64,000 nucleotides of DNA, taken from positions 1-64,000 of the forward strand of contig MGTS01000017.1 in NCBI GenBank assembly GCA_001799565.1, in the 5' to 3' direction. Of this stretch, positions 1-64,000 are shown piece after piece. Under the pieces are notes generated by a model that did not search any database, was not told where the DNA came from, and was given only the letters and a program-made list of their open reading frames with translations. The position numbers were made by a program, and so were the translations under genes. Position 1 is the stretch's first letter. Each line of letters opens with the position of its first letter. Origin of the DNA: Elusimicrobia bacterium GWA2_51_34 (GTDB lineage Bacteria; Elusimicrobiota; Elusimicrobia; Elusimicrobiales; UBA9959).

Positions 1-111
1 AAAAACATTCAGAAATGGAGGCTTAGCAAAAGAATTACGACGGAGTAACGACGATACATTTCACCATCATGTTTGAATTAGAAAATGCTCCCTTCCGCAA
101 AGCGCCTCCCT
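1..111. other. No gene recognised
   Basis: Nothing codes here that I can support. The stretch precedes the promoter of the first membrane-protein paralogue and may hold the end of an upstream spacer cut by the window edge. Confidence 0.4.
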
Positions 112-139
112 TTGACAAAACAAAACAATCTGGTATACT
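112..139 (+). promoter_or_regulatory. Sigma-70-type promoter of paralogue 1
   Basis: TTGACA at 112-117, a 16-nt spacer and TATACT at 134-139. The spacer sequence (AAACAAAACAATCTGG) is nearly the same in front of all four paralogues, while the gene-proximal leader varies in length. The transcript would have a leader of about 80 nt before the ATG at 227. Confidence 0.75.
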
Positions 140-226
140 ACATTTACAGATTCCGCGTACCGGCGTTCCGGCCGACATCCCCGCTCCTGGCGGCGATTAA
201 CAGTCCGCCCGCGGATTTGGAATTTA

Positions 227-2146
227 ATGGTGAACGGCAAATCCCTGAAAATCAAAAAAGTCGTTTTTTTTAATCTTTGTCTGCTGGCGGTCCTGGCCGG
301 TTTATGGCGGCTTGTTCCCGACTTTACAAGAACGGTAAACTGGAGCAATCTGTTTGACGCCGGGGAGAACTGGATTTTCGCTTTAACCGGAACTTTTGAT
401 AACTTCTGGTTCCCTTTTTACCCGGTTGTTATTTCAGTAATCCAGTATCACACCCCCGTCTGGCTGCAGGCTGGGGCGTACAAATTTGTCTTCCTGCTGC
501 CGGTGATACTGGCTTTTTCCGCCGGTTCCCTGATACATTCCTTTTCCGCAGGAATACTTTCGGCCGCGCTGTCCGCGGTTCTTGGCGCACTTCTGTTCAT
601 GTATGGAGGTATTTCTTACGAATGGCATTTTGAACAGGTTTTAATCGCCGCCGCGCTGCTGATGCTTGTTTGCGGGTTTACCGTTAAATTCCGGTCTTAT
701 GCGTTAAGAAGTTGTTTTATCGGCCTCCTTTTGGCGGTGGCGCTATACGCTAAGGGAGTTATTGTTCTGTTCGCGCCCGCGCTTCTGGCTTACGAAGCAT
801 ATAATGAACCCGGCGGGAGGTCTTTTTCAAAGCAATGGCCGGCAATCTCCATCTTTCTGGCGGGTATACTGGTCTGGCAGTTTGTCAATTGGGTCAGCGG
901 GAACGGTTTTGTTTTTCTTGAGAGCTCAAATCGTTCCGACGATAATATAATTACGGGAGCGATGGGGTTTATCTCCACCGTAGAAGGGGATACTCGCGCT
1001 CTGGCCGGGATTACCTCCGGACAGCATATGTTTTTATGGGCGATACGGGAAGTCCTGTCGCATCCATTTCGTTATATTTACGCCGTCATAATGCGCCTGG
1101 ATTTCCTGTTGTCGGTAAAACCGATAATTCCCGGACTTGGCTGGCTGTCCTTGCTGTGGCTTGCCGGAGTTCTCCGGCTGCGGCGTCTGGCGCCCGTCCG
1201 GCCGCTGCTGCTGCTTACGCTCTATCTGCTGCTGATACATCTTCTGATGCCTGTGGAAGGACGTTATTTTATACCGATGTGGTTTTTAGTCTGCACCCTT
1301 ACGGGGATTTTTCTTGCGGATATGCTGGGTGGAGCTGCGAAGCCGGGCGGATACGAGTATGTGAACGCAAAAGCCGTGTTTTATGCCGCCTCCGCGCCGG
1401 TAATTGTTTTCTGGGCGTTCAGCTTTATACTTCTGATATTGTATCCCCTGCGAAGCAAGGCGGCGCATGATCTGGGGAAACTGGAAACAGAGTACCCCGG
1501 TGTCCCGTGGCTGCACGAAATGGCGGCCCATGACGCCCTGAGGGCCGGCGATTTTGACAAGGCTGCGCAATCCTATCGTAAGGCCGAGGAGATTGCACCA
1601 ATCTACTCTTCACGCAAAGCCGGCTATTTAAAAACAGTTTTCAAGGCAGGCAAGATTTCCGGCGCCCAGCTCCAGGAACATTTTCAGAATTTCAGGGAAT
1701 ACCATACGCTGATGCTTGCAGCTTTGCGCTACGGCGAAGAGGGGCAACTGGCAAAAGCCGAGAAAATCCTTCCGTGCGCATTGCAGTTATGCGTCAGAAA
1801 CTCATTCGGCATGCGTTATGTCGCAGACAGTATGGATGGCTTCCTTTTAAAGAAAATGCGAAGGTACGGCGCTGAATCCTGCCTGGGGTATCTTTCTGGA
1901 CTGATTTCTACTCTTGATGCCAGGAGGCGCGGTGTATTGCTGGACAGGCTTGCGCAAATTGATCCCGGCTTGTGGCGGCCGGAGCTTCTCTTTTCCGCTT
2001 TTGAGGAGGGGAACAGGGCAGAAGATATGCGCGCGGTCCCAAGGGGCGCCAGGGTGAAACAGAAGGGCTTGCCGGAGATTGCGGCCTGCCTGGGCGTATT
2101 TCCTCAGGGGAATCATCCCGGTCCTGGCAGCCCCCGGGCCCGATAA
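227..2146 (+). CDS. Multi-pass membrane protein, tandem paralogue 1 of 4
   Basis: This 639-residue protein has about ten hydrophobic segments in its first 410 residues (for example ~10-28, 85-130, 163-190, 205-225 and 330-372). A soluble helical tail of about 220 residues follows, with TPR-like pieces such as RAGDFDKAAQSYRKAEEI near residue 440. The general plan resembles GT-C glycosyltransferases, but I see no convincing acidic catalytic motif in the first loop, so the function is unknown. The ATG was chosen because the other three copies begin at the equivalent residue (M-x-N-x-KS-x-KIKK). It has its own promoter at 112-139. It differs from its paralogues mainly in the segments after TM1, near residues 115-130 and near 225-260. 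These are probably loops, while the membrane segments are almost unchanged. Confidence 0.8.
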   Translation: MVNGKSLKIKKVVFFNLCLLAVLAGLWRLVPDFTRTVNWSNLFDAGENWIFALTGTFDNFWFPFYPVVISVIQYHTPVWLQAGAYKFVFLLPVILAFSAGSLIHSFSAGILSAALSAVLGALLFMYGGISYEWHFEQVLIAAALLMLVCGFTVKFRSYALRSCFIGLLLAVALYAKGVIVLFAPALLAYEAYNEPGGRSFSKQWPAISIFLAGILVWQFVNWVSGNGFVFLESSNRSDDNIITGAMGFISTVEGDTRALAGITSGQHMFLWAIREVLSHPFRYIYAVIMRLDFLLSVKPIIPGLGWLSLLWLAGVLRLRRLAPVRPLLLLTLYLLLIHLLMPVEGRYFIPMWFLVCTLTGIFLADMLGGAAKPGGYEYVNAKAVFYAASAPVIVFWAFSFILLILYPLRSKAAHDLGKLETEYPGVPWLHEMAAHDALRAGDFDKAAQSYRKAEEIAPIYSSRKAGYLKTVFKAGKISGAQLQEHFQNFREYHTLMLAALRYGEEGQLAKAEKILPCALQLCVRNSFGMRYVADSMDGFLLKKMRRYGAESCLGYLSGLISTLDARRRGVLLDRLAQIDPGLWRPELLFSAFEEGNRAEDMRAVPRGARVKQKGLPEIAACLGVFPQGNHPGPGSPRAR

Positions 2147-2297
2147 CTTACAAACGCTGCGCAGGCTGTTATATGCGGTAATGGATATCAGCCGGCGCGC
2201 GATCTTTCCGCAAACTTGTCCTGATTCGCGGCTGCCGGGAGGGCCTTCCGGCGGTTTTGAAAAGAGCGGTGAAAAGTGAATTCAGGCTGCTGAGCTT
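2071..2297 (+). repeat. 227-bp exact direct repeat, copy 1
   Basis: It covers the last 76 nt of paralogue 1 and about 150 nt of its 3' flank. It matches 4583-4809 base for base by eye. Identity starts abruptly inside the coding region, which suggests a recent gene-conversion or duplication tract. Confidence 0.9.
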
Positions 2298-2572
2298 GGG
2301 AGCAGTAACGGATACATTGGCTGACTATAGGGTCCACCCAGCCCTTTTGGCCACAAGACAAGGCTCTATACGCAATGTTCAAACCTGTCAGCTGAAGTTC
2401 TAAGCCAAAAGAGCTGGGCCCGCTCCGCCTTAGGCTGAAGCGGCAGGCCAGAATCACTGCGAAGGGAAAAAGTCGCCCGCTATTTCAGTGTGCGTTCACC
2501 TTAGGCGGACGAATTTTTCAGGCTAAGGCGGACGCAAGTATTATGTAAGGGATAAAATGGACGAACTGCGCG
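2298..2572. repeat. Spacer with dispersed palindromic repeat fragments
   Basis: No gene. The segment 2431-2505 closely matches 7445-7509 (shared GCGAAGGGAAAAAGTCGCCC followed by GCTATTTCAG). It runs into CTTAGGCGGAC (2500-2510) and CTAAGGCGGAC (2523-2533), which are halves of the GTCCGCCTWAGGCGGAC palindrome seen throughout the window. Confidence 0.65.
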
Positions 2573-2601
2573 TTAGATAAAACAAAAGAATCTGATATAC
2601 T
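2573..2601 (+). promoter_or_regulatory. Promoter of paralogue 2
   Basis: TTAGAT at 2573-2578, a 17-nt spacer and TATACT at 2596-2601, with the spacer conserved relative to the other three copies. The leader is about 155 nt. It includes CCCCGC-TACTT-GCGGGG just upstream of the gene, a hairpin kept in equivalent form in copies 1 and 4. Confidence 0.65.
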
Positions 2602-2762
2602 ACTTTTACGGATTCCGCATACTGGCGTTCTTAATTAGAACGGGCTGCCGCTGAAGGCGCGGTTGAGTGTGATGCCGGAAAAACCTGAATATGGGGCCTG
2701 CCCTGTGAAGCTTTACCCCGCTACTTGCGGGGATCAACGGCCAGCCCGCAGGTCTGAATTCA

Positions 2763-4658
2763 ATGTCGAACGACAAATCCCGAAACATCAAAAAAGTCGT
2801 TTTTTTTAATCTTTGTCTGCTGGCGATACTCGCCGGTTTATGGCAGCTTGTTCCCTACTACAGAATGGTAATCTTGTATCAGCTGTTTGAAGCCGGAGAG
2901 AACTGGTTTTTCGCTTTAACCAAAACTTTTAACAACTACTGGTTCCCTTTTATCCCGGTTGTTATTTCAACCATCCAGTATCATGTCCCCGCCTGGCTGC
3001 AGGCTGGCGCGTGCAAATTTGTCTTCCTGCTGCCGGTGATACTGGCTTTTTCAGCCGGCTCCCTGATACATTCATTTTCCGCCGGAATTCTGTCGGCCGC
3101 GCTGTCCGCGGTTCTGAGCGCACTCCTGTTTTTGTCCACAGGGATTGCTTACGAACAATATATTGAACAGATTTTAATCGCCACCGCGATGCTGATGATT
3201 GTTTGCGGGCTTTTCGTTAAATTCCGGTCTTATACGTTAAGAAGCTTTTTTATCGGCCTCCTTTTGGCTGTGGCGCTGTATACGAAGGGAGTTATCGCGC
3301 TGTTCATCCCCGTTGTTTTTGTGTACGAGGCGTATCGGGAGAAAGGCCGGGCGCTTTTTTTAAGACAATGGCCGGCAATGACCGTGCTCCTGATAGTTGT
3401 TTCGGCCTGGGTTATCGTCAACTGGGTGTGCCGGAATGGATTTGTGCTTCTTGAAGGCGGGCGTGCCGGCGGTAGTATCGTTCAGGGTGCGCTAGGTTTC
3501 ATCTCCAGCATGGAGAGCGACTGGCATGTCTTGGCCGGAATTTCCGCCGATCAGAGCGTGTTCCTGTGGGCGGCCCGTGAAATACTGGCGCACCCGCTGC
3601 GGTATATTTCAGCGATAGGATACCGGCTGCATTACATTTTGTTTATACAACCGCTGGTGCCGGGATTGCCCGTGCTGGCTTTTTTAGGGCTCTGCGGCGT
3701 TTACCGGCTGAGGCGCCTGGCGGACGCGCGGCCGCTGCTGCTGCTTACCCTCTATCTGCTCCTGATACACCTTCTTATGCCTGTGGAAGTGCGCTATTTC
3801 ATGCCGATGTGGTTTTTAGTCTGCACTCTGACGGGGATTTTTCTTGCGGATATGTTCGGCGGAGCTCCGAAGCCGGGCGGATATGAATATGCGAACGCGA
3901 AAGCCGTGTTTTATGGCGCTTGCGCGCCGGTAATTATTTTCTGGGCGGTCAGCTTTATGCTGCTGATATCTTATCCCCTGCGAAGCAGAGCCGCGCACGA
4001 TCTGGGGAAACTGGAAACAGAGTACCCCGGTGTCCCGTGGCTGCACGAAATGGCGGCCCGTGAGGCCCTGGGGGCCGGTAATTTGGGCAAGGCAGCGGAT
4101 TCACGCCTTAAGGCCTACAAGGTGGAAAACTGCTTGCAACGCAAATACTTCTATTTACAAACAGCGTTCATGGCGGGCAGTATTTCCGGCGCTCAACTCC
4201 AGGAACATTTCCAAAGCCACTGGGAACATCAGATACTGATGTTTGCCGCTTTGCGCTATGCCGAAGAGGGGAAACCGGCAAAAACCAGGAAAGTCCTTCC
4301 GTGCGCATTGCAGTTGTGCGTCAGGGAGTCAGCCTGGATGCGTTATGTCGGCGAAAGCAAATATGCCACAATTCTAAGCAAAATGCGAAGGTACGGCGCT
4401 GAATTCTGCCTGGGGTATCTTTCTGGACTGATTTCCACCCTCGATACCAAGAGGCGCAGCATATTGCTGGACAGGCTTGCGCAAATTGATCCAGGCTTGT
4501 GGCGGCCGGAGCTTCTTTTTTCCGCTTTTGAAGTGGGAAACCGGGAATATATGCGCCCGGTTTCTATGGGAGGAGATGTCAAGCCGGAGATTGCGGCCTG
4601 CCTGGGCGTATTTCCTCAGGGGAATCATCCCGGTCCTGGCAGCCCCCGGGCCCGATAA
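2763..4658 (+). CDS. Multi-pass membrane protein, tandem paralogue 2 of 4
   Basis: This 631-residue homologue of the protein at 227-2146 has the same topology: about ten membrane segments in the first 410 residues and a helical TPR-like tail. The start MSNDKSRNIKK aligns with the other copies. The C-terminal 25 codons and the 3' flank are identical to those of paralogue 1, whereas the loop regions (around residues 25-35, 110-120 and 225-255) differ. I recognise no catalytic motif. Its own promoter at 2573-2601 suggests independent transcription rather than a polycistron. Confidence 0.8.
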   Translation: MSNDKSRNIKKVVFFNLCLLAILAGLWQLVPYYRMVILYQLFEAGENWFFALTKTFNNYWFPFIPVVISTIQYHVPAWLQAGACKFVFLLPVILAFSAGSLIHSFSAGILSAALSAVLSALLFLSTGIAYEQYIEQILIATAMLMIVCGLFVKFRSYTLRSFFIGLLLAVALYTKGVIALFIPVVFVYEAYREKGRALFLRQWPAMTVLLIVVSAWVIVNWVCRNGFVLLEGGRAGGSIVQGALGFISSMESDWHVLAGISADQSVFLWAAREILAHPLRYISAIGYRLHYILFIQPLVPGLPVLAFLGLCGVYRLRRLADARPLLLLTLYLLLIHLLMPVEVRYFMPMWFLVCTLTGIFLADMFGGAPKPGGYEYANAKAVFYGACAPVIIFWAVSFMLLISYPLRSRAAHDLGKLETEYPGVPWLHEMAAREALGAGNLGKAADSRLKAYKVENCLQRKYFYLQTAFMAGSISGAQLQEHFQSHWEHQILMFAALRYAEEGKPAKTRKVLPCALQLCVRESAWMRYVGESKYATILSKMRRYGAEFCLGYLSGLISTLDTKRRSILLDRLAQIDPGLWRPELLFSAFEVGNREYMRPVSMGGDVKPEIAACLGVFPQGNHPGPGSPRAR

Positions 4659-4809
4659 CTTACAAACGCTGCGCAGGCTGTTATATGCGGTAATGGATAT
4701 CAGCCGGCGCGCGATCTTTCCGCAAACTTGTCCTGATTCGCGGCTGCCGGGAGGGCCTTCCGGCGGTTTTGAAAAGAGCGGTGAAAAGTGAATTCAGGCT
4801 GCTGAGCTT
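4583..4809 (+). repeat. 227-bp exact direct repeat, copy 2
   Basis: Second copy of 2071-2297. After 4809 the two flanks diverge completely. The third paralogue has a diverged relative of the same 3' flank at about 7325-7433, so this flank belongs to the ancestral duplicated unit. Confidence 0.9.
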
Positions 4810-4943
4810 TGCATAAGCAGCGGGTCCATCGGCCAGTCCCGGCTGACTTCTAACCTGACCCAATAACCGCCGCTAACTCCGGATAACCGTCAACCTGAGG
4901 CGGATGCAAATTGTGTCAGGAATGAAATGGACGAGCCATGCTT

Positions 4944-4971
4944 TTGCTAAAACAAAACAATCTGATATACT
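4944..4971 (+). promoter_or_regulatory. Promoter of paralogue 3
   Basis: TTGCTA at 4944-4949, a 16-nt spacer and TATACT at 4966-4971, with the same AACAAAACAATCTGA spacer as the sister copies. The leader to the ATG at 5416 is unusually long (about 440 nt) because repeat DNA is inserted at about 5105-5378. Confidence 0.65.
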
Positions 4972-5104
4972 ACTCTTACAGATTCGTCATATCGGTGTTC
5001 TTAAGGGCGGGTTGAGCTGGCTATCACTGAAAGCGCGGTCGGATGTCGTGCCGGAAAAACCTGAACATGGGGGGCCGACCTTATGAAGCTTTACCCCGCT
5101 CCTG

Positions 5105-5378
5105 TATACAAGGTCCCGTTCCCTGTTAGCCGGAAAAATTCAGTTGAATTTTTCCCTTCGCTGTGACACTGGCCTGTCGCGGGCCTCTGGCGTCGTCTGC
5201 GACTGAGCTCAGGTGCGCTTCGCGCGGCATACTGCGCTATGCGCGTGCCGTATCAGGGGCAATGGCCTTTAGACGGCCATGCTTGCGTCCGCCTAAGGCG
5301 GACATCTTGAACTGCAGGATTCAGGTTAGAAGAGTACCGGCTTACATTGGGCGTTCCGGTCGGCGTATCCGTTACTTT
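5105..5378. repeat. Composite repeat insertion in the leader of paralogue 3
   Basis: Aligned with the leader of paralogue 4, about 274 bp are inserted between the two arms of the CCCCGC/GCGGGG hairpin. The insert contains a TGACACTGGCCTGTCGCGGG element (from 5164), a GTGCCGTATCAGGGGC element (about 5249, related to 29588-29690) and the GTCCGCCTAAGGCGGAC palindrome (about 5288-5304). It has no transposase and no credible coding capacity. Confidence 0.7.
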
Positions 5379-5415
5379 CGGGGGAACGATAGCCCGTCCG
5401 CATACCTGGAACTCA

Positions 5416-7338
5416 ATGCCAAACGATAAATCCCAGAAAATAAAAAAAGTCGTTTTTTTTAATCTTTGTCTGCTGGCGATACTCGCCGGTTTATGGCAGT
5501 TTGTTCCCGACTCCATGAGCTCCATGAGAACGGTACTCTGGGATAGGCTGTTTGAAGACGGGGAGAACTGGATTTTCGCTTTAACCGAATCTTTTGATAA
5601 TACCTGGTTCCCTTTTTTTCCGGTTGTTGCTTCAACCATCCAGTACCATACCCCCGCCTGGCTGCAGGCGGGAGCGTGCAAATTCGTCTTCCTGCTGCCG
5701 GTGATACTGGCTTTTTCCGCCGGCTCCCTTATACATTCATTTTCCGCCGGGATTATATCGGCTGCGCTGTCTGCGGTTCTCGGCGCACTTCTGTTTTGGC
5801 AATCCCCGCTTGACTACAATCACTATGAAACTCATATTGAACAGAATCTAATCGCCGCCACGCTGCTGATGGTCGTTTGCGGGCTTTCCGTTAAATTCCG
5901 GTCTTATACGGTGAGGAGTTTTTTTATCGGCCTTCTTTTAGCTATAGCACTGCATACGAAGGGGGTTATCGCGCTGTTTATCCCCGTTATTTTTGTGTAC
6001 GAGGCGTATAGGGAGAAAGGCCGGGCGCTTTTTTTAAGACAGTGGCCGGCAATGACCGTGCTCCTGACGGTCGTTTCGGCCTGGGTTATAGTCAACTGGG
6101 TTTGCCGGAACGGATTTGTGCTCCTTGAGGGCAACCGTGCATGCAATGTTATCATTGAGGGGGCCTTAGGTTTAGTCACCGCCACGGGGGGGGACTGGCA
6201 GGTCTCGTCCGGAATTTCCCCCGGGCAGAATATGTTTTTCTGGGCGGCCCGTGAAATAATGGCGCACCCGCTGCGGTATATTTCAGCGATAGGATACCGG
6301 TTGCATTATCTTTTGTTCCTGGAACCTGTAGTGCCAGGATTGCCCGTGCTGGCTTTTTTATGGCTCTGCGGCGTTTACCGGCTGAGGCGCCTGGCGGCCG
6401 CGCGACCGCTGCTGCTGCTTACGCTCTATCTGCCGCTGATACACCTTCTTATGGTAGTGGAAGGGCGCTATTTCGTGCCGATGTGGTTTCTAGTCTGCAC
6501 TCTGACGGGGATTTTTTTTGCGGACATGCTAGGCGGAGCTCTGAAGCCGGGCGGATATGAATACGCGAACGCGAAAGCCGTGTTTTATGCCGCCTCCGCA
6601 CCGGTAATTATTTTCTGGGCGGTCAGCTTTATTCTGCTGATGTCGTATCCCCTGCGAAGCAAAGCCGCGCACGATCTGCGGAAGCTGGAAACAAATTATC
6701 CCGGTATCCCGTTGATACACGAAATGGCGGCCCGTGAGGCATTAAGAGCTGGCGATTTGGACAAGGCCGCGGATTCACGCCGTAAGGCCTACGAGCTGGA
6801 AAAATTCTGTACGTCTCGCAAAGACAACTATTTAAAAACAGCGTTCATGGCGGGCAGTATTTCCGGCGCTCAACTCCAGGAACATTTCCATGATTCCGGG
6901 GAGTATGAGACGCCGATGCTCGCCGCTTTGCGCTATGCCGAAGAAGGAAAATTGGCAAAAGCCGGGAAAGTCCTTCCGTGCGCATTGCAGTTGTGCGTCA
7001 GAAACGCAAGCATCGGCCGTTATGTCGCCGACAGCATAGATGGCATCCTTTTAAAGAAAATGCGAAGGAAAGGCGCTGAAAACTGCCTGAGGTATCTTTC
7101 GAAAATAATTTATACTCTCGATACCGGGAGGCGCGGCGTATTGCTTGACAGGCTTGCGCAAATTGATCCCGGCTTGTGGCGGCCGGAACTTCTTTTTTCC
7201 GCTTTTGAAGCGGGAAACAGGGCAGAATATATACGCACGTATCCCAGGAGCGCCGACCATGAGATCAGGGCGGAGCCCCGGGTCTGCCTGGGCATAGTAG
7301 TTCCACTGGCGGGTCCCGGGTCTGACCCCGGGCGATAA
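5416..7338 (+). CDS. Multi-pass membrane protein, tandem paralogue 3 of 4
   Basis: This 640-residue protein has the same architecture as its neighbours. The reading frame is open for 23 codons further upstream, but the ATG at 5416 (MPNDKSQKIKK) aligns with the starts of the other copies, and the upstream extension lies in inserted repeat DNA. It carries an extra insertion near residue 115-130 (QSPLDYNHYETHIEQN), where all four copies vary. The TPR-like tail follows residue ~420. Function unknown; a GT-C-like enzyme or transporter-like role is possible. Confidence 0.8.
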   Translation: MPNDKSQKIKKVVFFNLCLLAILAGLWQFVPDSMSSMRTVLWDRLFEDGENWIFALTESFDNTWFPFFPVVASTIQYHTPAWLQAGACKFVFLLPVILAFSAGSLIHSFSAGIISAALSAVLGALLFWQSPLDYNHYETHIEQNLIAATLLMVVCGLSVKFRSYTVRSFFIGLLLAIALHTKGVIALFIPVIFVYEAYREKGRALFLRQWPAMTVLLTVVSAWVIVNWVCRNGFVLLEGNRACNVIIEGALGLVTATGGDWQVSSGISPGQNMFFWAAREIMAHPLRYISAIGYRLHYLLFLEPVVPGLPVLAFLWLCGVYRLRRLAAARPLLLLTLYLPLIHLLMVVEGRYFVPMWFLVCTLTGIFFADMLGGALKPGGYEYANAKAVFYAASAPVIIFWAVSFILLMSYPLRSKAAHDLRKLETNYPGIPLIHEMAAREALRAGDLDKAADSRRKAYELEKFCTSRKDNYLKTAFMAGSISGAQLQEHFHDSGEYETPMLAALRYAEEGKLAKAGKVLPCALQLCVRNASIGRYVADSIDGILLKKMRRKGAENCLRYLSKIIYTLDTGRRGVLLDRLAQIDPGLWRPELLFSAFEAGNRAEYIRTYPRSADHEIRAEPRVCLGIVVPLAGPGSDPGR

Positions 7339-7493
7339 CATCCAAACTCTGCTCAGGCTGTTATCCGCAGTAAGGGATATCAGCCGGCGCGCGATCTTTC
7401 CGCAAACTTATCCTGATTCACGGCTGCCGGGTGGGCCCAGCATCCCCCTCAGGCGGAAGCGGGACAGGCCGGAATCACTGCGAAGGGAAAAAG

Positions 7494-7963
7494 TCGCCCG
7501 CTATTTCAGCGGGCGTCCGCCTTAGCCTGAATCCTGTAGTTCAACCAAGTTTTCATTATGAAAATCGGGGAACAGAAATATGCAGGATTCCCCGCAGCAG
7601 TGGGTTGAAAACCAAGCGCAATGCGCGCCAGGTTTTCGAAGGTGTATGCCGCGCGAAGCGCACCTGAGCTCAGTCGCGGACAGCGCCAGAGGCCCGCGAC
7701 AGGCCAGTGTCACCGCGAAGGGAAAGTTTCGCCCGCTATTTCAGCGGGCGTCCGCCTTAGCCTGAATCCTGTAGTTCAACCAAGTTTTCATTATGAAAAT
7801 CGGGGAACAGAAATATGCAGGATTCCCCGCAGCAGTGGGTTGAAAACCAAGCGCAATGCGCGCCAGGTTTTCGAAGGTGTATGCCGCGCGAAGCGCACCT
7901 GAGCTCAGTCGCGGACAGCGCCAGAGGCCCGCGACAGGCCAGTGTCACCGCGAAGGGAAAGTT
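7494..7963. repeat. Perfect 235-bp tandem duplication
   Basis: Two units, 7494-7728 and 7729-7963, are identical by eye. Each contains a TAGCCTGAATCCTGTAGTTCAACCAAG segment (broken here as TAGCCTGAATCC then TGTAGTTC), GCGCGAAGCGCACCTGAGCT and the CGCGGACAGCGCC...GGCCAGTGTCACCGCG element found elsewhere in the window. Short reading frames cross it but have no SD and no homologue. The units look like a recent duplication of noncoding repeat DNA. Confidence 0.9.
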
Positions 7964-8030
7964 TCAACTGAAACTTTCAGGTTAGTCGGACGCAAGTATT
8001 ATGTCAGGTATAAATGTACGCGCCACTCTT

Positions 8031-8058
8031 TTGATGAAACAAAACAATCTGATATACT
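8031..8058 (+). promoter_or_regulatory. Promoter of paralogue 4
   Basis: TTGATG at 8031-8036, a 16-nt spacer and TATACT at 8053-8058, with the conserved AAACAAAACAATCTGA spacer. The 165-nt leader holds GCCGGAAAAAC, CATGGGGCC, GAAGCTTTACCCCGC and the CCCCGC-TCCTG-GCGGGG hairpin just before the gene. Confidence 0.7.
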
Positions 8059-8223
8059 ACTTTACAAATTCGCCATATCGGTGTTCTTAAGGCGGGCTGA
8101 GCTGGCTATCATAGAAAGCGCGCTTGGATGTCGTGCCGGAAAAACTTTAACATGGGGCCAACTTTGGGAAGCTTTACCCCGCTCCTGGCGGGGAACGATG
8201 GCCCGCCGTAAATCTGGAATTCA

Positions 8224-10131
8224 ATGTTGAACGACAAATCCCTGAAAATTAAAAAAGTTGTTTTTTTCAATCTTTGTCTGCTGGCGATACTCGCCGGTTT
8301 ATGGCAGTTTATTCCAGACTTCATAAATACGCAAAACTGGAGTAGTTCGTGTGACGCCGGAGAGAACTGGATTTTCGCCTTAACCGGAACTTTTGACAAT
8401 GCTTGGTTCCCTTTTTTTCCGGTTGTTAATTCAATCATCAGGTATCATACCCCCGCCTGGCTGCAGGCGGGCGCGTGCAAATTTGTCTTCCTGCTGCCGG
8501 TGATACTGGCTTTTTCCGCCGGCTCCCTGATATATTCATTTTCCGCCGGAATCCTGTCGGCTGCGCTGTCCGCGGTTCTCTGCGCCTTCCTGTTTTTGTA
8601 CGGATGGGTTTCTTATCAACTGTATATTGAACAGGCTTTAATCGCCGCCACGATGTTGATGCTTATTTGCGGGCTTTCCATTAAATTCCAGTTTTATACG
8701 TTGAGGAGTTTTTTTATCGGCCTCCTTCTGGTTATAGCACTGCATTCGAAGGGCGTTATCGCGCTGTTTATACCAGTTGTTTTTGTGTATGAGGCGTATC
8801 GGGAGAAAGGCCGGACGCATTTTTTAAGACAGTGGCCGGCAATGACCGTGCTGCTGACTGTTGTTTCGACCTGGATTATTGTCAACTGGGTTAGCCGGAA
8901 TGGATTTGCGCTTCTTGAAGGCGACCGTGCCAGCTCTAATATCGTTGGGAGTGCGCTTGGTTTAGTCGGTACTATGGAGGGCAACTGGCAAGCCTTGTCC
9001 GGAATTATCCCAGGGCAGAGCGTGATCTTGTGGGCGGTCCGGGAAATACTGGCGCACCCGCTGCGGTATGTTTCCGCGATAGGATACCGGTTGTATTATG
9101 TTTTGTTCATGGAACCGATGGTGCCGGGATTGTCCGCGCTGGCTTTTTTATGGCTCTGCGGAGTTTACCGGCTGAGGCGTCTGTCGGCCGTCCGGCCGCT
9201 GCTGCTGCTTACGCTCTATCTGCTCCTGATATATCTTCTGATGCCTGTGGAAGGGCGCTATTTCGTGCCGATGTGGTTTCTAGTCTGTACTCTGACGGGG
9301 ATTTTTCTTGCGGATATCCTCGGCGGAGCTCCGAAGCCGGGCGGATATGAGTACACGAACGCGAAAGCAGTATTTTATAGCGCTTGCGCGCCGGTAATTG
9401 CGCTCTGGTCGGTCAGCTTTATGCTGCTGATATCGTATCCCCTGCGAAGCGGAGCCGCGCATGATCTGCGGAAACTGGAAAGCGAGTACCCCGGTGTTCC
9501 GTGGATACACGAAATGGCGGCCCGTGAATCCTTAAGGACCGGTGATTTGGGCAAGGCCGTGGATTCACGCCGTAAGGCCTACGAGCTGGAAAAATTATGT
9601 ACGTATCGCAAAGGCAACTATTTAAAAACAGCGTTCATGGCGGGCAGTATTTCCGGCGCTCAACTCCAGGAACATTTCTTGGAACTCAATGAATACGAGA
9701 CGCTGATGCTGGCCGCTTTGCGTTACGGCGAAGAGGGGAAAACGGCAAAAGCCGGCAAAATCCTTCCGTGCGCATTGCTGTTGTGCGTCAAAAACTCATT
9801 CGGTATGCGTTATGTCGCCGACAGTATAGATGGCAGCCTTTTGAAGAAAATGCGAAGGAACGGCGCCGAAAACTGTCTGGGGATTCTTTCGGAAATGATT
9901 TCTACTCTTGAAGCTAAGAGGCGCGGCGTATTGCGGGACAGGCTTGCGCGAATTTATCCCGGTTTGTGGCGGCCGGAGCTTCTTTTTTCCACTTTTGAAG
10001 CTGAAAACATGGAAGATTATATGCGCGCGGTTTCCAGGGACTTCGGGGCGGAACATGGGAGCATTCCGGATCCTCAGGTTTGTCTGGGCATAATTCCACT
10101 GGCGGATCCCGGTCCTAACCACGGGCGATAA
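8224..10131 (+). CDS. Multi-pass membrane protein, tandem paralogue 4 of 4
   Basis: This 635-residue last member of the array begins MLNDKSLKIKK. Hydrophobic segments fill the first ~410 residues, then a helical tail with RTGDLGKAVDSRRKAYELE follows. Its 3' flank keeps only the first bases of the flank shared by copies 1-3 (CGATAACATCCAAAC) and then becomes unique, so the duplicated unit ends here. The next gene is a cyclophilin-like lipoprotein, which is itself duplicated. No function can be assigned. Confidence 0.8.
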   Translation: MLNDKSLKIKKVVFFNLCLLAILAGLWQFIPDFINTQNWSSSCDAGENWIFALTGTFDNAWFPFFPVVNSIIRYHTPAWLQAGACKFVFLLPVILAFSAGSLIYSFSAGILSAALSAVLCAFLFLYGWVSYQLYIEQALIAATMLMLICGLSIKFQFYTLRSFFIGLLLVIALHSKGVIALFIPVVFVYEAYREKGRTHFLRQWPAMTVLLTVVSTWIIVNWVSRNGFALLEGDRASSNIVGSALGLVGTMEGNWQALSGIIPGQSVILWAVREILAHPLRYVSAIGYRLYYVLFMEPMVPGLSALAFLWLCGVYRLRRLSAVRPLLLLTLYLLLIYLLMPVEGRYFVPMWFLVCTLTGIFLADILGGAPKPGGYEYTNAKAVFYSACAPVIALWSVSFMLLISYPLRSGAAHDLRKLESEYPGVPWIHEMAARESLRTGDLGKAVDSRRKAYELEKLCTYRKGNYLKTAFMAGSISGAQLQEHFLELNEYETLMLAALRYGEEGKTAKAGKILPCALLLCVKNSFGMRYVADSIDGSLLKKMRRNGAENCLGILSEMISTLEAKRRGVLRDRLARIYPGLWRPELLFSTFEAENMEDYMRAVSRDFGAEHGSIPDPQVCLGIIPLADPGPNHGR

Positions 10132-10261
10132 CATCCAAACACTTCGCGGCGGGCGGGGGCGTCTTCCGGCGCTTTTTAATGATTCGGTCATTTTCAGGCC
10201 CATCTTGTGTTGGAAATGGCCAAAACATCAATGTTCATGCTGCGATTGGATAATTCCACGG

Positions 10262-10293
10262 TTGGACGATTCTGCCGTAAAAGAATGTATAAT
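10262..10293 (+). promoter_or_regulatory. Candidate leaderless promoter of the cyclophilin-like lipoprotein
   Basis: A perfect TATAAT at 10288-10293 lies 6 nt before the ATG at 10300. A weak TTGGAC (10262-10267) stands 20 nt upstream of it. If this is the -10 box, transcription would begin at or next to the start codon. No Shine-Dalgarno sequence is present. Confidence 0.5.
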
Positions 10294-10299
10294 TTACTC

Positions 10300-11076
10300 A
10301 TGATGACTGAAATTGTCCCGCGACTTATTGTTCTTTCGGTTTTACTGACCGGGGTTGCTTGTTCCAACAACAACCAGGAAACGACTCCGGCAGCGGAATC
10401 ACCCGCTTATACCGCAACACAAGCTGGAGGCCAGACTGCGGGACAGCCGGATCTGACCAGCGGAAATAAGGAGATGGGGCGCAATATGACGGAAGTACAA
10501 TCCGCTGCAATACCGGGTTTGAATATGCAGCTTGCGGAGATGACAGCCCCCGCGGTGTTCGAGGCGAAGTTTAAAACTACCAAAGGCGATTTTACCGTTG
10601 AAGTCACCCGCGCCTGGGCCCCGCGCGGCGCCGATAGATTTTATAGCCTGTTTAAAATAAACTACTTCCGCGATATCGCTTTTTTCTGCGTAATACCGGG
10701 TTCTGTGGTACAGTTTGGTATTCATGGCGATCCCATGATAAATGAGAGATGGAGCCGGGCAGCTATCGCGGATGATGATAAGAGCCATTCCAATCTGAAG
10801 GGCTACCTTGCTTTTGCCGTGACCGGCCCAAATACCCGCAACACCCGGCTAGTTATACACCTGGCCGATAATCCCCGCTTTGACAGCAAGGGCTATGTGC
10901 CTATCGGTAAGGTGACCCAGGGCCTTAAAGTTTTAGAAAACCTCTATTCCGGCTATGGTGACTGCGCGCCCGCCGGCAAAGGTCCGGAACCGGCAAAGGC
11001 CCTTAAAGGCGGCAACGCTTACTTCAAGAGCTCTTTCCCCAAGCTGGACTACATTGTAAGCACGATCAACGAATGA
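10300..11076 (+). CDS. Cyclophilin-like lipoprotein, copy 1
   Basis: 258 residues. The N-terminus MMTEIVPRLIVLSVLLTGVAC looks like a lipoprotein signal with Cys at ~22, then a Ser/Thr/Gln-rich linker. From ~85 comes a cyclophilin-type peptidyl-prolyl isomerase fold (KTTKGDFTVEV, APRGADRF, IPGSVVQFGIHGDP, NTRNTRLVIHLADNPRFDSK). The Arg of the usual F-H-R motif is Cys here (FFCVIPG), so activity is doubtful. The frame is open further upstream, but the ATG was chosen for the signal peptide and the TATAAT 6 nt before it. The next gene is a close paralogue. Confidence 0.85.
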   Translation: MMTEIVPRLIVLSVLLTGVACSNNNQETTPAAESPAYTATQAGGQTAGQPDLTSGNKEMGRNMTEVQSAAIPGLNMQLAEMTAPAVFEAKFKTTKGDFTVEVTRAWAPRGADRFYSLFKINYFRDIAFFCVIPGSVVQFGIHGDPMINERWSRAAIADDDKSHSNLKGYLAFAVTGPNTRNTRLVIHLADNPRFDSKGYVPIGKVTQGLKVLENLYSGYGDCAPAGKGPEPAKALKGGNAYFKSSFPKLDYIVSTINE

Positions 11077-11134
11077 TGCAGACGCGTTTCTAAACAACGA
11101 GGGCGCCCCGGCCTTTGTTCCGACGGTTTTAGTC

Positions 11135-11163
11135 TTTATCCTGACCCGGGTTCGTTTTATAAT
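11135..11163 (+). promoter_or_regulatory. Candidate promoter of second cyclophilin-like gene
   Basis: TTTATC at 11135-11140, a 17-nt spacer and a perfect TATAAT at 11158-11163. The leader would be about 25-30 nt and includes an SD-like AAGGACG before the ATG at 11196. Confidence 0.5.
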
Positions 11164-11195
11164 TTGGCGCCTGTGTTTGTATCAAGGACGATATT

Positions 11196-11879
11196 ATGAA
11201 ACCAGCATGCAAACCAAATATCGGAAAAAGAAAAACATATATCGGCTTCGACTCCGGAATAAAAACTTTAAGCGGTGAAAAAATGCCGGAAATAAAATCC
11301 GCTGTTAAGGCGGCAGTGCGGGAGATGAAACTAGCCGAGATGGCCGCCCCAGCGGTGTTCGAGGCGAAGTTCAAAACCACCAAAGGCGACTTTACCGTTA
11401 AAGTCACCCGCGCCTGGGCTCCGCGCGGCGCCAATCGATTTTACAGCATGTTTAAAATAAAGTACTTCACTGACGTCGCTTTCTTTTGCGTCATCCCTGG
11501 TTCTATTGCGCAGTTCGGCATTCATGGTGACCCCGTGATAAATGAGAGGTGGAGCCGGGCGGCTATCGCGGATGACGATAAGAGCCATTCCAATCTGAAG
11601 GGCTATCTTGCTTTTGCCGCTACCGGCCCAAATACCCGCAACACCCGGTTGGTCATAAACCTTGCCGATAATCCCCGTCTTGACAGTAAGGGTTATGTGC
11701 CTATCGGTAAGGTGACAAAAGGCTTTAAGGTTTTGGAAAAACTCTATTCCAATTATGGCGACTGTGCGCCCTCCGGCAAAGGTCCGGAACCGGCAAAGGC
11801 CTTTAAAGACGGCAACGCTTACTTCAGGAGCTCTTTCCCCAACCTGGACTACATTGTAAGCACGATCAACGAAAAGTGA
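11196..11879 (+). CDS. Cyclophilin-like protein, copy 2, without signal peptide
   Basis: 227 residues. From residue ~40 it is very similar to the protein at 10300-11076, with the same KTTKGDFTVKV start of the fold and the same substitution of the catalytic Arg (FFCVIPGSIAQFG). The N-terminal ~40 residues are unrelated, hydrophilic and lack a signal sequence or lipobox, so this copy is probably cytoplasmic. AAGGACG precedes the ATG by about 5 nt. The 3' flanks of both copies share TTTCTAAACARCGAGGGCG, showing that the duplicated unit included some downstream DNA. Confidence 0.8.
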   Translation: MKPACKPNIGKRKTYIGFDSGIKTLSGEKMPEIKSAVKAAVREMKLAEMAAPAVFEAKFKTTKGDFTVKVTRAWAPRGANRFYSMFKIKYFTDVAFFCVIPGSIAQFGIHGDPVINERWSRAAIADDDKSHSNLKGYLAFAATGPNTRNTRLVINLADNPRLDSKGYVPIGKVTKGFKVLEKLYSNYGDCAPSGKGPEPAKAFKDGNAYFRSSFPNLDYIVSTINEK

Positions 11880-12044
11880 TGTTTGAGCTTTTCTAAACAG
11901 CGAGGGCGGCCTTGTTAAGATCGTGCTGATTTTTACGAATGAAATAGGTAAGACCGCGTTTTGTTTAGATGCCGCCTTTTTTGGGGAAAATGTTGCGCAG
12001 TAATGACTGGCAGCAGTTGGTGCTGTATCGGGAAAACACAATCT

Positions 12045-12719
12045 TCAGTAAAACAACGGGCTGAGTTCCGGTTTGGTTTTGCCGCTGGGGTCCAGGAAAC
12101 GTGTGAGTATATAGTTTTGAAGTGCCGCGTCGTTAAAGGGGTCGACTTCGGGGGGGGTGGCGCCTTCTTCACCGTCCGAGGTGGAAAGGTCTTTCATAAA
12201 ATAAACTCCGGGCGTATGGCCTTTATTGCCAGCGTTCGTGATAAAATATGTCAGGCCGTACCGCATCCAGTCGCCGCCGGTATAAAAAAACTCTATCCGC
12301 CGGAGTTTTGATTCTTCTTTGATGCCATTCTCGTAAAAATTAAAGACTTTCCTTATATCGGCGTTCTCTTCTTTGGGAATTCTGTCATATAATTCCGGAA
12401 ACGCCGAAACTACTTCATCCTGGTACATACATTGTTTCGTCACATCTTCCAGGATTATTTTGCCGGTTTCATGATCTGTGACGGCAGCGCTTTTTGCCTG
12501 CTCGGCCGGCGGCAAAGCCGTACCCATAGCTTTTGCCTGGTCTATAACGGCGCTTATATCGATATTCCGGTCAAAGTCTATCTTTGTGAGTGCCGGTCCG
12601 GTTGCCGCGGCAATCCTTGCGGGGGTATTTGCCGTAAAACCATTTTCCCGGGCTTCGGCGCAAACGTTTAAAAGAACCAGAACCACAGCGGACGTGAATA
12701 TTGTTGTTGTATTTTTCAT
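12045..12719 (-). CDS. Secreted protein of unknown function
   Basis: 224 residues, beginning with a clear signal peptide (basic KN, hydrophobic core to about residue 21, AEA-R cleavage region). The mature part is mixed alpha/beta and acidic, with a C-terminal half rich in aromatic residues (RRIEFFYTGGDWMRYGLTYF). I recognise no family. It converges with the second cyclophilin-like gene. The GTCCGCCTAAGGCGGAC palindrome lies just upstream of its start, at 12733-12749. Confidence 0.7.
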   Translation of the reverse strand: MKNTTTIFTSAVVLVLLNVCAEARENGFTANTPARIAAATGPALTKIDFDRNIDISAVIDQAKAMGTALPPAEQAKSAAVTDHETGKIILEDVTKQCMYQDEVVSAFPELYDRIPKEENADIRKVFNFYENGIKEESKLRRIEFFYTGGDWMRYGLTYFITNAGNKGHTPGVYFMKDLSTSDGEEGATPPEVDPFNDAALQNYILTRFLDPSGKTKPELSPLFY

Positions 12720-12732
12720 TTCGGCCTTCCGC

Positions 12733-12749
12733 GTCCGCCTAAGGCGGAC
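12733..12749. repeat. Palindrome GTCCGCCTAAGGCGGAC
   Basis: Perfect 8-bp arms around a single A, upstream of the secreted orphan gene. The same palindrome or its halves occur near 2505, 2528, 5296, 20571, 24333, 32808, 37818 and 37935. Confidence 0.85.
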
Positions 12750-12957
12750 GGATAAAAACTCCCTGAACTGCTGTCCCAGTTTTTATCTTTTACCTGCTGA
12801 ACTGTTGGTGAAGATGCAGGAGGCTGCTACCAAACCCGTCTAAATTATACCAAAATTGATAGTTTTGGCGAAAACAAAATCCCGGGATACAGACGCGACA
12901 ATTTATAAACAAGCTGAAATTTCAGGTTGTAAACACTAAACAACCGCATAATAATTG

Positions 12958-13030
12958 ATAGCAACGGAAAGCAAAAGAAAGCGACTGATCTTACATTCAG
13001 TCGCTTTCCGTAGCGTTCAGTAGCTTTCAT
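12958..13030 (-). terminator. Hairpin downstream of argF, word-repeat type
   Basis: GAAAGCGACTGA (12977-12988) pairs perfectly with TCAGTCGCTTTC (12997-13008). The word GAAAGC / GCTTTC recurs on both sides (GGAAAGC, TAGCTTTC). Read on the minus strand, the stem is followed by TTTTGC, so it could end argF transcription. It also belongs to the word-built inverted repeats found in many gaps. The rest of the 12720-13077 gap holds no gene I can support. Confidence 0.6.
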
Positions 13031-13077
13031 TCGCCGTCACTAACTAACATATTTCAGCGTAATCAAATAACATTATA

Positions 13078-14082
13078 TCAGTGTCCGAGAGTCGCGACCA
13101 TTACGGCTTTGATAGTGTGCATGCGGTTTTCAGCCTGATCGAAAGCGATGCAGGCCTTTGATTCAAACACATCTTCAGTAACTTCAAGGCCGTCGCGCAG
13201 CCCGAACTGCTCGGATACCTGCTTGCCGACTTTGGTATCCGCGTTGTGGAAAGCCGGCAGGCAGTGCATGAATTTAACATCCGGGTTGCCGGATTTTTTC
13301 ATGACTTCCGGGTTGATCTGGTAGGGTTTCAGCATTTTAATTCTTTCCGCCCATGCTTCCTTGGGCTCGCCCATGGAAACCCATACGTCGGTATGTATGA
13401 AGTCCACGCCTTTAACGGCTTCGGCGACCTTGTCGGTAATAGTAACGCGGGCGCCGGATTGTCTGGCTATTTTTTTGCAGGCCGCTATCAACTCCGCGTC
13501 GGGCTGCAGGCCCTTCGGAGCGCCTATGCGTACGTCCATGCCAAGTATGCTGCCGATCACCAGCAGGGAACGGCCCATATTGAACCTGGCGTCTCCGACA
13601 TAAGCGTAAGAGATCCTCTCCAGCGGCTTAGCGCAGTGCTCCATCATGGTCAGCACGTCGGCCATCATCTGGGTCGGATGCCATTCGTTAGTCAGGCCGT
13701 TCCATACTGGGACGCCGGCAAACCTGGCCAGTTCTTCCACTATCACCTGGCCGAAACCGCGGTATTCGATACCGTCGTACATTCTGCCCAGAACGCGGGC
13801 GGTATCCCTAACCGTTTCCTTGTGTCCCATCTGGCTGCCTGTCGGTTCAAGGTAGGTAACATGCGCGCCCTGGTCGTGCGCGGCCACTTCAAAAGCGCAG
13901 CGCGTGCGGGTGGAGCTTTTTTCAAAGATCAGGGCGATGTTCTTGCCGGTCAGCCTCTGCTGTTCGGTGCCCGAGTATTTCGCGGCTTTGAGGTCTTTGG
14001 ATAATTTCAGAAGGAAAACGAGTTCTTCTTTGGTAAAGTCAAGTTCTTTGAGAAAATGCCTGTTTTTTAGATTAAATCCCAT
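13078..14082 (-). CDS. argF: Ornithine carbamoyltransferase
   Basis: 334 residues, the usual length. It transfers the carbamoyl group from carbamoyl phosphate to ornithine, making citrulline for arginine synthesis in the cytoplasm. The carbamoyl-phosphate motif STRTR is near residue 57, the ornithine-binding HCLPAFH near 272, and the DVWVSMGE loop near 235. The start is the ATG at 14082 ([13 protein letters not shown]), preceded by AGGAG at 7 nt; the open frame upstream is leader. The gene stands alone and diverges from cysE, sharing with it the symmetric promoter element at 14123-14132. Confidence 0.97.
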
Positions 14083-14122
14083 TTCATATCTCCTTATGCC
14101 CCGCGGGTAGTGCAATACAAAA

Positions 14123-14132
14123 ATTATATAAT
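14123..14132. promoter_or_regulatory. Symmetric divergent -10 element between argF and cysE
   Basis: ATTATATAAT is a perfect 10-bp palindrome. It gives TATAAT on the plus strand (14127-14132, toward cysE) and TATAAT on the minus strand (14123-14128, toward argF). The two -10 boxes overlap by 2 bp, so polymerase could bind in only one direction at a time. The -35 boxes are weak in both directions. Confidence 0.6.
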
Positions 14133-14182
14133 ACTTTGGCTCAGGGAAGAAAAAAAGTGGAAGAAGAGTGAGGCTGATATTA

Positions 14183-14803
14183 ATGAATTTTCTTGAAGAT
14201 ATACGCACGGTTTTTAAAGAGGATCCCGCGGCAAGGAGCCTGCTTGAGGTGTTGTTGTGCTATCCGGGCCTGCACGCGGTGTGGCTGTACAGGGCAGCGC
14301 ATGTTCTATGGGGTTTCGGCATGTATTTCATCGCCAGGCTTATCTCTCATGCCGCGCGCGCCATAACCGGTATAGAAATTCATCCGGGAGCGGCGATAGG
14401 CCGCAGATTCTTTATTGACCACGGCATGGGAGTGGTGATAGGCGAAACCGCGGAAATAGGAGACGATGTGCTTATATATCAGGGTGTGGTGCTTGGCGGC
14501 ACTTCGCTGGAAAAAAAGAAACGTCACCCCACAATAGGCAACGGGGTCGTTATAGGTTCCGGGGCTATAATACTTGGCGCCATAAAGATAGGCGACCGTT
14601 CGCGCATAGGCGCCGGTTCCGTGGTGCTTAAGGAGGTTCCGCCGGATACCACGGTGTTTGGAGTGCCGGCCAAATCCAAAGAGGGCGGCATAGGGGAAAC
14701 TTCCCAGCTTGACCATAATAAGCTTTTTGACGTGTGCGGCGAGGAAATAAAAGTTTTGCGCGGCGAAGTGGAAGAGCTAAAAAGGATAGTAGGTAGTAGA
14801 TAG
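14183..14803 (+). CDS. cysE: Serine O-acetyltransferase
   Basis: 206 residues, short CysE/EpsC type. It acetylates serine to O-acetylserine with acetyl-CoA, the first step of cysteine synthesis. A helical N-terminus is followed by left-handed beta-helix hexapeptide repeats ([35 protein letters not shown]). [10 protein letters not shown] and the [15 protein letters not shown] loop are typical of the family. The ATG at 14183 was chosen over the GTG at 14168 because the family starts just before FLEDIRTVF and GAGG lies 9 nt upstream. cysK follows, so the two form a cysteine pathway unit interrupted by a repeat. Confidence 0.95.
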
Positions 14804-14935
14804 TAGGTGGTAGGTAGGAACAGCGCGGAAAGCTGCCTGGAAGCCAAGCTGATTTTGCTAATTGCCGATTGTCTGGGAAAAATGCCGGCTCTGCAGTCTT
14901 CAGCCCTCAGCCTTCAGCCTGTCGCCTATTTTGTT
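14786..14935. repeat. Word-repeat arm between cysE and cysK
   Basis: Repeated GTAGTAGGT-like words run from 14786 to 14818, followed by GAACAGCGCGGAAAGCTGCC and GCCAAGC. The reverse complement of this arrangement reappears at about 63745-63805. A second piece, CTTCAGCCCTCAGCCTTCAG (about 14898-14917), resembles the arm next to dnaG (27950-27972). No gene. Confidence 0.7.
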
Positions 14936-15865
14936 ATGAAATACGCAAACAACATAACTGAACTTGTCGGTAAAACGCCGCTTGTAAAAATAAATAAACT
15001 CGCCGCCGGTCTGGACTGCCTTGTTCTTGCCAAACTTGAATATTTTAACCCGATGGCGAGTGTTAAGGACCGTCTGGCGCTTGCCATGATAGAAGACGCG
15101 CGGGCCAAAGGTTTGCTGAAGTCCGGTTCCGTTATTATAGAACCTACCAGCGGCAATACCGGCATAGGGCTGGCCATGGTTTCGGCGGTCTACGGCTATA
15201 AACTCATTCTTACCATGCCGGAAACCATGAGCATTGAGCGCCGTAAACTGCTTAACGCCATGGGTGCCGAAATCGTTCTTACCCCCGGCCCCAAAGGCAT
15301 GAGCGGCGCGGTATCCAGGGCGGAAGAACTGAAGGCCGCTGCTCCAGGCGCTTTCATGCCGCAGCAATTCAATAATCCCGCCAACCCGGAAATTCACAAA
15401 AAGACCACTGCTGTTGAAATATGGGAAGACACCGGCGGTAAGGTGGATTATTTCGTAGCCGGTATAGGTACCGGCGGTACTATAACCGGAGTTTCCAATG
15501 GCCTCAAAGCCAAAAAGCGGGGGGTTAAAATAATCGGCATTGAGCCGTTCACTTCATCGGTTTTATCAGGGTTGCCGGCGGGGTCCCACAAAATACAGGG
15601 TATAGGCGCCGGTTTTGTGCCCGGGGTCCTTAAAAAAGAGAATATTGATGAGATCATCCGGGTAAAAGACGAGGAAGCCGGGGGCATGGCGCGGCGTCTT
15701 ATGACGGAGGAGGGGATATGCGCGGGCATTTCTTCAGGCGCCGCCATGCACGCCACGCTTGAAGTAGCCAAAAGGCCGGAGGCTCTGGGGAAAACCCTGG
15801 TAGTTCTTTTCCCCGATACCGGCGAACGTTACCTGAGCACCTGGCTGTTTGAAGAAGCTAAATGA
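14936..15865 (+). CDS. cysK: Cysteine synthase (O-acetylserine sulfhydrylase)
   Basis: 309 residues, the usual length. This PLP enzyme makes cysteine from O-acetylserine and sulfide. The PLP lysine is in SVKDR near residue 42. PTSGNTGIGLA near 67 binds the substrate carboxylate, GTGGTITG near 177 holds the cofactor phosphate, and SSGAA near 263 contacts the PLP ring. The start MKYANNITELVGKTPLV matches the family. No clear SD is visible because the gene begins directly after the repeat spacer. Confidence 0.97.
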   Translation: MKYANNITELVGKTPLVKINKLAAGLDCLVLAKLEYFNPMASVKDRLALAMIEDARAKGLLKSGSVIIEPTSGNTGIGLAMVSAVYGYKLILTMPETMSIERRKLLNAMGAEIVLTPGPKGMSGAVSRAEELKAAAPGAFMPQQFNNPANPEIHKKTTAVEIWEDTGGKVDYFVAGIGTGGTITGVSNGLKAKKRGVKIIGIEPFTSSVLSGLPAGSHKIQGIGAGFVPGVLKKENIDEIIRVKDEEAGGMARRLMTEEGICAGISSGAAMHATLEVAKRPEALGKTLVVLFPDTGERYLSTWLFEEAK

Positions 15866-15886
15866 AATTTATCATTTCTTCTTTGT

Positions 15887-17539
15887 TTATATTTTCCGCA
15901 GAGTTTTGAGCCGTGTGCGGGTTTCTTTGTCTGAGGGGTCAGAAAGAAGAGCTTTTTCGTAAAAGAATATCGCTTTGGAGGTATCTTTGCGTGAGAGCGC
16001 CAGTTTGCCTAGATTGAGGTATGCGGCGGAATAAGCGTCGTCGCATTCCGTTGCCTTGGTATAATATTGCGCTGCTTTTGTAGTCTCGCCTTTTAACAGA
16101 TAAATATTACCCATGTTATTGAGTGCGGGAGTGTGGCAGGGGCTTATGCTCAATGTTTGCACGAAATATTCTTCTGCTTTGCCAAACTCTTTATTCCGGA
16201 CGGACAGAAAGCCTAAATTATAATAGTTGTTGTCATTTTTTGGGTATAGTCGTATCGCCTCAGAAAGACAGAGCTCAGCTTCATTGTTCATATTCGCCTG
16301 TATATAGGCGCCGCATAAATTTAAAAGTGCGGAGGCCGCCAGCGGCTGTTTTTGCAACGTATCGTTCCAGAGCGAAACGCCGTCTTTCCATGCCGCGCAA
16401 CGCACTCGCGCCGTTACTGTAAGTGTCAAAACTGCGCCTATCGCGCAGATTATTGCTATATTCCTGAAAGCGGGGCTCAAACGTCGCCATATACGGCGGG
16501 CGCATACCGCTCCGATAATAAAAACACCTATTGAAGATAAATATGTATAACGGTCTGCGGATATGACGGGCCCAAATGGAAAGAACTGTAGTACAGGGAG
16601 AAGCATGATTATGAAAAAAGACGCGCCGAAAAATATTTCCTTGTCATGGCGAAAATATTTCCATAGCAGGCCTATTCCCGTTAACGTCCCCGCCGCAAAG
16701 GCGTAAAAAACCGGTTTCCCACCCGGTACGGAGACGTACATGGCCGAAAGATTAAACGGCCAGATCAGAGTATAAATGTAAAAGCCGAGATTGTAAAGCG
16801 GAGTAATCAGCCGTTTCCACCCAGACATAACAAGTGTGTCGCTGGAAGAATGCAGTAACGTGGCGGCGAAAATAACCGCTAAAATAAAAAATGGTATTTT
16901 ATTCATTTGCTGTCTGAGCTCTGTTTGTCCTGACTTTAGATAATCTATCAGAAGCAGCGCTATTGGCAGGGTTATTGCCATCGGTTTTGCCAACAACGCG
17001 CAGATAAAAAAAGCTAATGATAAAAGATAGGTTTTTGCTCCATTTAGCCGCAAAGCATAAGCGATAAGCGATGAGAGATAAAAAAATGCATAAAGCACAT
17101 CCTTTCTCTCCGCTGCCCAGGCCACAGATTCCACATGTGCGGGGTGTATGCCGAATAAAAGCGCTATAAAAAATACTGTCCATACGCCATTTAATAAAAG
17201 CTGTGCCAAAACCATTACAAGCGCGGTGTTAAATAAATGCAGAAGAAGGCTGGTCATGTGGTAAATTTTAGGGTTAAGTCCCGCGACATGATACTCCAGC
17301 GCATAGCTGAGAGTGGACAGCGGGGAATACATTGTAAGGTCTGAAGTGGAGAAAATGGTTTTTACGCTTTCCAGGGAAAGTGTTTTGATTTTGGGATTGC
17401 GAATTATATATTTGGTCTCGTCCCAATTGATAAAGCCGTTTTTCAGACAGGGACTTGTTGCCGTCCATGTAAATAACAGCACTAAAAAGAGCAGGACCGG
17501 AAAGAATCCCTTCCCTGATTGGTTTTCTTTCGGTTTCAT
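15887..17539 (-). CDS. TMTC/PMT-like multi-pass membrane protein with C-terminal TPRs
   Basis: 550 residues. The first TM is at ~12-28. An extracytoplasmic loop follows with NWDETKYI (an acidic pair typical of GT-C glycosyltransferases), then the family block HPAHVESVAWAAERKDVL near residue 132 and several further membrane helices to ~380. The last ~150 residues form four TPR units (NNEAELCLSEAIRLYPKN, GKAEEYFVQTLSISP, TKAAQYYTKATE, SKAIFFYEKALLSDP). Proteins of this plan transfer sugars from lipid-linked donors to proteins; the substrate here is unknown. TATAAT on the minus strand (17547-17552) lies 7 nt before the ATG. Confidence 0.85.
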   Translation of the reverse strand: MKPKENQSGKGFFPVLLFLVLLFTWTATSPCLKNGFINWDETKYIIRNPKIKTLSLESVKTIFSTSDLTMYSPLSTLSYALEYHVAGLNPKIYHMTSLLLHLFNTALVMVLAQLLLNGVWTVFFIALLFGIHPAHVESVAWAAERKDVLYAFFYLSSLIAYALRLNGAKTYLLSLAFFICALLAKPMAITLPIALLLIDYLKSGQTELRQQMNKIPFFILAVIFAATLLHSSSDTLVMSGWKRLITPLYNLGFYIYTLIWPFNLSAMYVSVPGGKPVFYAFAAGTLTGIGLLWKYFRHDKEIFFGASFFIIMLLPVLQFFPFGPVISADRYTYLSSIGVFIIGAVCARRIWRRLSPAFRNIAIICAIGAVLTLTVTARVRCAAWKDGVSLWNDTLQKQPLAASALLNLCGAYIQANMNNEAELCLSEAIRLYPKNDNNYYNLGFLSVRNKEFGKAEEYFVQTLSISPCHTPALNNMGNIYLLKGETTKAAQYYTKATECDDAYSAAYLNLGKLALSRKDTSKAIFFYEKALLSDPSDKETRTRLKTLRKI

Positions 17540-17546
17540 ATGCGGT

Positions 17547-17552
17547 ATTATA
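17547..17552 (-). promoter_or_regulatory. -10 box 7 nt before the TMTC-like gene
   Basis: A perfect TATAAT on the minus strand ends 7 nt from the ATG at 17539. There is no SD and the -35 is weak. This fits a leaderless or nearly leaderless mRNA. Confidence 0.5.
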
Positions 17553-17659
17553 TCAATTTGTCTTTTTTATTTTTATGGTGCCCATATTTTCATTATTGTT
17601 TGACGAAGTGTTTGATAAAAAAGTAGTGCCAGCCTTTTTTTAGGCGTCGGAAGACTTTG

Positions 17660-17665
17660 TATAAT
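17660..17665 (+). promoter_or_regulatory. anmK: -10 box 6 nt before anmK
   Basis: A perfect TATAAT lies 6 nt before the ATG at 17672, with no SD. A T-rich region sits at the -35 position but has no good match to TTGACA. Confidence 0.5.
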
Positions 17666-17671
17666 TGTGCG

Positions 17672-18796
17672 ATGGAAGAAAAAAAAACTTTGAAAATAAT
17701 CGGGCTGATGTCCGGCACTTCCGCCGACGGGCTTTCCATAGCGCTGTGCGCCTTAACGCCGGTCAAAAAGACGCTTAAAGTGCTGGCCTGCGCGACTTAT
17801 CCCTACGGTGCCGCCCTCCGGGGCAGGATACTGGCGGCCAAAGGCCTGCGGACGCCTGGACTGTCAGCGCTTAATTTTGACCTGGGCCGCCTTTGGGCCG
17901 GCATGGTGAAGCGTTTCTGCCGCGCGCGCAGTATCGTTTACAAAGATATAGCGGTGATAGGCTCCCACGGCCAGACCATCTGTCATCTGCCTGGGACAAA
18001 AGGAAGTACCCTGCAGATAGGCGAACCCGCTTTTATTACCGAGGAGACCGGCAGGCCGGTGGTAGCGGATTTCAGGCCGGCGGACATGGCGGCCGGCGGC
18101 CAGGGCGCTCCGCTGATCCCTTTTATGGATGAGTATCTGTTCGGGGGGGGGCGGCCGGTAGCTTTGCAGAATATCGGCGGCGTGGGCAATATCTCTTTTG
18201 TGGGAAAGAACGTGATTACTTCCGGCTTTGACACCGGCCCCGGCAACTCACTGATGGATACGGCGGTGTCTCTGTTGACCGTCGGAAAAGAGAGTTTTGA
18301 CCGGAACGGCCGCTGGGCCCGGTCCGGGAAAATAGACTATGACAGGGTCCTGAAACTCCTGAGATTGCCTTTTTTAAAATTAAAGCCGCCTAAATCCCTG
18401 GACAGGGATGAATTTTCCGGTGTGTTTCTCAGAAGGCATTTCTTAAGCGGGCCAAACACCCGGTCCAGATATGATATTCTTGCCACGCTGAATTATTTCA
18501 CCGCCGCGACCATTGCCCTGGCTTTTCAAAGATACGCTCCGGCCGGCACGCAAGAGCTTATCGTGAGCGGGGGAGGCGCCCTGAACCCCGTGCTTATGGC
18601 TAATATGGCTTCGCTCCTTGCCCCTGTAAAAGTTTACACCATTGCCCGGCGCGGTATCCCCCCGGCGGCAAAAGAAGCGGCGTGCTTTGCCCTGCTTGGC
18701 TGGCTGGCTCTTCAGGAAAAAATTAACCATTGTCCCGCCGCCACCGGAGCCGGAGGCCGGAGAATTCTGGGTAAAATAAGCCGGCCCATCCCTTAA
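17672..18796 (+). CDS. anmK: Anhydro-N-acetylmuramic acid kinase
   Basis: 374 residues, as expected (about 370). It phosphorylates and opens 1,6-anhydro-MurNAc to MurNAc-6-phosphate when cell-wall material is recycled in the cytoplasm. The N-terminal GLMSGTSADGLSIAL is the family signature. Other landmarks are ATP-fold pieces AVIGSHGQTI and DTGPGNSLMD, the ADMAAGGQGAPLIPFMDE segment, and IVSGGGALNPVLM near residue 300. The ATG at 17672 is preferred to the in-frame TTG at 17657 because it follows TATAAT by 6 nt. The gene diverges from the TMTC-like gene. Confidence 0.95.
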   Translation: MEEKKTLKIIGLMSGTSADGLSIALCALTPVKKTLKVLACATYPYGAALRGRILAAKGLRTPGLSALNFDLGRLWAGMVKRFCRARSIVYKDIAVIGSHGQTICHLPGTKGSTLQIGEPAFITEETGRPVVADFRPADMAAGGQGAPLIPFMDEYLFGGGRPVALQNIGGVGNISFVGKNVITSGFDTGPGNSLMDTAVSLLTVGKESFDRNGRWARSGKIDYDRVLKLLRLPFLKLKPPKSLDRDEFSGVFLRRHFLSGPNTRSRYDILATLNYFTAATIALAFQRYAPAGTQELIVSGGGALNPVLMANMASLLAPVKVYTIARRGIPPAAKEAACFALLGWLALQEKINHCPAATGAGGRRILGKISRPIP

Positions 18797-18825
18797 ACGG
18801 GCGGATTTTTACGGGGCCGGTTTGG

Positions 18826-18831
18826 TAAAAT
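18826..18831 (+). promoter_or_regulatory. -10-like box 6 nt before the squalene/phytoene synthase
   Basis: TAAAAT at 18826-18831 lies 6 nt before the ATG at 18838. Another in-frame ATG at 18832 touches the box directly, so 18838 is the better start. No SD. Confidence 0.4.
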
Positions 18832-18837
18832 ATGCTT

Positions 18838-19890
18838 ATGGATAAATATGGGAAACTGGTGGACAGTGAGCTTAAGGGAATACTTAAAAATGTTTCCCGC
18901 ACGCTTTATCTCAGTATTAACATACTGCCGGTAAAAGTGCGGGCCTCAATGGCTCTTGGCTACCTTCTTTGCCGCGCCCTTGACACTGTAACTGATTGCC
19001 TGGGGCCGGATAATGCGTTGAAGCGCGATATTCTGGCCCTTTCAAGACATTTGGGCGACAAAAAATATTCTCCGGAGCTGGCTGAAAAAATCGGGCGGGT
19101 GGCTGCGGCTATTACTAATCCGGGAGAAAAAGAGCTGCTGCTTAAATTTGACAAGCTTTTGGAGGTGTATTTTAAGTTTTCTGAAGGCGACCGTGCCCTG
19201 ATTGATTTTGTCTGCGATGGCGTAGTCCGCGGCATGGAAATGGACCTTGATACTTTCTCGGGGCCCGGCCTGGCCGCTTTCAAGACGGAAGAAGAACTTA
19301 AAAAATATTGCGGCTATATAGGCGGCGTTCCGGGTATTTTCTGGGCCCGGCTTTACAGGGATACTATAAGACAGAATAATGTGCGGATGGCAAAGTCACC
19401 TTCCGAAGACTCGGCCAGCGCCCTGGGTTCGGCGCTTCAGATAATAAATATTCTCAAAGATATGAGCGCCGACCTTAAATCCGGCCGGTGTTATCTGCCG
19501 CAGTCCGACCTTTCCGCTGCAAATCTGAATCCGCAGGACCTGCGAAATCCAGCAAACATGGAACGGCTGAAGGGCACAGTTTACAAGTGGGTGGCATGGG
19601 CGCTGGACCAGCTGGACACGAGCGAGGAGTTTGTGGCCTCCATCCCGAAGACCGAGCTGGCTATGCGGGCTGCGGTTATTTGGCCGGTTTACTGGGCCAT
19701 GGATACCCTGGAGAAGATTGCCGGCGCGAATTTACTTGATCCCGCGGGCCGCCCGCGCATTAAACGCAGCAGAATTTATTCAACTATCGCCGCCACCCCG
19801 CCGCTGCTTTTAAGCAATACCGCTTTCGCGAGGGGGTACCGTTTCAGAAGGGAAACCCTTATGGTTTCTATCAACAATAATAGTATATGA
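18838..19890 (+). CDS. Squalene/phytoene synthase family protein
   Basis: 350 residues, all-helical trans-isoprenyl head-to-head synthase. The first aspartate motif is DTVTD near residue 50, the second DMSAD near 212, and SRTLYLSI near 22 matches the substrate-facing helix. It should condense two prenyl diphosphates (farnesyl or geranylgeranyl) to squalene or phytoene; sequence alone does not settle which. A second family member is at 38831-39676, so the organism may use an HpnC/HpnD-like pair or two separate C30/C40 routes. It overlaps the following lipoprotein gene by 4 nt (ATGA), indicating coupled translation. Confidence 0.88.
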   Translation: MDKYGKLVDSELKGILKNVSRTLYLSINILPVKVRASMALGYLLCRALDTVTDCLGPDNALKRDILALSRHLGDKKYSPELAEKIGRVAAAITNPGEKELLLKFDKLLEVYFKFSEGDRALIDFVCDGVVRGMEMDLDTFSGPGLAAFKTEEELKKYCGYIGGVPGIFWARLYRDTIRQNNVRMAKSPSEDSASALGSALQIINILKDMSADLKSGRCYLPQSDLSAANLNPQDLRNPANMERLKGTVYKWVAWALDQLDTSEEFVASIPKTELAMRAAVIWPVYWAMDTLEKIAGANLLDPAGRPRIKRSRIYSTIAATPPLLLSNTAFARGYRFRRETLMVSINNNSI

Positions 19891-20390
19891 TGAAGAAAAT
19901 CAGGATTTCTATTCCTTTTTTTGCCTGTATTCTGTTCGCGTGCGCCTGCTCAGGGTCCCGCCGGAGCGCCGCCGATACTGAGGAAGCCAGGCGGGCGGGG
20001 CTTGAATTACAGACTATAATGGATATGGTAGTTTCAAAGCAAGTGCCGGCGATAGAGTTTGAGTCCGGTTCCTCCAGGCTGCTTTCGTCCTCTTTCCGCA
20101 CGCTGGACATGGTGGCCGAGTTGCTCCTGAAGCACCGTAACCTGAAACTATCGGTTAAAGGTCATACTGACGATGTGGGGAGTGCGGAGTATAATGAAAA
20201 GCTTTCATTGAACCGCGCGGTAGCAGTGAAAGCTTATCTTATGTTGAAGGGAGTATATCCTGATTTTATACGCGTGTACGGGTATGGGAAGGGCCGGCCC
20301 CTGGTGGACGATACCTCGGATAAGGCCCGCGCGCTAAACAGAAGGGTGGAGTTCAAGGTCACCACCAGAAATTGGGAATCGGTGTATTAG
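19887..20390 (+). CDS. OmpA-family (Pal-like) lipoprotein
   Basis: 167 residues. The basic MMKKIR start, hydrophobic core and FACACSG lipobox give a lipid-anchored Cys near residue 20-22. A short linker follows, then an OmpA C-terminal peptidoglycan-binding domain: IEFESGSSRLLS, LKLSVKGHTDDVGSAEYN, LSLNRAVAVKAYL, YGKGRPLVDD and LNRRVEFKV. It probably tethers the outer membrane to the wall, as Pal does. No tolB gene is nearby. It is translationally coupled to the synthase upstream. Confidence 0.88.
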   Translation: MMKKIRISIPFFACILFACACSGSRRSAADTEEARRAGLELQTIMDMVVSKQVPAIEFESGSSRLLSSSFRTLDMVAELLLKHRNLKLSVKGHTDDVGSAEYNEKLSLNRAVAVKAYLMLKGVYPDFIRVYGYGKGRPLVDDTSDKARALNRRVEFKVTTRNWESVY

Positions 20391-20584
20391 CCTGGCCCAG
20401 GCACATGAGCACAAGTCATAGGAACACAAGTAAGAGGTTAGAAGTCAGGGGTAATCGGCAGAAGAAAGAAGGAAACTGAAGCTTTGAAGTTCTCAAGAAC
20501 TGAAGCAGTTGCGGTTTTGGTTTGTCGTTTGTGACTTGTGCTCCTGTGCTCTTGCGACTAGCGTCCGCCTTAGGCGGACGCTAG
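20391..20584. repeat. Word-built inverted repeat with 27-bp perfect palindrome
   Basis: The left arm has GCACATGAGCACAAGTCATAGG and AGGAACACAAGTAAGAGG; the right arm has TTTGTGACTTGTGCTCCTGTG and GCTCTTGCGAC. The middle holds AGTTCTCAAGAACTGAAG. At 20558-20584 a perfect palindrome with 13-bp arms around a central T contains TCCGCCTTAGGCGGA. Its right end overlaps the obg stop codon (TAG, minus strand). Positioned between convergent genes, it may act as a bidirectional 3' structure. Confidence 0.75.
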
Positions 20585-21936
20585 TGTTCTTCGTATTTGT
20601 AGGCAAATTTGGCGTTTTTCTTCGGCCTGTTCCTTTGTATTTCTTCGGTCCACTCAAACTCCCGTCCGGCTATACGCACCGTTTCCCCTGCTGTAACGCC
20701 GTGTCTCTTCAGCGCCTTATCAACGCCTATCAGTTTGAAAATGCGGCGCAGCCGGTTCAGTGAATCGGGCTGGGCAAAATTAACCATGGCCATTATTTTA
20801 AGCAGTTTCTCTCCGGTCAGCTCGAACATCCCGTCGGCTGAGCGGCCTACGATAAAGCCCTTAGGCAGGGGTTTGTTGATCAGCCTGGTGCAGGGCGCCT
20901 TTTTGGGGGCAAAAAGTTCAGTTTCCTTTATCCGCGGCAGAAGTCTTATTATGGCGTCAAGAAGCTTTTGCGTGCCCGCGCCGGTAAAGGGGGAAATAAG
21001 GAAAATTTTCTGTTTTTTAAATTTCTTTGTAAGCGCATAAAAAACTTTATTTGCTTCAGGCAGGTCGCTCTTGGTCACAGCGAGCAGCCGGGGTTTTTTC
21101 GCAAGGAGAGGGTGAAATTTTTTAAGCTCCATGGCAATAACGCGCACCGATTGCTCAGGCGTACAGTCCTTGAACCCAAGCGGATCCACCAGTTGTATCA
21201 GCAGGCGGGTCCTTAAAATATGTTTTAAAAACTGGTCGCCAAGGCCGCGGCCCGAATGCGCGCCTTCTATAAGGCCGGGAATATCGGCGGCCACAAAAGA
21301 ACTGCCTTTATGGCGTACTACGCCGAGGTTCGGGTTTAAGGTGGTAAAAGGATAAGAGTCTATTTTTGGGCGCGCGGCCGAAATGCGCGCGAGCAGGGTG
21401 GATTTGCCGGCGTTCGGGAATCCTACAAAGCCGACATCGGCCAAAACGCTAAGCTCAAGCGTAAGTTCCAATTTTATTCCAGGTTCGCCTTTCTCTGAAA
21501 TATGGGGAGCTGTGTTGAATTTGGTTTTAAAGGAAACATTGCCTCTTCCGCCGCGGCCGCCTTTTGCCGCAAGATACTTTTGGCCCGGTGTTTTCAGGTC
21601 GGCCAGCACTTTTCCATCCGCTTTTACAACAGTCCCGCAGGGAACATATACCAGGATGTCTCTGCCGGATAAGCCTTCCATTTGCTTGCCCTTTCCCGGG
21701 GAGCCGTCCGTGGCGAAAATGTGCGGGTGCGAAGCTATTTCGGTAAGGGTGTTCACATTGGGCGTGACCTCAAAAAAAACATCACCACCCCTGCCGCCGT
21801 GCCCGCCGTCGGGGCCGCCATAGGGCACAAATTTTTCCCGCCGGAAGGACGAACAGCCGTCTCCGCCGGTTCCGGCCCGGATATAAACTTTTGCCGTATC
21901 TATAAAGTCCGCGTTTTTGCCTTTTTCTCTTGACAT
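20581..21936 (-). CDS. obg: GTPase Obg
   Basis: 451 residues. It is a conserved GTP-binding ribosome-associated factor. The N-terminal Obg fold is glycine-rich (AGTGGDGCSSFRREKF, GGRGGDV, GGRGGRGN). The G domain has the P-loop GFPNAGKSTL near residue 170, switch DIPGLIEGA and NKXD-type TKSD. A C-terminal OCT domain (ELTGEKLLKIMAMVNF) follows. It is the last gene of rplU-rpmA-obg on the minus strand. Its stop codon lies within the arm of a palindrome. Confidence 0.97.
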   Translation of the reverse strand: MSREKGKNADFIDTAKVYIRAGTGGDGCSSFRREKFVPYGGPDGGHGGRGGDVFFEVTPNVNTLTEIASHPHIFATDGSPGKGKQMEGLSGRDILVYVPCGTVVKADGKVLADLKTPGQKYLAAKGGRGGRGNVSFKTKFNTAPHISEKGEPGIKLELTLELSVLADVGFVGFPNAGKSTLLARISAARPKIDSYPFTTLNPNLGVVRHKGSSFVAADIPGLIEGAHSGRGLGDQFLKHILRTRLLIQLVDPLGFKDCTPEQSVRVIAMELKKFHPLLAKKPRLLAVTKSDLPEANKVFYALTKKFKKQKIFLISPFTGAGTQKLLDAIIRLLPRIKETELFAPKKAPCTRLINKPLPKGFIVGRSADGMFELTGEKLLKIMAMVNFAQPDSLNRLRRIFKLIGVDKALKRHGVTAGETVRIAGREFEWTEEIQRNRPKKNAKFAYKYEEH

Positions 21937-21942
21937 AAAATG

Positions 21943-21977
21943 AAATAAAAAACCTCCTAAAAAAATCAGGAGGTTTT
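21943..21977 (-). terminator. Rho-independent terminator between rpmA and obg
   Basis: AAAACCTCCT (21949-21958) pairs with AGGAGGTTTT (21968-21977) over a 9-nt loop. On the minus strand the stem is followed by TTTTTTATTTCA. It stands after rpmA and before the obg start, so it may make obg expression lower than that of the ribosomal proteins. Confidence 0.75.
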
Positions 21978-21991
21978 AGCGGGCGGTGGGG

Positions 21992-22252
21992 TTATTTCGC
22001 GGCGGGATAAACGCTGATCTGCTTCTTGTTGCGTTTGGCCCACTCAAACTTCACCACGCCTGTCGCCTTGGCGAACAGCGTATCGTCCGAACCTTTTCCC
22101 ACATTGAAGCCTGGGAGGAACTTGGTGCCGCGCTGTCTTACCAGAATTTCGCCGGCTTTCACAGCCTGGCTGCCGTAGCGCTTCACTCCAAGGCGCTGGC
22201 CATGACTGTCGCGCCCGTTGGTGCTTGAACCCTGTGCCTTTGTATGAGCCAT
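21992..22252 (-). CDS. rpmA: 50S ribosomal protein L27
   Basis: 86 residues, the normal size. The N-terminus [22 protein letters not shown] is the basic, flexible L27 tail reaching the peptidyl-transferase centre; it is followed by [20 protein letters not shown]. The first residues show no cleavable extension of the Firmicutes type. It lies between rplU and obg but is separated from rplU by a 120-bp gap with an inverted word repeat. Confidence 0.97.
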
Positions 22253-22372
22253 ATTGAGCCTCTGAGCTTCTGCTTGTAGACTAGTATGCTTGTATGCTTT
22301 TAATTAGGGGCTTCTTGCAAAAAAATCTTGCCTACCAGCATACTAGCCTACAAGCATCTTTTGGACCAAAAA
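22253..22372. repeat. Word-built inverted repeat between rplU and rpmA
   Basis: The left part CTTGTAGACTAGTATGCTTG with GTATGC pairs imperfectly with the right part CCAGCATACTAGCCTACAAGC. In most bacteria rplU and rpmA are nearly adjacent. Here a hairpin-forming element of the intergenic class separates them. Confidence 0.7.
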
Positions 22373-22684
22373 CTATGCCAGCTGAATTTCTTTAACTTCT
22401 ATTTCAGTCAGTTCCTGGCGGTGGCCTATGCTTCTTTCATAAGCCTTTTTGGTCTTTTTACGGAAAACTATTACTTTCGGGCCTTTGAGATGCCGGATTA
22501 CTTTGGCCGTTACCTTGGCTGAGGGTGACTTGTTGAGGGCGGCGTCTTTTTCCTCCTGTGACGCAGACCATAAAGCCTTGAAAGTCACCTCCGCGCCTTT
22601 TTCGGCCGGAAGCTTTTCTATCTGTAAAATCTCTCCCGGGACCACCCAGTATTGTTTTCCACCTGTTTCTATTATCGCGTACAT
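22373..22684 (-). CDS. rplU: 50S ribosomal protein L21
   Basis: 103 residues. It begins MYAIIETGGKQYWVVPGE, the family start, and ends in a basic region (KVIVFRKKTKKAYERSIGHRQ). L21 binds domain I of 23S rRNA. A GTG at 22690 in the same frame was not chosen because the family begins M-Y-A. No clear SD. It is the first gene of the rplU-rpmA-obg unit. Confidence 0.97.
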   Translation of the reverse strand: MYAIIETGGKQYWVVPGEILQIEKLPAEKGAEVTFKALWSASQEEKDAALNKSPSAKVTAKVIRHLKGPKVIVFRKKTKKAYERSIGHRQELTEIEVKEIQLA

Positions 22685-22971
22685 TAGCACTATGGTAGCA
22701 AAAAAAATGCCGCCGGTAAAGAAAAAAATAAAAAAATGATAATTTTTCAGGTGGTGGAAGTTTAATCAGATGAGAGGGGACAACTTATAATAAGAACTTT
22801 CATATTTCCTGCAGATATGTTGATGGCTGCGTGCTGGCAACTTCGTTCCGCTCGGTCCACGCTTTCCCCTGCCGCAAGGCCTAAGGACCTATTATTATCA
22901 GGGCCATTAGTCTCTTTCGCAGCTGGAATTTTTAAAGCATAATCTAGTTAGTATCAACCGGAGGCTTGTCT
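22685..22971. other. Divergent intergenic region, no gene
   Basis: 287 bp between rplU and a secreted orphan. A CATAAT at 22938-22943 is the only promoter-like box seen toward the orphan, whose start has a strong CGGAGG SD at 22959-22964. I see no RNA gene or clear repeat in the remainder. Confidence 0.4.
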
Positions 22972-23526
22972 ATGAAAACCTTTTTCAAAACGCTAATCGC
23001 TGTTTGCCCTGTTCCTTTTGTGCTGTTGCTTTCTTTTGTCACGGCGTCCGCGGCACCGTCCGCTTTCGCCCCGGCGCTTTTGACTGGAACTTCCGGGGGA
23101 CAGACTCAGAATAAAACGGAAATTTCTATTTCGGGTTTGGCGACAATGGCTACCGGCTATTCTACAATAGGGCAAAATTATCCTCCGTGCATCTCCTATG
23201 GGGATTTCGATGAATTTAATAATATCAATGACCCACTTTTTAGGGAAGGTTCAAAAGCATTACTGAGAACGGGTTTTTTATTTTTAAAGGGTGAGGCCGG
23301 TAAAGCCGTGAAGGCGCCGGTTCTGAGGGACGCGCCCTCGGACACCGGCACGACCGGGGGGATTGAACGCGGCACAATTCAGCAGAACAGATCAGAGGCA
23401 GAGGTTCGTGGCAGGCAAGTGTCTCAAAAGAATAAATCGGTAATAAAGAAGCGCAAAACCGTAAAACCTCTGCGTGTGGATCCTCTGAAAAGCAGGAATA
23501 TAATCCAGCTTCTACCTGTTGTTTGA
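22972..23526 (+). CDS. Small exported protein of unknown function
   Basis: 184 residues. It has a good signal peptide (MKTFFKTLIAVCPVPFVLLL, cleavage near ASA-APS), a Thr/Gly-rich middle and a strongly basic C-terminus (KNKSVIKKRKTVKPLR). The ATG at 22972 has the best SD in the region (CGGAGG, 7 nt). I recognise no family; it may be a structural or surface protein. It is followed by a mechanosensitive-channel-like gene after 70 bp. Confidence 0.7.
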   Translation: MKTFFKTLIAVCPVPFVLLLSFVTASAAPSAFAPALLTGTSGGQTQNKTEISISGLATMATGYSTIGQNYPPCISYGDFDEFNNINDPLFREGSKALLRTGFLFLKGEAGKAVKAPVLRDAPSDTGTTGGIERGTIQQNRSEAEVRGRQVSQKNKSVIKKRKTVKPLRVDPLKSRNIIQLLPVV

Positions 23527-23596
23527 AAACCGGGTGGATAATTAATAGAATAGGAGCGTAAGAAACCTGCGTTTTTTGGTTTTTAAGGAATTATCC

Positions 23597-24289
23597 ATGA
23601 TTAAAGTCGATGAAGTGGCCGAACTTTTTATCCAGCCTGTGCTTAAAATATGGGGTATCTTTTCGGTTCATATTCCGAATATAATAGCAGCGCTTTGCTT
23701 TATTCTTTTCGGGCTTTTTCTGGCCCGCCTGCTTAGTTCGCTGCTTGAGCAGTTCCTGCGTAAAATAAAATTTGACAGCTATACCAGCCGTGTAGGAATT
23801 AACGAGGTAATGTCCCGCTTCGGCTTTGGAAAATCCATGGCTGCCATACTTGGTTTTCTGGTTTACTGGTCTATAATACTGGTCTTTTTTGTTTCGGCGT
23901 CCGATATCCTTAACCTTGCCGCAGTCTCGCAGATACTTGAAAAGATACTTGTTGTGTTCATCCCCAGGATTACGGCGTCCATTTTTATAGCTTTTGGCGG
24001 CCTGCTTTTCGCCAAGTTCATGGCCGATGTAGTGCTTAGTGCCGCCACCGCAAACAATCTTCGCGGGGGCAAGTCGCTTTCAAAGATAGTTAATTTCGTG
24101 ATACTGGTGTTTACGGCCATAGCGGCGGTGGAACAGCTGGGTATTGAGATGAAAATTATCCGTTCCAGCATTAATATTCTGTTCGCTTCAATGGGCCTGG
24201 CATTCGCGATAGCCGTGGGCCTTGGGGCCAAGGATATCGCCCATGATATTATCAAGGGTATGTTTACGGAGAGTAAAGAAGAGAAGTAG
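23597..24289 (+). CDS. Small membrane protein with mechanosensitive-channel-like TM helices
   Basis: 230 residues with about five hydrophobic segments (~20-45, 75-100, 115-145, 165-185 and 195-215). IPNIIAALCFILFGLFLARLL and MGLAFAIAVGLGAKDIAHDIIKG resemble the conserved TM-helix family related to MscS (pore-lining Gly/Ala pattern), but the soluble MscS beta domain is missing. It could be a stripped mechanosensitive or ion-leak channel. The start at 23597 is preceded by AAGGA; the frame is open 7 codons further upstream. A perfect hairpin lies just downstream. Confidence 0.75.
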   Translation: MIKVDEVAELFIQPVLKIWGIFSVHIPNIIAALCFILFGLFLARLLSSLLEQFLRKIKFDSYTSRVGINEVMSRFGFGKSMAAILGFLVYWSIILVFFVSASDILNLAAVSQILEKILVVFIPRITASIFIAFGGLLFAKFMADVVLSAATANNLRGGKSLSKIVNFVILVFTAIAAVEQLGIEMKIIRSSINILFASMGLAFAIAVGLGAKDIAHDIIKGMFTESKEEK

Positions 24290-24301
24290 GGGTAGGGATT
24301 A

Positions 24302-24360
24302 GCGAATAGAGAAAGAGGCCGTATCCGCCTTAGGTGGACGCGGCCTCTTTCTCTATTCGC
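24302..24360. repeat. 59-bp perfect hairpin with nested palindrome
   Basis: GCGAATAGAGAAAGAGGCCG (24302-24321) and its exact reverse complement (24341-24360) form a 20-bp stem. The 19-nt middle holds TCCGCCTTAGGTGGA, a variant of the common palindrome, so one element is nested in the other. Extra right-arm words CGCTATTCACTATTCGCTAT follow to 24392. It lies between convergent genes, next to the rpoD stop. Confidence 0.9.
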
Positions 24361-24402
24361 ACTTCCCTAACCGCTATTCACTATTCGCTATTTGCTGCTG
24401 TT

Positions 24403-26109
24403 CTAGTCCATGTAATCCCTCAGCATTTTGCTGCGGGAGGGGTGGCGAAGCTTGCGTATGGCTTTGGCTTCAATTTGGCGCACGCGTTCTCTGGTAACGC
24501 GGAAAATCTTGCCCACTTCCTCAAGGGTGCGCGGGTAGCCTGACTCAATGCCGAAGCGGAGCTTTATTATCCTGGCCTCACGTTCACTAAGGGTGTCAAG
24601 TATTTTTGTCACCTCGCGTCTGCGTAAAAGCTCTATGGCGGAATAAGAGGGGGGTAATCCGGCCTTATCCTCAATGAAGTCCTCAAGGTGGGAATCCTCG
24701 TCTTCGCCGATGGGTGTGGAAAGCGAGATGGGATCCTGCATTATCTTCATGGCGTTTTTCACCTTGTCCATGGAGATGTGCATGTGTTTTGAATATTCTT
24801 CAATTTGCGGGTCGCGGCCGTACTCCTGGCGGTACTTTCTGGTGACCTTCGTCAATTTTGAAACCAGTTCTTTCATGTGCACGGGAATGCGTATGGTTCG
24901 CGCCTGGTCGGCGATGGATCTGTTAATAGACTGGCGTATCCACCAGGTGGCGTAGGTTGAAAACTTAAATCCGCGCGTGTACTCAAATTTTTCCACGGCC
25001 TTCATCAGCCCCAGGCCGCCTTCCTGTATAAGATCTGAAAGCTCCAGGTTTGAATTCACGTGCTTTTTGGCGATTGAAACCACCAGACGTAAATTGGCCT
25101 TTATAAGTTTGAGTTTGTCCTGAAGAATCTGATCCTCAAGAAAGGTTATTTTTTCGTTCAATGCCATGAACTCGTCCGGTTGTATGGGGAGCGTTTTTGC
25201 GAGATGGCGCTCACGTTCACGTACAGCTTCCACGTTTGTGAGCGCGGCTTCAACTTCGGTCGTGTTATAGCCCCACTTGGATTTAAAAGCCGTTGTCCTC
25301 ATGCGGCCGCGGGCCACCAGCTCATAATCCGCTTTTAGTTTTATAAGGTCGCCGTAATGCTTCTCGTATTTTCCCAGCTCCTGCCGGTATTCCTTTATTT
25401 TATGGGCCAGATTTTTTATTTTATTAGTCAGGCGCTTTATCTTTTCTTTATTAAGATTCAGGTTTATAATATTGTTCACTATCTGCATGCGCTTTGAGTC
25501 AAGAACCGCGCCCAGCTTCTTTTTCTCCTCGTTTAAAATTCCCGGCTTTGCCATGCGGACGCTGAGTTTTCCCATTTCGCGCTCTATACGGGTTATCAGG
25601 CGGGCCACATTTTTCATCTTTTGCTTCATGGCCGAAAGTTCCTGCGTTGATTTGCGCCCGCGCGGCATAAGCTCTTTGGTGGTCATTTCATCCTGCTCAA
25701 TTAAAGTTTCCCAGTTGCATATTTCCCTGAGCGTTATTGGGGACTCAAGCACCAGCATGTGCAGTTTCCGCTCGCGTTCCCTGATATTGCGCGCCAGCGT
25801 TACTTCTTCGTCGCGGGTGAGCAGGGGGACTTTGCCCATTTCGGAGAGATACATCCGTATGGAATTTGACACATCAGGCGTAGCGCCCCATTCTTCCGTG
25901 TACGCCTCGCGCTCTGACGCTACCATTTTAAATTTTTTACGGTCGACCACTTCAATACCCAGGTCTTCCAGCGTGCCCATAAGGGTGTCTATTTCTTCGC
26001 TCGACATGGAGGCGTTGGTAAGCGAGCGGTTCATTTCTTCAAGCGTGACATAACCGTGTTCTTTTCCCAATTCCACCAGGTCTCTTAAAGCTTTTCTGGG
26101 TTGTGCCAT
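24403..26109 (-). CDS. rpoD: RNA polymerase primary sigma factor
   Basis: 568 residues. It directs RNA polymerase to housekeeping promoters. Region 1.1-like N-terminus; region 1.2 ([20 protein letters not shown]); a charged non-conserved region of about 200 residues; region 2 ([18 protein letters not shown] and [20 protein letters not shown]) that binds and melts the -10; region 3; and region 4 with the helix-turn-helix [26 protein letters not shown] precedes the start. It forms the classical macromolecular-synthesis operon rpsU-dnaG-rpoD with its neighbours. Confidence 0.98.
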
Positions 26110-26140
26110 ATTTTTCTCCTTACTCTGCGTTGACGGAGGT

Positions 26141-27868
26141 CTAAAGCTCGCCCGCCTTGCCTCTTAGCTCAGTCAGATGTTTTAACTCTTCCCGCTGTGA
26201 GGCGGTAAGCGTTGAGTAATTTTTACTCAGCTCTTTCCGTCGCCTTGCATGTGATTTTTTTTTAAGCATCTTAACTGTTTGCGCGGCATTTTTGGCCGGG
26301 TCAAGGTCGCTTGGTATGTCGGTGACGGCAAGCTCCATTATCAGCGCCCGTTCTTCAGGGAGTTTGCCTATAAGGGCGGCTGGGGCCCGTGTCCGCTCTT
26401 CCGGGTTAAGGTCTTTTATTTCAGAAAACATCTTTCTGGCCAGCGGGTGTGAGAGATCCTGCTCTTCAAGTTCTTGAGCGCAGGCCAGCAGTTCCGGGTC
26501 TTTAAGCAAGAGCTGGATAAATCCCATTTCCAGCGCCGGCATAGTTTGAGGGTTGGATGTTTCATACGGTTTTCTTTCTTCACCCGGGGTTTTAAGCTGG
26601 TGTAAAACCGAAGTCTCAGATACCTCAAAGCGGGCGGCGATGTTTTTTACCCATAAGCTTTTAAGTATTTCATCGCCCTGTTTTGAAACCGTTTTAAGAA
26701 GTTCATCTATGGCTTTGGCTTTGTCCTGCGACGAAACTGCCGTCCTGTTCGTAAAAAACAGATTCATCCGGAAATCCAGCGGATCGGCCGCGTCAGCAAG
26801 CTTTTGGGCGAAGGCCTCCGGCCCGTTTTCATTCAGATATTCGTCAGGGTCAAGCTCGGAGCCCAGTTCGGCTATGCGGCAGTACATGCCGGCTTCCATG
26901 AAAATTTCCGCCGCCCGCACCGAAGCCTTTATGCCGGCGATATCGGGGTCGAACATTATTATGGTGTCTTTGGCGTAGCGCTTAATAAAAGAGGCGTGTT
27001 CCGTGCTTAGCGCTGTGCCAAGCGGCGCCACGGCGAAGTCAATCCCATGTTGGTGGGCGCTTATAACATCCATATATCCCTCAAGCAGCAGCAGACGTCC
27101 TGTTTTGCGTATGCCCGCAAGCGCCCGGTCAAGGCCGTAGAGAGTTTTACGTTTTGAAAAAACCGGGGTTTCAGGGGAATTTAAATATTTGGGTTCTCCC
27201 GAATCAAGTATCCTGCCGCCAAAAGCCGTTACCGTGCCTGTCTGCGTTCTTATCGGAAACATTATTCGTCCGCGAAAATAATCATAGGGGCTTCCATCCG
27301 AGTCACGCAGGCCCGAAAGTCCGGCTTTTACAAGCAGATCCTTAGAAAAACCTTTCGCCAGCAGTTCCCGCGTAAGTACGTTGTCGCTTGGGGGCGCGTA
27401 TCCAAGGCCGAAGGCTTCAACGGTGGCCTTGTTTACCTTCCTGGCGCCAATGTAAAGCCGGGCGGATTCGCCGCCGGACGAAAAAAGAAACTTTTTGTAA
27501 AATTCGGCTGCCGCCGCGAGAGCCTTCTTTATTTCAAGGTTCTCCCTGTCCGCGGGGCTCAAGCCTGTAAAATGCCTGTCTTCCCAGGCAAGTCCCGCTT
27601 TCAGGGCCAGTTTCTTAGCCGCTTCCGGAAAAGTCAGGCCCTCAATTTTCATCACAAATGTAAATATATCTCCGCCTTCATTGCAGCCGAAACAGTAGAA
27701 AATCTGTTTATCGGGGCTGACCGTGAAGGAGGGGGTTTTTTCATTGTGAAAAGGGCAGGGAGCCTTGTAATTCCTGCCGGCTTTCCTGAGTTCCGGAACA
27801 TAGTCTTTTACCACATCTACTATGTCCAGTTTTTCCCTTATTAAATCAATGGCGGGGTTTGAAGACAT
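26141..27868 (-). CDS. dnaG: DNA primase
   Basis: 575 residues. It synthesises RNA primers at replication forks. The N-terminal CHC2 zinc finger has [11 protein letters not shown] and [10 protein letters not shown] near residues 40-63. The catalytic core is next, with the Toprim domain ([24 protein letters not shown]), and then a C-terminal helicase-binding region. The ATG at 27868 ([20 protein letters not shown]) is the family start; 11 in-frame codons upstream fall in repeat DNA. rpoD follows after 31 nt. Confidence 0.98.
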
Positions 27869-27981
27869 TGTAAGTAGACAGGCTGAAGGGGGCGCCGCCA
27901 AATAACTGGCGGGGCCGCCTTCTGGCGGAAAGACTGTTAGTCGTATCTCTTACTAACAGCCTTCAGCCTAGATAACCTGAT
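27869..27981. repeat. Word-built inverted repeat between rpsU and dnaG
   Basis: AGGCTGAAGG (about 27880) and CCTTCAGCCT (about 27959) are perfect arms. Inside are stacked GGCGGC/GCCGCC hairpins and CTGTTAG...CTAACAG. The element begins directly at the dnaG start, leaving no SD for dnaG. It may tune the ratio of rpsU to dnaG-rpoD. Confidence 0.7.
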
Positions 27982-28173
27982 TTAGTAGGACCGTCTGCCC
28001 TTGCGAATCTTGCGTCTTAACTCTTCCGATTTTAGTTTTCGCTTGACGCTTGGCGGGAGGTAGTGTTCCCTGCGTTTTATGTCTTTAAGCACTCCGCTGC
28101 GTTCACACTCATGCTTGAAGCGCCTGAGAGCTTCTTCTATGTTTTCCTCGTCTCTTAGCTTGATAAATACCAC
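27982..28173 (-). CDS. rpsU: 30S ribosomal protein S21
   Basis: 63 residues. It has the S21 core EENIEEALRRFKHECERSGVL and a very basic tail (KRKLKSEELRRKIRKGRRSY). The GTG at 28173 (MVFIKLRDEEN) was chosen because the family begins 8-10 residues before EEALRRFK and GGTGGTGA lies 6 nt upstream. First gene of the macromolecular-synthesis operon. Confidence 0.93.
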   Translation of the reverse strand: MVFIKLRDEENIEEALRRFKHECERSGVLKDIKRREHYLPPSVKRKLKSEELRRKIRKGRRSY

Positions 28174-28209
28174 AAATATCACCACCCTTTGTCGCACCCC
28201 GCGCCGCAC

Positions 28210-28437
28210 TGCATAGCGCGCGGGGCGGATTAGCCGCCGGCCTTAACAGGTGACGACCGGTGCTCTACGAGGGGAGCTATGCTCCCCTTCGTCGTTCGCT
28301 CTGCCGCCTTTGGCGGCCCGCTCACTAAACCCCTTCTATATGGTCCCCGTGCTCACTAACGAAGGTAATCGCACGGGCTTATTACAGTGGTCAGTGACCA
28401 GTGTTCAGTTCACTGCTGACCACTCGCCACTTTCGTA
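28210..28437. repeat. Spacer with hairpins, no gene
   Basis: ACGAGGGGAGC-TAT-GCTCCCCTTCGT (about 28268-28293) forms a tight hairpin. GCCGCCTTTGGCGGC follows. Further on, AGTGGTCAGTGACCAGTG (28388-28405) pairs with CACTGCTGACCACT (28411-28424). It was checked for a tRNA cloverleaf and none was found. Confidence 0.6.
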
Positions 28438-28779
28438 TCATCCCGGGGGCCACATCAGCCTTCGGCCGCCCATAAGATGGTAATGGATATGGTCAACTGA
28501 CTGGCCGGCTTTACGGCCATTGTTGAGCACCAGTCTGAATGCTTCGGCTATGCCAAGTTCACTCGCTATTTCCCTGGCGGCGTATTGCAGTTTGCCCAGC
28601 AGTTCAATGTCCTGCCTGCAAGCCCCGGAAAGGCTGGGGATATGCTTTTTAGGGACTATAAGCACATGCGTAGGGGCCTGCGGGTTCAGGTCGTAGAACG
28701 CTACCAGGTCATCATCCTCGCGGATGACCCTGGCTTGTGTTTCTTTAGCCGCTATCTTGCAAAAAATACAATCCGCCAT
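28438..28779 (-). CDS. HIT-family nucleotide-binding protein (HinT-like)
   Basis: 113 residues. It has the Hint layout: CIFCKIAAKE, a variant zinc/fold motif at the N-terminus, APTHVLIVPKKHI in the middle, and the histidine triad DHIHYHLMGG near residue 97. Family members hydrolyse phosphoramidates such as adenosine-5'-lysyl phosphoramidate. The C-terminus ends GRRLMWPPG as expected. It stands apart from its upstream neighbour, separated by a word-built inverted repeat. Confidence 0.94.
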   Translation of the reverse strand: MADCIFCKIAAKETQARVIREDDDLVAFYDLNPQAPTHVLIVPKKHIPSLSGACRQDIELLGKLQYAAREIASELGIAEAFRLVLNNGRKAGQSVDHIHYHLMGGRRLMWPPG

Positions 28780-28819
28780 TGATTACCTACATTCTATTAA
28801 CTTTTGGGGCCGGCAGGCA

Positions 28820-28908
28820 AATAGTACAAAAAAGGCACAAAGGGATAAAGGCACAAAGTGAAGGAGCTCTTTATAATAACTTTGCCACTTTGTGCCTTAC
28901 CGGACTCT
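28820..28908. repeat. Inverted repeat of AGGCACAAAG words with AAGGAGCTC core
   Basis: AAAAGGCACAAAGGG and AAAGGCACAAAGTG on the left face CACTTTGTGCCTTA on the right. AAGGAGCTCTTTAT (28861-28874) is at the apex. The same word family recurs at 50161-50300. Confidence 0.75.
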
Positions 28909-28909
28909 T

Positions 28910-29509
28910 TCAAAATTCAGACAACGGCAGCATGCGCTCGCCGAATTTGCCGGGGTTGTACAAACAGGTGTTTAAGGATTTTTTATTTTTATATATTCTT
29001 ATGGGAGTAACATCCGCTTTTTTTGCCTGTATTACGCCTTCATCCGACGGCGTGAAGTAAAATATGAAACGGCTTTGTTCAAGCAGTTCGTATTTTTTGT
29101 TTTCATCCGCGATGAAATGAAAGTAGTCGGCCAGTACCCGCCAGGAGTTCTGAAGGCTCTCGGAACCTGCCGCGTCCCGGGTGCAGAAAATCTCCACCTT
29201 AAAGCCGAAAATTTTAAAAAACCAGGCTGTCAGCCATGGTATGGGTTTGATATGCTCAAGTTTATATGCCCTGTTTATTGCGTTCCAATAATCGGCGTCT
29301 GCCTTGCCGGATTTTGTGACGACCGGGGCCGCCGAGGCCGCTTTAAACGCAGGGGTTGAAAAAACCAGGCCATCGTCGTATTCAAAGCCGACCTTAAAGC
29401 TGATAAGCGTTATAACGCTGAAAAGCACACCCCATGCGCCGGCGATCATGGCGAAAGAGCGCAGGCGTGAGAACCATTTCGAAAAAAAAGCCCTTATAGC
29501 TGCGAACAT
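28910..29509 (-). CDS. Degenerate class B acid phosphatase-like (HAD) protein
   Basis: 199 residues with one N-terminal membrane segment (~20-40). The region GFEYDDGLVFSTPAF lines up with motif I of AphA-type class B phosphatases (FDIDDTVLFSSP), but the nucleophile Asp is Glu and the Thr is Gly. The C-terminus VTPIRIYKNKKS with KFGERMLPLSEF matches the AphA end, while the metal-binding GDSDxD is YFTPSDEG. I infer an inactive or altered relative. No neighbour states its role; two 5'-nucleotidase-like genes lie upstream on the same strand. Confidence 0.65.
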   Translation of the reverse strand: MFAAIRAFFSKWFSRLRSFAMIAGAWGVLFSVITLISFKVGFEYDDGLVFSTPAFKAASAAPVVTKSGKADADYWNAINRAYKLEHIKPIPWLTAWFFKIFGFKVEIFCTRDAAGSESLQNSWRVLADYFHFIADENKKYELLEQSRFIFYFTPSDEGVIQAKKADVTPIRIYKNKKSLNTCLYNPGKFGERMLPLSEF

Positions 29510-29539
29510 GTTATTCAGTCCTTTTGTACCACACAGGTA

Positions 29540-29725
29540 GACAGGATTCAGTAGTCAGAATTCAGAATAGTGGAATCTTTCCCACGGCTGTGCCGTAGCA
29601 GGCGCTATGCGCATCAGACGGCCTCGTTGCAGGCGTTCTCTAGCCTATGGCTGTGCCGTATCAGGGGCTATGCCCGTCAGACGGCCTTTCTGACTTCTGT
29701 CTTCTGACTTCTGATTTCTCGCCTG
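29540..29725. repeat. Repeat cluster: TCAGAATTC words and GTGCCGTATCAGGGGC elements
   Basis: GATTCAGTAGTCAGAATTCAG on the left (shown in two pieces: GATTCAGTAG, TCAGAATTCAG) faces TCTGACTTCTGTCTTCTGAC on the right. Between them lie two copies of a roughly 38-bp element, GGCTGTGCCGTAGCAGGCGC (29588) and GGCTGTGCCGTATCAGGGGC (29647), each ending CAGACGGCC. The right arm supplies the last codons of the next gene. Confidence 0.7.
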
Positions 29726-31157
29726 TGGTGTTACGCAACGAGAAACACCAACCGATTATGTCTCTTAAAAGCCTTTTAGAATTAGCGAATTCCATTGCGT
29801 TCGGCAAAATAGGGTAGTCCTTGTTGTTTACTATGGAGTCCGGCACCGCCAGGTGGTAAACCCTGCCTGGGACAAGCGGTCCGGAGCCGGTTTCAATGTT
29901 TTTTATTCCGCCTTCGCCTGCCGGTATTTTAAGTCCGGAAACGCTGATGTCCGAAAGAGTCTTGTCTGCCAGCGCGCCCGCAAGTTCGGAGCCGCGTATC
30001 TTGACAAAAACCACGCTGGTGTCGTACGGCATCACCTTATAAGTGTCTCCCATAGTAACAGTTCCGCTGGAAAGCCCCGCAGCCAGCTCTGAGTTTACAA
30101 GCAATGCGGCGTTTGAGCGGGCCCAGCGTTTCATGCAGCCTGCGGTAAAGTCGCCGATGGGGGATATGCCGTCTTTACGCAATTTAAGGTCTTCGGCCAG
30201 GAAACCTATGCGCCGCCCCATATAGTTTTCAAGCCGGCGCAAATGCCGGTTAACAATCTTAAGCACTCCGGCATCCTCTCCGTATCTGGCCTTGTCCAGG
30301 AGTATCATGCTCCAGTCTATGCAGGCAAGCGCGTCCGTTGCTGGGTCAATCGCCAGGATTATACGCGCGGCGCTTGCGCCGCGGCCTGAAGGGGCTACCC
30401 ACGATCTGCCCGCCTTAAATGGCTTTTTTAAAGACGGTTCATCGGTAATTACAAGGTCGGTCTTAGGGAGTTTTTCAAGGAATTTGCGGTAGAATTCCGG
30501 TTTTACGGTGGTTTTCGGATTAATATTTAAAAGCATTACGGTAATTTTTGCGCCGCCCTCTTTTAAAAGCCTCAACGCTTTTTCTATTTCGTAGCTTTCT
30601 TTTTCCAGACGGTAGTTTAACAGGTATTTCGGCTGGTTCACCTTTTGCGGGTCGGAAACATTAATAGCAAAAACGCCTATTTTACGACCGCCCGCTTGAA
30701 GCAGGGCGTAGCTGTGCAGGAATTCCGGTTTTTTGCTGTTTTTCAGATAAAGATTGGAAGCCAGAAGAGGAAAGACAGCGGTTTTTGAAAGCTTTTCAAG
30801 TTCTCTGAGGTTAAGGGTCAAATCGCGGTAGCCGAGAGCCGAGGCCGAATAGGGCACGGCGGCCATGCACTCAATTATGGCCTGCGAGCCCATGATCCGC
30901 CCTTCAGGCGTGTCTGAAAGCCAGTTGCCCAGATCTAACGCCAGCTTCGGTCTTTTCTCAAGTTTGAAAATATTTTTAAAAACCGCAAGGCCGCCCGCCC
31001 CTGCGTCTTTAAGGGCCGGATCCGGCGCGGAGCTTATGCGTCCTTCCAGCCTCGCAGTGACAAAAATAACAGTCTCGTCTTTTTTGGAACAAGAGCAGAG
31101 AATAAAAAAAAGGCTCAGGAGCGGCAGGACTTTTATGGAGGTGTCTTTCAATATCAT
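29661..31157 (-). CDS. Degenerate 5'-nucleotidase-like lipoprotein
   Basis: 498 residues. A signal with FFILCSCSKKD gives a lipobox. The whole length follows the 5'-nucleotidase/UshA plan of the adjacent gene, but the metallophosphatase ligands are gone: DSGD is DLGN, GNHDYD is GYRDLT, and GGHNH is replaced near ITDEPS. The C-terminal substrate domain keeps GDTYKVMPYDTSVVFVKI. Probably a non-catalytic binding or scaffold protein. The last ~18 residues (EKSEVRRQKSERPSDGHSP) come from repeat DNA. It starts 1 nt after the stop of the active paralogue, so translation is coupled. Confidence 0.8.
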   Translation of the reverse strand: MILKDTSIKVLPLLSLFFILCSCSKKDETVIFVTARLEGRISSAPDPALKDAGAGGLAVFKNIFKLEKRPKLALDLGNWLSDTPEGRIMGSQAIIECMAAVPYSASALGYRDLTLNLRELEKLSKTAVFPLLASNLYLKNSKKPEFLHSYALLQAGGRKIGVFAINVSDPQKVNQPKYLLNYRLEKESYEIEKALRLLKEGGAKITVMLLNINPKTTVKPEFYRKFLEKLPKTDLVITDEPSLKKPFKAGRSWVAPSGRGASAARIILAIDPATDALACIDWSMILLDKARYGEDAGVLKIVNRHLRRLENYMGRRIGFLAEDLKLRKDGISPIGDFTAGCMKRWARSNAALLVNSELAAGLSSGTVTMGDTYKVMPYDTSVVFVKIRGSELAGALADKTLSDISVSGLKIPAGEGGIKNIETGSGPLVPGRVYHLAVPDSIVNNKDYPILPNAMEFANSKRLLRDIIGWCFSLRNTTGEKSEVRRQKSERPSDGHSP

Positions 31158-31158
31158 A

Positions 31159-32721
31159 TCAGAATCTGGTTATCCTGCCGCCGGGGGGGGCGGTGGTTAT
31201 CGGGTTTTCCTTTAAATCCGTTATCAGCGCGTCCCGCACGGTGCGCAGGGTATCCTGCAAGTTTCCGGCTTTTGTAAACATCCGGCCCCCCGTGCCTCCG
31301 GTTGTCATGTAATTGCTGGTTACCACGCTGAATTTATCTTTCGGTTCTATTTTCTTTCCGCCTTTTTCAAGGCGTATTTCCAATATTTTGTCATCGGGGC
31401 TCTCGTGAAATTTAACCGATAGGCCTGAAACCTGCAGGTTGCTCCTGTCGTGATGCAGATTGTCCCTGACCAGCTCTAAAAGCTGGCTGCCGGTCATGGT
31501 AAGTGTCACCAGAGTGTTTTCAAAAGGCATTATCTGGTAAACATCGCGCATTTTTATTCTCCCCTTGTTAAACCCCGCCCGGATGCCGGCGGTGTTCTGG
31601 AAAGCCAGGTCGGTGCCTGCCTGCCTGCGCATGGCGTCGGTCATCCAGCTGCCTATGGATGAATCAAGCCCTTCCGGTGAAAATGAAAGGTCCACGGCGG
31701 TTTCGCTTACAACCTTGTCCATTTCCTCGTCAACGCCAACGCTTAAAGCGCTGATGGTTTTAAGCACCTCGGAGTCCTGCCCCGTTTTATCGGTCCAAAG
31801 TGGAAGAAGCTCAGCCCTTGCGCTTTTAAATTCGCCGGTGGCGTCGTCAAAGTCAAGGTCTACCTTTGTAACATGCGTCAGTTCCTGGAAACTTTCGGCT
31901 ATCAAAGTGGAACTGGGCTTGTCAAAATAACCTTTCAAAAGGCCGGTGTGGTTGTGCCCGCCTATTACTACCGCGGCGGTTTTTGCCGCTCTTGCTATCT
32001 GGACCGTTCCATGCCGATAATCGGTTTCTTCAACCGTAAGCGTTATGGTTGAAAGATCGACTTTTTTGCCGATAAAATTTCCGTTTATGCCAATGTGCGT
32101 GAGCACTACCACCGCGTCCGGCTTCCTGGTTCGTATTTCTTCCATCCACTTGGCGGTTTCTTCCCGCTCGCTGGCGAACGTCAGGTGCGCCACATTGACA
32201 GGCAGGGTGGAGTGAGAGGTGTGTTCTCCGGTTATTCCCAGCACCGCTATGCGTTTGCCCGCTCTTTCAATTATAACATAGGGTTTCAAATAGCCGACGT
32301 GTTTGCCGGTGGCCTTGACATAAACATTTGCGCCAAGTATGGGGAAAGCGGCGCTTGAAACCAGCGTTTTAAAATTAGCTTCATTATAGTCGTAATCATG
32401 GTTGCCGGCCAGCCCCGCAGAGTAGCCCAGTTGGTTCATAAGGACTATGCTTGACATCCCCTTTGTGAAGTTCCCTTCCGGTGTGCCTTGGAACATATCT
32501 CCTGAGTCAAGCAAAATGTAGGGATTTTTTTCGGTTTTTAAAAGTGAAGATAGAGCTGCGAAACCGCCGATGGCCCGTGTTGAGTTTTCTTTGTCCCATT
32601 TAGCGGGTCTGGCCGAATACCAGCCGTGCACATCGCTTGTGTGATAAATGGAAATTGTTTTCGCGGTCAGAACGCCGGCTGAAACTAGAAAACAGAGCGC
32701 TGTCAGAATTGTTTTTTTCAT
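31159..32721 (-). CDS. Secreted 5'-nucleotidase / 2',3'-cyclic phosphodiesterase family
   Basis: 520 residues. The signal peptide ends near AKT. The two-domain UshA-type enzyme hydrolyses nucleotides in the periplasm to salvage nucleoside and phosphate. The metal motifs are intact: HTSDVHGW near residue 29, LLDSGDMFQG near 73, GNHDYDYNEANF near 110, and GGHNHTG near 253. The C-terminal domain has MTDAMRR and MRDVYQIMPFENTLVTL. The ATG at 32721 was chosen over the GTG at 32727 because AAAGGGTG lies 4 nt upstream. It is followed directly by its degenerate paralogue. Confidence 0.92.
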   Translation of the reverse strand: MKKTILTALCFLVSAGVLTAKTISIYHTSDVHGWYSARPAKWDKENSTRAIGGFAALSSLLKTEKNPYILLDSGDMFQGTPEGNFTKGMSSIVLMNQLGYSAGLAGNHDYDYNEANFKTLVSSAAFPILGANVYVKATGKHVGYLKPYVIIERAGKRIAVLGITGEHTSHSTLPVNVAHLTFASEREETAKWMEEIRTRKPDAVVVLTHIGINGNFIGKKVDLSTITLTVEETDYRHGTVQIARAAKTAAVVIGGHNHTGLLKGYFDKPSSTLIAESFQELTHVTKVDLDFDDATGEFKSARAELLPLWTDKTGQDSEVLKTISALSVGVDEEMDKVVSETAVDLSFSPEGLDSSIGSWMTDAMRRQAGTDLAFQNTAGIRAGFNKGRIKMRDVYQIMPFENTLVTLTMTGSQLLELVRDNLHHDRSNLQVSGLSVKFHESPDDKILEIRLEKGGKKIEPKDKFSVVTSNYMTTGGTGGRMFTKAGNLQDTLRTVRDALITDLKENPITTAPPGGRITRF

Positions 32722-32727
32722 TTTCAC

Positions 32728-32850
32728 CCTTTGATTATTCAGATATTGCTTCTGCGTTAAATTGCCAAAATCCGTGTGACCTGGCGTCAGTCGCGGACAG
32801 TCCGCCTAAGGCGGAACAGGCCAGTGTCACCGCGAACGGCTTTGCGAGCA
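32728..32850. repeat. GTGACACTGGCC-type element ending the helical orphan gene
   Basis: GGCGTCAGTCGCGGACAGTC, then TCCGCCTAAGGCGGA (about 32800-32814), then CAGGCCAGTGTCACCGCGAA. This is the same element as at 7665-7715 and 37974-38016. Its left part encodes the C-terminal residues and stop of the gene at 32787-33443. Confidence 0.75.
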
Positions 32851-33443
32851 GACACCATGTTTTCCAAAAGCTTTTCGCTTTCATCCAGCCACTTGTCAAA
32901 ATCGCTAAACAGAGTTGTAAGTTTAAGATTGCCTAAAAAATTTTCCGACTGTGATAAATGCCCTGCCCGGAAAAGCCTGAGCTGCTTTCTGCCGGCCGCA
33001 ATAAGTCCGCTCGCCCTGGCGGCTTCTTCACCCGATTTTGAAGAACAACCTGTTATGGCCTTAACAAGCGTGTCCAAAAGCGAAATATATATGCCAAAAA
33101 ACCAGACTGTTTCGTGGGTCGCCGCCAGCTTATAATCACTGATTTCCAAAAAACTTTTTTCAACCAGGCGCATAATCCGCTCTATGCCGCGTATAAGCTG
33201 CATATCTTTTGAATGAGGATACTTGTTCGCGGTTTTTTTTAGTATGTCGCGCAGTCGTGTTTTTGCCCTGTCAATCCTCTGGAGGTGCCGTCCTAAAGGC
33301 CTCTGGCCCACAAAACGGCCAATCCTGTGGGAGTCGTGCGTTCCCAGCGCCAGACAGTAAACAAATTCACGCAATATTTTAAGCGCGGCGGCCGCCTTAT
33401 AAAGCCCCGGTTTATTTAATCGCAATAACAGAGCGTGTATCAT
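32787..33443 (-). CDS. Helical protein of unknown function with repeat-derived C-terminus
   Basis: 218 residues, basic and almost entirely alpha-helical (LYKAAAALKILREFVY, SEKLLENMVSARKA), with many Lys/Arg-Leu pairs. It resembles no family I can name; distant likeness to CHAD or four-helix proteins is possible. The last ~20 residues (KAVRGDTGLFRLRRTVRD) are encoded by the palindromic element at about 32787-32846, so the original stop was probably displaced by the insertion. No SD is seen. Confidence 0.6.
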   Translation of the reverse strand: MIHALLLRLNKPGLYKAAAALKILREFVYCLALGTHDSHRIGRFVGQRPLGRHLQRIDRAKTRLRDILKKTANKYPHSKDMQLIRGIERIMRLVEKSFLEISDYKLAATHETVWFFGIYISLLDTLVKAITGCSSKSGEEAARASGLIAAGRKQLRLFRAGHLSQSENFLGNLKLTTLFSDFDKWLDESEKLLENMVSARKAVRGDTGLFRLRRTVRD

Positions 33444-33482
33444 TAATCAGAATCCAGAACTCAATAATTAAAATGATACAAA

Positions 33483-33518
33483 AAAACGCGGGGAGGATAA
33501 ACTTCCTCCCCGCGTTTT
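33483..33518 (-). terminator. Terminator of the rplM-rpsI operon
   Basis: AAAACGCGGGGAGG (33483-33496) pairs with CCTCCCCGCGTTTT (33505-33518) over an 8-nt loop. On the minus strand the stem is followed by seven T. A partial copy, ACTCCCCGCGTTTT (33526-33539), runs into the rpsI stop. Confidence 0.85.
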
Positions 33519-33536
33519 GTAAAGACTCCCCGCGTT

Positions 33537-33935
33537 TTATCTCTTGGAGAACTGGAATCTCTTTCTGGCCTTGGGCTGGCCGAATTTCTTTCTTTCCACC
33601 ATGCGCGAATCCCTGGTAAGGAACCCCGCTTTTTTCATTGAAGAGCGGAAGGTGGGGCCAAGACTCGCGATAGCGCGTGAAATAGCGTGACGTATAGCGC
33701 CTGCCTGGCTGGAAACGCCGCCGCCGGATACTTTAGCCGAGCAGTCGAATTTCTGGTCCGTAGTAAGGGTAAAAGGAGAATTTATCACGGCCTCAAAGCG
33801 CGGGGTATTGCCGAAATAATCCTTCAGTTCTTTTGAGTTTACTGTTATTTTGCCAGTGCCGCCCTGCGTAAGCCTTATCTGCGCGACGGAAGTTTTTCTT
33901 CTGCCGGTGGCCAGTATCAAATTCTTATTTTCCAT
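33537..33935 (-). CDS. rpsI: 30S ribosomal protein S9
   Basis: 132 residues. It has ATGRRKTSVAQIRL at the N-terminus, GGGVSSQAGAIRHAISRAI in the middle and the basic C-terminal tail RKRFQFSKR that reaches the P-site tRNA. AAGGATAT lies before the ATG. It follows rplM by 36 nt in the usual L13-S9 operon and ends in a strong terminator. Confidence 0.97.
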   Translation of the reverse strand: MENKNLILATGRRKTSVAQIRLTQGGTGKITVNSKELKDYFGNTPRFEAVINSPFTLTTDQKFDCSAKVSGGGVSSQAGAIRHAISRAIASLGPTFRSSMKKAGFLTRDSRMVERKKFGQPKARKRFQFSKR

Positions 33936-33971
33936 AATATATCCTTTTGGTGCTATGGCAGCCGTTCCGAT

Positions 33972-34406
33972 TTATGGCGTTTTTAACGCCGGGTTCGGAA
34001 ACTGGGTTTGTTCACCGGTGAAAACATTAAGCCGTTTCATGCGCCGGTCCCTGAGTCTGTTATCGTCAAGCATGCGCCGTACGGCCAGATCCAGCACCTT
34101 GGTAGGATCGTTTTCCAGCTGCCGTTTGTAGGGTATAACTTTGGCGCCGCCGGCGTAACCGGAATGCCTGAAGTAAAACTTGTCTTCCAGTTTGTTGCCT
34201 GTTATCTTGATTTTGGCGGCGTTAGTGACCACCACGAAATCGCCGCAGTCTATGTTCGGGGTGTAGGTGCGTTTGTGTTTGCCGATCAGAAGGATGGCGA
34301 TTTTGCTCGCAAGTCTGCCAAGTATCTGGCCGTTGGCGTCAAAAAAATGCCACTTTCTGGTTTTTTCAACATCATTTACATCGGGTAAAGTCGTTTTCTG
34401 TATCAT
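33972..34406 (-). CDS. rplM: 50S ribosomal protein L13
   Basis: 144 residues. Family landmarks are RKWHFFDANGQILGRLAS, ILLIGKHKRTYTPNIDCGD, KFYFRHSGYAGG and the C-terminal VRRMLDDNRLRDRRMKRL. The ATG at 34406 (MIQKTTLPDV) was chosen because L13 begins about 15 residues before W-x-x-x-DA; the open frame upstream is not conserved. A CATAAT-like box on the minus strand (34414-34419) lies 7 nt before it and no SD is visible. Confidence 0.96.
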   Translation of the reverse strand: MIQKTTLPDVNDVEKTRKWHFFDANGQILGRLASKIAILLIGKHKRTYTPNIDCGDFVVVTNAAKIKITGNKLEDKFYFRHSGYAGGAKVIPYKRQLENDPTKVLDLAVRRMLDDNRLRDRRMKRLNVFTGEQTQFPNPALKTP

Positions 34407-34697
34407 AGGTACTATTATGATAACAAATTTTCCGCCTTGTGTAAAATCATTTTCAAATACGCCTGCTGTTTTTTTATCCGGCGGTGCGATAAAAATCAAG
34501 CTTTATTATTGCCTGCCCGTTTACGGTCCCGGCAGCTCTCCTTGGTTTAACCCGTGCTGACAACCCTCCGGCGCGGGGAAAATTGGCAGGGAATTTTATA
34601 AAAATGCCCGCTTTTTGTATTATAGCGGTAACTTGCTTTTTGAGATGCAGGAATATTTCGCTTTCTTGGCCGGTAACGCTGCACAATGTGATACCAA

Positions 34698-35933
34698 ATG
34701 ATTAAAACTGACAGGCGCACATTTTTTGCCATGCTGGCGATTTCTTTTTCCGGCATGTTTCTTATTGGCGGTTATGAATTTATAAGAGTGGCCGGCGATT
34801 CTCTTTTTATCACAAATTATGGCGCTGCCCAAAGACCTTATGTTATGACAGCGTCGCCTCTGGTGACCATGCTGTGTATTTATATTTTTGGCAGTCTGCT
34901 GACACGTTTTGGAAGTCTATGGGCGCTTATTTACACCTTCATAATATCCATCTGCATCTTTGTATTATCGTTTGTCGGCATCTTTTCCGGAATAAAACTC
35001 AGCATACTTATCTTCTATTTTTTCGCACAGTCCTATATAGTGGTGCTTTTTGAACAATTCTGGTCGTTTATTGACAGCGTTCTTAAAAAGGAGGAAGCCC
35101 AAAGTTATAACGGTCCTATAGTGGGAGTGATCTCATTCGGGCCGATATTGGCGGGATGGCTGATAAAAAAAACAGCCGTGTCTCTTGGCACCAACATGGT
35201 TATTTTGATGGGCGCCGTTTCTCTGGTTCCGTCCATGCTTTTGGGGATTGTTGCGTATAAAATGGCCGGTGAGCCCAAACCTTTCAAGACTGCGCATGAC
35301 GGCAAAGCACCCTTGCATCTGTCTCTGTTCAAGGAACAGCCTGAGCTTTTATTCCTTGCGGCTGTCATAGCGCTTTCGCAGGGGCTTTCTACTGTCGTAC
35401 AGTTGAATTTTATGCTTGCTCTCGAAAGGGCCATTCCTTTTGAAGATGTCAGGACGGCTTTTTTGGGAAAATTCTGGATGAATACCGCTATCATATCCTG
35501 CATCCTGCAGTTTTTTGTCGCTCCTTACCTTTTAAAACGTTTTTCGCTGCGTTTAATTATGCTGTTAATTCCTTGTATCCATCTGCTTATCGGGCTGGCG
35601 ATGTTCGGATCCGGCAGTATTATGACCGCGGTTCTGGCCTACGGCGGATTTAAAATTTTGGATTATTCTGTATTCAGGGCCGGAAAGGAGATTGTCTATA
35701 TTCCCTTTAGTTTCGACGTCCGTTACAGAGCTAAACAAGTGATAGATTCGTTTGTGTATCGTTTTTCCAAAGGAGTGGCATCCGGATTTATTTCGCTGGT
35801 TTCCATAATAACGGGTTCGTTCCCTCAGGCCGGGTATGTGATAATGGACCTGGTTATGGCGACAGGCTGGTTTGCGGCGGTTTTTCCGCTTACCCGCAAT
35901 TCTGAAAATAGCGAACAAACAAAATCACGGTGA
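34698..35933 (+). CDS. NTT/Npt-type (ATP:ADP antiporter family) transporter
   Basis: 411 residues with about 11-12 hydrophobic segments. The stretch KEIVYIPFSFDVRYRAKQVI followed by DSFVYRFSKG is the hallmark region of nucleotide-exchange carriers (E-x-x-Y-x-P-x-x-x-x-x-R-Y-x-A-K-x-x-I-D). This copy is shorter than the ~500-residue energy-parasite carriers and its substrate is unknown. Homologues also occur in free-living bacteria, so it does not prove an intracellular life. It diverges from rplM. Confidence 0.75.
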   Translation: MIKTDRRTFFAMLAISFSGMFLIGGYEFIRVAGDSLFITNYGAAQRPYVMTASPLVTMLCIYIFGSLLTRFGSLWALIYTFIISICIFVLSFVGIFSGIKLSILIFYFFAQSYIVVLFEQFWSFIDSVLKKEEAQSYNGPIVGVISFGPILAGWLIKKTAVSLGTNMVILMGAVSLVPSMLLGIVAYKMAGEPKPFKTAHDGKAPLHLSLFKEQPELLFLAAVIALSQGLSTVVQLNFMLALERAIPFEDVRTAFLGKFWMNTAIISCILQFFVAPYLLKRFSLRLIMLLIPCIHLLIGLAMFGSGSIMTAVLAYGGFKILDYSVFRAGKEIVYIPFSFDVRYRAKQVIDSFVYRFSKGVASGFISLVSIITGSFPQAGYVIMDLVMATGWFAAVFPLTRNSENSEQTKSR

Positions 35934-35999
35934 TTGAAGCAGCCAATTATCGCAATTCCGCCAGCCCAGAAAATAGCCGCCCAGTACTTGCAGTTTACT

Positions 36000-38228
36000 C
36001 TACTGTTCTCCCATCCAGATCTTTCCATTCTCGCACAGGCGGCGCTTGTTTACTGCGCCTGTTCCAAAAAATGCCGTTGAGGTTCTGCTGTCGGAAATTT
36101 CTGTTTGCCCGGACCGGTACGCTTCTATGGAACTTACAAGACTTTTGTTCAGGTTGTTCATGCAGGGGGAGCCCCCCGCGTAACAGATCAGGTAGCGCGC
36201 GCGCGCGCCGTCATTTATGCGCCTGGCATTCAGCGGGTCGGCAAGAAGAACATCTTCAGGGCAGTTCGTGGCGCGCAGCAGCCAAAGGTATTCCGGTTCC
36301 GATATTTCGCCATAGCCCCGTCCGCGCGCGGCTTCAATTTCTTTATCCGCTTTCAAGGAGTCCGGGCTTAAGGGGATGGGTTCGTAGGTCAACAGCCAGG
36401 ATTTCTGTCCGCTTTGGGCCAGGCGCAGAGCCGCGGCGCCCTCGGCCGTCAGTTTGCCCGCTTTGTCAAAAAGAGGGTTGCCTGAATTATCACGGAGTGC
36501 GAAGACATCTCCGAGCGTAATGGACTTGCCTTCAAAAAAAGCCACCGCTTCCCGTGATAAATAGGAAAGGTAAAGCCTGTAGCCCGCGCCCGTCAGTAAG
36601 AGTTTCGGGCCGTTTACATCCGGTCTTTCAAGAATCAGTCCGTTTAGAGAGTGGTGTTGTCTTTTAAGGTAATCCACGGCGCCGTTCCTTTCGGCGGCCG
36701 TAATGTCCCTGAATAATTTAAGGTCTTCAGGGCCGGCGGAGAATTTTTTAGGGTCAACCGCCTGCCGTTCTTTTAATTCGGCAAACGCCTGCTCAGGGAG
36801 GATAAGTTCCGCCTCTATTACAGATAGGCGCGTGCGCGCCTCCGCGTTGGATGGATCGGCCGAAAGTATTTTTTTGTAAATGCCTGAGGCCGACTTTAAA
36901 TCCCCGCGTATTTCAAAGATCTTTGCAAGTCCGCGCATGGCGTTCAAATCTCCGGGGCTTGTTTCAAGGGCCGCTTTGTAGGCTTTTTCCGCGTCGGAGC
37001 CGCGTCCGAGTTTTGTTAAGGTTTCAGCCGTTTTTACCCGGCAAAAAGCCGCCATCGGCTGTTTCTTGTAAAGTTCCGCCGCCCGGTTGTATTGCGCAAC
37101 AGCGTCCTCATAGCGGCCAAGGCGGACCAGCAGAGCGGCGTGGTCCTTACGCAGTTCAGGGTCAGAGGGGCGGTGTTTTAAACATTCGGCGCTTGATCGT
37201 TCGGCTGTTTCAAAGCTTCCTGAAGCAAGTTCCAAGCGGAAGTCCCGCACGCATTTTTCCGGGTCCGCGTACGAGGCTTTCGCGACGGAACCTTCAGCAA
37301 CACCGGCCTGCCCCGCACTTTTTCCGAAAGGGCCAAAGTGCGGGGCAGGGGTCCTGGTTGTGCGCAGTTTTTTTTGTGATGAAAGTTTTTTTATTCTGGC
37401 GTTTATAATTGCGGCGTCAAGCCTGAAGTCCGCGGTTTGTTTTTTTTTAAGCAGGGACATGGCCTTAAGGTAGTCCGCCAGAGCCGTTTGGGTTTCCCCG
37501 AACTTTTCCCTGACCCCGGCGCGGTTAAGATAGGCCTTATAGCTGTGTGAAGACAACTCTACGCCTTGTGACAATATCTCCTCCGCTTTAGCCTCGTTTC
37601 CAGCCTGCGCCCAGGTAAGGCCAAGCTCGCGGTAAACGGCATAAGGCGTTGCGTCAAGTTCAAGAGCTTTTCGGCAGTTGGCGAGCGCCTCTTTTATTTT
37701 TCCGCCGATTCTCTGCAGTTTGCAGAGGCCCAGGTAATAACCGTAGTAGGTTTTTTCCTTTTCCAGCGCGACAGCGGTAATTGTTTTAAAGGCCGAGATC
37801 TGTTCAGTGACACTGTCCGCCTTAGGCGGACGCGGGCCTATGGCGCTGTCCGCGACTGTGACCCCACCACCTGCTTGCCCGACTTTAGCGGGTCCTATCG
37901 GTCCCGAAGCGGGTGGTGGGGTGACACTGTCCGCCTTAGGCGGACGCGGGCCTATGGCGCTGTCCGCGACTGTGACACTGGCCTGTCGCGGGCCTATGGC
38001 GCTGTCCGCGACTGAGGAGTATTCGGGTAAAAGTTCAAGCGTTTGAAGGTAGAGGCTTTTATCAGCGGGAGTTTCTTTAAGCGCCTCAATGGCCGTGGTA
38101 AGCGCTCCCGCCGGCGGAACGGCGGCTCCAAGCTCTTTTGCCTGCGCGGGGCCGGCTGGTTTTTGGCCCGCCGCCGCAAGCAGCAGGGCGATAGCTCCGC
38201 CTAAAAAAAATCTTCCGGTCATGAACAT
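36000..38228 (-). CDS. Exported TPR protein with in-frame palindromic-element insertion
   Basis: 742 residues. It has a signal peptide (FFLGGAIALLLAAAG; the start is at 38228 or the in-frame ATG at 38222). At residues ~71-142 a block encoded wholly by repeat elements reads SVADSAIGPRQASVT, then PPPASGPIGPAKVGQAGGG, then SVADSAIGPR-like again. TPR units follow from ~150 to ~480 (KEALANCRKALELDATPYAV, GRYEDAVAQYNRAAELY, SDAEKAYKAALETSPGD). A C-terminal ~250-residue region of mixed type has no family I recognise. A further hairpin-encoded insert sits near residues 295-307. Confidence 0.8.
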   Translation of the reverse strand: MFMTGRFFLGGAIALLLAAAGQKPAGPAQAKELGAAVPPAGALTTAIEALKETPADKSLYLQTLELLPEYSSVADSAIGPRQASVTVADSAIGPRPPKADSVTPPPASGPIGPAKVGQAGGGVTVADSAIGPRPPKADSVTEQISAFKTITAVALEKEKTYYGYYLGLCKLQRIGGKIKEALANCRKALELDATPYAVYRELGLTWAQAGNEAKAEEILSQGVELSSHSYKAYLNRAGVREKFGETQTALADYLKAMSLLKKKQTADFRLDAAIINARIKKLSSQKKLRTTRTPAPHFGPFGKSAGQAGVAEGSVAKASYADPEKCVRDFRLELASGSFETAERSSAECLKHRPSDPELRKDHAALLVRLGRYEDAVAQYNRAAELYKKQPMAAFCRVKTAETLTKLGRGSDAEKAYKAALETSPGDLNAMRGLAKIFEIRGDLKSASGIYKKILSADPSNAEARTRLSVIEAELILPEQAFAELKERQAVDPKKFSAGPEDLKLFRDITAAERNGAVDYLKRQHHSLNGLILERPDVNGPKLLLTGAGYRLYLSYLSREAVAFFEGKSITLGDVFALRDNSGNPLFDKAGKLTAEGAAALRLAQSGQKSWLLTYEPIPLSPDSLKADKEIEAARGRGYGEISEPEYLWLLRATNCPEDVLLADPLNARRINDGARARYLICYAGGSPCMNNLNKSLVSSIEAYRSGQTEISDSRTSTAFFGTGAVNKRRLCENGKIWMGEQ
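37308..37348. repeat. In-gene hairpin CTGCCCCGCACTTT
   Basis: CTGCCCCGCACTTT (37308-37321) and AAAGTGCGGGGCAG (37335-37348) are perfect 14-bp arms around a 13-nt loop, inside the TPR gene. It encodes PAPHFGPFGKSAGQAG, compositionally unlike the TPR helices on both sides, as for the other in-frame elements. Confidence 0.75.
37804..38016. repeat. Composite palindromic insertion inside the TPR gene
   Basis: Four modules are joined: TGACACTGTCCGCCTTAGGC... with CGCGGGCCTATGGCGCTGTC (37804-37860); a 62-bp palindrome (37861-37922, arms ACCCCACCACCTGCTT / AAGCGGGTGGTGGGGT); a second copy of the first module (37923-37976); and TGACACTGGCCTGTCGCGGG (from 37975). All stay open in the gene's frame. The modules recur at other loci in intergenic DNA or other genes. 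Confidence 0.9.
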
Positions 38229-38283
38229 AATTAATTTAAGGGTAGAGGGTAGAGTTGTAAGGAACTCCTAAACCTTATACCCA
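38229..38283. repeat. Inverted repeat of GGGTAGAG words
   Basis: AAGGGTAGAGGGTAGAG on the left faces TATACCCACTACCCTTTC on the right, with TAAGGAACTCCTA (38258-38270) at the apex. The same design is found at 52304-52373 and 56960-57016. Confidence 0.75.
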
Positions 38284-38844
38284 CTACCCTTTCTTCATCC
38301 TTGGAAGCGTGACTCCGCGCTGCGACTGGTATTTTCCTTTTCTGTCTTTGTAAGATATCTCGCAAATATCGTCGCTCTCAAGAAAAATAAGCTGCGCTAT
38401 TCCTTCGTCGGAGTAAATTTTAGCCGGCAAAGGGGTGGTGTTTGAAATTTCAAGTGTCAGGTGGCCTTCCCATTCCGGTTCCAGCGGTGTGATGTTTACC
38501 ACTATTCCGCAGCGGGCATAAGTGCTTTTGCCTATGCAAAGGCCGAGAACTCCGCGCGGTATTTTAAAATATTCCACAGAGCGCGACAGCGCGAAAGAGC
38601 GGGCTGGCACAATGCAGTACGGCGCCTTGACATCCACGAAAGATTTGGAATTGAATTCTTTCGGGTCCACCAGGCAGTTATACACATCGGTAAAAACCTT
38701 ATACTCATTTGCCACGCGGATGTCGTAGCCGTAAGACGAAAGACCGTAGGAAATACGGCCTTTCGCCACTAGTTTTTCCACAAAAGGGGATATCATTTTG
38801 TTTTTTAGGCAATTTTTGCGTATCCATGAATCAGATTTGAGCAT
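38284..38844 (-). CDS. dcd: dCTP deaminase
   Basis: 186 residues. It deaminates dCTP to dUTP for thymidylate synthesis (some members also hydrolyse dUTP). The family core [20 protein letters not shown] with [12 protein letters not shown], and [10 protein letters not shown], are all present. SSYGYDIR near residue 38 and the C-terminal [14 protein letters not shown] close the active site. GGAG lies 6 nt before the ATG. It overlaps the upstream synthase gene by 14 nt, so both are in one transcript. Confidence 0.96.
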
Positions 38845-39676
38845 GATTTCTCCAGGCCGCGTAAAGCGCCTTTATTTTTTCAAATTTATTCAAACGTATT
38901 TTTCCGCGCTTGATCCTGAAACCGGAGGTCTTTATTTTTTCAAGCAGGGTTTCATAAATGGCCGCCATTACCAGCGCGCTGAACAGCTTTTTTTTGCCGG
39001 CCGGATTTATAAGGGCGCGCGCCCTGGCATAATAAGCCCCGGCCCTGCCGGCTTCAAAGTCCATCAATTCCAGAAAATTGGGGGAGTAATTAAAATCCAG
39101 CAGGTCTTCGGGGCGGCAGCCGAATCTTTGCAGGTCCGAAGCTGGAAGGTAGAAGCGTCCGATGAGCGCGTCTTCCCGGGCATCCCGTATTATATTTGTC
39201 AGTTGTACGGCGCAGCCGAGGTTTCTGGCGTATTCTCCGGCGGATTCGTCTTTATAGCCGAATATAGCAAGGCAGGCCAGTCCCACGGCCGAGGCCACCT
39301 TATACATATAGTCCTCCAGTTCGGACACTGTGGCATAGGCGGTTTTATCAAGGTCCTGGCTTACGCCTTCCAGCACCAGCAGAAAATATTCTTTTTTAAG
39401 GGGAAAAATTGAAATCGCTTCTTTAAGTCCCTGTATTTTATCGGCCTCTCTTCCTGAAAAAAGCGACTCTATTTCCATTTTCCAGGAGGCAAGCCCCGCA
39501 AGTTTGCTTTCTTTGTCAAGCGCCGGGTCGTCGGCAATATCGTCAACGGATCTGGCGTAAGCGTAAAAAGCGCAAAGAGCCCGGCGCTGGGGCCTGTTTA
39601 GAAATAAAAAAGCGGGTCCGAAACTGCTTTGTTCAGGACCCGCGGTGTAAATCTTTTTTAAGCCGCCATCGTGCAT
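38831..39676 (-). CDS. Squalene/phytoene synthase family protein (HpnD/CrtB-like)
   Basis: 281 residues. It begins [20 protein letters not shown], like presqualene/phytoene synthases (normally SSF..A..LP...R.A..A). The two aspartate motifs are DDIAD near residue 44 and DAREDA near 165 ([12 protein letters not shown]). It should join two prenyl diphosphates head to head. It is shorter and of a different subfamily from the synthase at 18838-19890. It starts directly at the stop of the clostripain-like gene and overlaps dcd, an operon with no obvious pathway logic. Confidence 0.92.
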
Positions 39677-41062
39677 TTAATTTAATTTTTCCAGATATTC
39701 CGTAAACTTCAGCCAGCCTGACGCATTCTCAAAGGCCAGCCGGGAATAGGTGTGATGGTATCCTATCAGGTTGCCGGGAAGGCCCGGGATATTTATGGCG
39801 ATGCCGTGGGTGTTAGAATAATCTTTGCCGGTGCGGTCTTTTCCAAGGAAAACATTTTTAAGGGTAAGTTCGCCCGCGATGAATTTCATCAAGTCCTTGC
39901 CGGCTGACAGCAACTCCGCGTTTTTGGGGCCGTCGGTATTCAGGTTTTTTCCCGTCAATTCAATAAAATTATAAAGGTCGCCGTAAAAAGAAATACTCTT
40001 GTCCGGGTCGGTGGTCTCGTCTCCCACTTCAAAGCGGAGCACCTGCTCTTTGGCTTTTTTAAGGGCTGAATCTGCGCCGCCCGCCATGGCGAGGTTCGCC
40101 CAGGCTCCCGCTTTCAGGGCGAAAGCCGGAAGCTTTGCCGTTCTTATGGCCGAAAGCTGGACTCCGTATTTGGTTTTTTCAAGCATTTCCTGATATTCCG
40201 GGCGGGAGTACATTTCCTTGAAAGTGTCAACGGCGTAAACGCCCGCTGTTTCGGCTGAAGATTGCGGATTAGCCGCTATCAGGCCGAAAAAATCCTCAAA
40301 GTTAAGGCTTGGGAGCTGAATTACCTCTTCTGAGCCTACGATTATCTCCGCTGCATTCCTGAGTTCGTATGCCACTTCCGCCATCTGCATGAAGCAGGCC
40401 ATTGAGACATACAGGTTAACGCGTCCGGCTTCATTGAAAATTTTGCCCATTTCAGTGGTCTTTATATAATTCCCGGTGACGAAGTCGTGTGAGATCGATT
40501 TATTCCTGTTCACCAGATTCTCTCCCGGCTTTAGCGGGTCTATCCAGCCCCAGCCGTGGTCCCAGATGATGAACATGTATTTTTTCGCGGGATAGGCCGT
40601 TCTGGCCCATTTGAGGAAAGAGGCGGCCTCTTTCCAGTCTCCCATGTCCGCGCTGCCCAAATCCACCAGAAGCTGTGACGCGATGCGGTTCTTGTCCTGA
40701 TCTTTTGTGACGTAGTACCTGCGCACGCCGTCCCAGTCTCCGTCGGTCGCGGTGTCGTTGTCAAGGCCTTTTGAACGGCCTATCTCCGCCACGATATTTA
40801 CTTTTTCGTTTGAACCCACGGTCTCAAAACGGTTGAGGTCCGACAGCGCGAAGGGTTCTATGTTGCTCTTGCCGTTCATGAAGACCATTATGGTCCAGTC
40901 TTTGGGGGTTTCGGTTTTTATCGTGCCTGATGCAGGAAGGGTTATAACGGGAACCTCCGCCGCGTTTATGGCGTTAAGTTTAAAATCGGGCAGACCCGCG
41001 GCCAGAAGGGGTCGGCTAAGTCCGGATAAAGCTGTAAGCACCAAAGCGGCGGTTCTAAGCAT
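39677..41062 (-). CDS. Clostripain-like (C11 family) cysteine protease, exported
   Basis: 461 residues. The signal peptide ends near LLAAG. The fold is caspase-like: DWTIMVFMNGKSNIE opens the domain, the catalytic His is in IIWDHGWGW near residue 168, and the catalytic Cys is in YVSMACFMQMAEVAYEL near 221. Family members cleave after Arg or Lys and often need self-processing. AAGGAGCT lies before the ATG. First gene of the operon with the phytoene-synthase-like gene and dcd. Confidence 0.92.
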   Translation of the reverse strand: MLRTAALVLTALSGLSRPLLAAGLPDFKLNAINAAEVPVITLPASGTIKTETPKDWTIMVFMNGKSNIEPFALSDLNRFETVGSNEKVNIVAEIGRSKGLDNDTATDGDWDGVRRYYVTKDQDKNRIASQLLVDLGSADMGDWKEAASFLKWARTAYPAKKYMFIIWDHGWGWIDPLKPGENLVNRNKSISHDFVTGNYIKTTEMGKIFNEAGRVNLYVSMACFMQMAEVAYELRNAAEIIVGSEEVIQLPSLNFEDFFGLIAANPQSSAETAGVYAVDTFKEMYSRPEYQEMLEKTKYGVQLSAIRTAKLPAFALKAGAWANLAMAGGADSALKKAKEQVLRFEVGDETTDPDKSISFYGDLYNFIELTGKNLNTDGPKNAELLSAGKDLMKFIAGELTLKNVFLGKDRTGKDYSNTHGIAINIPGLPGNLIGYHHTYSRLAFENASGWLKFTEYLEKLN

Positions 41063-41271
41063 GGTAGCTCCTTAGGGTCTTACTGCGTAGCGCGTTACGA
41101 TATTATTGAACGAAAGGTGCCATAAAGTCAAGGGACAAAGGACCTAGATAAGTGGAGAAGGGAGTCGGAGAGTCGTGGCGTATGAGAGGCATAGAGTCAA
41201 GGAGCGTTGCATCTTTAAATAGCAGATTCTTCACCAGACTCTAGGACTCCCGACTCTCAGACTTCGAGCGC
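41063..41271. repeat. Inverted repeat of GAGTCGGAGAGTC words
   Basis: GAGAAGGGAGTCGGAGAGTC and GAGGCATAGAGTCAAGGAG on the left face CCAGACTCTAGGACTCCCGA and CTCTCAGACTTCGAG on the right. No gene. It separates two minus-strand genes. Confidence 0.65.
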
Positions 41272-44091
41272 CTATTGCGCCGTGTATCTCCGCTTTTCAT
41301 CCGCGAGAGTATCGTAATATTCCGCTAGATTTTCTCCCGACGAAGCCGCCTTATAAATTTTGCCAATCGGGAAAATAAATGTTTTCCAGGGTGTTTGCAT
41401 GGACCAGAGACCGTCGTTGCCTTCCACATTGTACCAGGAAGCTTTAAAGTCCTTTGCCATAATTTCCGCTAAAAGATGTCCGTAACAGCGCAGCAGTTTC
41501 CAGCCGTCGGTGGTGGGCGCAATGCCGGGGTGGAATGTGTTCTTTAAAATTTGTTCCAACTTCATCAGGCCCGTGCGGTCTGTTTCAATATGGCTGGTTT
41601 CACCTAGGGAAGAGGTCATTATCAGAACGCATTTATGTTCGGTTTGGGCTTCGATTATTTTTTCCGCATGGCTCATAATCTTAGAGCGCGCAGCCGCTGC
41701 GCCCTGAGTCCGTGAGCCGGGAGCGGCGTTGATAGTTTCCTCCAGATAGCACAGGTATTGTATCAGCCAGCCTGGGTCGGGCAGGGCGTCGTGCCAAAGC
41801 AGTCGCCACACGCGTTCTATAGGATAGCTTGTAATCTTCGCTGAGGGCCGCTCAAAGATCATAGGCCAGCCCCAAGGGTCAAAGTCCTGGAACTTTATCA
41901 GCCGGCCTTTAAACCGTTCCTGCAGAACATAACAGAGAAAAGCGGAGCAATCTCTGACCGTGTCTAGTTTTTCCTGGGGCTTGTTTTTTGCGGCGCCAAA
42001 GGTAAGGCGGAGCTTACGCTCAATCTGTGTGAGGCCTTCAGAGTTGAAATAAATTTTCTCCCCGAACTCGTTCTCAAGATCCGAAGCGAATGTGAAGACG
42101 CGTGACAGGAAAGAATCCTTCTTTGTTTCTTCCTGTGAGATGGAGGAAGCCATTATCGTATCGGTGAAAGTTTGCAATTGTATGTCCGGCGCGTTGGAAT
42201 GTCCGCCTGAGCCTGAGGCGGACAAGCCCCGACCTTTTGGCGCCGGACCAGAGGCTTCTTCCTGAGCTTTGTATATATTGTGTTCGGCCGGGCCGTCAGA
42301 AGAGCGGGACAAGTTGCCCGCTGGCGCGGTATGGAGGCCGCCTGCCACTACATCTTCGGCAGGCAAGTTGCCCGCCAGTGCTGTGTGGCGGGCGCCTTCC
42401 TTTGCGCTGTCTATCTGCCGGAATGTGTTTTTTGAACTTTTAACCATTTTAGGAGCCGCGGGTTCAAGTGAAACTGTAGTTTCTTCCGGCACGCCGCTCC
42501 CAGTCGCCGGCCGCTCGCGCACTTGCCCGTCTTTGGCCCCGTCACCCGCTTCAAATAGAGGATTTGAAGAGGGTGATGGGGTGGCGGGTGTTGCCGGTTC
42601 CGAAATGGGTGGTGGGGTGACGCTGTCAGTTTTAGGCAGTCGCGGGCCTCTGACACTGGCGTGCCGGTGGCCTCCGGCGTTGTCATCCGGCCTGGCGTTA
42701 TCCGCGACAACAGGCTCAGGTTTTGCCTTCAAAAGTGAGAGAAAAGCATTTTTAAAAAGCCCTATGACCTTGTCTTTTGGAAATTGATTTATCAGCCGCC
42801 CGGCCGAGGCTGGTTCGGTAAAGGCGATCTCAGCGGTTATGGCCGCTGCTTCTTCCAATTTATGCTCTTTAAGAAGGGTCAGGGCAAGGTTCGCCCGTAC
42901 CTGGATGGAGGGCGAAAAGCGCGCGGACTCACGATAGCAGGCTTCGGCGTGAGCCGTCCGGCCGCAGCGCAGAAAAAAATTCCCCGCGTAAAAAAAGATC
43001 CTGGCGCTCATTTTTGAAGGGTTTTCAAGGGCCGCCTCAAAGGCGACTGCCGCCTCATTTAACCCCGTGGGGTTTTCTGTTTCGGAAACAGTGCCCGCTG
43101 CCGCCATTGCCAGACCGAAAAGCGCTTCCTGCCTGTCATTGCCTCCATCCGCCATGGTTCTAAACATGCGTTGAGCTTCAATAAATTTCCCCTCTTCCAG
43201 TTCAAGCCAGGCGGTTTCAAGATTTTTTTTACGGTCTTGTCCGGCATTCGGGGGGATGGACCCAAGCAACTCCCGGGCGTTACGCTGGTTGCCGGTCCGG
43301 CGGTGGATTTCGGCCAGCAGGCATATCGCCCTAGGGCTTTTATCGCCTTTCAGCAAATCGTAGGCCTCCTGGTATAAGTCAAGTTCCGCGAGCGCTGATG
43401 CTTTTATGAAATCAGTCTGCGGTCCCGCGGGAGCAAGCGAAGCCAGGTAATGGGCGCTGTGCGTCCGTGCCTGTGCTAAAGCTATTTCAGCGGCCTTCGC
43501 GGGGTCAGCCGGGGCTGCAACTTTTCCTGTTTCAGCCGCGTATGGCTCCATAGGCAGTAGATATCCCTGCGGCAAAGTTCCGGAAGTGGGGCCTGCAAGT
43601 GTCTCTATTGCTCCTATCAGCAGGGAAAGCTGCTGTCTGTCGAGACGGACCTCCGCCCCGGCGTCCCGCCCTTTTGGTCCTGGACCAGAGTCTTTTTCCG
43701 GAGCTTTGGATGTATTGTGTTCAGCAGGGCCGCCAAAAGAGCGGGACAAGTTGCCCCCCACAAGCTTGGGGGGGGCGTTGCCGGAAGCACAGGTGGAAGA
43801 ATTGAAAGAGAAAAAATCCGCGGTTTGTGAATGGAAGAATAGTTTAAGAAATTCAAGCGGGGCCCTGGCCACGAAAGGCTGTCTGAGCAGGCGGGAGTCG
43901 GTAAAGGCCGGCAGCAGGTGCGAGCCCTTGTCTTCATAAAGCGGTATTGTGAATAACCCGATTCCGCCTGAATCTTTTTCCGACAGTGGGGCCGCCAGCT
44001 CAAAAAAAGAGAGGAAGTTGTCTATAATGCCGCTAAACGAAGACATTCCGGTTCTGAAAATGTTAAAGTCAGGTAATTGTTCATTTGCCAC
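41272..44091 (-). CDS. Large TPR protein with several repeat-derived insertions
   Basis: 939 residues, no signal peptide. Residues ~1-190 form a unique N-terminal domain with an insert at ~115-145 (GNLSRSFGGPAEHNTSKAPE). TPR-like helices run from ~190 to 460 (AELDLYQEAYDLLKGDKSPR). A long low-complexity region at ~465-640 is mostly repeat-encoded, including PPPISEPATP and a second GNLSRSSDGPAEHNIYKAQE. The C-terminal ~300-residue domain (FASDLENEFGEKIYFNSEGL, FDPWGWPMIFERP) resembles nothing I know. The GTG start at 44091 follows TAAAAT by 6 nt and TTGACA by 25 nt more. Confidence 0.75.
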   Translation of the reverse strand: MANEQLPDFNIFRTGMSSFSGIIDNFLSFFELAAPLSEKDSGGIGLFTIPLYEDKGSHLLPAFTDSRLLRQPFVARAPLEFLKLFFHSQTADFFSFNSSTCASGNAPPKLVGGNLSRSFGGPAEHNTSKAPEKDSGPGPKGRDAGAEVRLDRQQLSLLIGAIETLAGPTSGTLPQGYLLPMEPYAAETGKVAAPADPAKAAEIALAQARTHSAHYLASLAPAGPQTDFIKASALAELDLYQEAYDLLKGDKSPRAICLLAEIHRRTGNQRNARELLGSIPPNAGQDRKKNLETAWLELEEGKFIEAQRMFRTMADGGNDRQEALFGLAMAAAGTVSETENPTGLNEAAVAFEAALENPSKMSARIFFYAGNFFLRCGRTAHAEACYRESARFSPSIQVRANLALTLLKEHKLEEAAAITAEIAFTEPASAGRLINQFPKDKVIGLFKNAFLSLLKAKPEPVVADNARPDDNAGGHRHASVRGPRLPKTDSVTPPPISEPATPATPSPSSNPLFEAGDGAKDGQVRERPATGSGVPEETTVSLEPAAPKMVKSSKNTFRQIDSAKEGARHTALAGNLPAEDVVAGGLHTAPAGNLSRSSDGPAEHNIYKAQEEASGPAPKGRGLSASGSGGHSNAPDIQLQTFTDTIMASSISQEETKKDSFLSRVFTFASDLENEFGEKIYFNSEGLTQIERKLRLTFGAAKNKPQEKLDTVRDCSAFLCYVLQERFKGRLIKFQDFDPWGWPMIFERPSAKITSYPIERVWRLLWHDALPDPGWLIQYLCYLEETINAAPGSRTQGAAAARSKIMSHAEKIIEAQTEHKCVLIMTSSLGETSHIETDRTGLMKLEQILKNTFHPGIAPTTDGWKLLRCYGHLLAEIMAKDFKASWYNVEGNDGLWSMQTPWKTFIFPIGKIYKAASSGENLAEYYDTLADEKRRYTAQ
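42201..42410. repeat. Cluster of in-gene palindromic elements
   Basis: GTCCGCCTGAGCCTGAGGCG ending GAC (42201-42223) is followed by an 85-bp type element (about 42230-42310, copy of 43663-43747). Next come GGACAAGTTGCCCGC and GGCAAGTTGCCCGCC with AGTGCTGTGTGGCGGGCG (about 42363-42397); this last part is shared with rdgB at 44235-44270 in reverse complement. Confidence 0.8.
42551..42715. repeat. Degenerate composite element inside the large TPR gene
   Basis: GGTGGTGGGGTGACGCTGTC with AGGCAGTCGCGGGCCTCTGA and GGCCTCCGGCGTTGTCATCC. This repeats the order of modules seen at 37804-37976 and encodes LPKTDSVTPPPISEP, comparable with PPKADSVTPPPASGP there. A related piece is in the LysM gene at 47240-47275. 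Confidence 0.75.
43663..43747. repeat. 85-bp element with 15-bp terminal inverted repeats
   Basis: The ends GTCCCGCCCTTTTGG and CCAAAAGAGCGGGAC match as inverted repeats in 14 of 15 positions. Copies lie at about 42230-42310 in the same gene and, more diverged inside but with the same ends, at 50773-50855 in the THEP1-like gene. It has no coding capacity of its own, so the plan is MITE-like. Confidence 0.8.
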
Positions 44092-44097
44092 AGGTTT

Positions 44098-44128
44098 ATT
44101 TTATACTTTTAACGTTGCTTGTTGTCAA
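44098..44128. promoter_or_regulatory. Overlapping divergent promoters of the large TPR gene and rdgB
   Basis: Minus strand: TTGACA (44123-44128), 19-nt spacer, TAAAAT (44098-44103), 6 nt, GTG start. Plus strand: TATACT (44102-44107) toward rdgB with a TTGTTC -35-like box at 44077-44082. The two -10 boxes overlap by 2 bp, the same geometry as at 14123-14132. Confidence 0.6.
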
Positions 44129-44129
44129 T

Positions 44130-44822
44130 ATGATTCCACAAAAATTAAAAATTGTTATAGCCACCAATAATTTACACAAAGCGGGAGAAATGCTCCGGAT
44201 ATTGGAGGGCGTGCGCCACTACGGAGTTGTCAGACGCCCGCCACACAGCATCGGCGGGCAAATTGTCCGCCAATCTCATAATGGCGGACAATTTGAATTT
44301 AAAACTCTTGCGGATTTTCCGGACGCTCCTGAAGTAAAGGAGGACGGTTTGACGCTTGAGGAGAACGCCATAATTAAAGCCCGCTCCGCGGCCGTGTTTA
44401 CCGGCCTGCCGGCGCTGGCTGACGATACGGGGCTTGAGGTGGACGCGCTTGACGGGGCGCCAGGCGTTTTTTCCGCGCGTTACGCGGGGCCCGCCCGGTC
44501 GTACGTTAAAAATAACATAAAATTGCTGGCTGTCCTTGCGGGTCTGCCTGCCGCAAAAAGAAGCGCCCGCTTCAGGTGCGTTGTGGCGCTGGTTTATCCC
44601 GGCGGAAAATATATTACGGCGCAAGGTCTGCTTGAGGGCTTTATAACTATACGCGCCAGGGGAAAAGGCGGTTTTGGCTATGACCCCGTTTTTGAAGTGA
44701 AGACGCTTGGGAAAACTCTTGCGGAACTTTCTCCAGCGGAAAAAAACTCCATCAGCCACAGGGCGGCGGCTTTGCGCGCCATGTTTAAATTACTCAAGGT
44801 TGAAGGCTGCCCGCCCAAATGA
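44130..44822 (+). CDS. rdgB: Non-canonical purine NTP pyrophosphatase with in-frame element insertion
   Basis: 230 residues. It hydrolyses ITP, XTP and dITP to monophosphates, keeping modified purines out of nucleic acids. The family motifs are IVIATNNLHKAGEM at the N-terminus, EENAIIKARSAA, ALADDTGLEVDALDGAPGVF, GKGGFGYDP and KNSISHRAAAL. About 24 residues (from YGVVRRPPHSIGGQ to SHNGGQ) are inserted between helix 1 and the next strand, encoded by palindromic DNA at 44235-44295. The C-terminal CPPK also comes from a hairpin. The ATG at 44130 matches the family start. Confidence 0.95.
   Translation: MIPQKLKIVIATNNLHKAGEMLRILEGVRHYGVVRRPPHSIGGQIVRQSHNGGQFEFKTLADFPDAPEVKEDGLTLEENAIIKARSAAVFTGLPALADDTGLEVDALDGAPGVFSARYAGPARSYVKNNIKLLAVLAGLPAAKRSARFRCVVALVYPGGKYITAQGLLEGFITIRARGKGGFGYDPVFEVKTLGKTLAELSPAEKNSISHRAAALRAMFKLLKVEGCPPK
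44235..44295. repeat. Palindromic elements inside rdgB
   Basis: CGCCCGCCACACAGCATCGG CGGGC forms one stem (GCCCGCC/GGCGGGC). CAAATTGTCCGCCA (44259-44272) and TGGCGGACAATTTG (44282-44295) form a perfect 14-bp stem with a 9-nt loop. The first part is the reverse complement of a stretch at about 42367-42397 in the large TPR gene. A third hairpin, GCCCGCC...GGCGGGTCC, spans the rdgB stop (44810-44832). Confidence 0.9.
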
Positions 44823-45007
44823 CCGGCGGGTCCGCCAAAGTCGTAGTGGCGGAAAGGCTGAAGATAGGTAACTACTCAGGTTGCCAGGTTCACGGTTCAC
44901 CGGTTCAGCGGTTGTGAAAGCAAAGAGTAAGCGTTTTTTCTTCCAACCCTTGAACCGTTGCACCGTGAACCCTTGGACCACAAACCTGAACAATTGCGAT
45001 GTAATGC
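44823..45007. repeat. Inverted repeat of GGTTCACGGTTC words
   Basis: CAGGTTCACGGTTCACCGG and TTCAGCGGTTGTG on the left face CTTGAACCGTTGCACCGTG and AACCCTTGGACC on the right. No gene lies between rdgB and the sensor kinase. Confidence 0.7.
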
Positions 45008-45013
45008 TATAAT
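45008..45013 (+). promoter_or_regulatory. -10 box 6 nt before the sensor kinase
   Basis: A perfect TATAAT at 45008-45013 lies 6 nt before the GTG at 45020, with no SD. The -35 region is poor. Confidence 0.45.
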
Positions 45014-45019
45014 ATTCCC

Positions 45020-47173
45020 GTGAAGATAAGAATTTTTCATAAATTCGTGGCGGTGATGCTCGCCATTTCCGTTGTCCCGCTTTCGCTGCTTGGCTGGCGG
45101 CTCATAAATATGGGACAACGCGGAGTGCAGACCGCTATTCTTGAACTACACCTCAACATAGCCGAAAAAATAGCCTACGGCTTTCATTCCCGTATTGCCT
45201 CCGCCGACACATCGCTGCGTTTTGTGCTGGACGCCCTTGGTTCCATGGACTGGGAAAACAAGCAGACGCTTCTTGCCTCTTATCTTGAAACCAATCCGGA
45301 TATGCTGGAAGTGTCGGTGCTCTCTCCCGGCGGGCAGGAAGTTCTCAAAGCTATAAGTCCTTCCGTTAAGGCCGGGGGGGTATTGGCCTCATACGCCGCG
45401 GATCCCGGCTTTATGGAGTTGCGCAAAACAGGCAGGCGTGTTATAAATTTCGATCTTGCCGGCGGAATAAAAAAAATGATCCTTTACTACCCGTTCGGGA
45501 AGGCGATGGCGCTCAGGGCGGAGCTTGACTTTTCAGGTTTTACAAATCCTCTTGATTCCCATAAACTGGGCAGCGGCGGGTTCCCGGTAATCCTTGACTC
45601 CGCGGGCAGAGCTATTGATTATCCGCGCGACCTTGACCCTGAGGAGGTGAAAGATGCCGGCCTTTGGCAGATCTCTAGAACCGCGCTTACTTCTCTTGCG
45701 TCCGGCTCGGCCGAATTTGAGGATTCCCGGGGCAGAAAGTTTTTGGGCGCCTACTCGCCGATACCTGAAATAGGCGGAACAGTTATAGTCAGGCAGCCCA
45801 AAGAAGTTGCTTTCAGCTACGCGCTTTTCATGAAGAAAGAAGCGTTTTATCTGGTGATCGTTTTTGTGCTGCTCGCGGTGGCCGCGGCCTGGCTGATGTC
45901 CCGCAATCTTTCAAAGCCGATTACCGAACTGACCGGAGTAGCCGCCAGCGTCGCCGGCGGAGACTTTTCCAGGACCGTAACTGTTTCCACCGCGGATGAA
46001 TTGCGCGACCTGGCGGAAACTTTTAATAACATGGTGCGCCGTCTTAAGACCTATTCCGATATGCAGGTTGACCGCATTATCCGGGAGCAAAAAAATACTG
46101 AAGCCGTGCTTTTTTCCACGGAAGACGGCATAGTTATGGTGGACCACGAGCGCAAGGTTCAACTGGCCAATCGCCGCGCGCGTTCGGTGCTGGGGCTTAG
46201 CGCCGAGGGGCCTCTTGAGGGAAAAGCTCTTTTGGAAATCATAAGCGACGCTAAAATGAAAGCGCTTGTTCTGGAGGTACTGGAGAATAAAAAAGAAGAT
46301 TTTTTCGCTGAATTTGAAGTGGACCTGCAACATTCAAGGCGGTTCTTTAAATGTTTCTCAAGGCCTATTGTCGCCCCCGGCAAAGCGGTGGAAATGGGTA
46401 CGCTGGTCGCCTTCTACGATATTACCCTTGACAGGGAGCTGGCAAGGATCAAAGACGAGTTCCTTCATTCCATTACCCACGATTTGCGCAATCCCATGGG
46501 CGCTATAAAAGGTTTCGTGGAATTCCTTCTGAAGGAAATACCCGGTCCGATAAACGAGTCCCAGAAGAAAATGCTGACTTCCATAGACAGGGCTTCATTC
46601 CGTCTGCTCGGGATGATAAATAATATCCTTGACATCGCCAAAATGGAAGCCGGCAAAATGGAGCTGAAACTGACTTCAGTTAACTTGAACGAAATGGGGC
46701 AAAGAGTTATAGAGCTTATGGAGTCCATGGGCCAGAGGAAAAATATAAAATTTGTTCTTGAGGCTGAAAGGACGGTAACGCTGAAGGCTGACTCAGGCCT
46801 GATGGAAAGGATGTTTACGAACCTTATAGGCAACGCCATAAAATTTGCTCCTGAAAACGGGGTCATTACGCTGGGGCTGGAGGAAGGGGAGGGGCAGGTG
46901 ACGGCTTTTGTTCAGGATACAGGCGATGGCGTTCCCCTTGAATACCTTGACAAAATCTTTGAGAAATTTGAACAGGTTACGGGCCAAAAGGCGGGCGGCA
47001 CCGGCCTTGGGCTTACCATCTGCAAACACATCGCCGCGGCGCACCTGGGGCGCATTTGGGCGGAGTCGGAACCGGGAAAAGGGTCAAAATTTATTTTTAC
47101 TGTGCCCAAAGATCTTGCCGCCGGTGAAAATGGCCGCGTGTTGGTAAAGTCCGATAAGCGGGTGGCGGGGTGA
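45020..47173 (+). CDS. Membrane sensor histidine kinase (sensor-HAMP-PAS-HisKA-HATPase)
   Basis: 717 residues. TM1 is at ~10-28, an extracytoplasmic double-Cache-like sensor at ~30-270, TM2 at ~275-295 and HAMP at ~296-350. A PAS-like domain at ~355-465 begins VLFSTEDGIVMVDHERKVQL. HisKA has the phospho-acceptor HSITHDLRNPMGAIKGF near residue 490. The HATPase lobe carries NLIGNAIKFAPENG, DTGDGVPLEYLDKIFEKFEQ and GTGLGLTIC. No response regulator is adjacent. The next gene overlaps by 4 nt (GTGA), so sensor, LysM-FecR protein and TPR protein are likely one operon. Confidence 0.93.
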   Translation: MKIRIFHKFVAVMLAISVVPLSLLGWRLINMGQRGVQTAILELHLNIAEKIAYGFHSRIASADTSLRFVLDALGSMDWENKQTLLASYLETNPDMLEVSVLSPGGQEVLKAISPSVKAGGVLASYAADPGFMELRKTGRRVINFDLAGGIKKMILYYPFGKAMALRAELDFSGFTNPLDSHKLGSGGFPVILDSAGRAIDYPRDLDPEEVKDAGLWQISRTALTSLASGSAEFEDSRGRKFLGAYSPIPEIGGTVIVRQPKEVAFSYALFMKKEAFYLVIVFVLLAVAAAWLMSRNLSKPITELTGVAASVAGGDFSRTVTVSTADELRDLAETFNNMVRRLKTYSDMQVDRIIREQKNTEAVLFSTEDGIVMVDHERKVQLANRRARSVLGLSAEGPLEGKALLEIISDAKMKALVLEVLENKKEDFFAEFEVDLQHSRRFFKCFSRPIVAPGKAVEMGTLVAFYDITLDRELARIKDEFLHSITHDLRNPMGAIKGFVEFLLKEIPGPINESQKKMLTSIDRASFRLLGMINNILDIAKMEAGKMELKLTSVNLNEMGQRVIELMESMGQRKNIKFVLEAERTVTLKADSGLMERMFTNLIGNAIKFAPENGVITLGLEEGEGQVTAFVQDTGDGVPLEYLDKIFEKFEQVTGQKAGGTGLGLTICKHIAAAHLGRIWAESEPGKGSKFIFTVPKDLAAGENGRVLVKSDKRVAG

Positions 47174-48411
47174 CGGCGGGCATGGGTTGTTTTTTGTTTT
47201 GCCTCATCTTTTTCGTCCGCCCGGCGCTATCGCAGCAGCCGACAGCGCCGGGCCGGATGACAACGCCAGAGGCCGAGGTCCGTGTCCGTCCTGGGCGGAC
47301 AATGTCACAGGAACTGCAGAATATCGTGGTGCGTCCCGGCGACACGCTTTGGAGTATTTCAAATACTTACCTTAAAGATCCAACCAAGTGGAATGAACTG
47401 CTGAAATATAACAAACTGCCGGTTTCAGATCCTTCACTGGCTCTTCCGGGCATGGCGCTCCGTGTGCCAACAATTCTGATAAAGGAACAGTATCGCGCGG
47501 CAGTGCTTATTTATTATGTCAATGAGGTGCTTTACAGGCGCAGTGGTTCCGCCGACTGGAAAGCGGTGGCGGCAAAGATGAACCTTTTTAAAAGCGATAC
47601 CCTGCGTACTACCGTTGACGCGAGGGCCGATGTGAGGTTCTACACCGGCGAGGTGCTGAATCTATATCCCAATTCTATAGCGGTCCTTCGTCCCCCGAAC
47701 AAGCAGGCGGATGTGGAACTGCTGGCCGGGGAAATGCGCGGGCTGCGTTCACGGGTTATAACTGTTTCCGCGCGAATAACGCCCAAAACAAAAGATACCG
47801 AGTTTGGCGCGAAGATCAAAGACGACCTTACCACGCTAGTGCAGGTTTACCAGGGCCGTGCCGAGGTGGAAGCGCAGGGTAAGGTGATTAATGTGCCCGC
47901 GGGGTTCGCCTCCGAGATTAAACTTGATATGCCGCCGTCAGAGCCGGTGCAACTGCCGCCGCTGCCGGAATTTGAAAAGGCGGGGGTTCCCGGCCTTGCC
48001 GGCGCCGGGCAGGGGCCGCAGCTTAAAATGGAAGGCGGTTTTATTTCCCTTAAAACTGTCAAGCCGGTAAAAACAGGCCGGCAAACTGCGCAGGGCGCAG
48101 ACGTCCCGGACCTTACCGCGGGTGCGCCCAAAGCGGCTGACTTAAACGACAAGAATATAAAAATAGACGATCTTGCGAAGATGGTTTCAGTGGTTAACCC
48201 TGTGCAAGGCTACCATGTGCAGATAGCCGCCGACCAGAACTTCTTAAAACTTATAATTGATAAGCGTTACGACGCCTTTGACAGGATAGATTTAAATGAA
48301 CTGCTTGCGCCCGGTGTATACTGGCTGAGAGTTTCCTATATAGACCTATTGGGATTTGAGGGGAAATATAACGCTCCCAGACAGGTAACATTGGGGAAAG
48401 CGTCCCGGTAG
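47170..48411 (+). CDS. Exported LysM-FecR domain protein
   Basis: 413 residues from the GTG at 47170 (an ATG at 47182 is possible). The signal peptide CFLFCLIFFVRPALS is followed by about 25 residues that come from palindromic DNA (TAPGRMTTPEAEVRVRPGR). Next is a LysM wall-binding domain (VVRPGDTLWSISNTYLKDPT, NKLPVSDPSLALPGMALRV) and a FecR-like domain around 145-265 (RTTVDARADVRFYTGEVLNL). Beyond ~340 it has a domain that may bind ligand (VVNPVQGYHVQIAADQNFLK). It is coupled to the sensor kinase and probably acts in the periplasm with it. Confidence 0.85.
   Translation: MTAGMGCFLFCLIFFVRPALSQQPTAPGRMTTPEAEVRVRPGRTMSQELQNIVVRPGDTLWSISNTYLKDPTKWNELLKYNKLPVSDPSLALPGMALRVPTILIKEQYRAAVLIYYVNEVLYRRSGSADWKAVAAKMNLFKSDTLRTTVDARADVRFYTGEVLNLYPNSIAVLRPPNKQADVELLAGEMRGLRSRVITVSARITPKTKDTEFGAKIKDDLTTLVQVYQGRAEVEAQGKVINVPAGFASEIKLDMPPSEPVQLPPLPEFEKAGVPGLAGAGQGPQLKMEGGFISLKTVKPVKTGRQTAQGADVPDLTAGAPKAADLNDKNIKIDDLAKMVSVVNPVQGYHVQIAADQNFLKLIIDKRYDAFDRIDLNELLAPGVYWLRVSYIDLLGFEGKYNAPRQVTLGKASR
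47236..47320. repeat. Palindromic-element remnant in the LysM-FecR gene
   Basis: GACAGCGCCGGGCCGGATGA with CAACGCCAGAGGCC is close to the reverse complement of GGCCTCCGGCGTTGTCATCC with GGCCTGGCGTTAT at about 42669-42701. It lies right after the signal-peptide codons and keeps the frame open. Confidence 0.7.
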
Positions 48412-48455
48412 AGGTTAGAAGTCAGAAGGCAGAAAGCAATCTGACCTCTGAATAT
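48412..48455. repeat. Short inverted word repeat
   Basis: AGGTTAGAAGTCAGAAGGCAG faces TCTGACCTCTGAAT (written here as arms AGGTTAGAAGTCAGA / TCTGACCTCT). The word AGTCAGAAG is shared with 29690-29725 (reverse) and 20430-20445. Confidence 0.6.
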
Positions 48456-50159
48456 ATGGCATTTCTTAACACTGCTCTCGGCTGCCTGTTCCTTCTGTGC
48501 GGGCCCGTCTTTGCCTCGCTTGAAGCGCCTGCGTCAAAAACCGTGTGGGACGCTCTTATGGAGGAACAGAGTTCCCTGAACCTGCGCAAAGGCTATGCTT
48601 TGATGAGCGCTGAACGTTATCCGCAAGCCGCAGAGGAATTTTTAAAAGCGCTTGAAAAAACTCCTGAAAATCCCGCCGCCCGCGTACTTTACGGGGCGAG
48701 CCTGTATTGGCTTGGCGAGCCGCAGAAAGCGCTGGATGAATTTGACGCCGCGCTAAAGCGCGATCCGCAAAATGCCATGGCTTTTCAGCTTAAAGGGATA
48801 GTACGCGCCTGGCAGGGCGATTATAAAGGAGCGCTTGATAACTTTTTAAAGGCGGACTCTGTAATGAAAGGCCGTGCCGACATTAAAATGAATATCGGCT
48901 CGGTTTATCATTCCATGGGTTCATACGACAGGGCGCTTGATTATTCAAGGCAGGCGGTTATTCTTGAACCCGATAACCCGCTTTACCATTTCCAGTTGGG
49001 GCTTCTTTATTCGCGGCTCGGGCGTTACGAGCAGGCGGCCGCGGAAATGCAAAAAGCGCTTTCAGTTTATCACGATTACGAGGACGCCATGCTTGAGTTA
49101 GGCGCTTTGAAAGACAGGTCCGGGAGTTATGACGCCGCCATAAAACTTTACAGGAAGGCTATTGCCGTAAAGCCAGGGGATTCAGTGGCGCGCTTCCGTC
49201 TGGCCTGGACGCTCTTGAAAACTGACGGGTCTGCTTCGCTTAACAATAGTTTCGCAGAACCACGCCCCTTCGAAGCCTTGGCGAAGAAGGGCGGGGGCCG
49301 GCGCGCCGGAGAAATAAAAAAACTGATTGAGGGGGCATTTTTGCTTACCCCGAAAAATGACAAGGGCGGCATTTCTATAACGCTTGCTTACGCGGGCAGC
49401 GGAGGGGCGGCAGGGGAGGCTCTTGAAAACAAAAGCGCCGGAGACAGCCCGCTTGAAAATGCCGTGGCTAAAATTCCGGAAGACGAGGATATAAAGATAA
49501 AAGTTGAAATTCTGGCGCTGCCCAGAACCGGTCTTGTTAAGATCGACCCGGAAAAAACAAGCGCGTTTAAAGACGGGCTGTCAGCCGCGTACAAAAGGCC
49601 GCGTCTTTCCTATATGAAGAAGGAATATTTTATGGCGGCTGGTAAGTCCGCCGGCAGGCTTGAAAAAACGGCCGCCATTTCAGCCGAAATAAAAAAAATG
49701 ATGCAGGGCATTCCAGCCGGAAACGACGCGAAGCTTTCATTGAATATTGAAACGCATAAAAGCGCTTCCGGCGGCGGCGTGAAAAGAGAAGTGAGCTATA
49801 AGCCCAGGGACGTGGGAAACGACATGGGACTTTGGGTTATAGGCGACAACTGGCTTGAAAATGTTTCCGACGCTTTGGAAGAGATGGCTGATTCGGGGTT
49901 GAAAACAACTCCGGAGTTCGGCATTGTGCGGGGACTGGGCTATCTGCTGCTCGGCCGCTCCGACGAGGCGCTGGCCGAATTTGACGAGGTTGGCGGTGAA
50001 GCCGGTGTTCTGGCCTATTTGGGCAGGGCTGCGGCTTTGGTGGAAAAGGGAGACGAGGCCGGGGCGTTGAAGGCCTGCCGGGAGGCGCTCAGAAAAGACC
50101 CCCAAAATTCCACAGCGCGTGCCAATATAAAGTGGCTGTCGGGAAGTGAGTTGAAGTAG
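48456..50159 (+). CDS. Exported TPR protein
   Basis: 567 residues. It has a signal peptide (LGCLFLLCGPVFASL). About seven TPR units run from ~40 to ~265 (YPQAAEEFLKALEKTPENPA, QKALDEFDAALKRDPQNAM, YDAAIKLYRKAIAVKPGDS). An insert at ~268-282 (PRPFEALAKKGGGRR) looks hairpin-encoded. A mixed domain with KIKVEILALPRTGLVKIDP is in the middle, and a final TPR pair (SDEALAEFDEVGG, GALKACREALRKDPQNS) closes it. Third gene of the sensor-kinase unit; a scaffold for an envelope complex is likely. Confidence 0.8.
   Translation: MAFLNTALGCLFLLCGPVFASLEAPASKTVWDALMEEQSSLNLRKGYALMSAERYPQAAEEFLKALEKTPENPAARVLYGASLYWLGEPQKALDEFDAALKRDPQNAMAFQLKGIVRAWQGDYKGALDNFLKADSVMKGRADIKMNIGSVYHSMGSYDRALDYSRQAVILEPDNPLYHFQLGLLYSRLGRYEQAAAEMQKALSVYHDYEDAMLELGALKDRSGSYDAAIKLYRKAIAVKPGDSVARFRLAWTLLKTDGSASLNNSFAEPRPFEALAKKGGGRRAGEIKKLIEGAFLLTPKNDKGGISITLAYAGSGGAAGEALENKSAGDSPLENAVAKIPEDEDIKIKVEILALPRTGLVKIDPEKTSAFKDGLSAAYKRPRLSYMKKEYFMAAGKSAGRLEKTAAISAEIKKMMQGIPAGNDAKLSLNIETHKSASGGGVKREVSYKPRDVGNDMGLWVIGDNWLENVSDALEEMADSGLKTTPEFGIVRGLGYLLLGRSDEALAEFDEVGGEAGVLAYLGRAAALVEKGDEAGALKACREALRKDPQNSTARANIKWLSGSELK
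49258..49300. repeat. Candidate hairpin insert in TPR gene
   Basis: CGCCCCTTCG (49264-49273) faces CGAAGAAGGGCG (49282-49293) over a short loop, between two helical regions. Composition and Pro/Gly/Arg-rich product resemble the other in-frame elements, but no second copy was found here. Confidence 0.45.
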
Positions 50160-50306
50160 AGGAAAGTGACAGAGGCACAGAGTGGCAAAGGCACAGAGTT
50201 AAAGAGTTCCTTGTGATTTTACCCCTCTGGAATTTTGCAAATTAGCCTCTTTCTTCGCTTTGTGCCTATGTGCCTTTGAAACTTTGTGCCCTTTGTCTTG
50301 TTTACA
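50160..50306. repeat. Inverted repeat of AGGCACAGAG words
   Basis: CAGAGGCACAGAGTGGCAAAG and AGGCACAGAG on the left (given in parts: CAGAGGCACAGAG, TGGCAAAGGCACAGAG) face GCTTTGTGCCTATGTGCCTT and ACTTTGTGCCCTTTG on the right. AAAGAGTTCCTTG (50201-50213) lies near the apex. Same word family as 28820-28908. Confidence 0.75.
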
Positions 50307-50924
50307 ATGAAAAAGAATCTCGCCATAGCGTTCAGGAGTTCCAGTCTTAAAGAAACTTTCGTTGAAAGACTTTTTTCCAGCTATAATTACTGGCTTTCTG
50401 GGTTCCGCACTTTTGAGGAAAGAGCGGCGGGCTCGCGCCTGGGTTTTATTCTTGAAACCGCCAGGGGAGCCCGCTTTGAGCTGGCTTCAAAAAACCTGCC
50501 CGGTCCCGCGCGGATAAATAAATACGGAGTAAACCTCAGCGGGCTTGAGGCGGCCTTCAAAGAAGCTTTTGATGAGGCCGTGCGGAAGAAGAAAATACTG
50601 CTTCTCGACGAACTGGGCCCCATGGCGCTGCTTTCTCCCTCCGTAAGGAGCCTGGCCGCCAGCGCGCTTGTTTCCGCCGTGCCCTGCCTGGTTTTTTTCA
50701 GGCGCGGCGCCAAAAGTTTTGAAGGAACTCTTGCGGGGCTTGATAATACCGCCGTGGCCGAGCTTGACCCTTCCCGCCCTTTTGTCCCCGGAACAGAAGA
50801 CCTGGAAGCCGGACATAAATCCAAAGCCCGCGTTGGCGAACCAAAAGAGCGGGATCCGTACGGCTTGCGGCAAAAGGTTGAAAACTGGATTGAGGAACAC
50901 ATCCGGGGCCTAAAGGAGCGGTAA
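50307..50924 (+). CDS. THEP1-like (NTPase_1) protein lacking the P-loop
   Basis: 205 residues. The middle follows the THEP1 nucleoside-triphosphatase pattern: GSRLGFILETARGARFEL, INKYGVNLSGLEAAF and KILLLDELGPMALLSPSVRS (Walker B-like). The N-terminus where G-x-P-G-x-G-K-T would stand reads NLAIAFRSSSLKETF, with no Walker A. A block near residues 155-182 (SRPFVPGTEDLEAGHKSKAR) is encoded by an 85-bp-type repeat element. It overlaps murC by 1 nt, so the two are coupled; its role is unknown. Confidence 0.7.
   Translation: MKKNLAIAFRSSSLKETFVERLFSSYNYWLSGFRTFEERAAGSRLGFILETARGARFELASKNLPGPARINKYGVNLSGLEAAFKEAFDEAVRKKKILLLDELGPMALLSPSVRSLAASALVSAVPCLVFFRRGAKSFEGTLAGLDNTAVAELDPSRPFVPGTEDLEAGHKSKARVGEPKERDPYGLRQKVENWIEEHIRGLKER
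50773..50857. repeat. Diverged copy of the 85-bp element in the THEP1-like gene
   Basis: The ends CCCGCCCTTTTG (50773-50784) and CCAAAAGAGCGGGATC (50841-50856) match those of 43663-43747, and the interior has similar length but has drifted. It is in frame and near the 3' end of the gene. Confidence 0.65.
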
Positions 50925-52303
50925 TGAATCTTACGCTTGATTTTTCACTTGAAGAAATAAAAAAGGTCCACTTTATAGGCATAGGCGGCATAGGCATGAG
51001 CGGTATTGCCCGGCTGATGCTGGCGGCCGGCTTTAAGGTTACCGGTTCAGATCTAAATGATTCCGAAATAACAAGAGGCTTAAAGTCCGAAGGCGCCTGC
51101 GTTTTTTTGGGTCATAAAGCGGCCAATCTCGGAGACTGCGATATTGTGGTGGTTAGTTCCGCTATCAGGCCGGACAACCCCGAACTGAAGCGCGCTTGCG
51201 CTGTCGGCGTGAAAGTGGTGCCTCGCGCCCGTATGCTTTCAAAAATAGCCGAGCTTAAAAAAACCGTGGCCGTAAGCGGCACCCACGGAAAAACCACCAC
51301 TACTTCCATGACGGCCGCGGCGCTTCATGCGGCAGGCGCCGATGCCACGGCCGTGGTGGGGGGGATTTTTAAAAACGCCGGCTCTAATATCCGGCTGGGC
51401 AAAAGCGAGTATTTTGTCATTGAGGCCGATGAATCTGACGGTTCTTTTCTTCATTTCTCGCCGCTGGTCGCCTGTATTACCAATATAGACTCAGACCATC
51501 TTGACCACTACGGCAGCATGGAAAATCTTAAAAACGCGTTTCTTTCCTTCGCGCGGAAACCGCCTTTTTACGGAACCGCCGTTCTTTGCGCCGACGACGC
51601 TAATGTACTGGAACTAGCAGGTGCGCTTGCGGGGCCTTTTTTGACCTATGGCCTTAAAAACCGCTCCGACTGGACGGCAAAAGACGCGCGGCCGCTGCCG
51701 GGCGGGGGCACGGCCTATACGGCGGTTTTCAGGGGAGTGGAAAAAGGCCGGGTGCGCCTTGGCGCCTGGGGCCGCCATAATCTCCTTAATTCTCTTTGCG
51801 CGCTCGCGGCCGGCAGCTACCTGGGTTTTGATTTTAAAAAACTGTCCGAGGGAATAGCCGGTTTCAAAGGCGTAAAGCGCCGCCTGGAACGTCTTGGAGC
51901 GGCTTCAGGGGTTGAATTCTTTGACGATTACGGCCACCATCCCACCGAGATAAAAGCTGCTCTTGACGCGGCGGCTGAGGTTTTTAGAGGACGCAGGCTG
52001 GTGGTTTTATTTCAACCGCACCGTTACTCAAGAACCAGACTTCTTTTCCGCCAGTTCCCGCAAGCCTTCGCCAGCGCCGGCAAGGTTTACGTGAAAGACA
52101 TTTATCCGGCGGGGGAGAAACCCATTGCCGGCGTCACTTCCCGGCTGGTGCTTGACGGAATTAAAAAGGCGGGTATTGCCGTCTCGGAGTTCCCGGGCGC
52201 TTTGGAATTGTCAAAAGAACTGCGGACCGGAGATGTTTTAATAACGGTAGGCGCCGGAGATGTGTGGAAAACAGGCGCGGAAGTGAAGATGCTGCTACAG
52301 TAG
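50924..52303 (+). CDS. murC: UDP-N-acetylmuramate--L-alanine ligase
   Basis: 459 residues. It adds L-Ala to UDP-MurNAc in cytoplasmic peptidoglycan precursor synthesis. The N-terminal Rossmann motif HFIGIGGIGMSGIA binds the UDP-sugar. The ATP loop VSGTHGKTTTTSM is near residue 118, EADESDGSF near 166, and the C-terminal domain has FQPHRYSRTRLL. AAAGGAGCGGT lies before the ATG, and the start overlaps the stop of the THEP1-like gene (TAATG). No other mur gene is in the window, so it is detached from the usual dcw cluster. Confidence 0.97.
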   Translation: MNLTLDFSLEEIKKVHFIGIGGIGMSGIARLMLAAGFKVTGSDLNDSEITRGLKSEGACVFLGHKAANLGDCDIVVVSSAIRPDNPELKRACAVGVKVVPRARMLSKIAELKKTVAVSGTHGKTTTTSMTAAALHAAGADATAVVGGIFKNAGSNIRLGKSEYFVIEADESDGSFLHFSPLVACITNIDSDHLDHYGSMENLKNAFLSFARKPPFYGTAVLCADDANVLELAGALAGPFLTYGLKNRSDWTAKDARPLPGGGTAYTAVFRGVEKGRVRLGAWGRHNLLNSLCALAAGSYLGFDFKKLSEGIAGFKGVKRRLERLGAASGVEFFDDYGHHPTEIKAALDAAAEVFRGRRLVVLFQPHRYSRTRLLFRQFPQAFASAGKVYVKDIYPAGEKPIAGVTSRLVLDGIKKAGIAVSEFPGALELSKELRTGDVLITVGAGDVWKTGAEVKMLLQ

Positions 52304-52373
52304 GGTAGAGGGTAGAGGTGTTAAGGAACTCCTTATTCAAAACCCTGAACCCTATGCCCTCGACCCTATTGTT
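52304..52373. repeat. Inverted repeat of GGGTAGAG words with TTAAGGAACTCCTTAT core
   Basis: TAGGGTAGAGGGTAGAGG faces AACCCTGAACCCTATGCCC and CGACCCTAT. The apex TTAAGGAACTCCTTAT is at 52321-52336. It lies in the murC-rsmA gap. Confidence 0.8.
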
Positions 52374-53153
52374 ATGCCCAAACACAGCCAGGTTTTTTTA
52401 ACCGATAAGCGCGTGTGCGCGGAAATAGTTTCCGCTCTCTACGGGGAAAAATTTGACAGCCTGATTGAAATAGGTCCGGGGCGCGGGGCGCTTACCGAGT
52501 TCCTATATCCCAAATACGGGCCGTTCCTTAAAGCCGTTGAAATTGACCCTGAAATGGCGGAGTTTCTGCGGGGTAAATATCGGGGCCTCTCGCTTATCAA
52601 CCGGGATTTTCTTGAGCTTGACCTTGCCGCCCTAACCGGCGGGGTAAAAACGGCTTTCATCGGAAATCTCCCGTACTCCTGCTCTACGGCGATACTTGAG
52701 ATGGTTCTGGACCTTGAAAACCTGGCGGTGGCGGTTTTCATGTTCCAAAAAGAGGTGGCGCTAAGGTTGACGGCCCGGCGCGGTTCGCATGATTACGGAT
52801 ACCTTTCCATTGCGGCTCAGGCGCGCGCCGGCATTACAATGCTCGCGGATGTTGGGGCGTCCAGCTTCAACCCGGTGCCGAAAGTGGATTCTTCCGTGCT
52901 TATTTTACGGCCCAGGCGGATTTTTGCCGGCGCCGAGCGGGAAAAAGAACTTTTCAAACTGCTCAAAAGCGCTTTCACCCACAGGCGCAAAACTCTGGTT
53001 AATTCGCTCGCTCTTTCCGGCCGGTTCTCAAAAACGGCAATTGAAGGGGCCTTATCAAAAATAGCTTTGGGGCCCAGAGTCAGGCCCCAGGAGTTGTCTC
53101 CTGAAGATTACATGAAGCTGATGGCGGAGCTGAGTGAAGCGAATAGTAAGTAG
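52374..53153 (+). CDS. rsmA: 16S rRNA dimethyladenosine transferase
   Basis: 259 residues. It dimethylates two adjacent adenosines in helix 45 of 16S rRNA. The start MPKHSQVFLTDKRV has the family Q-x-F-L. The SAM motif is EIGPGRGALTEFL near residue 33, and motif IV is NLPYSCSTAIL near 102 (catalytic N-L/P-P-Y). VPKVDSSVL near 169 and the basic HRRKTLVN helix near 205 are also typical. No SD is visible; the ATG follows the repeat spacer directly. Confidence 0.96.
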   Translation: MPKHSQVFLTDKRVCAEIVSALYGEKFDSLIEIGPGRGALTEFLYPKYGPFLKAVEIDPEMAEFLRGKYRGLSLINRDFLELDLAALTGGVKTAFIGNLPYSCSTAILEMVLDLENLAVAVFMFQKEVALRLTARRGSHDYGYLSIAAQARAGITMLADVGASSFNPVPKVDSSVLILRPRRIFAGAEREKELFKLLKSAFTHRRKTLVNSLALSGRFSKTAIEGALSKIALGPRVRPQELSPEDYMKLMAELSEANSK

Positions 53154-53198
53154 CGAACAGCGAATAGCAAGAGAAAAAGTGCGGAGTGGGCAAACTAA

Positions 53199-53927
53199 AT
53201 GAAAAAAATAATCGTTTTACCGGCCTATAACGCGGAAAAAACCCTGAAAGAAACTCTCTACTCCCTGCCAAAGGGATCTTTTGATGACATCTTTTTAGTT
53301 GACGACTGTTCCAAAGACGGCACTTACGAACTAGCGCTCAAGCTTGGCCTGAAAGCTTTCAGACACTCCGCCAACCGGGGGTACGGCGCCAATCAGAAGA
53401 CCTGTTACAAAAAAGCCCTTTCTCTGGGGGCTGAAATAGTGGTAATGCTGCATCCCGATTACCAGTATGATCCGCGGGTTATCCCTTTTATGACCGGCAT
53501 AATAGAGAGCGGCATTTGCGACGCGGTGCTGGGTAACCGCGTAAGAACGCGCTCTGAGGCGCTGTCCGGCGGAATGCCGATGTACAAGTATCTCTCAAAC
53601 CGGGCGCTTAGTGTTACGCAGAATCTGCTTACCGGGCAGAACCTGGGGGAGTGGCACAGCGGGCTGAGGGCTTATTCGGCCAAATTTCTGGAAGCCATAA
53701 ACTGGAATGAAAACTCAGACGATTTTTCTTTTGACTCACAGCTGCTTTTGGAGGCTGCCTTCAAGGGTCTTCGCATAGGAGATATTCCGGTTCCGGCCAG
53801 GTATTTTCCGGAGGCCTCTGCCATAAAATTCCGGGAGAGCGTGAAATACGGGTTGCAGACTCTTTTGGCTCTGTCCGAGTATCTTGGTAATTCCTGCGGC
53901 GTGCTTCACACTTCCCGTTACCGGTGA
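53199..53927 (+). CDS. Family 2 glycosyltransferase (dolichol-phosphate-sugar synthase-like)
   Basis: 242 residues, no membrane anchor. The GT-A fold has IVLPAYNAEKTLKETL, FLVDDCSKDGTYELA with the DD nucleotide contact, HSANRGYGANQKTCYKKAL, and the metal-binding HPDYQYDP (in place of DxDxQ). LGEWHSGLRAYSAKFLE resembles undecaprenyl/dolichyl-phosphate sugar transferases. It may supply a lipid-linked sugar to GT-C-type enzymes, such as the TMTC-like protein in this window; that link is inference. Confidence 0.9.
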   Translation: MKKIIVLPAYNAEKTLKETLYSLPKGSFDDIFLVDDCSKDGTYELALKLGLKAFRHSANRGYGANQKTCYKKALSLGAEIVVMLHPDYQYDPRVIPFMTGIIESGICDAVLGNRVRTRSEALSGGMPMYKYLSNRALSVTQNLLTGQNLGEWHSGLRAYSAKFLEAINWNENSDDFSFDSQLLLEAAFKGLRIGDIPVPARYFPEASAIKFRESVKYGLQTLLALSEYLGNSCGVLHTSRYR

Positions 53928-53929
53928 AA

Positions 53930-54178
53930 AAAGGGTATAGGGTAGAGGGTTTAGGGTAAGGGGTGCGAAGCACAATCCACTGGAGGAGGGGAAACCGCAA
54001 CAGCGGTGTCCCCTCAGCTGTTGGGAAAGGGTGTCTCAAAGACCACTGGTCCTCAAACGGCCAATTCAGTTATCAAGTTCCTCATTTCTGCACCCTCTAT
54101 CCTCTACCTTGACCCCTCTACCCTGTATTTAAGTGGTATAATTATTGTATTGCGGACACTACTTAACGAGGTGTGTGT
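53930..54178. repeat. Inverted repeat of GGGTAGAGGG words, with promoter-like box
   Basis: AGGGTATAGGGTAGAGGG and TTTAGGGTAAGGGG face GCACCCTCTATCCTCTACC and TTGACCCCTCTACCC. An inner GGGGAAACCGCAACAGCGGT ending GTCCCC (53988-54013) resembles a hairpin inside the htpX gene (56558-56580). TATAAT at 54137-54142 and ACGAGG before the ATG serve the M24 peptidase gene. Confidence 0.7.
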
Positions 54179-55216
54179 ATGAACTTTTATGCCGGGAGAA
54201 TCAAAGATCTGCAGGGGCTTCTTAAAGACGAAAAACTTGACGCGCTGGTGGTAGCGCGTCCGCTTGAAACCGCTTTTTTGACGGGTTTTTCCACGGACGG
54301 CTGCGTCATGCTGGTGTCTAGGACCGGAGTCTGGGCTTTCATGTCCAAAATGCTGCTTGAACAATTCAATTCAAAGGCGCCTTTTGTAAAAGCCGCGTCA
54401 TGCGATAACACGCTTGAAGCGGTTATTTCAAAAGTTAAAGAACAGAAGTTTAAAAAAACGGCCTTTGAGCCGGAGACAGAAACTTATTTGCGCGGCCGGT
54501 TTTGGGCTAAACAGGGCTGTCTTGAAAAAAAGGGCCTTACAGCTTCATTGCGGCTTGTAAAAGAGGGGGAGGAAATAACAGCGCTCAGGCGTTCCTGCCG
54601 CGTGGCGGCGGAAGCTTTCAGGCGGATACAGCCTCGCGTGAAAACAGGCAGGACGGAACTTTCCGTGGCCAGGGAACTTGAAGACCTTATGCAGGCCAAG
54701 GGCGCCAAAGGCCCCTCATTCAATCTTATAATCGGTTTTGGCGCCCACTCAGCCTTGCCTCACCACGAAAGTTCGGAGCGCAAGCTGAAAAATAACGAGG
54801 CGGTTCTGATTGACTTCGGCTGCGTTTACAACGGCTATTGTTCCGATATGACCCGTACTTTTTTTCACGGCCGGCCCACTCCGGAGTTTCTTAAAGTCCA
54901 CGCCATAGTGGCAGCGTCACAGAAGGCCGGTGTAAAGGCTGTTAAAGCGGGAGTAAAGGCACGGTTTGTGGATAAGGTCTGCAGGGACCACATCGCGGAC
55001 TCAGGCTACGGGCAGTATTTTATACACGGCACCGGCCACGGCGTGGGGCTTGAAATTCACGAGGCGCCCACTCTTAACGCCAAGTCCGAAGAAACTTTAA
55101 AAACGGGTATGACGGTTACGGTTGAGCCGGGCATTTATCTCAGCGGCAGGTTCGGCGTGAGAATAGAAGATTCCGTGCTGGTGAAAAAAAACGGTTGCGA
55201 AATACTGACACGATAA
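54179..55216 (+). CDS. Xaa-Pro aminopeptidase (M24 family)
   Basis: 345 residues. It removes N-terminal residues preceding proline. An N-terminal creatinase-like domain covers ~1-125 and the pita-bread catalytic domain ~130-345. Metal ligands are Asp in VLIDFGCVYNGYCSDMTRTF, His in HGTGHGVGLEIHE, Glu in VTVEPGIYL and Glu in GVRIEDSVLV. The ATG at 54179 has ACGAGG at 6-8 nt, and the GTG at 54173 is less likely. Length fits the short PepQ/PepP-like group. Confidence 0.94.
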   Translation: MNFYAGRIKDLQGLLKDEKLDALVVARPLETAFLTGFSTDGCVMLVSRTGVWAFMSKMLLEQFNSKAPFVKAASCDNTLEAVISKVKEQKFKKTAFEPETETYLRGRFWAKQGCLEKKGLTASLRLVKEGEEITALRRSCRVAAEAFRRIQPRVKTGRTELSVARELEDLMQAKGAKGPSFNLIIGFGAHSALPHHESSERKLKNNEAVLIDFGCVYNGYCSDMTRTFFHGRPTPEFLKVHAIVAASQKAGVKAVKAGVKARFVDKVCRDHIADSGYGQYFIHGTGHGVGLEIHEAPTLNAKSEETLKTGMTVTVEPGIYLSGRFGVRIEDSVLVKKNGCEILTR

Positions 55217-55232
55217 TACAGGAGGCGGAAAT

Positions 55233-55796
55233 ATGGTTATACTGGCTGTTGTTCTGCTGGCCCTTGGTTTTTGGGTAGTGGTCATTTTTAATAATTTCAT
55301 AAAGCTCAGGAACCAGGTAGCTAACGCCTACAAGCAGATAGACGTCCAGCTTAAAAGGCGTCATGATCTTATCCCCAACATGGTTGCCGCGGTAAAAGGG
55401 GAGATGCAGTTTGAAAAGGAAACTCTGGAAAGAGTTATACAGGCCCGCGCGGCCGCTGTTTCCGCCGGGCAGGGGGGGAATACCGGAGACATTATGGCTA
55501 CGGAAGGCATGCTCACGCAGGCCCTTGGCCGGCTGATGGCCGTGGCGGAAAATTACCCGAACCTCAAAGCCAGTGAATCCGTTAAAACGCTCATGGAAGA
55601 GCTGACCCACACAGAAAACCAGATCGGCTTTTCGCGTCAGTTCTATAATGACGTGGTGACCAGCTTTAATACGCGGCAGCAGGTGTTTCCTACCAATGTG
55701 TTCGCTTCCATGGTGGGTTTCTCTGTGGTCGCTCTTTGGGAACTGCCCGCTGATGCCCCCGAGCGGGCAACCCCCAAGGTGGAACTGGTCGTATAA
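55233..55796 (+). CDS. lemA: LemA family protein
   Basis: 187 residues. A single N-terminal membrane helix (VILAVVLLALGFWVVVIFN) is followed by a four-helix domain with the signature NFIKLRNQVANAYKQIDVQL, KRRHDLIPNMVAAVKGEMQFE and SRQFYNDVVTSFNTRQQVFP. LemA is usually paired with HtpX-like proteases, as here. AGGAGG lies 7 nt before the ATG. The downstream gap contains a long word-built inverted repeat. Confidence 0.95.
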   Translation: MVILAVVLLALGFWVVVIFNNFIKLRNQVANAYKQIDVQLKRRHDLIPNMVAAVKGEMQFEKETLERVIQARAAAVSAGQGGNTGDIMATEGMLTQALGRLMAVAENYPNLKASESVKTLMEELTHTENQIGFSRQFYNDVVTSFNTRQQVFPTNVFASMVGFSVVALWELPADAPERATPKVELVV

Positions 55797-55922
55797 AACC
55801 AGAACACAGGTCACAAGTCACAGGAGCACAAGTAAGAATAAACCGGTGTGCTTGCCGCTTTCTTGCCCTGACTTCTTAAGCCTCTTGCTTGTGACATGTG
55901 CTCTTGTGTTCTTGTGACTTGT
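55797..55922. repeat. Inverted repeat of CACAAGTCACAGG words
   Basis: AGAACACAGGTCACAAGTC and ACAGGAGCACAAGTAAGAA face CTTGCTTGTGACATGTGCTC and TTGTGTTCTTGTGACTTG. The same words occur at 20391-20560. Confidence 0.8.
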
Positions 55923-55924
55923 TT

Positions 55925-56962
55925 ATGAACATCTACGAACAGCAGGCTGGCAACAAGCGCATGACGGATTTTATTCTGGCCGCTTTCGTGGCGCTATTTT
56001 TGGCTATAGGGCTGGGGTTTGATTTTTTTTACCTCAGCTTCAACCCCGCGGCGGCCCCGAAATGCAGCCTGAATGCTTCCGGTTATTACGAGGCCGGCAG
56101 CCATACCCCGCAGCCAATTCCATACGGTACAATAGCGGCGCTCTTTATAGGTGTTGGGCTTGCCGCTAACAGTATGGTAAACGGTCCGGGTATGGTGCTC
56201 CGCTCCACCATGGCGCGGCGCGCCGTTCCTGCCGTTGAAAAAGAAAAACAGCTTATAAATGTTGTGGAGGAGATGGCCACGGCTGCGGGCATCGCGGCGC
56301 CTGCGGTATATGTGGTGCCGGACCCCGATCTGAACGCTTTCGCCACCGGTACCAATCCTTCCAATTCCGTTATTGCCGTCACAGAGGGGCTTCTGGGCTC
56401 CTTGAACCGTGAGGAACTGCAGGGTGTGGTGGCCCACGAGATGAGCCACATAAGAAACTACGACATGCGTCTGCTTACCGTGACCGCCGCGCTGATAGGA
56501 GCCATTGGTTTAATAAGCGATTTCGCGGGCCGCAGCATGCGCTACGGCAGATTATCGGGGGACACCGCAGCAGCGTCCCCGCGGCGCTCAAAAAAAGGGC
56601 TGGGTCCGCTGCTGATCGTATTTTTCGTTTTATGGATAGCGCTTGTAGTGCTTGCGCCTATTCTCTCGCGGCTCCTTGCTATGGCCATTTCACGCGAGCG
56701 GGAGTATCTGGCTGACGCTTCCGGCGCGGAGCTGACCAGAAATCCGCTTTCGCTCGCTTCGGCGCTTGAGAAAATACGCGTCGCCGTTATTCCCTCTTAC
56801 GCTATAAACAACGGCGTGGCGCACATGTGCATAACGGACCCGCGCGGCAGCCTTATAGAGGGAAAAATGGGCTTCGCGGCTGATCTTTTCGCCACCCATC
56901 CGCCCATGGAAAAGCGGATACTGGCGCTGAAGGTAATGGCGTATCAGAACAGCAGGGTATAG
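55925..56962 (+). CDS. htpX: HtpX-like M48 membrane zinc protease
   Basis: 345 residues. Two N-terminal membrane segments lie at ~18-38 and ~65-85. The zinc motif VVAHEMSHIRNYD is near residue 171 and the third ligand Glu is in ISREREYLADASGAELTRNP near 260. Further membrane segments are near 185-205 and 225-250. It probably degrades damaged membrane proteins. The loop SGDTAAASPRRS near 215 is encoded by a hairpin (56558-56580) similar to one at 53988. It pairs with lemA. The ATG at 55925 was chosen because the upstream frame lies in repeat DNA. Confidence 0.94.
   Translation: MNIYEQQAGNKRMTDFILAAFVALFLAIGLGFDFFYLSFNPAAAPKCSLNASGYYEAGSHTPQPIPYGTIAALFIGVGLAANSMVNGPGMVLRSTMARRAVPAVEKEKQLINVVEEMATAAGIAAPAVYVVPDPDLNAFATGTNPSNSVIAVTEGLLGSLNREELQGVVAHEMSHIRNYDMRLLTVTAALIGAIGLISDFAGRSMRYGRLSGDTAAASPRRSKKGLGPLLIVFFVLWIALVVLAPILSRLLAMAISREREYLADASGAELTRNPLSLASALEKIRVAVIPSYAINNGVAHMCITDPRGSLIEGKMGFAADLFATHPPMEKRILALKVMAYQNSRV
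56558..56580. repeat. Hairpin inside htpX
   Basis: GGGGAC (56558-56563) faces GTCCCC (56575-56580) around ACCGCAGCAGC. The intergenic hairpin at 53988-54013 has the same GGGGAmACCGCArCAGCG core. In the protein it adds a Ser/Ala/Arg loop between membrane segments. Confidence 0.5.
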
Positions 56963-57018
56963 GGGCTAGGGTAGAGCGTAGAGGGTCAGAAAATAAGGAG
57001 CTCCTTATACCCTAATCG
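56960..57018. repeat. Inverted word repeat with perfect TAAGGAGCTCCTTA core, upstream of efp
   Basis: TATAGGGGCTAGGGTAGAGC with GTAGAGGG on the left faces TATACCCTAAT on the right. The 14-bp palindrome TAAGGAGCTCCTTA is at 56994-57007. CTCCTTA (57001-57007) is complementary to the efp SD AAGGAG (57031-57036). Confidence 0.8.
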
Positions 57019-57044
57019 TAATTGACGTGGAAGGAGATTATGAA

Positions 57045-57620
57045 ATGATACTTGCTACTGAATTCAAAGAAGGCGACATCTTTATAAACGAGAACGGCCA
57101 GACCGTTGAGGTGCTTACACATCAGCATCACCGCAAGTCCCAGGCCAGGGCCGTGGTGCGCGTCAAACTGCGCAACCTGGACACCGGCTCGGTGATTGAA
57201 ACCTCTTACAGGCCCGAGGACAAATTCAAGGATGTGGTGGTGGAAAAACGCCCTAAAACCTATATGTATAACGACGGCACGATGGCCTATTTTATGGATA
57301 ACGCAAATTACGAACAATTGGGCCTCAGTATGGAGAAAATAGGCAGCCTCATGCAGTTCTTTACCGATAATATGGAAGTGCAGGGCCTTTATCTGGATGG
57401 AAGATTTTATAACGTGGAATTACCGGCAAATCTGGTGATGTTAGTTACCGAGACGGTGGCCGGCGTTAAGGGCGATACTGTTTCCAATGTCACAAAGCCC
57501 GCCAAGGTGTCCACCGGGCTTGAGGTGAAAGTACCGCTTTTTGTAAATGAAGGCGATAAAATACGGGTGGATACCCGCACCATGGAATATGTGGAGCGTT
57601 ACACAGAGCCGAAGAAATAG
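57045..57620 (+). CDS. efp: Elongation factor P
   Basis: 191 residues. It relieves ribosome stalling at polyproline. Domain I is KOW-like, MILATEFKEGDIFINENGQT (start chosen with AAGGAG 8 nt upstream). Domains II and III include RPEDKFKDVVVEKRPKTYMY and GLEVKVPLFVNEGDKIRVD. The tip of domain I reads HQHHRKSQARAVVRVKLRNL. Aligned by eye with QHVKPGKGGAFVRTKL, the modified lysine/arginine position seems to be Gln, with basic residues beside it. Confidence 0.96.
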   Translation: MILATEFKEGDIFINENGQTVEVLTHQHHRKSQARAVVRVKLRNLDTGSVIETSYRPEDKFKDVVVEKRPKTYMYNDGTMAYFMDNANYEQLGLSMEKIGSLMQFFTDNMEVQGLYLDGRFYNVELPANLVMLVTETVAGVKGDTVSNVTKPAKVSTGLEVKVPLFVNEGDKIRVDTRTMEYVERYTEPKK

Positions 57621-57698
57621 GGAGTAGCGAATAGGGCATAGTGAAGTAAATGCTTATAACCATTCGCTATTCGCTAATCGCTATTCGCTGGAGTTTAT
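57621..57698. repeat. Inverted repeat of GCGAATAG words
   Basis: AGCGAATAG (57626-57634) faces CTATTCGCT twice (57667-57675 and 57681-57689) plus CATTCGC. The same word builds the hairpin at 24302-24360 and a single arm at 53145-53170. A GGAG SD for the HAD gene follows. Confidence 0.75.
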
Positions 57699-58382
57699 AT
57701 GATTAAAGCTGTAATTTTTGACATAGATAACACACTCATGGACTTCATGCGCATGAAGCGCGCCTCTGTTGACGCGGCGGTGGACGCCATGATAGACGCA
57801 GGTCTTACTATCGCGAAAGACAAAATGGTGGAGAAAATTTTTAAGATCTATTGGGAAGAAGGCATAGAGGACCAGAATATTTTTGACAAGGTATTAACGA
57901 GCGAATTCGGCCAGATAGATTATAAAATTTTAGCCGCCGGCATCATCGGCTACAAGCGGGCAAAACAGGGGCATATGACGCTTTACCCGCATGTCAAACT
58001 CACTCTTACCGAGCTTTTAAAAGGGGGGGTTAAAATGGGCGTGGTGTCGGACGCTCCCCGCCTGCCGGTGTGGCTGCGCATTGTGGGCCTCGGGCTGCAT
58101 CACTACTTTGAGCATGTGGTAACCTTAGATGATACTGGAGAAAAAAAGCCCTCCCCTAAACCCTTCAATAAAATACTTAAACTTTTAAAAGTAAAGCCGG
58201 GGGAGGCTGTTATGGTTGGTGATTGGGCCGAGCGCGACATTAAAGGCGCCAAGAACCTTGGTATCCGTACGGCTTGGGCTAAATACGGTAACGAATTTGA
58301 CACTAAAATATCGGGAGCCGATTACGAGCTTGACGATATTTACGGCCTGCTTGCCGTGATAAAGGGAATAAATGAGAAATAA
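57699..58382 (+). CDS. HAD-superfamily hydrolase
   Basis: 227 residues. Motif I is VIFDIDNTLMDF (nucleophile Asp, acid-base Asp), motif II VVSDAP near residue 115, motif III the Lys in GEKKPSPKPF, and motif IV VGDWAERDIKGAKN. The helical cap (~20-85) is of the C1 class, so it is a small-molecule phosphatase of the PGP/YjjG type; the substrate is not evident. GGAG lies before the ATG. It overlaps the next gene by 11 nt. Confidence 0.92.
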   Translation: MIKAVIFDIDNTLMDFMRMKRASVDAAVDAMIDAGLTIAKDKMVEKIFKIYWEEGIEDQNIFDKVLTSEFGQIDYKILAAGIIGYKRAKQGHMTLYPHVKLTLTELLKGGVKMGVVSDAPRLPVWLRIVGLGLHHYFEHVVTLDDTGEKKPSPKPFNKILKLLKVKPGEAVMVGDWAERDIKGAKNLGIRTAWAKYGNEFDTKISGADYELDDIYGLLAVIKGINEK

Positions 58383-58989
58383 AGCCGCGGTTGTTTTTAT
58401 GCTGGCTTTTTTTTGCGGCGTCATTAGCGCGGGAACGCTTGAGATTACAAAATTCAGCGCCGCCGCTAAGGACGATTCCACGGACAAAGTTACCCCACCA
58501 CCCGCTTCGGGACCGGAAGGGCCCGCTAAAGTCGGGCAAGCGGGTGGTGGGGTTATGGTGTTCTCCGGCGCGCTGAAAGTGACGGGGATAAGCTTTCAAA
58601 AAAACGCGGTGGTCATGCCGGTTACCGAATACAAGGGGCGTGCCTACACGGATATAAAGCTTCTCTCAAAAGGCCTTTACGCCAAAATAGAGGCCTGCCT
58701 TTCCAAAGGAGTCTGCAAAAACGCGGCCGCGGCCGTTCCGAAAATAAGCGTGGCAGGCGTTAAAATGCTGAAATCAAAAACCCGCGTTGCCAACGCTGAA
58801 ACGGTCTTTGACGGCGAATTGCTGGTGACAGCCGGCGTTATGAATTCTTCGTACGAGCCGGGTGAATTGTGGATAGCCTGGCCAGAAATTTTTAAAATAA
58901 AAAACGCGGCGTTAAAACACAAAACCGAACAACTGATTAAAGAGGCCTACGCCAAAGCCCTGAAAAAACCAGTGGCCAGTGGCCGGTAA
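58372..58989 (+). CDS. Secreted protein with palindrome-encoded N-terminal insert
   Basis: 205 residues. The signal peptide AVVFMLAFFCGVISAG is followed by ~18 residues. Residues ~41-62 (PPPASGPEGPAKVGQAGGG within TPPP...GGGV) are encoded by the 62-bp palindrome at 58492-58553. The remaining domain (VTEYKGRAYTDIKLLSKGLY, KISVAGVKMLKSKTRV) has paired Cys in ACLSKGVC and no family I know. The C-terminal VASGR lies in a further inverted repeat. It overlaps the HAD gene, so it is translated from the same mRNA. Confidence 0.75.
   Translation: MRNKAAVVFMLAFFCGVISAGTLEITKFSAAAKDDSTDKVTPPPASGPEGPAKVGQAGGGVMVFSGALKVTGISFQKNAVVMPVTEYKGRAYTDIKLLSKGLYAKIEACLSKGVCKNAAAAVPKISVAGVKMLKSKTRVANAETVFDGELLVTAGVMNSSYEPGELWIAWPEIFKIKNAALKHKTEQLIKEAYAKALKKPVASGR
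58492..58553. repeat. 62-bp palindromic element, copy in the secreted-protein gene
   Basis: Arms ACCCCACCACCCGCTT (58492-58507) and AAGCGGGTGGTGGGGT (58538-58553) match perfectly over 16 bp; the inner 30 nt include GCCCGCTAAAGTCGGGC. It is nearly identical to the reverse complement of 37861-37922. Because the host gene there is on the minus strand, both genes read the element in the same direction and frame. Confidence 0.95.
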
Positions 58990-59028
58990 CCGGTTACCGA
59001 ATACCGGATACCGCAGTTAGGATCAAAG
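58968..59028. repeat. Inverted repeat of CAGTGGCC / CCGGTAACCGG words
   Basis: CCAGTGGCCAGTGGCCGGTA with ACCGGTTACCGAATACCGG and ATACCGCAG. GGTAACCGGTTACC is a perfect 14-bp palindrome (58984-58997). It overlaps the end of the secreted-protein gene. Confidence 0.6.
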
Positions 59029-60615
59029 ATGACTTTATCCGTCAAATTGCCGTTCGCCGGTTTTCTGGTTTTTTTGTTCTGGCTTGAGCCGGCGTGTTTC
59101 GCCCTTAAAACCGAGAAACTTTTTCCAGCTTCCCCTGCCCCCGCAACTTTAGGGCATGCAAAAAACACGATTGAAGTCGCCAGCGGCAGGTTCTTTGCGC
59201 GTTTCAAGGCGGGAACCGGCGCCGAAACCCGGAAAAAATCTCTTGCCGACGCCGGTTTTAGCCTCCTGAAAGAATTTGAATTTATCGGCTGGACGCTTAT
59301 CGGCCTGCCTGACGGCATGACGGTGGCAGGCGCTCTTGCCCTGGCTAAAAATATTCCCGGAATTGAAGAGACGGAGCCGGACCGTGCGTACAGAGTCAAA
59401 AAGACTCCAAACGATCCCTTATTCTCTTCCCAGTACGCGCTTTCGCGCGTGCAGGCGGCTTCCGCCTGGGAATATGATACAGGTTCATCCAACACTGTTA
59501 CGGTGGCTGTTCTTGATACCGGCATAGATGGAACGCATCCGGAACTTTCAGGCAAGCTTATCGCTACAAGCCAGTTTTTTGATCCCAATAGTTCAGGAGT
59601 CAGAAGCGAAAATCAGCCGCCAACGCCCGCCTGTACTCATGCCACGCGTGTAGCCGGAGTTGCAGCCGCCGCCACCGACAACGGTATCGGTATAGGCGGC
59701 ATGTCCTGGGGGGCGAAACTGATTTCCCTTAAAGTTTTTAGCGACGCCGACTGCTCGGGTGATTGCCAGGACGGCACCTGCCTGACTGCTAATGCGTCGA
59801 TTATCGCGGCTATAGATTACGCGTGGAGCTCTCTAACCGGTAAAGTGGTGATTAATATGAGTCTTGGTGAACCTTCCAACTGTAGCGGTTTGCTTCAGGC
59901 CGCCGTTACCCGGGCCTACGCCGCGGATCTGCTGCTGGTGGCGGCTTCAGGTAACGAGTCCGATTCATTTGTGGATTCTCCCGCCAATTGCACAAATGTG
60001 GTTCCGGTGGGGGCCACGGATGAGTGGGATAATCGCGCCTCGTTTTCAAATTATGGTCCGGAGATGACACAGCGAGGGCTTACTGCGCCGGGAGTCGGCC
60101 TTTTAACCACGGATCCCGGCGGATACGCCACCGCCTCCGGCACTTCATTTTCGGCTCCCATGGTTTCCGGACTGGCGGCGCTTATATGGTCCGTCAAGCC
60201 GTCGCTTACCAATGGCCAGGTCTGGGATGTGATGAAGAAGTCAGCCGACGACCTCGGTTTGATGGGGGCGGACGCGCAGTACGGTTTTGGACGGATAAAC
60301 GCGTTCAATGCCATACAGTACGCGCTGAATGGGACTTTTACGGATTTCCCCGGGAAATATAAGGCGTATGCCTATCCCAATCCTTTCAGGCCCAAGACCG
60401 ATCACTTGGTTACATTTACAATCCCAGCTGATGTTTTAGGCGGCAATCCTGAAATTAAAATTTATACCCAGGAGGGGGAACTGGTAAAAAAACTTACAAA
60501 CCCGGCGTGGGACGGTAAAAATGAGGCGGGATTTTCCGTAGCAAGCGGCGTTTATATTTTTCACCTCAAAACCGACAAAGGAAACGCGAAGGGCAAGTTT
60601 GCCCTGCTGAGGTAA
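59029..60615 (+). CDS. Secreted subtilisin-like (S8) protease with FlgD-like C-terminal domain
   Basis: 528 residues. It has a signal peptide (FAGFLVFLFWLEPACFA) and an I9-like propeptide (~45-120). The catalytic triad is Asp in TVAVLDTGIDGTHPEL near residue 165, His in ACTHATRVAGVAAA near 204 (HATRVAG in place of HGTHVAG), and Ser in ASGTSFSAPMVSGLAAL near 373. The oxyanion Asn is in VAASGNESD. The last ~85 residues (AYAYPNPFRPKTDHLVTF, SGVYIFHLKTDKG) form a FlgD-type/sorting-like beta domain, common on surface or secreted enzymes. Confidence 0.93.
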   Translation: MTLSVKLPFAGFLVFLFWLEPACFALKTEKLFPASPAPATLGHAKNTIEVASGRFFARFKAGTGAETRKKSLADAGFSLLKEFEFIGWTLIGLPDGMTVAGALALAKNIPGIEETEPDRAYRVKKTPNDPLFSSQYALSRVQAASAWEYDTGSSNTVTVAVLDTGIDGTHPELSGKLIATSQFFDPNSSGVRSENQPPTPACTHATRVAGVAAAATDNGIGIGGMSWGAKLISLKVFSDADCSGDCQDGTCLTANASIIAAIDYAWSSLTGKVVINMSLGEPSNCSGLLQAAVTRAYAADLLLVAASGNESDSFVDSPANCTNVVPVGATDEWDNRASFSNYGPEMTQRGLTAPGVGLLTTDPGGYATASGTSFSAPMVSGLAALIWSVKPSLTNGQVWDVMKKSADDLGLMGADAQYGFGRINAFNAIQYALNGTFTDFPGKYKAYAYPNPFRPKTDHLVTFTIPADVLGGNPEIKIYTQEGELVKKLTNPAWDGKNEAGFSVASGVYIFHLKTDKGNAKGKFALLR

Positions 60616-60727
60616 AAGGCGCAACAGCGAAGCAATTTGGATGCAAAGCAACTTAGACGCAAAGCGGTTCAGGTTCGGATTCTGGGACTAAATTGCTATG
60701 CCTCTAAATCGCTGTGCCTCATGCTTT
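60616..60727. repeat. Inverted repeat of GCAAAGC / TTGCTATG words
   Basis: GCGCAACAGCGAAGCAATTT, GATGCAAAGCAACTTAGACG and CAAAGCGG on the left face AAATTGCTATGCCTCTAAAT and CGCTGTGCC on the right. It overlaps an alternative upstream start of the DUF192 gene. Confidence 0.7.
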
Positions 60728-61069
60728 ATGATCATTTTCAACCTTACTAAAAATATGCCCGTGGCTTTACGGGTTCAGAAAGCCGATACTTTCTCAAGCC
60801 GGCTTTTTGGCCTTATCCCGCGCCGTTCCATCGGCGAAGAAGAAGGCCTGTGGCTTTCTCCCTGCGCCATGATACATATGTGCTTCATGCGTTTTGCCAT
60901 AGACGCGGTATTTCTGGATGGGAATTTGAAGACGCTCAGAGTTGTTAAAAACCTGAAACCCTGGCGCTTCTCTCCGTGGGTTTTCGGCGCAAAAAGCGTG
61001 CTGGAGCTCCGGTCGGGACGCTGCGAAGGGCGTCTTGCCGAGGGAGATAAACTAGAGCTGAAGCTCTGA
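60728..61069 (+). CDS. DUF192 family protein
   Basis: 113 residues. DUF192 landmarks are RVQKADTFSSRLFGLIPRRS, EEGLWLSPCAMIHMCFMRFA (usually G-L-x-x-x-x-C-x-x-I-H-T-x-F-M) and AIDAVFLDGNLKTLRVVKNL, ending with VLELRSGRCEGRLAEGDKLEL. Its molecular role is not established. No signal peptide is seen, though many relatives are exported. The ATG at 60728 was preferred to that at 60698, which lies in the repeat. Confidence 0.88.
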   Translation: MIIFNLTKNMPVALRVQKADTFSSRLFGLIPRRSIGEEEGLWLSPCAMIHMCFMRFAIDAVFLDGNLKTLRVVKNLKPWRFSPWVFGAKSVLELRSGRCEGRLAEGDKLELKL

Positions 61070-61167
61070 AGAGCTGAAGCGCTGAAGGGAAAAACTTCCG
61101 GGCTTCCAAATTCCAACCCTTCAGATCTTCAGCACTTCCAGCGCTTCAGCGCTGCGTTGCAATTGCA
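61070..61167. repeat. Inverted repeat of GAAGCGCTGAAG words
   Basis: GAAGAGCTGAAGCGCTGAAG faces CCCTTCAGATCTTCAGCACT and TCCAGCGCTTCAGCGCTGCG. The apex includes AAACTTCCGGGCTTCC. It ends just before the pilB promoter. Confidence 0.8.
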
Positions 61168-61196
61168 TTGCAAAACGCGACGAATATGTTTATAAT
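61168..61196 (+). promoter_or_regulatory. Promoter of the PilB/GspE gene
   Basis: TTGCAA at 61168-61173, a 17-nt spacer and TATAAT at 61191-61196. A TTG in frame with the gene begins 6 nt later (61203) and the ATG 12 nt later (61209). No SD is present, so the mRNA leader is extremely short or absent. Confidence 0.75.
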
Positions 61197-61208
61197 AATC
61201 AATTGAAT

Positions 61209-63005
61209 ATGCCACTTCCCAAAGGACTCCAGAGAAAACGGAACGTGAGGGAAATCCTCATTGAGGAAAAGCTTGTCGCGGAAGATAAGCTTAAGGCCGC
61301 TGAAGAAGCCGCTAAAAAAGAGAGCAAGCCTTTAACCCAGGTTCTGGCCGAACAGGGCCTTGTTCCGGAGATGAAGCTGCTTAAAATTCTCGCCGATGAA
61401 TGGGGTTTTAAGGCCATAGACCTGTCTAAAACAAATCCGTCCAAAGAAATAGTCCAGATCGTCCCGGAGGCCGTGGCAAGAAAACAGCTTTGTGTCCCCT
61501 TTGCCCACCAGGATAACCAGTTGTTCCTGGCGATGGCCGACCCCAGGGATTTTTTGGTGGTGGAGGATATCGGTCTGCGGACCGGGCTTGAGGTAAAGGC
61601 GTATCTCGCGCTTCCGCAGGTGATAACCAAACTAATTGAAAATATTTATGGCCGCGGCGACAGCGCCGCTGTGAATAAACTGGTGGAATCCGTAACCTCC
61701 GCCAAGGCGCCGGACGAAGAGGGCTTTTCGCTGGCGAGTGACGACTCAAAGAAAGATATCTCGGATGTTGACGCCAACGCGCCTGAGGTTGAAAAACTTG
61801 TAAACGCCATAATACTCGGCGCGCTTAACATAAAAGCCTCGGACATTCATATAGAGCCTTTTGAGGACCCCACGGGCAAGAACAGCAAGGTGCTTATCCG
61901 CTACCGCGTTGACGGTATGCTGCGCCTGGCCTCTTTTTCAGTGCCTTGGGCTTACAGAAACGCCATAACCGCCAAAATAAAAATTCTCACTAATTCAATG
62001 AATATAACCGAGCGCCGCATTCCGCAGAGCGGCCGCATACAGATAATAGCCAAGGGCAGCCCCATAGAGTTCCGCGTTGAAATAGTGCCCACTGTTTACG
62101 GCGAGTCCTGCGTAATGCGTATTCTGGACAGGGCCTCGGTGCGCGTAGACATAAAGATCATGGGCTTCCTGCCGGACACGGAACAGAAACTGCTGTCGCA
62201 GTTCCAGGGCATAGGTGGAAAGAAAAATTTCGGTCTGGTGCTGGTATGCGGCCCCACGGGGTCCGGCAAATCAACCACGCTTTACGCCTGCCTGAATTAT
62301 GTGAACCGCCCGGACATTAAAATTATTACGGCGGAAAATCCGGTGGAATACAATATTGACGGCATTGTGCAGGTGCCGGTAAACCCCGATATAAAGCTCG
62401 GGGGGGATAAGAAATTTGATTTCGCTTCGGCGCTGCGTTCCTTCATGCGCCTTGACCCGGATGTGATAATGGTGGGCGAAATCCGCGACGAAGAAACCGC
62501 CCACATAGCGCTTGAGGCCGCAATGACCGGCCACCTGGTTTTTTCCACCATTCACACTAACGACGCGCCTTCGGCGCTGGAGCGCCTTACCCAGATGGGC
62601 CTGCCGCCGTTTATTGTGGCAAATACCATGAAAGCGGTGCTTGCCCAGCGTCTGGCCAGGCGGCTTTGCAAATGCAAAGAAGAATCCGAAATTCTGCCTG
62701 AGGAACGCGCGGTGTTTGAAGCTTATAATGTGACTGTGCCTGAAGGTAAAAAAATCTTCAAAACGAAGGGCTGTGATGAATGCAAGGGCAGCGGCTACAA
62801 GGGCCGCGTGGGCATGCACGAACTGCTTGTGCTGGATGACGGGATCCGCACGCAGATACTTAAAGACCCTTCCGCCATACCGATTAAAAATATGGCCATG
62901 AAAGGCGGTATGCGCACTATTGCCATGGACGGGCTTGAAAAGGTTCTGCTTGGCCAGACTACGGTGAAGGAAGTTTTAGGCGGTTCTGCCGAAACGAAAC
63001 AGTGA
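61209..63005 (+). CDS. Type IV pilus / type II secretion assembly ATPase (PilB/GspE)
   Basis: 598 residues. The N-terminal MshEN domain (ILIEEKLVAEDKLKAAEEAA, VPEAVARKQLCVPFA) can bind c-di-GMP in some relatives. A middle domain has ASDIHIEPFEDP and RYRVDGMLRLASF. The P-loop GPTGSGKSTTLYA is near residue 348, the Asp/His boxes follow, Walker B is VIMVGEIRDEETAHIALEAA, and a CKCKEE...CDECKG zinc-binding pair is near 490-525. It powers assembly of pseudopilin or pilin fibres. The TTG at 61203 is an alternative start. It overlaps the upstream start of the next gene. Confidence 0.95.
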   Translation: MPLPKGLQRKRNVREILIEEKLVAEDKLKAAEEAAKKESKPLTQVLAEQGLVPEMKLLKILADEWGFKAIDLSKTNPSKEIVQIVPEAVARKQLCVPFAHQDNQLFLAMADPRDFLVVEDIGLRTGLEVKAYLALPQVITKLIENIYGRGDSAAVNKLVESVTSAKAPDEEGFSLASDDSKKDISDVDANAPEVEKLVNAIILGALNIKASDIHIEPFEDPTGKNSKVLIRYRVDGMLRLASFSVPWAYRNAITAKIKILTNSMNITERRIPQSGRIQIIAKGSPIEFRVEIVPTVYGESCVMRILDRASVRVDIKIMGFLPDTEQKLLSQFQGIGGKKNFGLVLVCGPTGSGKSTTLYACLNYVNRPDIKIITAENPVEYNIDGIVQVPVNPDIKLGGDKKFDFASALRSFMRLDPDVIMVGEIRDEETAHIALEAAMTGHLVFSTIHTNDAPSALERLTQMGLPPFIVANTMKAVLAQRLARRLCKCKEESEILPEERAVFEAYNVTVPEGKKIFKTKGCDECKGSGYKGRVGMHELLVLDDGIRTQILKDPSAIPIKNMAMKGGMRTIAMDGLEKVLLGQTTVKEVLGGSAETKQ

Positions 63006-63010
63006 AAACC

Positions 63011-63730
63011 ATGAAAAAAACTTTTTTAGCGGTTTGTTCCGCGTGTTTGCTTATGTCCGCTGTCGCTTCGGCCGCGGCCTATTCAAATTTCCCAAACGCG
63101 CTTAATTCAGATTTAAAGCCTTTCGCCAGGGATCTGGGCGGATTGCTCGGGTCCGGCTCAAACCAGACCGCACGGGCGCTTGGTTTTTCAGGTTTTGATA
63201 TAGGCGTTAAAAGCGTTATGCAGTTTAAGCCGGAAAATAAAAACACCATACTTAAAAAAAATAACCCGTTCGGCCTGGGGCTGATTCAGGCGGAAATAGG
63301 TATGCCTTACCGCATAGACGGCTTTATCCGCGCGGGAGCCTACGAGGGGCTGACGGTGGCGGGCGGGGGGCTTCGTTACGGTATAAGGAAGGTTTCAGAT
63401 ACGCCCTATTACCTGCAGGTTATGCTTATTGCCATGGGAGACCTGGCCGCGCATAAATATTTTTACGCCGCGCATTTTAATTCAAGCTTTATGCTTTCTG
63501 TTAATGTCCCGCATGTGGCCCCATATTTCGGGATTGGTTTTGACAACACGAAATTGACCGCGCAGGCGCCAAACACCGATCCGTCCCTTATGGGGAAAAC
63601 GGTAACTGTTTTTGAACCCCGGTACACTTTCGGTTTGAGGGCTAAACTTAATTTGGGGTATCTGGCCGGAGGCGTAACTTACACTCACGGCAGAACTCTT
63701 GTGAACGCCGGTGCCGGCCTGCGGTTTTAG
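63011..63730 (+). CDS. Exported, beta-barrel-like protein of unknown function
   Basis: 239 residues. The signal peptide MKKTFLAVCSACLLMSAVAS is followed by ~30 polar residues. Then come alternating aromatic/hydrophobic strands (GLGLIQAEIGMPYRIDGFIR, YAAHFNSSFMLSVNVPHVAP, YTFGLRAKLNLGYLAGGVTY) ending in GLRF, with the C-terminal Phe typical of outer-membrane barrels. A GTG at 63002 overlapping the ATPase stop is possible, but the ATG at 63011 gives the better signal peptide. It may be an outer-membrane partner of the pilus or secretion system; that is inference. Confidence 0.75.
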   Translation: MKKTFLAVCSACLLMSAVASAAAYSNFPNALNSDLKPFARDLGGLLGSGSNQTARALGFSGFDIGVKSVMQFKPENKNTILKKNNPFGLGLIQAEIGMPYRIDGFIRAGAYEGLTVAGGGLRYGIRKVSDTPYYLQVMLIAMGDLAAHKYFYAAHFNSSFMLSVNVPHVAPYFGIGFDNTKLTAQAPNTDPSLMGKTVTVFEPRYTFGLRAKLNLGYLAGGVTYTHGRTLVNAGAGLRF

Positions 63731-63739
63731 AATGGATAT

Positions 63740-63810
63740 ATAGGTTGAGTTGCTTGGCAGCTTCCGCGTTGTTCCTACATACTACCTACCACCTACTACC
63801 TGCTTCCTCA
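63740..63810. repeat. Inverted copy of the cysE-cysK spacer repeat
   Basis: GCTTGGCAGCTTCCGCGTTG TTCC then ACTACCTACCACCTACTACC. Read in reverse complement it repeats the arrangement at 14789-14845 (GTAGTAGGTGGTAGGTAGGA, then GCGCGGAAAGCTGCC, then GCCAAGC). Confidence 0.8.
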
Positions 63811-64000
63811 TTACCCCTTAAATTTATCGCCCAGTTCTCTGCGCAGTTCCCTGTCCACATCCCGTTTCTTTATAGCCTCGTGGCGGTCGGCGGCGTTTTT
63901 GCCCTTGGCAAGTCCCAATAGCACTTTGGCCCAGCCCTTCTTAAAATAAATTTCAAGCGCTACCAGTGTATTTCCTTTTATAGATGTGGCGTTGCCAAGT
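63811..64000 (-). CDS. smpB: SsrA-binding protein, 5' part cut by window end
   Basis: The last 62 full codons are present. They read TSIKGNTLVALEIYFKKGWA, then KVLLGLAKGKNAADRHEAIK and KRDVDRELRRELGDKF. SmpB carries tmRNA to stalled ribosomes. The GLAKGKN and the basic C-terminal tail (AIKKRDVDREL) are diagnostic. The N-terminal half, including the start, lies beyond the window. No tmRNA gene (ssrA) was seen nearby. Confidence 0.94.
   Translation of the reverse strand, partial: LGNATSIKGNTLVALEIYFKKGWAKVLLGLAKGKNAADRHEAIKKRDVDRELRRELGDKFKG

Follow-up and report, generated by a model that had tools for sequence, protein, structure and literature searches.

Protein-coding palindromes of Elusimicrobiota insert with a 3-bp target duplication and share their ends with candidate GIY-YIG nuclease elements

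How do two unrelated proteins of one bacterium come to contain the same peptide, encoded by the same palindrome? Palindromes that code for protein came to light in Rickettsia in 2000 and later in Wolbachia. The present pair lies in a 64,000-nucleotide stretch of the genome of Elusimicrobia bacterium GWA2_51_34 (contig MGTS01000017.1; hereafter the window), where an earlier note had described a 62-bp palindrome in a secreted-protein gene and in a TPR gene. The two palindromes are indeed copies of one element, differing at 4 of 60 positions when aligned in gene orientation, and the peptide that they have in common in gene sense is TPPPASGPxGPAKVGQAGGGV. The length needed correction: the palindromes are real, with true bounds of 60 bp (58493-58552 and 37862-37921), the figure of 62 bp having taken in a single base from the 3-bp duplication on either side. 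The claim that nothing else in the two proteins is alike holds for the comparison between them, although the TPR protein itself contains two further repeat-derived peptides (37800-37859 with 37923-38018; 37302-37346). The features of the window are collected in Table 1, together with the nuclease-bearing elements of related genomes discussed below. Each copy consists of 15-bp terminal inverted repeats, CCCCACCACCYGCTT and its complement, around a 30-bp hairpin-forming centre; the palindrome is imperfect, and the repeats match perfectly in the 58493 copy and with one mismatch in the 37862 copy.

Table 1. Coordinates of the palindrome copies and host genes in the window, and nuclease-bearing elements in related genomes (peptides in gene orientation).
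Feature	Position	Strand	Details
Host gene 1	58372-58989	+	small secreted protein, 205 aa
Target duplication, left copy	58490-58492	+	TTA
Left terminal inverted repeat	58493-58507	+	CCCCACCACCCGCTT
Centre	58508-58537	+	two overlapping hairpins (58508-58525, 58521-58537)
Right terminal inverted repeat	58538-58552	+	AAGCGGGTGGTGGGG
Target duplication, right copy	58553-58555	+	TTA
Encoded 21-aa insert	58492-58554	+	TPPPASGPEGPAKVGQAGGGV, residues 41-61, predicted from sequence
Host gene 2	36000-38228	-	TPR protein, 742 aa
Second 60-bp copy	37862-37921	-	encodes TPPPASGPIGPAKVGQAGGGV, residues 103-123
Target duplication, one side	37859-37861		TGA
Target duplication, other side	37922-37924		TGA
Degenerate copy	42537-42617	-	in 942-codon open frame (TPPPISEPATPATPSPSSNPLFEAGDGA)
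Solitary half-copy	47156-47170	-	single terminal repeat, 1 mismatch, TNA flank
Nuclease element	G017		GIY-YIG gene, same ends; found by search for longer same-ended elements; one end truncated
Nuclease element	G007:C204		same end type, TGA...TGA; itself interrupted by palindrome
Nuclease element	G043:C55		311 bp, same end type, TGA...TGA
Nuclease element	G043:C52		284 bp, related C-rich repeat TCCCCCACCAACC, TGA...TGA
Nuclease element	G170:C122		317 bp, related C-rich repeat TCCCGCACCTT, TGG in gene sense

The window holds other repeats as well. A second, more abundant family (TGACACTG...GCGGACAGCGCCATAGGCCCGC...) occurs at 37800-37859, 37923-38018, 5161-5207, 7669-7713 and 7904-7948; it encodes SVADSAIGPRPPKADSV in the TPR gene, where it surrounds the 37862 element, and has 44 matches in the window genome, 22 in the related genome G001 and 41 in G002. 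A third palindrome in the TPR gene (37302-37346) encodes APHFGPFGKSAGQAG, and peptides like it are found in a PolyA_pol-type enzyme of G002 and at L034, where the sequence adjoins the main element. Positions 215-10038 comprise four tandem repeats of 2.5-2.8 kb, each with an open frame of about 630-660 codons, which are 63-89% alike. The window contains no tRNAs.

A search for further copies, which the earlier note had proposed, found many, both in this genome and in its relatives. Blastn against the 2.63-Mb genome gives 19 matches, the best other copies at E = 2e-22, and the half-pattern matches nine times in the window against 0.5 expected, which together exclude a chance origin. A looser repeat-pair definition gives at least 27 copies in the genome after merging, 16 of them genic by a simple home-made codon-usage score; more than half of the scored copies lie inside genes. 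DNA identity between copies in unrelated genes is about 90% by blastn. The palindromes are mostly 54-123 bp long, contain no transposase gene and are dispersed in many copies. Within the genus and the family its presence is patchy, some relatives having copies and others none; the exact-ends pattern is present in 10 of 341 genomes and 6 of 100 genera of the phylum, and the paired pattern, sought among 84,980 species genomes, appears only in records named Elusimicrobia or Elusimicrobiota. Viral contigs gave 28 matches to the 18-base end pattern, approximately the chance number by a rough estimate, and no inverted pair was reported among them. Several loci (L009, L011, L031, L033 and L018) have other palindromic repeats nested in the centre of the element, forming composites of 96-123 bp in which the frame is mostly still kept. 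A 1169-bp repeat pair at L165 was discarded: it spans two separate palindromes, with unlike triplets.

Insertion is recorded in the flanks. In a set of 76 copies whose repeats contain no more than two mismatches, the flanking triplets are identical in 60, and identity extends to four bases in none. These triplets are TNA in 55 of the 60 cases, with the middle base agreeing between the sides; this count is partly ascertained, because some copies of genus g6 were found by a pattern requiring TNA on one side, which leaves the two-side agreement unaffected. A palindrome extended by chance would yield complementary triplets, so their identity argues against that origin. Empty sites are found in relatives: in a metallo-hydrolase gene the filled site of G007, TATGA[element]TGAAGCGCC, corresponds to TATAAGGCGCC in G017; in rimP, GGGAGTA[element]TTACCC in G015 corresponds to GGCGTTACGC in G004; in a histidine kinase gene, GGAATTA[element]TTAACATTG in G006 corresponds to GGAGTTAACATCG in G004; and for the tRNA synthetase PheT, too, a relative has the empty site. 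The element has thus inserted into pre-existing genes, leaving a 3-bp duplication.

The same is visible at the protein level. Alignments for eleven hosts reveal inserts of exact or nearly exact length in PheT, RimP, the histidine kinase, a PolyA_pol head-domain enzyme (tRNA nucleotidyltransferase-like) and further proteins; in NadC, a DUF192 protein and an outer-membrane efflux protein the insert lies N-terminally or in a linker. For RimP and PheT, identity and insertion point were compared against solved structures; the RimP insert falls between IDREN and TLDDC, stretches that directly follow one another in the solved chain of RimP, 7afi_X. The same RimP loop has inserts of differing length in G000 (L296), G001 (L293) and G015 (L255), which suggests a tolerant site with repeated insertion or retained remnants. 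As to the window hosts, the palindrome in the secreted-protein gene lies between the signal peptide and the conserved domain. Orthologues of this protein occur in 24 of the 41 genomes searched, and the palindrome peptide is missing from all ten that were aligned; at the site the linker of G001 is different and that of G002 is shorter. The N-terminal insert is missing from the aligned TPR orthologues as well. The earlier note had raised the prospect that the peptide might be ancestral to either protein; across the family the orthologues of both proteins are without it, and it occupies a linker of variable length, the sequences there being too diverged for a base-exact empty site.

Inside genes, the palindromes keep largely to one frame. 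Phase 1 (TPPPA...AGGGV) is used by 21 of 25 genic copies against 11.0 expected if every open phase of the host strand were equally likely (P = 4e-6, the copies being incompletely independent). The length is divisible by three in 24 of 25 genic copies against 30 of 67 others (P = 3e-6), and the net insert lengths (60+3, 54+3, 78+3, 96+3 and 123+3) of genic copies are, with few exceptions, multiples of three. Read in the favoured frame, the repeats encode TPPPA and AGGGV, a Pro/Ala/Gly-rich linker, and this reading accounts for survival as in-frame peptides in surface loops and linkers. Exceptions such as the G007 metallo-hydrolase insert, read as DPTTC...SRWWG, indicate that other frames can survive too. 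The simplest account of the single-frame habit is selection against bulky or frame-breaking insertions rather than design; it requires no benefit to the host. With its empty sites, many copies and in-frame inserts, the element bears out the original proposal of a mobile palindrome that survives in open reading frames in the manner of the Rickettsia elements.

The centre of the element forms hairpins. Folded as single-stranded DNA, the two window copies reach z = -6.1 and -3.8, with no shuffle as good, and stems of at least 5 bp adjoin both repeats in 36 of 75 copies against 0.9 in shuffles. The outer hairpin stems comprise 38 different sequences. The ends can pair as a long stem capped by the two hairpins, and pairing is retained while the hairpin sequence varies, which suggests that shape matters; presumably it serves mobility.

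A candidate source of the element came from related genomes: five genes there, each for a single-domain GIY-YIG nuclease, are enclosed by C-rich inverted repeats and 3-bp duplications, of which four are TNA. Three of the five (G017, G007:C204 and G043:C55) bear the palindrome's own repeats. A blind scan of 55 nuclease loci found four with inverted repeats and identical TNA triplets and a fifth with TGG, while 0 of 2000 random window intervals gave such a result. In G007, G043:C55 and G043:C52 the frame crosses the right inverted repeat (KEVVG, RQVVG and MVGGG, respectively) and ends with the duplication's TGA as its stop codon. The proteins match Pfam PF01541 (E = 1.5e-11 and 1.3e-15) with conserved Tyr/Arg/Glu positions, and the closest solved chain is 1zg2 (E = 6e-10). 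Two same-ended nucleases are 40% identical, with the residues of the catalytic domain conserved, so the association of nuclease and repeat is not a recent single event; in a 341-genome search these nucleases form a clade separate from others. Sequence at the ends of the nuclease elements is shared with several palindromes (L165, L167, L169, L154 and, from the window genome, C42:122306), where shuffled queries average 0.3 hits, and a fourth relative, G147:C18, has a related palindrome at its 3' end. The derivation of some palindromes from nuclease-bearing elements is thereby supported. The Blast hits of L191 and L186 on the G007 nuclease element were disregarded, because they arise from the palindrome nested in it.

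Only five nuclease-bearing elements were found, each in single copy. The nuclease clade is absent, at E <= 1e-15, from the window genome (98% complete), whose copies are therefore either old or the work of an unseen mover. Among viral contigs the only GIY-YIG relative was a distant one without repeats; in plasmids the matches were weak and fell on UPF0213-type genes of the ordinary kind, carried by very large replicons. Near one element end, L158 and L165 show an RBS-like AGGA and an ATG opening a short frame that ends KQVVG-stop at the edge. Elsewhere, at L327 (G163:C60) and L334 (G334:C7), a single-domain GIY-YIG gene lies next to or within an apparent tRNA gene; judged by eye, the 5' part of the tRNA sequence recurs on both sides, as if the GIY-YIG gene had inserted there and restored an intact tRNA.

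These observations make it probable that the palindromes are MITEs, formed by internal deletion from a one-gene GIY-YIG element of about 285-390 bp, with the nuclease as the putative mover. The palindromes combine terminal inverted repeats, a target duplication, small size, lack of a transposase gene and dispersed copies, as MITEs do, and their ends recur in three of the GIY-YIG elements, which are candidate autonomous partners. The parent would have the same ends and, as its sole gene, a single-domain GIY-YIG nuclease spanning nearly the whole element. The nuclease may make a staggered 3-nt cut at TNA, and the hairpin-ended element could then be copied or joined into the break during repair, giving the 3-bp duplication. 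To our knowledge GIY-YIG nucleases are not known to join strands, so the joining step would be without precedent. The nuclease could also be a mere passenger. That the nuclease itself drives transposition, which would make this a new prokaryotic transposable element of about 285-390 bp with the protein-coding palindromes as its tiny derivatives, we propose tentatively, stopping somewhat short of calling it probable.

The main rival is a DDE transposase acting in trans, in which case the palindromes would be MITEs of an undiscovered insertion sequence, for example an IS1031-like member of the IS5 family, and the GIY-YIG genes captured cargo. Inverted repeats with a fixed 3-bp TNA duplication, as found here, are typical of DDE elements; those of the IS1031 group also duplicate TNA, and full-length insertion sequences are often missing from metagenome assemblies. 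Against this, the sequences scanned contain no repeat pair with CCCYACCACCYGCTT ends 400-4000 bp apart and matching TNA other than one around a GIY-YIG gene, and no DDE transposase was seen between the element's repeats in these repeat-pair scans. Cargo also explains poorly why, in three families and with differing inverted repeats, five nuclease genes should occupy their elements from one end to the other. We consider a DDE source possible if doubtful.

Three further readings fare worse. A functional RNA or DNA structure (terminator, attenuator or protein-binding site) amplified by selection, mobile or not, would suit the strong fold and the arms that vary yet stay paired, but more than half of the genome's scored copies are in open reading frames, where a terminator would do harm, and the window has no Rfam match; we consider this improbable. 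Mobilisation of REP-type palindromes by a Y1 transposase of the RAYT/IS200-like type might be suspected from the five to six Y1_Tnp genes in the genome and from the hairpins that the element ends form. The repeat is nonetheless absent within about 1.5 kb of all six Y1 loci, and target duplications flank 60 of 76 copies, whereas Y1 transposition leaves none that we know of, which makes this reading very improbable. That the peptide is ancestral, or a convergent Pro/Gly-rich linker with the palindrome as by-product, could draw on its position in linkers and on the other, length-variable sequence at the RimP site of G001 and G000. It is hardly tenable in the face of about 90% DNA identity between unrelated genes, intergenic copies and exact empty sites, and as an account of ancestry it is refuted by the empty sites of several hosts.

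Among described systems, the nearest are the Rickettsia palindromic elements (RPE) and the Wolbachia palindromes, likewise short, with inverted repeats, inserted in frame in many unrelated and often conserved genes, and with a translated frame common to copies (PMC2229807; PMC10969869). In-frame fusions are exceptionally frequent for RPE (PMC10969869); their target duplication is uncertain, entered as '?' in Table 1 of PMC2229807, which also states that the way in which such elements move lacked experimental backing. The palindromes of Elusimicrobiota behave as RPE do and stand apart from them in size (54-123 bp, mostly 54-83, against 105-146 bp) and in taxon; they differ further in their Pro/Gly linker peptide, clear 3-bp TNA duplication and candidate parent element. 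With ERIC, Correia/NEMIS, YPAL and Coxiella QMITE1 they share non-autonomy, inverted repeats, a target duplication and occasional in-frame fusions (PMC2229807; PMC10969869), and differ from them in the TNA duplication, the genic location of more than half of the scored copies and the two-hairpin core; no tie to a known insertion sequence was found for the Elusimicrobiota palindromes. The nuclease has the catalytic domain of UPF0213/YazA proteins and GIY-YIG homing endonucleases, but its gene, unlike theirs, lies between inverted repeats flanked by 3-bp duplications, has a frame that ends in the element end, and is not in an intron. The eukaryotic Penelope-like retroelements are also mobile elements with a GIY-YIG endonuclease; they encode reverse transcriptase, whereas the Elusimicrobiota nuclease elements carry no other gene. 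The literature searched held no described equivalent and no paper joining GIY-YIG, MITE and insertion sequence; the other GIY-YIG works found concerned, by their titles, only eukaryotic elements or unrelated matters.

A distant phylum thus shows RPE-like behaviour together with clean duplications, empty sites (rimP, pheT) and a candidate nuclease, which make the origin and movement of coding palindromes directly testable. The inserts also document, in nature, which loops of conserved proteins can accommodate 21 extra residues. If the nuclease does drive transposition, its elements would be among the smallest autonomous transposons, and it would be the mobilising enzyme for coding palindromes.
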